Positions 1 through 20,000 of a stretch of DNA of 20,000 nt are shown piece after piece. Numbering within the stretch: the stretch's first letter is position 1; every line of letters starts with the position of its first letter. Made by a program: the position numbers and the translations under genes. This DNA is from a virus, in IMG/VR virus record IMGVR_UViG_3300027896_000289, positions 1 through 20,000 of that record; one strand, 5' to 3'. A model generated the notes under the pieces. That model had not been told where the DNA came from, searched no databases, and saw only the letters and a program-made list of their open reading frames with translations.

Positions 1-7
1 TTAATAT

Positions 8-67
8 GAAGTAATGCCGCCAACATTATTGAGGCGCGGGTTACTTCGTACAACACCGGCGTTATGC
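8..67. repeat. Hairpin at left edge, possible left-truncated attC
   Basis: GAAGTAA (8-14) and TTACTTC (41-47) are perfect inverted repeats, extended inward by a GC-rich imperfect stem (CCGCC region with GGCGCG region). The segment is followed by GTTATGC at 61-67, which fits the attC right-core consensus. The left core would lie upstream of the window, so it cannot be checked. The right part overlaps the left arm of the better supported site at 48-130, so both may not be functional. Confidence 0.35.
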
Positions 68-100
68 AATGCGGATCACATTAAGGAGTTGGAATTATAG
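14..100 (+). CDS. Tiny ORF ending at the attC right arm (28 aa, doubtful)
   Basis: An ATG at 14 opens a 28-codon frame ending in TAG at 98-100, directly before the right stem of the attC-like site. The MT-A70 gene and the 1285-1620 gene end in the same way at their sites, with a Leu codon and TAG abutting the right arm. An in-frame TAA at 2-4 limits the frame on the left. No Shine-Dalgarno site is visible and the frame lies inside inverted repeats, so it may be a decayed cassette gene or chance. No function is proposed. Confidence 0.2.
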   Translation: MPPTLLRRGLLRTTPALCNADHIKELEL

Positions 101-130
101 CCGCACTGCACAACACCGGAAACGTTAGGC
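48..130 (+). repeat. attC: attC-like site 1
   Basis: The left box GTACAAC (48-54) faces the right box GTTAGGC (124-130). The inner arms 56-74 and 101-119 pair over 19 positions with three non-Watson-Crick positions. All three become G.T wobbles if the bottom strand folds, which is the strand integron integrases recombine. The loop is 75-100. The right unpaired spacer is AAAC (120-123) and the left is a single A. Length is 83 nt, within the known attC range. Confidence 0.72.
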
Positions 131-172
131 GCAATTGTCAACGCTTGAGAGTTATAGTTTTTGGGGGCTAAG

Positions 173-817
173 ATGTTGTATCGCACGATAGTTGCAGATC
201 CGCCTTGGCCGTACACCTGTGCCATTGCGAACCGTAAGCGCAGTTGTGGCAGTGGTGCGCTTGAACCCGGGGCGCGCCTCCCATATCCAACTATGTCTAT
301 CAGCGAAATTTGTGCTCTGGACGTGGCAAAGATGGCGGCGGACGATTGCCATTTGTGGCTCTGGACTACTAACAAGTTTCTTCGCGACGGGTTTGACGTA
401 ATGGCCGCTTGGGGCTTCACGTATCTCGCGCCGATTCATTGGATCAAGCCGAGTGGCGTTGGCAATTGGTTTGTCAATCTCACGCAGACTTGCCTTTTCG
501 GGTATCGGCGCTTTTGCAAGTTCGAGGGGTCGCGCTATTTGCCAAACGTCATCGATGCGCGGGCGAGCGTCCATTCCGCCAAACCCGAAGAGACGTATCG
601 CTATATCGAAAGTGTGTCCGCCGCCCCTCGTCTCGAAATGTTTGCGCGCCCCTGGACTCCGCTGTTCCCAAGTCGGATCGGCTGGCATGTATGGGGTAAC
701 GAAGTTCCGTGTGATGCGAGCATCGCCCCCAAAAAAGAACTGGTGGAGGCGTTGACAACAGCGCCTAACACACAAAGGGACGCCATGCCCGCTGATGCTT
801 TTGAAGGGGATTTGTAG
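173..817 (+). CDS. MT-A70 family DNA N6-adenine methyltransferase (cassette gene)
   Basis: The 214-residue product carries the MT-A70 catalytic motif DPPWPY at about residues 9-14 (DPPW signature of SAM-dependent N6-adenine methylation). A central HLWLWTTN segment and a WGNEV stretch near the C-terminus are also typical of the family. The full fold is present, so it is likely active. No endonuclease gene is adjacent, which suggests an orphan methyltransferase that protects or marks DNA; this is inference. The ATG at 173 is chosen because GGGGG (163-167) is a suitable ribosome site; a TTG at 161 in the same frame would add four residues. The last 18 codons lie inside the attC-like repeat, and the TAG abuts its right arm. 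MT-A70 genes are common on phages and mobile elements. Confidence 0.9.
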   Translation: MLYRTIVADPPWPYTCAIANRKRSCGSGALEPGARLPYPTMSISEICALDVAKMAADDCHLWLWTTNKFLRDGFDVMAAWGFTYLAPIHWIKPSGVGNWFVNLTQTCLFGYRRFCKFEGSRYLPNVIDARASVHSAKPEETYRYIESVSAAPRLEMFARPWTPLFPSRIGWHVWGNEVPCDASIAPKKELVEALTTAPNTQRDAMPADAFEGDL

Positions 818-850
818 GCGGGCACAGCGCCCGTTTGTGGAACGTTGGGC
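763..850 (+). repeat. attC: attC-like site 2, overlapping the 3' end of the MT-A70 gene
   Basis: GCCTAAC (763-769) pairs with GTTGGGC (844-850). After a short unpaired spacer, CACAAA and GGG (771-779) pair with CCC and TTTGTG (830-839), leaving G833 unpaired. The inner stem TGCCCGC (786-792) pairs perfectly with GCGGGCA (818-824). The loop holds the end of the gene, and its stop TAG (815-817) directly precedes the right arm. Length is 88 nt. This is one of the two clearest sites, because boxes, spacer, bulge and inner stem are all present. Confidence 0.8.
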
Positions 851-868
851 GTTCGTTTCACACATTTT

Positions 869-897
869 GCCAGCTTTGAATTTATAGTTCGGCTGGC
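869..897 (+). promoter_or_regulatory. Leader hairpin just upstream of the 909 gene's ribosome site
   Basis: GCCAGC (869-874) and GCTGGC (892-897) form a 6-bp stem with a loop containing TTATAG. The right arm ends one base before the Shine-Dalgarno GAGGAGG (898-904). It may modulate translation of the following cassette gene or be a relic of an older cassette junction. No U-tract follows, so it is not an intrinsic terminator. Confidence 0.35.
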
Positions 898-908
898 GAG
901 GAGGAAAA

Positions 909-1241
909 ATGCGCGTAGCAGATGTTCGCAAACGGTATCCTGAGTTTTTCGTGACAGTGGAGGCGGCGGCTTGGGACGACATGCAGATGGATTTCAAACG
1001 AGGTATTATTTCCGATACAAAGGTCATGCGTCGTATCGCATATAACGCCGCCGCAGTCGCAACATTGGAGTTGCACAAGATCGCCAGCCGAAAGAAAATT
1101 ATTGTAGCTGGCAAAACTTCTCACAACAGCGCTATGGTCGAAATCGCTGATTCGGTGTGTAGCTTTTATACTACTAACCCACGTCTGAATCAGTCCGATG
1201 TTTCTTTTCTTGTCCAGTTAGAAACGCGACTTCGCCAGTAG
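909..1241 (+). CDS. Hypothetical cassette protein, 110 aa
   Basis: The gene starts with ATG behind a strong GAGGAGG (898-904), five bases of spacing, and ends in TAG (1239-1241) within the right arm of an attC-like site. The product is soluble-looking, with mixed charge and no signal peptide or membrane segment. An Ala-rich stretch around residues 47-54 suggests a helix. I recognise no domain. It sits alone between two attC-like sites, so it appears to be a one-gene cassette; most integron cassette genes have no known function, and none is assigned here. Confidence 0.72.
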   Translation: MRVADVRKRYPEFFVTVEAAAWDDMQMDFKRGIISDTKVMRRIAYNAAAVATLELHKIASRKKIIVAGKTSHNSAMVEIADSVCSFYTTNPRLNQSDVSFLVQLETRLRQ

Positions 1242-1256
1242 CGTGAACCGTTGGTG
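1172..1256 (+). repeat. attC: attC-like site 3 (weaker)
   Basis: TACTAAC (1172-1178) opposes GTTGGTG (1250-1256), with five of seven positions matching and two transitions. CACG (1180-1183) pairs with CGTG (1242-1245) and CTG (1185-1187) with CAG (1236-1238), the TAG stop of the 909 gene being bulged between them. The inner stem is short, so this site rests partly on its position between two cassette genes and on the shared GAAC-CGTTGG context with the site at 2712-2782. Confidence 0.5.
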
Positions 1257-1284
1257 GAAATAAACTTTTCCTTGGAGGTTATAA

Positions 1285-1620
1285 ATGGCCGCCGAAACAG
1301 ATTCACCCGTAAGGCACATGCTCTTTATGGATGTTGTTGTTAAAGCAACGTATGATCATTTTAAGAAATGGTGGGCGCAGTACGAAGCTGATATTTCTTC
1401 TACGCCAATGACCTCAACAAGGGGCGTTGCCTTCGATGCGTGGTTGGCGGCCATAAAACTGGTGGAAGAAAAGTTTACAGCAAACAACACACAAATGGAG
1501 AACATTTGCCCTAAATCCGCTGTGCTTCGCAGCAATCACACCTTGGTTTGCATCGAAGACGGCGATTCTTGTACTGGTATTGTTGGTGCTTGTCAAGATA
1601 ATGAGAGAGTTTATTTATAG
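1285..1620 (+). CDS. Hypothetical cassette protein, 111 aa
   Basis: ATG 1285 follows GGAGG (1274-1278) at good spacing; the TAG stop (1618-1620) directly precedes the right arm of the next attC-like site. The product has no membrane segment. An amphipathic N-terminal half (VVVKATYDHFKKWWAQYEAD) is followed by a Cys-containing C-terminal part (ICPKS, VCIEDGDSC, GACQ). The four cysteines in the last 40 residues could bind metal or be chance. The last 46 codons lie within the repeat, so the C-terminus may be shaped by the recombination site. No family is recognised. Confidence 0.7.
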   Translation: MAAETDSPVRHMLFMDVVVKATYDHFKKWWAQYEADISSTPMTSTRGVAFDAWLAAIKLVEEKFTANNTQMENICPKSAVLRSNHTLVCIEDGDSCTGIVGACQDNERVYL

Positions 1621-1655
1621 GGGCAAACAGCACCCGTTTGTGGAACGTTGTTTGC
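1480..1655 (+). repeat. attC: attC-like site 4, overlapping the 3' end of the 1285 gene
   Basis: GCAAACAAC (1480-1488) and GTTGTTTGC (1647-1655) are perfectly complementary over 9 bp. CACAAA (1490-1495) pairs with TTTGTG (1637-1642), GG (1497-1498) pairs with CC (1634-1635), and TTTGCCC (1505-1511) pairs with GGGCAAA (1621-1627). The GGAAC spacer before the right core (1642-1646) is the same as in site 2. The loop is long (about 109 nt), giving a 176-nt site, longer than most attCs. The right core GTTGTTT departs from the GTTRRRY consensus, but integrases read folded shape more than sequence. Confidence 0.7.
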
Positions 1656-1661
1656 AATACC

Positions 1662-1690
1662 GGGGCAGAGCGAAATTATAGGCGCGCCCC
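1662..1690. repeat. Small inverted repeat after site 4
   Basis: GGGGC (1662-1666) and GCCCC (1686-1690) flank a loop containing AAATTATAG. It immediately precedes the terminator hairpin of the minus-strand operon. A comparable GGGGC/GCCCC pair occurs at 2682-2710 at the other end of this cassette. Confidence 0.35.
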
Positions 1691-1719
1691 AAAACAAAAA
1701 GGCCCGCGTCGTGCGGGCC
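1691..1719 (-). terminator. Intrinsic terminator of the minus-strand operon
   Basis: GGCCCGC (1701-1707) and GCGGGCC (1713-1719) form a perfect 7-bp GC stem with a 5-nt loop. On the minus strand it is followed by TTTTTGTTTT (complement of 1691-1700). It lies 28 bases beyond the stop of the last minus-strand gene and matches a rho-independent terminator for that transcript. Confidence 0.88.
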
Positions 1720-1747
1720 AAGACAGAAGACAAGAAATGCGGAATAT

Positions 1748-2143
1748 CTACTCTGTAAATTTGCGGTATGCCTCTCGGCGAGTATCAGTCAGCGAGATAC
1801 CCAACTCCTCTGATTTTGTTTCGAGTGCGGTTTTCAGTTCGCCGGGAACCGTGATTTTGTCGAGCACGGTGTCGCCGACGGACGGTCGCCCGATCCGGCT
1901 GGAAACCTCACCGAACGCGAACCCGTCCTTATACCCGCGTCCCCGTTGTTTGCGCGATTCGTCGCGGCTGTTCGCGGCTGACAACCATTTCTCATGCTCT
2001 CCCGGTTCGCCGAATTTCTCACCGTGGTATGCTCGGCGCAGCCCGCGGATGTACCCGGCCCAATACTCTGCCATCATCGGTTCGGCGAGGCCGCGCATTG
2101 TCTCGGCGCGGCGCATTTCTGATTTGAATTTCTGCTCTGTCAT
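1748..2143 (-). CDS. Putative ribbon-helix-helix-like protein, 131 aa
   Basis: The minus-strand ATG at 2143 is preceded by AGGAGG at good spacing. The N-terminal two thirds are charged and Gly/Arg-rich (GYIRGLRRAYHG at about 30-41, RGRGYKDGFAFG at about 68-79). The last 45 residues, from GRPSVGDTVLDKITVPGELKT onward, have a short beta strand followed by two helices (LKTALETKSEELG; TDTRREAYRKF), as in CopG/Arc-type DNA-binding folds. That would make it a DNA-binding regulator or a cassette-maintenance factor; the assignment is by pattern only. It is second in a two-gene operon read against the array, 19 bases after the upstream gene. Confidence 0.75.
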   Translation of the reverse strand: MTEQKFKSEMRRAETMRGLAEPMMAEYWAGYIRGLRRAYHGEKFGEPGEHEKWLSAANSRDESRKQRGRGYKDGFAFGEVSSRIGRPSVGDTVLDKITVPGELKTALETKSEELGISLTDTRREAYRKFTE

Positions 2144-2162
2144 TGCGAACCTCCTGTTTATG

Positions 2163-2522
2163 TTAGTCGCTCATTCTGTCGTAGCAATCCGGGCAACTGG
2201 TGCCCATCGACGCGCTCATCACCGAACCACGCGGAACGCTGTGCCCGCAGGAGCATTTCACCAGGGCGGGAGCCGGTTTCGGGGCAGCAACGGCGCGAAT
2301 CTGCTCCATGCCGTGATCGTAATAGTAGTTGGGGCTCTGTTTGCCGGTTTTCGCTGCCGCTCCACGGCCGTCGTTCAGCAGTTTTTCCAGTTCGGCACGG
2401 TCGATTTTTTCAAACGCCGCCGCCTGGTCGAGGGCTGCATTGGCCGTAGCGTCGTCAACCGGTTTCCAGCTCATCCCCATCGATCCGACGTATCCGCTGG
2501 TCATCTGGTACTGTCCGCTCAT
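2163..2522 (-). CDS. Hypothetical protein with C-terminal Cys motif, 119 aa
   Basis: The minus-strand ATG at 2522 follows AGGAGGAGAG, a strong ribosome site. The C-terminus holds KCSCGHSVPRG...SCPDCY, a CxC-CxxC pattern that could bind one zinc ion as a small ribbon. The middle (residues 30-60) is Ala-rich and helical, and an internal QSPNYYYDHGMEQIRA stretch is distinctive. It is first in the minus-strand operon, behind a good promoter. I do not recognise its function; similar zinc-ribbon small proteins occur on phages and plasmids. Confidence 0.75.
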   Translation of the reverse strand: MSGQYQMTSGYVGSMGMSWKPVDDATANAALDQAAAFEKIDRAELEKLLNDGRGAAAKTGKQSPNYYYDHGMEQIRAVAAPKPAPALVKCSCGHSVPRGSVMSASMGTSCPDCYDRMSD

Positions 2523-2564
2523 TCTCTCCTCCTCGGTTTAGGTTTGCTCTCTGCCTACACCTAT

Positions 2565-2593
2565 AATATACACTATTTTGATAAGAAAGTCAA
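2565..2593 (-). promoter_or_regulatory. Sigma70-type promoter for the minus-strand operon
   Basis: Read on the minus strand, TTGACT (complement of 2588-2593) and TATATT (complement of 2565-2570) are separated by exactly 17 bases. The surroundings are AT-rich. It lies about 43 bases before the ATG at 2522. A near-consensus promoter facing this way explains expression of genes that oppose the array. Confidence 0.85.
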
Positions 2594-2716
2594 TACTTTT
2601 TTAATAAATAATGAAGATATTTTTATCCCCATAAACTACAACGAGTTACAAAGCGAAGAGCGGCCCGTCCTGGGCCGAAGAGGGGCGCGCAGGACATTAA
2701 TGAGTGCCCCGGTACA
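2594..2716. other. Intergenic stretch before the last attC-like site
   Basis: The left part is AT-rich upstream DNA of the minus-strand promoter. The right part holds two inverted repeats: CGGCCC/GGGCCG (2670-2686 region, 5-nt loop) and GGGGC (2682-2686) with GCCCC (2706-2710). Neither is followed by a T-run. No gene is seen here. Confidence 0.4.
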
Positions 2717-2782
2717 ACAAACAACAGGCGCAGGGTTGCCATTTGCAAAGCCAAACAGCACCCGTGCGCCGAACCGTTGGAG
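2712..2782 (+). repeat. attC: attC-like site 5, last in the array
   Basis: GGCGCA plus GGG (2727-2735) pair with CCC plus TGCGCC (2761-2770), leaving G2764 unpaired. This is the same bulge position after CCC as in sites 2 and 4. The right core is GTTGGAG (2776-2782). The left core is ambiguous: GTACAAC (2712-2718, the same as site 1) or AAACAAC (2719-2725). The segment CAAACAGCACCCG is shared with site 4. TGC/GCA and TTTG/CAAA extend the stem inward to a very short loop. Confidence 0.62.
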
Positions 2783-2787
2783 GAAAT

Positions 2788-2937
2788 ATGAAACAAAAAT
2801 TACTCGCGGTTCTCTGGTTCCTGTTCGCCGTTGCCGCGCTCATGGCGGCGTATCAATACGTCAGCGAAATCGCCTACGAGCGGGGAATCCATGACGCTAA
2901 TCACCTGAAGTTTTACCCGAAGGAGGCAGGAAAATGA
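2788..2937 (+). CDS. Small single-pass membrane protein, 49 aa
   Basis: ATG 2788 is chosen because GGAGGA (2779-2784) lies directly before it; an upstream in-frame ATG at 2704 would run through the attC repeat and lacks a good ribosome site. Residues 4-22 (KLLAVLWFLFAVAALMAAY) form one hydrophobic segment with a positive N-terminus, then a short polar tail. It opens a run of four overlapping small genes, sharing ATGA with the next. Function is unknown; a membrane anchor or lysis-associated role is conceivable but unsupported. Confidence 0.68.
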   Translation: MKQKLLAVLWFLFAVAALMAAYQYVSEIAYERGIHDANHLKFYPKEAGK

Positions 2938-3155
2938 AATTGCTAAATGACATTAATGTCGTAGCGTCAAAAGAATTTATCGAACTGATGGCGCTAAAAA
3001 CAGAGGCGGACGGGATGACGGCAGAAAATCATATCCGTATAGCAAATATCGAAGCACCCGCTTACAACGATATAGAATTTTTCAGGATAGCAGAAAAGAT
3101 GCGTGCGCTGAAACCGAAGGAGGTCAAGGATGAGCGAATACCAGAAGCCATATAG
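2934..3155 (+). CDS. Hypothetical small protein, 73 aa
   Basis: It starts at an ATGA overlap with the preceding stop, with AAGGAGG about 10 bases upstream, so translation is probably coupled. The product is helical and charged, with no cysteine and no membrane segment. No domain is recognised. Its last 26 bases overlap the next gene, typical of compact phage early or accessory operons. Confidence 0.68.
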   Translation: MKLLNDINVVASKEFIELMALKTEADGMTAENHIRIANIEAPAYNDIEFFRIAEKMRALKPKEVKDERIPEAI

Positions 3156-3345
3156 CGAACACGCGCGGCGGGAACATGAGCGGATATTTGCCACGAAAAA
3201 ATATAAAGTCAAAAGAGGGATATTTCAGGGACATATTTTCCTCGGTGAATATGTCATAATCAACGGGGAAGAAAGAATTTGGGATTGCGATAGCGTAGGA
3301 CGTTCTTACCCCGCCGAAGACTGCGAACCAGTGAGGGAGTGGTGA
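3130..3345 (+). CDS. Hypothetical small protein, 71 aa
   Basis: AAGGAGG (3117-3123) precedes ATG 3130 at good spacing, inside the end of the previous gene. The N-terminal 30 residues are strongly charged (HARREHERIFATKKYKVKRG). The remainder looks like beta structure (IFLGEYVIINGEERIWDCD), possibly a small SH3-like or KOW-like barrel, but this is speculative. No family is recognised. Confidence 0.66.
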   Translation: MSEYQKPYSEHARREHERIFATKKYKVKRGIFQGHIFLGEYVIINGEERIWDCDSVGRSYPAEDCEPVREW

Positions 3346-3349
3346 AAAT

Positions 3350-3511
3350 ATGAAATGTAAAGATTGTAAATTTTTTACAAAGGACGTTGAGTTTCCGCAA
3401 CTTGGACAATGCAGTAAAATATTCAATGAATACATACATGTTGTATCTGCCGATGCTTGGTATATAGAACCCGAATTTGGTTGTATTTACGGAGAACCAC
3501 GAAGGAAGTAA
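3350..3511 (+). CDS. Small four-cysteine protein, 53 aa
   Basis: This short gene begins with ATG five bases after the previous stop. The product begins MKCKDCKFF and continues with GQC and FGC, giving a CxxC...C...C arrangement suited to one zinc ion. This pattern is frequent among tiny phage-encoded proteins whose role is unknown. A purine-rich GAGGGAG lies upstream, at slightly long spacing. A similar two-part Cys pattern appears in two small genes at 8620 and 8936, so the phage carries several unrelated small metal-binding candidates. Confidence 0.65.
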   Translation: MKCKDCKFFTKDVEFPQLGQCSKIFNEYIHVVSADAWYIEPEFGCIYGEPRRK

Positions 3512-3552
3512 GCCGTCGGAACCGATGATGCCGGTTGCTATAAGTAAAGCCG

Positions 3553-3610
3553 GTTTTATCGCTAAAAATCGTGTTTTATTAATAAAACAACGCAGTTTTA
3601 TCAATAAAAA
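3553..3610. repeat. Three spaced copies of a palindromic AT motif
   Basis: Copies begin at 3553, 3573 and 3595. The middle one, GTTTTATTAATAAAAC (3573-3588), is a perfect 16-base palindrome. The third, GTTTTATCAATAAAAA (3595-3610), differs at two positions, and the first (GTTTTATCGCTAAAAA) at more. Spacing of 20 and 22 bases is about two helical turns, so bound dimers would sit on the same face of the DNA. Confidence 0.6.
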
Positions 3611-3777
3611 TAAATTATTTTTGGTATATTTTTGAAAATCCGCGAAGTTTTTCTCCGTTTTACAGGTTTGGTAAGTCCTTGAAAAACCCAAAGATATAGA
3701 AGTAATGTAAGATTTTTTGCGAAAAATAAGGATGATATGGGTTATTGTTTATAAATAAACCATTGTTATAAAAAAAA

Positions 3778-3795
3778 ATATATAGGTCTATATAT
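3778..3795. repeat. Perfect ATATATAG-GT-CTATATAT palindrome
   Basis: Two 8-base arms around a GT centre, 45 bases before the DUF5681 gene start. AT-rich extensions on both sides continue the symmetry imperfectly. It could be an operator, an easily melted segment or low-complexity chance. Confidence 0.4.
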
Positions 3796-3840
3796 ATTTT
3801 AGTTTGGACTTTACACTGAAAAATGAGGTATTATTAGATC

Positions 3841-4281
3841 ATGAAAGTTGAAAAGCAAGTTAAGAAGAAGATACAAGGATTCGGAACCGGTGCCGGATTC
3901 AAACCTGGTAAGTCCGGTAATCCTCTTGGGCGTCCGGTAACCGAACGGTGTATACCAGAAATCTTACGAAGAATCGGTAACGATCCTGCTCCTCCAAGTG
4001 TAAGAAGGTTCTTGAGTAAACAGTTCCCAACCAGAGATCTTACAAATTTGGATAACCGGGAAGCAACATTACTCCGAGCTTATTACGATGCTGACAGAGG
4101 CAAGGATTCTGCAAGAGACTTTATTGCCAACAGAACTGAAGGTAAAGTAAGAGACCGGATTAATCTTACTACCGGCGATGAAAAAGTAAACAAACCTGTG
4201 ATTGATTTCTCAGCACTGACTCCTGATAAACTATACTCATTAAGGGAGACCTTGCGTGCAATTGTTAGAAACCGAGCTTGA
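3841..4281 (+). CDS. DUF5681-type phage protein in the small-terminase position, 146 aa
   Basis: Residues 13-33 (FGTGAGFKPGKSGNPLGRP) match the DUF5681 signature, a short basic Gly/Pro motif found in phage proteins next to large terminase. The following 80 residues are helical and charged. The gene lies directly before the large terminase and overlaps it by 26 bases, the usual place of TerS, so a role in DNA recognition for packaging is likely but inferred. The start is the ATG at 3841; the only ribosome-site candidate is a weak GAGGT about 13 bases upstream. Codon use is AT-leaning, like the first half of terL. Confidence 0.72.
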   Translation: MKVEKQVKKKIQGFGTGAGFKPGKSGNPLGRPVTERCIPEILRRIGNDPAPPSVRRFLSKQFPTRDLTNLDNREATLLRAYYDADRGKDSARDFIANRTEGKVRDRINLTTGDEKVNKPVIDFSALTPDKLYSLRETLRAIVRNRA

Positions 4282-5677
4282 GGTCTTACTGGATGTGAAT
4301 GAGCAGCTCGCTCGTTCTTTTCTTATAGACTTCATTGAGTATAACAATTCCTTTTATACTACAAGATGGTTTCACGAACAAATATGTGAACATCTTGATA
4401 GTTTACTTCGGAATGGTCATCATAAATTGATGGTATTCTTACCTCCGCAGCATGGTAAGAGTACTATCATATCTGAAAATTTTCCTGCATTTGCTCTCGG
4501 ATGTAACCCTAAACTTCATATAGTTTCTTGTTCATACTCGTCAGACCTCGCTCAGAAATCCAATCGTAAAGTACAGCGTCTCATTGATACCCCAACATAT
4601 CGTAAACTATTTCCTGAAACACAACTCAATGATAAATCCGTAGCGAATGATAGTAAGGGAAACTGGTTGCGTAACACCGAAGTATTCGAAATCGTTAAGC
4701 ATGCTGGTTCGTTCAAGGCAGTCGGAGTCGAAGGTGCTCTCACAGGAAACCCAATTGATATTGGTATAATTGACGATCCTGTAAAAGATTCTGTTGAAGC
4801 ACAATCTACGACAACAAGAAACAGAAATTGGGAGTGGTATAACGAAGTCTTTGTACCTCGTTGTCACAATACCAGTAAAAAAATCTTGGTGATGACCCGC
4901 TGGCATGAGGATGATCTGGCAGGGAGAATTCTTGCGAAAGAAAAGGACTGGAAAGTTTTTTCTCTCCCAGCGATCAAAGAAACCGAACCGAATAAAGAAG
5001 ACCCGCGAAAAATTGGCGAGGCACTCTGGCCGGATAAGCATTCGGCTGAGAGTATTATAGCTATTCGTGGAAAGTCTGAAAGAGCATTTATTTCTTTATA
5101 TCAACAACGTCCTGCCCCAGTGGAAGGCGGCACGTTCAAAAAGGCGTGGTTTAAGTTTTACAAAAAAGGAGACGCGCCGCCGACGTTCGACACGGTGATC
5201 CAGTCATGGGATTGCGCCTTTAAGGACACCGTGACGAGTGACTTCGTTGTCGGTCAAGTCTGGGGCAAGGTCGGCGTGACGGCATATCTGCTTGACATGG
5301 TGCGCGGACAGTGGAGTTTCACGGAAACTGTAAAGCAGATGCGATTGCTGTCTGAAAAATATTCGGAATGCGACGCGAAGTATGTTGAGGACAAGGCAAA
5401 CGGGACGGCGGTCATTGACACACTGAAAAGTGAAATCTCGGGGATTATTCCGGTCACGCCGACCGAATCAAAAGAATCACGCGCCGCAGCAATTTCTTAT
5501 GTCATTGAAGCGGGGAATGTATATTTTCCATCGGATGAGAACTGGACGGCCGACTATCTTGACGAGATGGCCGTGTTCAATAACGGGGCGCACGACGATA
5601 TGGTGGACGCCACTACTCAGGCACTCAAAAAACTCTACAAGGGCGAAGCGATGCCCGGGTTGTTTGTAATAGGATAA
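4256..5677 (+). CDS. terL: Phage terminase large subunit (ATPase and nuclease), 473 aa
   Basis: TerL packages DNA into the prohead and cuts genome ends. The N-terminal ATPase shows Walker A PPQHGKST (63-70) and Walker B IDIGIIDD (167-174, D173/D174). MTRWHEDD follows in the motif III region. The C-terminal RNase H-like nuclease has acidic residues in QSWDCAFKD (D319), VEDKANGTAV (E378/D379) and HDDMVDA (D447/D448/D451). Length is normal and complete. It begins with GTG at 4256 behind GGGAG, inside the DUF5681 gene, so the two are coupled. Third-position base use changes from AT-rich to GC-rich near 5130, at the junction of the two domains, suggesting recombination of the nuclease half. Confidence 0.95.
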   Translation: MQLLETELEVLLDVNEQLARSFLIDFIEYNNSFYTTRWFHEQICEHLDSLLRNGHHKLMVFLPPQHGKSTIISENFPAFALGCNPKLHIVSCSYSSDLAQKSNRKVQRLIDTPTYRKLFPETQLNDKSVANDSKGNWLRNTEVFEIVKHAGSFKAVGVEGALTGNPIDIGIIDDPVKDSVEAQSTTTRNRNWEWYNEVFVPRCHNTSKKILVMTRWHEDDLAGRILAKEKDWKVFSLPAIKETEPNKEDPRKIGEALWPDKHSAESIIAIRGKSERAFISLYQQRPAPVEGGTFKKAWFKFYKKGDAPPTFDTVIQSWDCAFKDTVTSDFVVGQVWGKVGVTAYLLDMVRGQWSFTETVKQMRLLSEKYSECDAKYVEDKANGTAVIDTLKSEISGIIPVTPTESKESRAAAISYVIEAGNVYFPSDENWTADYLDEMAVFNNGAHDDMVDATTQALKKLYKGEAMPGLFVIG

Positions 5678-5680
5678 ACT

Positions 5681-8623
5681 ATGCCAACAAAAAAGAGAAC
5701 AAAGAAGTTCGAGAAAATGTCTGCCGCGGAGATATTGCAAACAGCAACTCGCGAGGAAAAACAATCGTGGATGGATGCTCTTGGCAGTCATGCGGCGCCT
5801 ATTGCAGGCACGCTCGAAGGCGAGGGAGGCATGCAGACGATCGTTCCACAAATGTATCAAATGTTCCAAGGGACAGGGTGGTTTCCACAACTCAGCTGGT
5901 TTCAGCTTGCAAATATGTATTCAAGCTGGGAATATACTGCTACGGAAAAAATCGCCCGGACATTAGCTGGACTCCCCGCAAAACTATTTCGATATGAAAA
6001 CTCTCAAGGGAAAACAATCAAGCCCTTCTACGTGAAATCGCTAATACGTAATGACGTAATGAAGCATCTCTCCTCGAATGTTATCGCTCGGAAACTATAC
6101 AAGGATCATGGAATCAAACGAGTTGAAATCGATGATCATCCTTTCCTTGACCTCATTAGTAAACCGAATGGTGATATGGTTCGGTATAACTTTTGGAGGA
6201 TGCTGGTAATCCATCTGGAGCTTGACGGCGCGGTTGGAATTTACAAAGCAAAACCGGATGGTTTCGGAAATCCAACAGAGCTTCATATTCTTCCGACGAC
6301 TTGGACAGGTCGGTTCAGTCCGGTTCCTTCCAGAGACGGAGTAAATCTGATCCGGGCTTATCGACTGCTTGATCAGGATATCAATACGGAATTTACCAGA
6401 GAAGAAATAATCTGGATTCATTATACGAGTCTACGAAATCCATTCGAAGGCATGAGCGCAGTCAAAGCGCAGCTCTATTCGTTTAACATGGATCAGTATT
6501 TAATGCAGCAGATAAACGCCTTCTATAAGAATGGTGCAATGTTCTCAAATGTATTCTCGACAGAGCAGCAACTCGTACAAAAACAATATGATGCTATTTC
6601 ATCCCAGCTTCAAAATTACACTGGCGCGAAGAATGCCGGGCAGAAGTTCATTCTGCATAGCGGTCTGAAGATGGAAAAACCGCTTATGGCAACAGCACGG
6701 GATTCGATGGTTGATGAGATCGAACGAATGACTCGGGACAAGATGCTTTCAGCGCACGACCTCTCCGCGGGGAAAATCGGTCTGACCGAACACCAGAATC
6801 GTAGCAATCTTGAAACAGTAGATATGGGATTCTTCAATGAAGCGATCAAACCTCGTGCAATGCTCATAACAGAGTATTTTGATCAATTTCTTGTTCACCA
6901 ATACGACGAGAATTTGGATTTTGAATTTGATTATCCGCACTATCAGGATCGTGATATGGATATCAAGGAAAGGCAATCAAATATCACTAATGGTGTTACT
7001 ACCCGTAATGAAGAGCGTAATAAAATGGGACTTGAGTCGATTGACGGCGGTGATGTAATTCTTGTCTCTCCGATGAATGTACCGCTGACAAGCGTGGCAA
7101 ATCCGTCAGAACCTGCACCCGCACTCGGACTTCCGTCCGAGCCGCCCCCGCCGGTTCCGAAAGAGCCGGCAGTCAAGACATGGACGCCTGACTCCAAGAC
7201 CGCCGCGTGGAAAGCCTTTGATCGTGAAGCGACGGCCTACAAACCACTGTTCAAACGCGCCGCGGTTAAGTTCTTCCAAGATACAAGCAAGGATATAATC
7301 GACCGCCTCGAAAAGCACGGCGTGAAAATCAAGAGCAACATTGGCGCGATGAATCTTAACGGACGGCAGAAATGGCTTGCCGACCACAAAGCACGGTTAG
7401 ACGAGTTCATCCCGTCCATAGCCGACATGAAGAAGCAGTTGGAAAAGGAAATGAAACCGGCTTACCTTGCCGTCCTGAAAGAACGCGGTGGGAAGAAGAT
7501 GAAGGAACTTGATTCCCTTTCCTCCAGCGGAAAAAAGGACATTGAGGCCGAGGTCGAACTTGAGTTTGACTACAATGATCCCGAAGTTAAGAAATGGCTC
7601 GGCGTGAAACTGGAAAAGCTGGGCAAAGAAGTTACCACTACGACCGTTGACAATATAAAAGAAATCCTCCGTGATGATTTTGAGGCCAGTGAGCCACTGA
7701 TGAAGATGGGCGAGCACCTTCGGGATTATTTCACCGGCGCTGAAACATATCGTGCGAACCTGATAGCACGGACGGAAAGCACCGCGTCCATGAATGAAGC
7801 CGACCTTGAAAGCGTCCGGCAGATGGACATGGAAGATGTAGTCGCAAAAGTCTGGCTCACAGAGCAGGATGATTCGACGCGCGAAACGCACCGCGAAGCA
7901 GGTGGGCGCTATTCAGACGGTCGCGATAGTGAAGACGGGCAGCCGATGCGGATAGACGACGAGTTCGAAGTCGGTGATGACCGGATGACCGCGCCCGGTG
8001 GCGGGACACTTGCAGAAGAAAATTGCAACTGTCGATGCGGACTTGTTTACGAAGTCATTGCCGAACCGGAAGAAAAAGCGTTTGAAGAAAAATCATTTCA
8101 AACAGGTCTAACTATTGACCCTGCTCTTGAGTCCCTTCCGCAAAATGTAAAGAATGAAATCGAAGGGGCACTATCCGATTCATACTTCCCGAACGCAAAG
8201 TATTCCAGACTCAAAGCGTTAGGAGTAATGACGAAAGATACCGGCGCGCTTGCTTCATACTGCGAAGACGATGAAACAATCCGGCTCAATATGGATTGGT
8301 TCTCTTTACCGGGAAAACTCAAAGAGTATTTGGTGAAAGCTTCAAGCGAAGGATTTCACCCCAGCGGATGCTCGACAATTAAATCAGTTATAGACCATGA
8401 GATTGCACATTCGTTCACTTCCGGGGTGACTGAACTTGAAGATGTCGTTTCCAATATTGGTAAAAGAGCAGGAGCAAAAGCAATCGCAAATAATGTAAGT
8501 AAATATGCAACATATAATCCGAGGGAATGTATGGCTGAAGCATGGACAATGAGTAAAAATAGTGATCAAACAAATGAACTGCAAGAAGAAGTGGTGAACC
8601 TTATTCAGCAGAGGTTAAAATGA
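5681..8623 (+). CDS. Portal - MuF head morphogenesis - zincin-like fusion protein, 980 aa
   Basis: Residues about 60-465 resemble HK97-type portal (HPFLDLISKPN, IIWIHYTSLRNPFEGMS, the KMEKPLMATARDSM region), which forms the dodecameric DNA gate. A Pro-rich linker (about 470-495) leads to a MuF/SPP1 gp7-like region (about 600-795) with ARTESTASMNEADLESVRQ (R697-E699) and the closing EENCNCRCG. The last 165 residues contain HEIAH (906-910), an HExxH zinc-protease signature, and ECMAEAW (949-955) that could supply the third ligand. HK97-type portals are usually about 400-500 residues, so this is a triple fusion. The start ATG 5681 follows a modest AGGA. Composition is GC-richer in the linker/MuF part (7080-8090) than in either flank. 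The terminal domain may act on host or capsid proteins; substrate unknown. Confidence 0.9.
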   Translation: MPTKKRTKKFEKMSAAEILQTATREEKQSWMDALGSHAAPIAGTLEGEGGMQTIVPQMYQMFQGTGWFPQLSWFQLANMYSSWEYTATEKIARTLAGLPAKLFRYENSQGKTIKPFYVKSLIRNDVMKHLSSNVIARKLYKDHGIKRVEIDDHPFLDLISKPNGDMVRYNFWRMLVIHLELDGAVGIYKAKPDGFGNPTELHILPTTWTGRFSPVPSRDGVNLIRAYRLLDQDINTEFTREEIIWIHYTSLRNPFEGMSAVKAQLYSFNMDQYLMQQINAFYKNGAMFSNVFSTEQQLVQKQYDAISSQLQNYTGAKNAGQKFILHSGLKMEKPLMATARDSMVDEIERMTRDKMLSAHDLSAGKIGLTEHQNRSNLETVDMGFFNEAIKPRAMLITEYFDQFLVHQYDENLDFEFDYPHYQDRDMDIKERQSNITNGVTTRNEERNKMGLESIDGGDVILVSPMNVPLTSVANPSEPAPALGLPSEPPPPVPKEPAVKTWTPDSKTAAWKAFDREATAYKPLFKRAAVKFFQDTSKDIIDRLEKHGVKIKSNIGAMNLNGRQKWLADHKARLDEFIPSIADMKKQLEKEMKPAYLAVLKERGGKKMKELDSLSSSGKKDIEAEVELEFDYNDPEVKKWLGVKLEKLGKEVTTTTVDNIKEILRDDFEASEPLMKMGEHLRDYFTGAETYRANLIARTESTASMNEADLESVRQMDMEDVVAKVWLTEQDDSTRETHREAGGRYSDGRDSEDGQPMRIDDEFEVGDDRMTAPGGGTLAEENCNCRCGLVYEVIAEPEEKAFEEKSFQTGLTIDPALESLPQNVKNEIEGALSDSYFPNAKYSRLKALGVMTKDTGALASYCEDDETIRLNMDWFSLPGKLKEYLVKASSEGFHPSGCSTIKSVIDHEIAHSFTSGVTELEDVVSNIGKRAGAKAIANNVSKYATYNPRECMAEAWTMSKNSDQTNELQEEVVNLIQQRLK

Positions 8624-8811
8624 GAACATTCGTCGGAGAGCCTGTTTGTTTTGAATGTAAGCGTTTCGTATGCGCCTTTGATAATTGGCACTGTGACGCG
8701 TTTCCAGCAGGTATTCCTGATGAGATACGGCATGGTAAACTCGATCATACAACTCCGGTCGAGGGGGACAGTGGCATTCTATTTGAGAGAGGGGAACCGA
8801 CATACTTATGA
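8620..8811 (+). CDS. Small cysteine-containing phage protein, 63 aa
   Basis: It starts at ATG 8620, overlapping the portal stop as ATGA, with GAGG upstream in the portal end. VCFECKRFVCAFDNWHCDAFPAGIPDEI has a CxxC plus two further cysteines, and the GIPDEI...H..PVEGDSGILFE tail recurs in small phage and bacterial proteins of unknown role. It may bind zinc. Translational coupling suggests production with the portal fusion. Confidence 0.7.
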   Translation: MRTFVGEPVCFECKRFVCAFDNWHCDAFPAGIPDEIRHGKLDHTTPVEGDSGILFERGEPTYL

Positions 8812-8939
8812 AAGACATCGGAATAGCAATACTGTCGGCATTAATTGCAATAGTTCTGATTGCCGGTGCTTTTTATGCCTATAAACTTGAAGTAAAATCA
8901 ATCATCTATCATACGGTTAAACCGGAGTGCTTGAGATGA
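8808..8939 (+). CDS. Small membrane protein, 43 aa
   Basis: ATG 8808 overlaps the previous stop (ATGA), and its own stop TGA (8937-8939) overlaps the next ATG the same way. Residues 5-25 (GIAILSALIAIVLIAGAFYAY) form one transmembrane segment, followed by a basic tail. A GAGAGGGGAA sequence upstream may serve as ribosome site. Size and shape would suit a tiny envelope protein; no function is claimed. Confidence 0.6.
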   Translation: MKDIGIAILSALIAIVLIAGAFYAYKLEVKSIIYHTVKPECLR

Positions 8940-9097
8940 AAACAAAATATGAAAATAAGGCAATGTCAACCAATGCAGATTGTCCTCAAGTTTGTATTGG
9001 GTGCAAAGATGTTGACTTTGATGGTCGATTTCATCACTGCAAAGCATTACGGTTCTGGAAAGACTGTCAGAAGGCAAAAGCAAAATGTTCAACATGA
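8936..9097 (+). CDS. Small cysteine-rich protein, 53 aa
   Basis: It opens at the ATGA overlap with the 8808 gene. The product holds six cysteines: C16, CIGC (20-23), HHC, KDC and KC near the end, compatible with one zinc-binding knuckle. The pattern CPQVCIGCKDVDFDGRFHHCKALRFW resembles other phage mini-proteins of unknown role. The end overlaps the following gene by 13 bases. Confidence 0.58.
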   Translation: MKTKYENKAMSTNADCPQVCIGCKDVDFDGRFHHCKALRFWKDCQKAKAKCST

Positions 9098-9642
9098 ACA
9101 TGAATGTCATAATTACAAACCATGGCGATAAAATGAAATACAATCGTCTCATGGACAATTTTCTTAAATTCCGAAAAGTGAAAGTGAACTTTTCATATAT
9201 TGCTTTCGGTAAGACCGATGCAGAGATGATTGTGAAAGGATATGAAGCACTTAAGCATTGCGATAGTGACAGTTGGATGAAGTTGCATTCTGATAGTACA
9301 ATACTAAATGAAGAAATTATAGCCAATATATTCGGTAATTTATTTTGCAACTCATATCACTATGCTGGTCACAAGTGGCGTGGTAGAATAAATGAATTTG
9401 CAACTGATTTCTTTTTTGCTGATTCGCGGTTTATGCACTTCTTTATACCTGAAATAAAAAAGCGAGTTTTTCCTGGAGTAGAAACTATTGAACAATGTGC
9501 ATATCGAGTTAATAGGATGTGTGGAGGATACTGGGTCATGGATAAACCATTTAATGAATATAAAATACTCGATCCAGTTCTCGGTCAGACATCACTGAAT
9601 CGTCTTGAAAAAGCTATCAACGAATTTTCGAAATCAACCTAA
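9085..9642 (+). CDS. Unknown protein between portal and protease, 185 aa
   Basis: The frame runs from ATG 9085 (AGAAGG about 11 bases upstream); internal ATGs at 9091, 9097, 9103 and 9133 are alternative starts, the last giving MKYNRLMDNF. The product is aromatic-rich with clusters such as YHYAGHKWRGR and DFFFADSRFMHFF, and a Cys pair CAYRVNRMCGG. There is no signal peptide. The gene is AT-rich compared with both neighbours, which suggests separate origin. I recognise no domain and assign no function. It ends 14 bases before the protease gene. Confidence 0.65.
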   Translation: MFNMNMNVIITNHGDKMKYNRLMDNFLKFRKVKVNFSYIAFGKTDAEMIVKGYEALKHCDSDSWMKLHSDSTILNEEIIANIFGNLFCNSYHYAGHKWRGRINEFATDFFFADSRFMHFFIPEIKKRVFPGVETIEQCAYRVNRMCGGYWVMDKPFNEYKILDPVLGQTSLNRLEKAINEFSKST

Positions 9643-9656
9643 CGAAAGGATTTTTT

Positions 9657-11687
9657 ATGAATCTTCAGCATAAGCAATTCACTGGCCGTTTGAAGAGCTT
9701 CGATGATACGGAGCTCGTGATTGAGCATTTCATCTCAACAGAGTCTCAAGATAGTACCGGCGACGTAATGGTCGCAGATGGAATGAAAATGCGCGGAAAG
9801 CCTGTAGTGCTTTTTCAGCACGGCATGGATCCAAAATTCGGAAATGAGCCAATTGCGAAGGTGCTGGATATCCGCGTTGGTGAATATGATGGCAAGAGAG
9901 GTCTCATTGCCAAGACGCAGTATTTCAACACAGCCAAGATTGACCCGGACGATCATACGGGCGAGCGACTATATGCAAAGGCAAAAGACGGCACCATGCC
10001 AAATTGGAGCATCGGATTCAATTCCATTAAAGAGCATCCAATCAAGGGCGGACGTAGTGTCGATGAATGGGAGCTCCACGAGTACAGCCAAGTCGCAGTC
10101 GGAATGAACTCCGAAGCACATACCCTTTCTACCAGCGCCCCGGAAATGAAGTTCATCATTGTCAAAAATATTCCGGACGGCTTCGCTGACGAAAAGGCCT
10201 TTCTGGACGCGACGGAGGAATTTGAATACGACGACGCGCCGGAAATGGACTGCCGGGATGGAGAATGTAAAACTGTCAGCGCGAAGCCCTACGCAAACGA
10301 ACATGCCTGCCGGATAAATGACCCGGGCAAGTTTTCCAAGTTCCGCCGCCAGAATGCGGCACGCGATCACGACGGCAAAAAATACGACGTGATATATGGA
10401 CAACTGAAAGGCAGTGACAAATGGGACGAGCAAGCGTATCGTTACCCGAAGGACACATGGAGCGCCGAAGCCGCCGCCGCGCATTGCAAGTCACATGATG
10501 GTTCTTTCGAGGCGGCAAAGTCTCTTCCTTCCAGCGAACGGAAAGAAATGTCCGCGCATAAGCGTGCGCATAAAGCAATTCACACACTGCACCGCGAACT
10601 TATTAATGACCTGAAGGACGCCGCCGAAAGTGATGACCTGATAAAAGACGGCGCGGAATCACTCGCGGATGAGGCCCTTGATGAATTTGAAGATTGTGTT
10701 TCTCCGCACGTGGAGAAATACATCAAGGCCGTCCGTGCAATGAGGGATGACGAAGCGTTCGACGACGAGGAGGCCGTCCGCGACCTCGAGGTCGAGGACG
10801 ACGACGACGAAGACGCCGCCGAAAGCAAGGCGCAGAAAGGCACTTCAGACTACAGCACCGTGCGGAACGCTTCTGAGGACGCCGCCGACGCGACGGACGC
10901 TGCTGAAGACGCTGATGACCACAAGGAGGCCGCCGCACTGCACCGCGTCGCGGCGAAGGGACACCGCACGCTCGCACGTGACGCTGAAGACGAGGACGTA
11001 AAGCGCGCCCACCGTGATCTCGCCGACGCACATAATGACATGGCCGACGCGCATGACGACTGCAAAGACGGACTTGACACAGGCGACATTCGCGACTGGC
11101 TTGACGACCTCGACGAGGAATACGAGGACAACCTTAAGGAGTTTGCGTGCAAAGGCTTCCGCACGCACCACAAGGCACTCAAGGATGACCTTGACGAAAT
11201 GATAAAAGGAATACGTGGTCACAAGGGCAAAAAGGCGACCGTGCCGCGCCATGCCGCCGATGAGTGCCTGAAGGCGCACCGCGAAGCCGCTCTGCCTCAC
11301 GCTGTCGAATACGTCAAGGCGTGGCATGCCCGCGCGAAAGCGTCCGAGGATGATGACGCCATGAGTGAGATGGAGCGCAAACCGATTCTGAAAAGAATTT
11401 ATCTGTCAATGACAAAAACCGATAAAGAATCCTTGCTGAAGGCTCTTTATCACCCGCCGAAAACCGTCCCGTCGGTTCCGGCGCATAAATCCCTCACGGC
11501 GCAGGAAAAGGTCTTTCGGTTCGCCACGCCAGAACCGGAGCCGACCTTAAAAATCATGGCGGATGAAAAACCCGAGCCGACCGTGTCTGCAGATATGGTG
11601 AAGGTCATTATGGACTCCGTATCGGAGAAAATAAAGACCGCTATCACCAGCGAACTGCGGCGTGCCGCCGGACGGGTGACACAATAA
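9657..11687 (+). CDS. Prohead protease with long acidic scaffold-like extension, 676 aa
   Basis: Residues 1-165 match HK97-type (S78) prohead protease, with H55 in LFQHGMDP, S118 in NWSIGFN and E142 in ELHEYS as the likely catalytic set. This enzyme matures the capsid shell by cutting scaffold and capsid precursor. Residues about 215-285 (EHACRINDPGKF...YRYPKDTWSAEAAAAHC) form a conserved extra domain seen in some phage proteases. From about 290 to 560 the chain is Asp/Glu/Ala/His-rich and helical, followed by a charged tail. Most such proteases are about 200 residues, so the extension could act as an internal scaffold, as in protease-scaffold fusions. Start ATG 9657 follows AAAGGA. The GC-rich, repetitive codon use of the extension differs from the first 500 bases. 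Confidence 0.87.
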   Translation: MNLQHKQFTGRLKSFDDTELVIEHFISTESQDSTGDVMVADGMKMRGKPVVLFQHGMDPKFGNEPIAKVLDIRVGEYDGKRGLIAKTQYFNTAKIDPDDHTGERLYAKAKDGTMPNWSIGFNSIKEHPIKGGRSVDEWELHEYSQVAVGMNSEAHTLSTSAPEMKFIIVKNIPDGFADEKAFLDATEEFEYDDAPEMDCRDGECKTVSAKPYANEHACRINDPGKFSKFRRQNAARDHDGKKYDVIYGQLKGSDKWDEQAYRYPKDTWSAEAAAAHCKSHDGSFEAAKSLPSSERKEMSAHKRAHKAIHTLHRELINDLKDAAESDDLIKDGAESLADEALDEFEDCVSPHVEKYIKAVRAMRDDEAFDDEEAVRDLEVEDDDDEDAAESKAQKGTSDYSTVRNASEDAADATDAAEDADDHKEAAALHRVAAKGHRTLARDAEDEDVKRAHRDLADAHNDMADAHDDCKDGLDTGDIRDWLDDLDEEYEDNLKEFACKGFRTHHKALKDDLDEMIKGIRGHKGKKATVPRHAADECLKAHREAALPHAVEYVKAWHARAKASEDDDAMSEMERKPILKRIYLSMTKTDKESLLKALYHPPKTVPSVPAHKSLTAQEKVFRFATPEPEPTLKIMADEKPEPTVSADMVKVIMDSVSEKIKTAITSELRRAAGRVTQ

Positions 11688-11706
11688 ACAACGGAAGGAA
11701 GTTTTT

Positions 11707-13077
11707 ATGTCGAATAAAGAAATGACGCTTTCCGAGCTCAAGGCCGAGATCGAGAAAGTCGCACAGGAAAAGGGTGTCGCCGCCGCGAAGGATGCGATAG
11801 ACCTTTTCAAGAAGGAAGGTTTGCAGGCGGAAATGAAGAAAATCTACCCGAACTTCTCCGAAGAGGGTGGGTTCGACGGCAATCACCTGAGAAGCAAAAG
11901 CGGCTCAGTGGTCGACCCGTCCGTGTTCCGCAAGAACTACGTCGGTCAGACCGACGCGGAGTTCGCGGCCTCGCTGACGAACATCGGCGGACCGTATAAA
12001 AAGCTCTCTCCCGCGATGGAGATGTGGGGTCAGCTTTTGAAATGCACCGGAAACCGCAATGCCCTTATCCGGTTTCCGTATCAGGATCTCAAAGGCTTGA
12101 TCGAGCAGGAGTATAAGGCATATGGAATCAAAGCGACGACCGACCTCATGGCCGAAAACGAAGCGCTCTCCGGCTCGTATTTGGTGCCGATAGAGTTCCC
12201 GTCCATGGTCATCGAAGCGGCGATCAAGCAGTCGCCTATCCTGCAAAACATCTGGCGCATGCCGATGAATGCCTCGATCGTGTCCCTGCCGAAGCTCACT
12301 CAGGCCGATGGTTCGTACTTCGGTGGAGTTACCTTCCAAGAAGTCGGCGGCGTGACATATAACGCCGGTCAGGTCGCGAACGTAGGTGAAGGCGTGCACA
12401 TCGATCCGAAACAGGCCAGCATCGAGCGTATCATGCTGCTTGCGAAGAAGGTCGTCGCGGGTGTCGTGCTGACGGACGAAATTATCCAGGACTCGGTCAT
12501 CAACATCATCAACTATATGACCGGCCTGCTCGTTCGCGCATGGCAGTATCGCCTTGAGTACTATGTCATCCAGGGTAACGGTTCGACTCAGCCGCTCGGT
12601 ATTACGAAGGATGCTGATATCATTGCATCAGCACTCCCGCGCCTTGCCGCTGGCGAAGTCAACTACCGCGACTTTATCCGCGTGGATTCCGACCTCGACG
12701 AAATCTTTTCGGGTTCGGAGTTCTGGCTCATGCGGAAAAAGACTCTCGGGAACCTGCGCGAAAAGGTTGACACCGTCAAGCAGCCGATCGTGAAGGAAAC
12801 CTGGGGTGAGAGAATGGGCATTCCGACTCTCACGCCGACGATCCTCGGGCACCCGTATCACGTTTCCAAGAACGTGCCGGCACTGGGGAGCACCGGAGAT
12901 ATTATCATCGCAAACCTCGGTATGTATATCCTCGGCATCAGAGCCGATATGCGGATCGACATAAGCGATGCGCCGCGTTTCGAATACGATGAAACGAACG
13001 TCCGTTTCGTCGCTCGTCTCGATGGCAAACCGGGAACCGCCTTTGCATTCAAAATGCTCAAGGCGTCGCAGTCGTAA
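11707..13077 (+). CDS. HK97-fold major capsid protein, 456 aa
   Basis: It is the building block of the icosahedral head. The first ~80 residues are helical and charged (MTLSELKAEIEKVAQEKG...LFKKEGLQAEMKKIYP), like a short delta/scaffold segment removed by the protease. The rest shows the HK97-family pattern: an N-arm, LVPIEFPSMVIEAAIKQSPILQNIWRMPM, an E-loop region, and the closing FVARLDGKPGTAFAFKML. Length is typical. GGAAGGA lies just before ATG 11707. It follows the protease by 19 bases and is closed by a strong terminator, usual for a highly expressed late gene. A Lys/Asn crosslink as in HK97 cannot be judged by eye. Confidence 0.92.
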   Translation: MSNKEMTLSELKAEIEKVAQEKGVAAAKDAIDLFKKEGLQAEMKKIYPNFSEEGGFDGNHLRSKSGSVVDPSVFRKNYVGQTDAEFAASLTNIGGPYKKLSPAMEMWGQLLKCTGNRNALIRFPYQDLKGLIEQEYKAYGIKATTDLMAENEALSGSYLVPIEFPSMVIEAAIKQSPILQNIWRMPMNASIVSLPKLTQADGSYFGGVTFQEVGGVTYNAGQVANVGEGVHIDPKQASIERIMLLAKKVVAGVVLTDEIIQDSVINIINYMTGLLVRAWQYRLEYYVIQGNGSTQPLGITKDADIIASALPRLAAGEVNYRDFIRVDSDLDEIFSGSEFWLMRKKTLGNLREKVDTVKQPIVKETWGERMGIPTLTPTILGHPYHVSKNVPALGSTGDIIIANLGMYILGIRADMRIDISDAPRFEYDETNVRFVARLDGKPGTAFAFKMLKASQS

Positions 13078-13098
13078 TCTGTCGAAAGACGATACGAA

Positions 13099-13130
13099 GG
13101 GGAGGGGAAAATACCTCTCCCCTATTTTTC
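13099..13130 (+). terminator. Intrinsic terminator after the capsid gene
   Basis: GGGGAGGGG (13099-13107) pairs with CCTCTCCCC (13114-13122) with one mismatch and a 6-nt loop, followed by TATTTTTC. It lies 22 bases after the capsid stop. It probably limits read-through from capsid into the glycosyltransferase and tail genes, setting capsid in excess. Confidence 0.85.
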
Positions 13131-13140
13131 AGAGGAAACT

Positions 13141-14166
13141 ATGCTTAACGAATGCGAAATACAGAACGTCAAGTGCGTTAGTACAAGTGACTCTTTTTCG
13201 ATACTGCGAGGAGACTCTTGTTTTCTCCCAGTGCCGAAAGCGAGGATGCTTGAGGCGCTTGGCACTGTTAAAATCATTGATAAGATTGAAACAAAAACCA
13301 GGGTGATCGAAGATGATGATTATCTCTTCAGGTACAAATTCTCAAAAAGAAAAATGACTCGCGTCGCATGGGTGCAGAACTATTCTTACAATGGTGGAGC
13401 AGAGATATCGAACTTTAGTGCAATCAGGGTCGGTCAAAATCTTGGTTTTGATATCGTCGGGCTTAATATAGATGAGTTTAAGTCATGCGAGATCATGAGT
13501 AAAGCGGATGTAATCATTGTGAATAATCTTCACAGTCCAAACCGTGGCGAAGTTCTTGATTATTTGGCAAGGACAACCGTCCCGTGGATAAAATACGATC
13601 ATGATTGTGGTGAGGTTGAGAAGTTTTTGTATACCGATTCAAAGAAGAATGTATTCATATCCCCGCGGCACAAAAAGCATTATATCGATTATTGTGGAAA
13701 GGAAATAGAGCCAAAATCAGTTTGTCTCCCGCTTGCTTTTAACGTCGATATGTGGCAAAATTCGGTGAATGGAAGAATCAAGGATTCAGTGTTCGTACCA
13801 AATTACGAGAAAAGCAGGACGAACCTGCTGCCTTATATAAAAGAGCATCCTGAAAAACAGTATTTCATTGCCGGCAATATTCAACCTATCGGAAATACAA
13901 TATCACTCGGTGAAATCCCGTATCAAAGTATGCCTGAATTATATCGTAAATATGAAACTGTTTTTCATAGCCCATCCCGGTTATGTGCAGGAGAACGGGT
14001 TTTATTTGAAGCAGTATTGTGCGGGTGCAAAGTGATAACAGATGATCTTGCCGGACATACCTCATGGGACTTCGACTGGAGAGATGAAAGAGTTCTCCGG
14101 CCAATCCTTAAAAGGTCAGTATACCAGTTCTGGCGGGAAGTGGAAAGGGTCGCTTATGCGTCCTAA
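13141..14166 (+). CDS. Putative GT-B glycosyltransferase (GT4-like), 341 aa
   Basis: The region MTRVAWVQNYSYNGGAEIS (about 72-90) resembles the N-terminal GGAE loop of GT4 sugar transferases, and PSRLCAGERVLFEAVLCGCKVI (about 279-300) resembles the nucleotide-sugar site with its two glutamates. These enzymes move a sugar from a nucleotide donor to an acceptor; donor and acceptor are unknown. The first ~70 residues are a separate small region. Start ATG 13141 follows AGAGGAAA. The gene is AT-richer than the capsid gene and overlaps the next glycosyltransferase by 11 bases. Such genes can glycosylate virion proteins or change host LPS. Confidence 0.75.
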   Translation: MLNECEIQNVKCVSTSDSFSILRGDSCFLPVPKARMLEALGTVKIIDKIETKTRVIEDDDYLFRYKFSKRKMTRVAWVQNYSYNGGAEISNFSAIRVGQNLGFDIVGLNIDEFKSCEIMSKADVIIVNNLHSPNRGEVLDYLARTTVPWIKYDHDCGEVEKFLYTDSKKNVFISPRHKKHYIDYCGKEIEPKSVCLPLAFNVDMWQNSVNGRIKDSVFVPNYEKSRTNLLPYIKEHPEKQYFIAGNIQPIGNTISLGEIPYQSMPELYRKYETVFHSPSRLCAGERVLFEAVLCGCKVITDDLAGHTSWDFDWRDERVLRPILKRSVYQFWREVERVAYAS

Positions 14167-15091
14167 CACTATCGTTCACTTCAGAACCGGCATAGGGAAC
14201 TTTGTTCTCTTCACTCCAGCGTTGCAAGCTATGGCTTCAATGGATGCTTCTGGCAAAATTGACCTTTGCACTGATTCAGTATGGTCGGATTATCGTAAGT
14301 CGTCAATCTGTGATCTTTGGGAAAGATTACCGTATATCAATAGGGTGTTTGCAATAAACGAGATTGACCAGTCAAAGTATACGACATGGTTTTGGACGTA
14401 CTGGACAACCGCAGGTTCAGCAAGAGTTTTATTCAGTTCAAAAAAGAATTATGATCCTCCGTTCTGGGATCAAAATAAGGAGCATGAAAGTGATTATTAT
14501 ATGCGGATTGCCAGGGATATCTATGGATATAAAGGTGAAAAACCGCCGCTGAAAATAGTTCCTGGAGATCGTCCAAAGATGGATTTCCCCTTTGCGAAGA
14601 AAATCATTTTTTGCAATGGTGGTTTTGGTGACATTCAGGTCTTCAAAAAGTGGAACTATTTCAACGATCTTGCCAGTCAAATCAGAAGTTTCTTTGACGA
14701 TGTCGCAATTATCAAGGTCGGCTGGGGTGATGAGTTAAAAGGCGTTGAGTGTGATGTTGATTATGTTGGCAAACTTACATTGTCAGAAACCGCTTTCGTA
14801 ATAAAACAAGCTGATATGATGATTTCAACTGATACCGGAAACATGCATATCGCCGACGCCCTTGGAACTCCACTTATCGTTCTTTGGGGTGGAAGTTCAT
14901 TGCCAAAAAATGGCCCAATTCAAACGAAGAACAAAGTTATTCATCTTGGGCTGCCTTGTCAGCCATGCCAACAAGCCGGAGACTATCGAACTTGCGAAGA
15001 TCGAAAGTGTTTGTCTGACATTCAAGTCGGCGAAGTTATGTATCACCTACGGCAGTATTTTAACAAAGGAGATTTTGATGGCAACACCTAA
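14156..15091 (+). CDS. GT9 family glycosyltransferase (heptosyltransferase-like), 311 aa
   Basis: ATG 14156 is chosen because GGAAAGGG stands just upstream and the protein then begins MRPNTIVHFRTGIGNFVLFTPAL, the standard GT9 N-terminus. The C-terminal motif STDTGNMHIADALGTPLIVLWG is the diagnostic nucleotide-sugar site of the ADP-heptose:LPS transferase family. A Cys cluster (LPCQPCQQAGDYRTCEDRKC) near the end is common in GT9 proteins. The usual substrate is LPS inner core, so a Gram-negative host is likely. It overlaps both neighbours, so it is translated with the head genes. Whether it modifies LPS or the virion is not decided by sequence. Confidence 0.88.
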   Translation: MRPNTIVHFRTGIGNFVLFTPALQAMASMDASGKIDLCTDSVWSDYRKSSICDLWERLPYINRVFAINEIDQSKYTTWFWTYWTTAGSARVLFSSKKNYDPPFWDQNKEHESDYYMRIARDIYGYKGEKPPLKIVPGDRPKMDFPFAKKIIFCNGGFGDIQVFKKWNYFNDLASQIRSFFDDVAIIKVGWGDELKGVECDVDYVGKLTLSETAFVIKQADMMISTDTGNMHIADALGTPLIVLWGGSSLPKNGPIQTKNKVIHLGLPCQPCQQAGDYRTCEDRKCLSDIQVGEVMYHLRQYFNKGDFDGNT

Positions 15092-15440
15092 TTGGGCGAA
15101 TTTGACAATACTCAAAGGGCCGATGTATCTTAATCTCAAAGATGCGGATTCGACTCGTGATGCTGCTCTCACTACGCTCGGGCAGATGATAACGGCTGAA
15201 ATGATTTCATATATTGACGATTCATCTATGGATAATTCCGCGCCGGCTTTCGATCTGCAAAGAGCATGTCTCGAACAGTGCTGTTATGAATGGAAGCAAC
15301 GAGCGACGCCGGGATTACAAAGCGTACAGATGCAAGACGGTTCAATTAACAAATATCAAATTGACGAGTGGTTGAAAAACGTCGAGAAAATATTAATTCG
15401 TCGACGGCGGTATGTAGTATATGAAACAGTGAGTTCATAA
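15078..15440 (+). CDS. Putative head-tail connector (gp6-like adaptor), 120 aa
   Basis: ATG 15078 follows AAAGGAG and gives a protein starting MATPNWANLTILKGP; a longer in-frame extension lies inside the glycosyltransferase gene and is rejected. The helical pattern (TRDAALTTLGQMITAEMISYIDDS, then ACLEQCCYEWKQR) fits the four-helix adaptor proteins that ring the portal. Identification rests mainly on size, helix pattern and its position after capsid. It overlaps the GT9 gene by 14 bases. Confidence 0.6.
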   Translation: MATPNWANLTILKGPMYLNLKDADSTRDAALTTLGQMITAEMISYIDDSSMDNSAPAFDLQRACLEQCCYEWKQRATPGLQSVQMQDGSINKYQIDEWLKNVEKILIRRRRYVVYETVSS

Positions 15441-15441
15441 T

Positions 15442-15756
15442 ATGGGCTACATCGGCAGAGCATCAGGATTCACAAAGGTCACACGAGCAAGTTTGCAAGT
15501 GAGGGATCATACTATTATTCCTCCTGACCGTGTGAATATCTCATACCATCGGATAAAACAGGATGGAGTTACCATCGAAGTAGTTCAAGGTACCTGGGGC
15601 GACTATTTGAGGGATATCGATATGGGAATAGTTGTCAAGGAGCATGCACCATTGAATGATAGTGAAAAAACCGACGCCGTGACAATAATCACAGACGTTT
15701 ATCCTGACGGAATTCCTGATCCGTTTTATTTACCTGATCCGTTATTGCCTTATTGA
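15442..15756 (+). CDS. Head-tail joining region protein, 104 aa
   Basis: The gene begins one base after the adaptor gene stop. The product is rich in beta-type segments (VNISYHRIKQDGVTIEVVQGTW) and ends in an acidic, Pro-rich tail (DPFYLPDPLLPY). Size and position match a head-closure (stopper) protein, but no sequence signature was recognised. The ribosome site is weak (GTGAG), consistent with coupling to the gene before. Confidence 0.55.
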   Translation: MGYIGRASGFTKVTRASLQVRDHTIIPPDRVNISYHRIKQDGVTIEVVQGTWGDYLRDIDMGIVVKEHAPLNDSEKTDAVTIITDVYPDGIPDPFYLPDPLLPY

Positions 15757-15763
15757 GGATATT

Positions 15764-16438
15764 ATGGCTGATGAAATAAAAATGGAAATCAACTGGGACG
15801 ACTTGCGCGAGCGTAAGAAGTGGCTTGATGCTTATATGGGCAAGATGGTGATGAAATTAGTAAACACTGTCACGCTCGCGACGCAGAAGCACATCCGGCA
15901 GGATTTATTCGTCCCGTATCAGGGTAAGAATCTATTTGAAGGCGTTCTGCAGACACGTTCCGGCAAACTCAAAAAATCAGTTGTCAATATTCCGGCGACG
16001 CGCGATGGAGATATAATACGCGGCGCGATAGGAATTGGGACGGTCTATAGCCGTGTCCATTTCGGCAAGGCCGGACAGGTCACTGAGATCACTCCAAAAA
16101 CGGCGAAGATGCTCACAATTCCTCTTCCAGCGGCAATGGACTCACACGGAACGGCTCGTGGAAGTGCCCGTGATAAAGGTATTTTTGGTGAGACTTTTAT
16201 CGGTAAGTCGAAAGCAGGAAATCTTATCATCTTCGGAAAGTTATTATATGTCAAAGGTAAAAAGGCAGGACAAACAAAGGGCGGATTAGTACCGTTATTC
16301 GTTCTCAAAGATAGAGTAAGCGTGCCGTCACGGATTCATTTAGAAGACTTACGTGATTTCGTACAGCCGCTTCTTGGAAAAGGCATGGCGGATATAAAAG
16401 CAGGACTGGAGGGCTCAAGTGTCGCAACAGCCGATTAA
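15764..16438 (+). CDS. Putative HK97 gp10-like neck/tail-completion protein, 224 aa
   Basis: GAGGA precedes ATG 15764. The N-terminal helix (WDDLRERKKWLDAYMGKMVMKLVNTVTLATQKHIRQDL) followed by TRSGKLKKSVV and a beta-rich part (GAIGIGTVYSRVHFGKAGQ) is the pattern of gp10/virion-morphogenesis proteins, which join the tail to the neck. A basic insertion (GKSKAGNLIIFGKLLYVKGKKAGQTKGG) makes it somewhat longer than usual. It overlaps the next gene by 20 bases. Confidence 0.68.
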   Translation: MADEIKMEINWDDLRERKKWLDAYMGKMVMKLVNTVTLATQKHIRQDLFVPYQGKNLFEGVLQTRSGKLKKSVVNIPATRDGDIIRGAIGIGTVYSRVHFGKAGQVTEITPKTAKMLTIPLPAAMDSHGTARGSARDKGIFGETFIGKSKAGNLIIFGKLLYVKGKKAGQTKGGLVPLFVLKDRVSVPSRIHLEDLRDFVQPLLGKGMADIKAGLEGSSVATAD

Positions 16439-16871
16439 AACACTGATTCTGAACGCCGTGAAGACGGACATTATTTCTGTAATTGGAGACGCGAACCGCG
16501 TCTATATTGATCCGTCGCGTGGACTCCGCGAGGAAACGACGGAGCCTTATACTAATATTTTCACTTCGTCGGAAGCCGCTCATAAAAAAGATTTATACTC
16601 GGAAAAAATACTTGATATAGAAATACACACTTGGGTAAAGGAGGACACGGATGACAAAGCCCGCGAAAAGGCGCAGTTGATCGACGCGCAAATCCAGGAA
16701 AAAATACTTCCGAGGGCTTCGCTTGCTCGGCAATACTGCTGGTATTTTGAGCAGTCAGAAAGTGCCTGTTCAGACATTCTTTATTATTCGGAAGGGCTGT
16801 GCGTCGTGGTATCACGATACACATTGAAATATCGACATACTTACAATAATCCATTTCAACTCAATCCATAG
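16419..16871 (+). CDS. Putative tail terminator/completion protein, 150 aa
   Basis: GTG 16419 behind GGAGGG is the start, inside the end of the preceding gene. The product has an early helix (IKTLILNAVKTDIISVIG) and alternating strands (YSEKILDIEIHTWVKEDTDDKAREKAQLIDAQIQEKI), as in tail terminator proteins (lambda gpU position). It directly precedes the tube gene, the canonical place. Sequence support is moderate. Confidence 0.6.
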   Translation: MSQQPIKTLILNAVKTDIISVIGDANRVYIDPSRGLREETTEPYTNIFTSSEAAHKKDLYSEKILDIEIHTWVKEDTDDKAREKAQLIDAQIQEKILPRASLARQYCWYFEQSESACSDILYYSEGLCVVVSRYTLKYRHTYNNPFQLNP

Positions 16872-16880
16872 GAGGACTTT

Positions 16881-17735
16881 GTGGAAACATCAAAAATCAG
16901 CCCGAACGTATCGAACCTCGCAATGCCGAGGGGCAAACTTTCGTTCGCGCCAGTAAACGACAGCGGGGTTATGACCGGAGAAGTCGACCTCGGAAACGTC
17001 GAGTCGCTTGACTTGACAAACGCCATTGCGTACAAGGAACACTTAACGAGTCACGATTCTGTTGTCGTGCTCGATGCGAAAAAGCCGAGCGAGCAGAAAT
17101 GGAACGTGAAGTTCGTTCCTGACGAAGTCTCTGCTGAGAACATGGCAATGTTCTTTCTCGGTGACCCCGACAAGTGCAAGGACACCGGGGACCGGCTTTC
17201 GCAGACCGGCGGAAGCACGATCGCAACGGTCGACTATTACATGGATCGGTGGCTCGATCTGGGAAAGAAATATATCAAGCCGGATTCCGACATTGTAATC
17301 ACCTGTCATGGCGGAAGCGAGACAATTCATCCCACGGCGAGCGGGAATTTCACGGAATATGCAATCGATCTCGAAAACGGCCTCCTGATGATAAAACAAG
17401 CGATGGCCTTGCCGGATAGCGAAGGCAATCCGATAACGGTTGATTTCCTGTACGGCACCTGCTCGCTCAAGAAGTTCGTGCCGCGCATCAGACCGCTGGT
17501 CGGTTTCATGCGGTACCGTGGAGTCAGCGAGGTCGGTCCCCGTCACGCGGTGGAGATGTGGAAAGTCCAGATCACGCCGGACGCCGCGCTCAATCTTGTT
17601 AAGCCGAGCGATTATGCGAAGCTGGGATTTTCCGGGGACGTGTTCATCGATGATGATACCGGGGCGCACAGGGCCACAGACCCGTTCTTCAAGGTCTATG
17701 AGCTGGACAAGGCGTCATCATACCCGCTGTCCTAA
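16881..17735 (+). CDS. Putative tail tube (major tail) protein, 284 aa
   Basis: AGGAGG stands directly before GTG 16881, a strong site for an abundant protein. The chain begins with a polar N-terminus and has a beta-rich body (RGKLSFAPVNDSGVMTGEVDLGNVESLDL; EQKWNVKFVPDE; MRYRGVSEVGPRHAVEMWKVQITP). It lies between the tail terminator and the assembly chaperone, as in siphovirus order. No sheath gene follows, arguing against a contractile tail. Base use is GC-rich compared with 13.1-16.8 kb. Confidence 0.75.
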   Translation: METSKISPNVSNLAMPRGKLSFAPVNDSGVMTGEVDLGNVESLDLTNAIAYKEHLTSHDSVVVLDAKKPSEQKWNVKFVPDEVSAENMAMFFLGDPDKCKDTGDRLSQTGGSTIATVDYYMDRWLDLGKKYIKPDSDIVITCHGGSETIHPTASGNFTEYAIDLENGLLMIKQAMALPDSEGNPITVDFLYGTCSLKKFVPRIRPLVGFMRYRGVSEVGPRHAVEMWKVQITPDAALNLVKPSDYAKLGFSGDVFIDDDTGAHRATDPFFKVYELDKASSYPLS

Positions 17736-17767
17736 CCAGGACGTCGGAAACGGCCTAAAAACCGAGG

Positions 17768-17801
17768 ATCAAGGTCGACCGGTCATCTGGTCGGCCTTGA
17801 T
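17768..17801 (+). terminator. Long hairpin after the tail tube gene, possible terminator
   Basis: ATCAAGGTCGACC (17768-17780) pairs with GGTCGGCCTTGAT (17789-17801) over 13 positions with one mismatch and an 8-nt loop. No T-run follows at once; the nearest is ATTTTAA about 12 bases on. It may be a weak terminator or an mRNA-stabilising 3' structure that keeps tube protein in excess over the genes behind it. Confidence 0.55.
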
Positions 17802-17852
17802 TACGATAATCAAATTTTAACCGCTTAAACGCATGTCAGGGAGGAGAATAAC

Positions 17853-18275
17853 ATGAATGAAAAACCGACAAACGCGGAGGTACTGTTAGACGGCGAAATT
17901 GTGGCCGGTTTCACTGTCCGGCCGTGGACGATTTCAAAGTGCGTCGCTCTCACTCCAGTGTTCGAAAAAGTCGCGGCGGAAATGAAACGCCGGAAGCTGT
18001 CCTTCCGCGATTTTTTCGCGGTGACGAAAGACGGCGAAAAAGAAAAGGTCGAGGTTTTGAATCTTGATCAGTTGCTTTTTGCACTGCTGCCGCTCGTCCC
18101 GGAAATCATCAGCAAGACACTTGACGTATCGCTGGAGGAAGTCGATACGATTCCGCAGGACGCGGTGCTGACGATCACTGTCGTGATTGTCAAGCAAAAC
18201 ATGGATTACTTAAAAAACTTGTTTGCCCTGACGACCGGACTTCTAACGGCGATCAGACAACTGCGGACGGATTGA
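17853..18275 (+). CDS. Tail assembly chaperone, gpG-like (140 aa)
   Basis: The gene lies between tube and tape measure, the place of the lambda G/T chaperones that coat the tape measure during tail assembly. SD GGGAGGAG is near ATG 17853. The product is helical, with a hydrophobic C-terminal half (LDQLLFALLPLVPEIISKTL; VLTITVVIVKQNMDYLKNLFALTTG). Near its end the slippery heptamer A AAA AAC (18212-18218) is in the correct phase, so part of the ribosomes should shift -1 into the frame ending at 18472. The family is recognised by context and the slip site rather than by sequence. Confidence 0.78.
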   Translation: MNEKPTNAEVLLDGEIVAGFTVRPWTISKCVALTPVFEKVAAEMKRRKLSFRDFFAVTKDGEKEKVEVLNLDQLLFALLPLVPEIISKTLDVSLEEVDTIPQDAVLTITVVIVKQNMDYLKNLFALTTGLLTAIRQLRTD

Positions 18276-18472
18276 TCAGGGCGATAGATTTTCTCGTGTC
18301 GCGCGGCCATGCCGAAAATGATATTGTGACGCGCTACAGTTTACGGAAAATAACCGCGCTTTGCAGAGCCGGAAGGGAAAACATGAAACAAGAAAATAAG
18401 TCATTCGGAATTGCTATGCGCTACGGCATGAATGCGGACTCAAGACAATTTAGTCACTGGCTGAAGGAGTAA
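17853..18472 (+). CDS. Frameshifted tail assembly chaperone, gpGT-like (about 206 aa)
   Basis: Reading 122 codons to AAC at 18216-18218 and then shifting back one base continues without a stop through CTT GTT TGC... to TAA at 18470-18472, adding about 84 residues. The downstream part alone has only a TTG start (18272) overlapping the gpG stop, and no clear ribosome site, which favours the fusion as its main product. The T-like part is basic and helical (RKITALCRAGRENMK), as expected for the domain that binds the tape measure protein. Such G/GT frameshifts are widely conserved in long-tailed phages. Confidence 0.78.
18212..18218 (+). promoter_or_regulatory. -1 ribosomal frameshift slippery site A AAA AAC
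   Basis: In the chaperone frame the codons here are TTA AAA AAC, so the heptamer has the X XXY YYZ form read by tandem slippage. The -1 frame is open from here to 18472. A downstream GC-containing stretch (GACGACCGGACTTC...) could give a stimulatory structure, not evaluated. Confidence 0.82.
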
Positions 18473-18475
18473 ACT

Positions 18476-20000
18476 ATGGCCGACGATTTTACACAATTAC
18501 AAGTTTCAATAACTGCATCACTCAAAGATTTCTCCGCGAAGATGGGGGAGTTTGAAAAGGTATTAAAGGGAACCGCCGACGAGGCTGAAAAAGCGAAAAG
18601 CTCTTTCACAAATATTTTCGCCGGAATGTTAACTGCTGAAGCCGCGATGAGTGCCCTCCGAAAAATCAAAGACTTTACAATGGAGTCGGTCGACTCCTTT
18701 GATGACGAAGTCACTGTTTTAGCAAATTTACATAGAATTATCGGTGACACGTCAGCGATAGAAAAATACGGCGAAGAACAAGAAAAAGTCACACGGTTTT
18801 CCCACGATCAATATCTCGCGGCGGCGTCCGTCCTTTCGATTCACAAACTCCATGAAGAACAAATTCTTAAGCTCCTTCCGCGCATAGCAGACCTTGCGTC
18901 GTCAAAACCTGGAGGCATGGCAAATCTCGCGGAAACCGCACGAGCGATGGGTTATGCCATTGAATATGGCACGACGCGCGAATTAAAACCTTACGGTATC
19001 GAGCTTAATAGAACCGGAAGCCAACAAGAAATTTTTAATAGCCTTATAGGCGAAGCGACGGAAAAATATAGGGGTGCTGCCGAGGAACTTGGGCTACTCG
19101 GCAAAGGGCCTCTTGTTGAGGTTCAGAACCAGATTAAATCAATGCAGAAGGAAATCGGAAAAGAACTTCTACCAGTGGTTCTTGAGTTGACGAAAGCATT
19201 TAAGGATGACGTGCTTCCGGTTATAGTTGAATTAGTAAAAAACTTCAGTAGTTACGTTCCGGTCATTAAAGACGTCGGAGTTGCTCTCGGAACGTATTTT
19301 GCTGCTTCAAAGTTATTATCAATAGCAAAAGCAATCAACGAAATAAGAATTGCTATTACCGCGATGAACGCCGCCGCAATGGTAAATCCGTTTACGGCTA
19401 TCGCCGGGGCTATCGCTCTTGTTGTCACGGCATTGTATGAGGCTAACCGTGAGCTGAAAGAATTTAGTTCCAGCGAGTATATTTCCAAAAGACAAGACGA
19501 ACTCGAGGGCAGAACCGATTTAACAGGTAAAAAAATAGAATACCGTGGAGAAGCACTACAAGCAGCCGATTTATTAGAAAAGTTCAAAGCGGCAAGGGAA
19601 GAAGAAGCGTCATGGACTGACGAAAAATCATTCGGATATAAAAAGGCGCATCAGGAGGTTGTCAAGCTCCAAGAACAGCTTGGAAAACTTGACGTCGTTT
19701 ATGATGATCTTAATGACAAAGTCAAAATATTCGGAGAATCCCACGACATTGACTACGTTGTCAAGCGGCTAAAAGACATTGCACCACGGCTATCGGAAGC
19801 CCCCAAAGAAAAGACAGGACTCAGCACCACGCCAAAGGGCAAAGCCGCCAGCAAGGAAAACAAAGAAGAGCTTGACACGCTGAAAAAACAAGGTGAACTC
19901 GAAGTTGCTCAAGCGGAATTTAATGAAAAGACCCTACTTATATCCGAAAAGGATTTCATAAACCAAAAATACGAAATCCAAAAAAAGGAAATAGAACAGC
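18476..20000 (+). CDS. Tape measure protein, N-terminal part (runs off window)
   Basis: ATG 18476 follows AAGGAG, three bases after the chaperone stop. The frame stays open for 508 codons to the right edge. The tape measure sets tail length and sits inside the tube. The start (DDFTQLQVSITASLKDFSAKMGEFEKVLKG) and FAGMLTAEAAMSALRKIKDF are typical of these proteins. Further on come a hydrophobic segment (MVNPFTAIAGAIALVVTALYEA, about residues 302-323) and long charged helices at the end (LDTLKKQGELEVAQAEF). The C-terminus lies outside the window. Confidence 0.88.
   Translation, partial: MADDFTQLQVSITASLKDFSAKMGEFEKVLKGTADEAEKAKSSFTNIFAGMLTAEAAMSALRKIKDFTMESVDSFDDEVTVLANLHRIIGDTSAIEKYGEEQEKVTRFSHDQYLAAASVLSIHKLHEEQILKLLPRIADLASSKPGGMANLAETARAMGYAIEYGTTRELKPYGIELNRTGSQQEIFNSLIGEATEKYRGAAEELGLLGKGPLVEVQNQIKSMQKEIGKELLPVVLELTKAFKDDVLPVIVELVKNFSSYVPVIKDVGVALGTYFAASKLLSIAKAINEIRIAITAMNAAAMVNPFTAIAGAIALVVTALYEANRELKEFSSSEYISKRQDELEGRTDLTGKKIEYRGEALQAADLLEKFKAAREEEASWTDEKSFGYKKAHQEVVKLQEQLGKLDVVYDDLNDKVKIFGESHDIDYVVKRLKDIAPRLSEAPKEKTGLSTTPKGKAASKENKEELDTLKKQGELEVAQAEFNEKTLLISEKDFINQKYEIQKKEIEQ

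Follow-up and report, generated by a model that had tools for sequence, protein, structure and literature searches.

We found that the first 2.8 kb of a 20-kb virus contig from IMG/VR (positions 1-20,000, the whole stretch analysed, hereafter the window) form a cassette array, followed from position 2788 onward by a tailed-phage module of the usual type. This array is probably the 3′ end of a longer mobile cassette array carried by a tailed phage, and the explanation that we regard as likely on the whole is an integron-like, phage-borne array whose units are swapped at G/TT (the slash marks the crossover) by an enzyme supplied in trans. Each cassette would run from G/TT to G/TT, carry one or two small accessory genes, often for a DNA methyltransferase, and end in an attC-like imperfect palindrome. 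The array has no integrase of its own, and a host integrase would act on the folded bottom strand of the sites; the phage would thereby gain a varying supply of accessory genes, anti-restriction genes among them.

The features of the window are listed in Table 1. The cassettes encode an MT-A70 adenine methyltransferase, two proteins of about 110 aa and two minus-strand products, the last four unassigned. Terminase, portal, protease and capsid genes follow in order, as in a phage genome, and at least two attC-like sites separate genes in the absence of an integrase, as in CALINs (attC clusters without an integron integrase), with the reservation that these sites are not canonical attCs. The R′ box of site 5, which ends at 2782, also acts as the ribosome-binding site for the phage gene that follows (ATG 2788), so that the array directly adjoins the phage operon, as the preliminary description had stated.

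Table 1. Features of the window. Cassettes are bounded by the G of the GTT at 124, 844, 1250, 1647 and 2776; R1 is the phage-trained covariance model described in the text.
Feature	Positions	Strand	Details
attC-like site 1	48..130	+	R″ GTACAAC 48-54, L″/L′ stem, R′ GTTAGGC 124-130; R1 30.0 bits; 19-bp bottom-strand stem, z -2.9
Cassette 1	124..843 (G/TT to G/TT)	+	MT-A70 adenine methyltransferase gene 161-817, PF05063 E 3.6e-20
Cassette 1 outer stem	135..144; 749-758	+	front arm TTGTCAACGC (135..144), partner GCGTTGACAA (749-758); 10 bp; 4-nt symmetric internal loop beside R box
attC-like site 2	763..850	+	R″ GCCTAAC 763-769, R′ GTTGGGC 844-850; R1 44.5 bits; bottom strand z -4.8, top -2.8
Cassette 2	844..1249	+	ORF 909-1241 (110 aa), weak PADLOC PDC-M08A match, E 7e-6; terminal site 3 degenerate
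Site 3 hairpin	about 1160-1256		z +0.27, no better than shuffled sequence
Cassette 3	1250..1646	+	ORF 1285-1620 (111 aa, unassigned); outer stem 1261-1270/1468-1477; end 97% identical to L001 1-188
attC-like site 4	1482..1653	+	R″ AAACAAC 1482-1488, R′ GTTGTTT 1647-1653; loop about 120 nt; bottom-strand fold z -3.3
Cassette 4	1647..2775	+	two minus-strand genes 1748-2143, 2163-2522; outer stem 1658-1667/2705-2714
attC-like site 5	2719..2782	+	R″ AAACAAC 2719-2725, R′ GTTGGAG 2776-2782; R1 44.6 bits
First phage gene past array (49 aa)	2788..2937	+	begins operon toward packaging; 87% nt conserved in L001 behind a different cassette
DUF5681 protein, probable small terminase	3841-4281	+	PF18932, just below cut-off
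Large terminase	4256-5677	+	PF17289/PF03237
Portal-MuF fusion; prohead protease	5681-8623; 9657-11687	+	PF04860, PF04233, PF04586 just below cut-off
Probable major capsid protein	11707-13077	+	gene order and relatives

A covariance model (R1) was built from 26 aligned attC-like sites of other phages, leaving out the window and the related contig L001. R1 matched sites 1, 2 and 5 of the window and the site of L001 (36.4 bits), and in 394 kb of sequence, among it integrons of Vibrio and Fibrobacterota, phage arrays from the literature and phage DNA of the ordinary kind, only two matches appeared beyond these sites (E 2.5 and 7.4), neither of them convincing. With an independent pattern finder, sites 1, 2 and 5 all reached at least 26 within 2.8 kb, versus 4 such places in the 490 kb of strand searched for background. 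Moreover, the R1 alignment contains 108 double-change cells versus 39.6 after shuffling, and this covariation was lost when the pairing partner was slid. The array contigs together hold 57 sites, and a search of Rfam found nothing. Site 4, with its long loop, was missed by R1 and is supported by its folding and by a near-identical counterpart (97%) at 12-183 of L001. The boundary at 1250 is backed by the perfect 10-bp pairing between the ends of cassette 3. Of the five inverted repeats of attC plan in the preliminary description, sites 1, 2, 4 and 5 were thus borne out by model scores, folds or L001, while site 3 was not: bottom-strand folding separated sites 1, 2 and 4 from shuffled sequence and failed for site 3, and the covariance search recovered sites 1, 2 and 5 with the phage-trained model and none with a canonical one. 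Its finer readings were accurate, namely the same unpaired G after CCC in sites 2, 4 and 5, and the conversion of the non-paired positions of site 1 into G.T pairs on the bottom strand.

The canonical attC model (R2) was built from 13 sites (7 Vibrio and 6 Fibrobacterota), with the structure hand-set to the published plan. R2 recovered known integrons and three sites in the array reported for phage TJE1, which was not in its training set, and it found 0 sites in the window, L001, L046, L101, L054, L105, L109 and L057. The phage sites do carry RYYYAAC and GTTRRRY boxes around an imperfect palindrome, with some R′ boxes departing from RRRY (GTTGTTT, GTTGGAG). Of 50 sites, 37 have a conserved single-base bulge on the L′ arm and 2 have it on L″, while 18 of 20 sites from chromosomal integrons have the canonical arrangement, a control in which the reading direction of two integrons was chosen by the bulge itself, the Vibrio part being free of such a choice. 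The spacers are also asymmetric, 1-2/5 nt versus 3/3 in the control integrons. The bulge would return to its usual side if the arrays were read the other way round, but this reading was rejected, since the crossovers fall at R′ rather than at R″. By their sequences, then, the phage sites are distinguished as a family of their own, with an opposite-arm bulge, 1-2/5-nt spacers and an outer stem of 8-12 bp. Since R2, a model of canonical type, does not see this family, such arrays may be under-counted.

The outer stem has a constant layout. At the front of a cassette, GTTRRRY is followed by 4 nt and then by 8-12 nt complementary to the tail of the same cassette, where 8-12 nt, 4 nt and RYYYAAC stand in turn. 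The ends of one cassette are complementary over 21-nt stretches, as at 124-144/749-769 in cassette 1 and 1647-1667/2705-2725 in cassette 4; in cassette 2 (844..1249) no outer stem was seen. The preliminary description had noted neither this complementarity nor the DNA adenine methyltransferase gene of cassette 1. A stem of at least 6 bp was counted in 38 of 51 cassettes versus 1.7% of mismatched front-tail pairs, a tally that took other ends for cassette 3 of the window than its final 1261-1270/1468-1477 pairing. It reached at least 7 bp in 20 of 38 (permutation p <= 1e-4) versus 0 of 8 in the Vibrio control. When folded, the free-circle hairpin was more stable than the in-array form in 16 of 16 cases, with a mean gain of 12.7 kcal/mol. 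As the outer stem is whole only in the free circular cassette, it would strengthen the hairpin of the circle form, which would favour capture over loss. About half of the cassette fronts also have TTATA within 60 nt, versus 11% of the background, and this motif may be a promoter element.

We then considered which enzyme moves the cassettes. No match to TIGR02249, the integron integrase family, was found in the window record; PF00589 was absent from most array contigs, many of which are fragments; and among the tyrosine, serine and Y1 recombinases searched in the array phages, several of them represented by fragments, none was common to all. With no recombinase gene in common, a host integron integrase supplied in trans is the most likely agent, as we infer it. 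One array contig (L057) is a phage-like contig in a Chitinivibrionales MAG, and in the phylum of this MAG integron integrase genes scored above the family cut-off in 14 of 168 genomes, while R1 sites occurred in 11 of 168, with two on a 251-kb contig and several close to where contigs end. These counts point, short of proof, to a trans-acting host integrase and to a host that would lie in or near the Chitinivibrionales group; a capsid search in the same phylum returned distant matches only. The arrays beside intI in that phylum consist of ordinary attCs and hold none of R1's sites, and an origin of the cassettes in ordinary Fibrobacterota chromosomal integrons was rejected on this ground for the readable arrays adjoining intI. 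In none of the genomes searched was an intact integrase seen right next to the phage site type.

The strongest competing explanation is that some other, unrecognised recombinase, encoded by the phages or by an element, moves the cassettes, that the divergent sites have adapted to it, and that no integron integrase is involved. It would account for the failure of the canonical model, for the bulge on the opposite arm and the third stem, and for the ordinary attCs of the arrays adjoining intI. One published study (PMC3053210) states that in natural attCs both extrahelical bases are found on the same side, and that IntI1 failed to excise an engineered site in which each arm had extrahelical bases; the phage sites may therefore not be substrates of a standard IntI. 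However, the R boxes, the G/TT crossover and the folded bottom-strand plan are those of IntI substrates, and the array phages lack a shared recombinase of any of the three classes searched. We consider this explanation unlikely, but by no means negligible. A phage-adapted system, with its own site family, a third stem closing only in the free circle and hence a capture bias, a dedicated recombinase or specialised host integrase, and a gene pool common to phages of 20 to more than 200 kb, is a tentative proposal, possible if on balance doubtful.

The mobility of the cassettes was examined by comparing contigs. In L001, whose terminase is 74% identical to that of the window, the contig opens with the last part of cassette 3 together with site 4 (188 nt at 97%), continues with a different cassette (about 177-1283) and rejoins the phage genes of the window at the identical GTTGGAGGAAATATG, so that cassette 4 is replaced between the same crossover boxes; the junction GTTGGAGGAAATATGAAACAAAA at site 5 is identical to L001 1284-1306. 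The MT-A70 cassette is shared as a unit with an unrelated phage: window 121-848 corresponds to 5961-6671 of L046 with 89% identity and with different neighbours, and of ten window proteins compared with the L046 phage, only a stretch of the tape-measure protein is common (30% identity). Thirdly, the L046 and L112 phages come from different samples and show 99.0-99.97% identity wherever they align. L112 joins the left flank CGGTGAAC straight to GTTGTATGC, without the five L046 cassettes and with the join at the G/TT of R′, at a junction that lies 125 nt from the end of contig G187, where the assembly may have broken through such variation. In all three comparisons, which are comparative and not experimental, the G/TT of R′ bounds the exchanged or shared cassettes. 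Comparison thus shows that whole cassettes have been swapped, acquired or lost at this point, between related and unrelated phages. The preliminary description had suggested looking for the same phage with a different cassette content; the relative L001 has a different cassette 4, and fixed repeats without exchange, which would have spoken against the proposal, are the opposite of what L001 and the L046/L112 pair display. The last viral scan for more variants of the window phage returned only L001.

Variation of this kind might also arise without a site-specific enzyme, by slippage or annealing at short AACGTT repeats during phage replication, the paired ends looping the cassette out. A 7-nt repeat, AACGTTG, does span the L046/L112 junction, the long-range pairing of cassette ends would bring such repeats together, and the L046 phage encodes a YqaJ-type recombination protein. 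This mechanism accounts for loss, but not for how the MT-A70 cassette came to be inserted in phages that are not related to each other, amid neighbours that are not related either, and the breakpoints fall at G/TT in every comparison, which makes it improbable.

The site family was identified on about a dozen contigs, the largest of 213 kb; all array contigs are metagenomic, and any statement on the lifestyle or host of the phages is provisional. It occurs also in L046/L112, L047 (164 kb), L048, L102, L104, L105 and L109, in L111 as a single cassette front only, and in L101/L118 (213 kb) with about 20 sites. The recognisable cassette genes are methyltransferases of the MT-A70, Dam and C5 types. 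Among the relatives of the window phage, L054 (G009; capsid 69% identical) carries an array, and G008 (capsid 76%) has no such site, so the presence of the array varies among relatives. Several other matches were discarded. Those of the first pattern scan (L030-L033) are chance: L030 and L032 hold the motif in phage structural genes without an array, and in L031 and L033 the motif is that of L032; of the genome-contig matches, only L057 is real, and L055, L056 and L058-L060 have no array around the match; L100, L103 and L106-L108 are likewise not arrays.

The preliminary description had left two options, a phage that had captured integron cassettes or a prophage directly beside an integron. 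In favour of a bacterial array next to an integrated prophage, the window holds only the last part of the array, and sites of this type are also present in some bacterial genomes. But the array stands at the same position in L001, ahead of the packaging genes, and in G009 it precedes the portal gene; arrays lie inside phage contigs of 35-213 kb; and in the near-identical contigs G011 and G187 they are downstream of phage replication genes. These placements already contradict the prophage option, which we judge very improbable, and favour capture: the array lies within a phage genome. That the repeats are chance inverted repeats or terminators, as the poor hairpin of site 3 and the looseness of attC-like folds might suggest, is almost certainly wrong, being already refuted for sites 1, 2, 4 and 5 by the trained-model matches, the background rate, the covariation and exchange at the predicted point.

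It had been an open question whether cassettes do in fact pass from phage to phage; natural exchange, and gain or loss, can now be read off the contigs. Phages were already known to carry a few attC sites; the arrays here have up to about 20 and range from small to jumbo phages. Several DNA methyltransferases in the cassettes could counter restriction, and the outer stem suggests a concrete way in which integration of a cassette could be favoured over its excision. The preliminary description regarded cassette arrays in phage genomes as little described, which the literature overturns, as phage CALINs, methyltransferase cassettes and IntI1 recombination of phage attCs have been published (Qi et al. 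2023, PMC9892861). In the open-access literature we found no paper on natural phage cassette exchange, the phage site type or the outer stem, and the site family and natural exchange appear new, phage cassette arrays as such being known.

Compared with the VCRs of Vibrio and the attCs of Fibrobacterota, the phage sites share the R″-L″-loop-L′-R′ plan, the AAC/GTT boxes, the G/TT crossover and the complementarity of the boxes within a cassette, but have the bulge on L′ instead of L″, spacers of 1-2/5 instead of 3/3 and the extra outer stem. In a Fibrobacterota chromosomal integron (G180, L096), cassette ends also pair beyond the R box, over a stretch of 13-14 nt, but the attCs are of the ordinary type with 3/3 spacers, and the extension lacks the fixed 4/4 offset of the phage family. 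The closest known systems are the phage CALINs of PMC9892861, which likewise have attC gene cassettes in phage genomes, no integrase in cis and methyltransferase cassettes. Unlike this family, the TJE1 array described there is seen by the canonical model, and an outer stem, when looked for, was absent from it; the paper's text, as far as consulted, describes no natural exchange of cassettes between phages, and the arrays here reach about 20 sites.

The array is variably present or absent among close phages, because a relative of the window phage, represented by a 44-kb contig (G008, loci L051-L053), carried no array site, while the capsid and portal of the two phages matched at 76%. The structural operon of the window phage includes a pair of overlapping genes that by eye look like candidate glycosyltransferases; these were conserved in G008 at 53-56%.

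Sites matching the R1 model (phage-type sites) were also found in 11 of the 168 genomes of the Chitinivibrionales phylum, mostly one or two together and frequently close to contig ends.

A GGAGTTRGAATTATAG-like sequence was common to the terminal loops of three sites that otherwise differ. TTATA was enriched as well in cassette fronts, where the motif is perhaps a promoter. In several cassettes the crossover was followed by a leader of about 80 nt, which is conserved and contains a GC-rich hairpin. Where the array meets the phage operon (window 2776-2800), the last site's R' box doubles as the ribosome-binding site for the first phage gene. The start of this gene, GTTGGAGGAAAT, is similar to a cassette front, and inspection by eye revealed no tail matching it.

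Coordinates of the features in the window, phage loci and bacterial genomes
Feature	Locus	Position	Strand
~80-nt leader	L001 (phage)	172-253	
~80-nt leader	L054 (phage)	7756-7837	reverse
~80-nt leader	L109 (phage)	3274-3352	reverse
GGAGTTRGAATTATAG-like terminal loop	window	86-101	
GGAGTTRGAATTATAG-like terminal loop	L046 (phage)	7224-7239	
GGAGTTRGAATTATAG-like terminal loop	L047 (phage)	about 2035-2055	minus
Overlapping gene pair, structural operon	window	13141-15091	
Phage-type site	L151 (G045:C32)	9160-9265	
Phage-type site	L151 (G045:C32)	12121-12207	
Further phage-type sites, Chitinivibrionales phylum	L152, L154, L157, L131		

In a chromosomal integron of Fibrobacterota (L096, G180:C444, 208-1686), the ends of each cassette pair over 13-14 nt. 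End pairing also occurs in the phage cassettes; the attCs of the integron are of the ordinary type.
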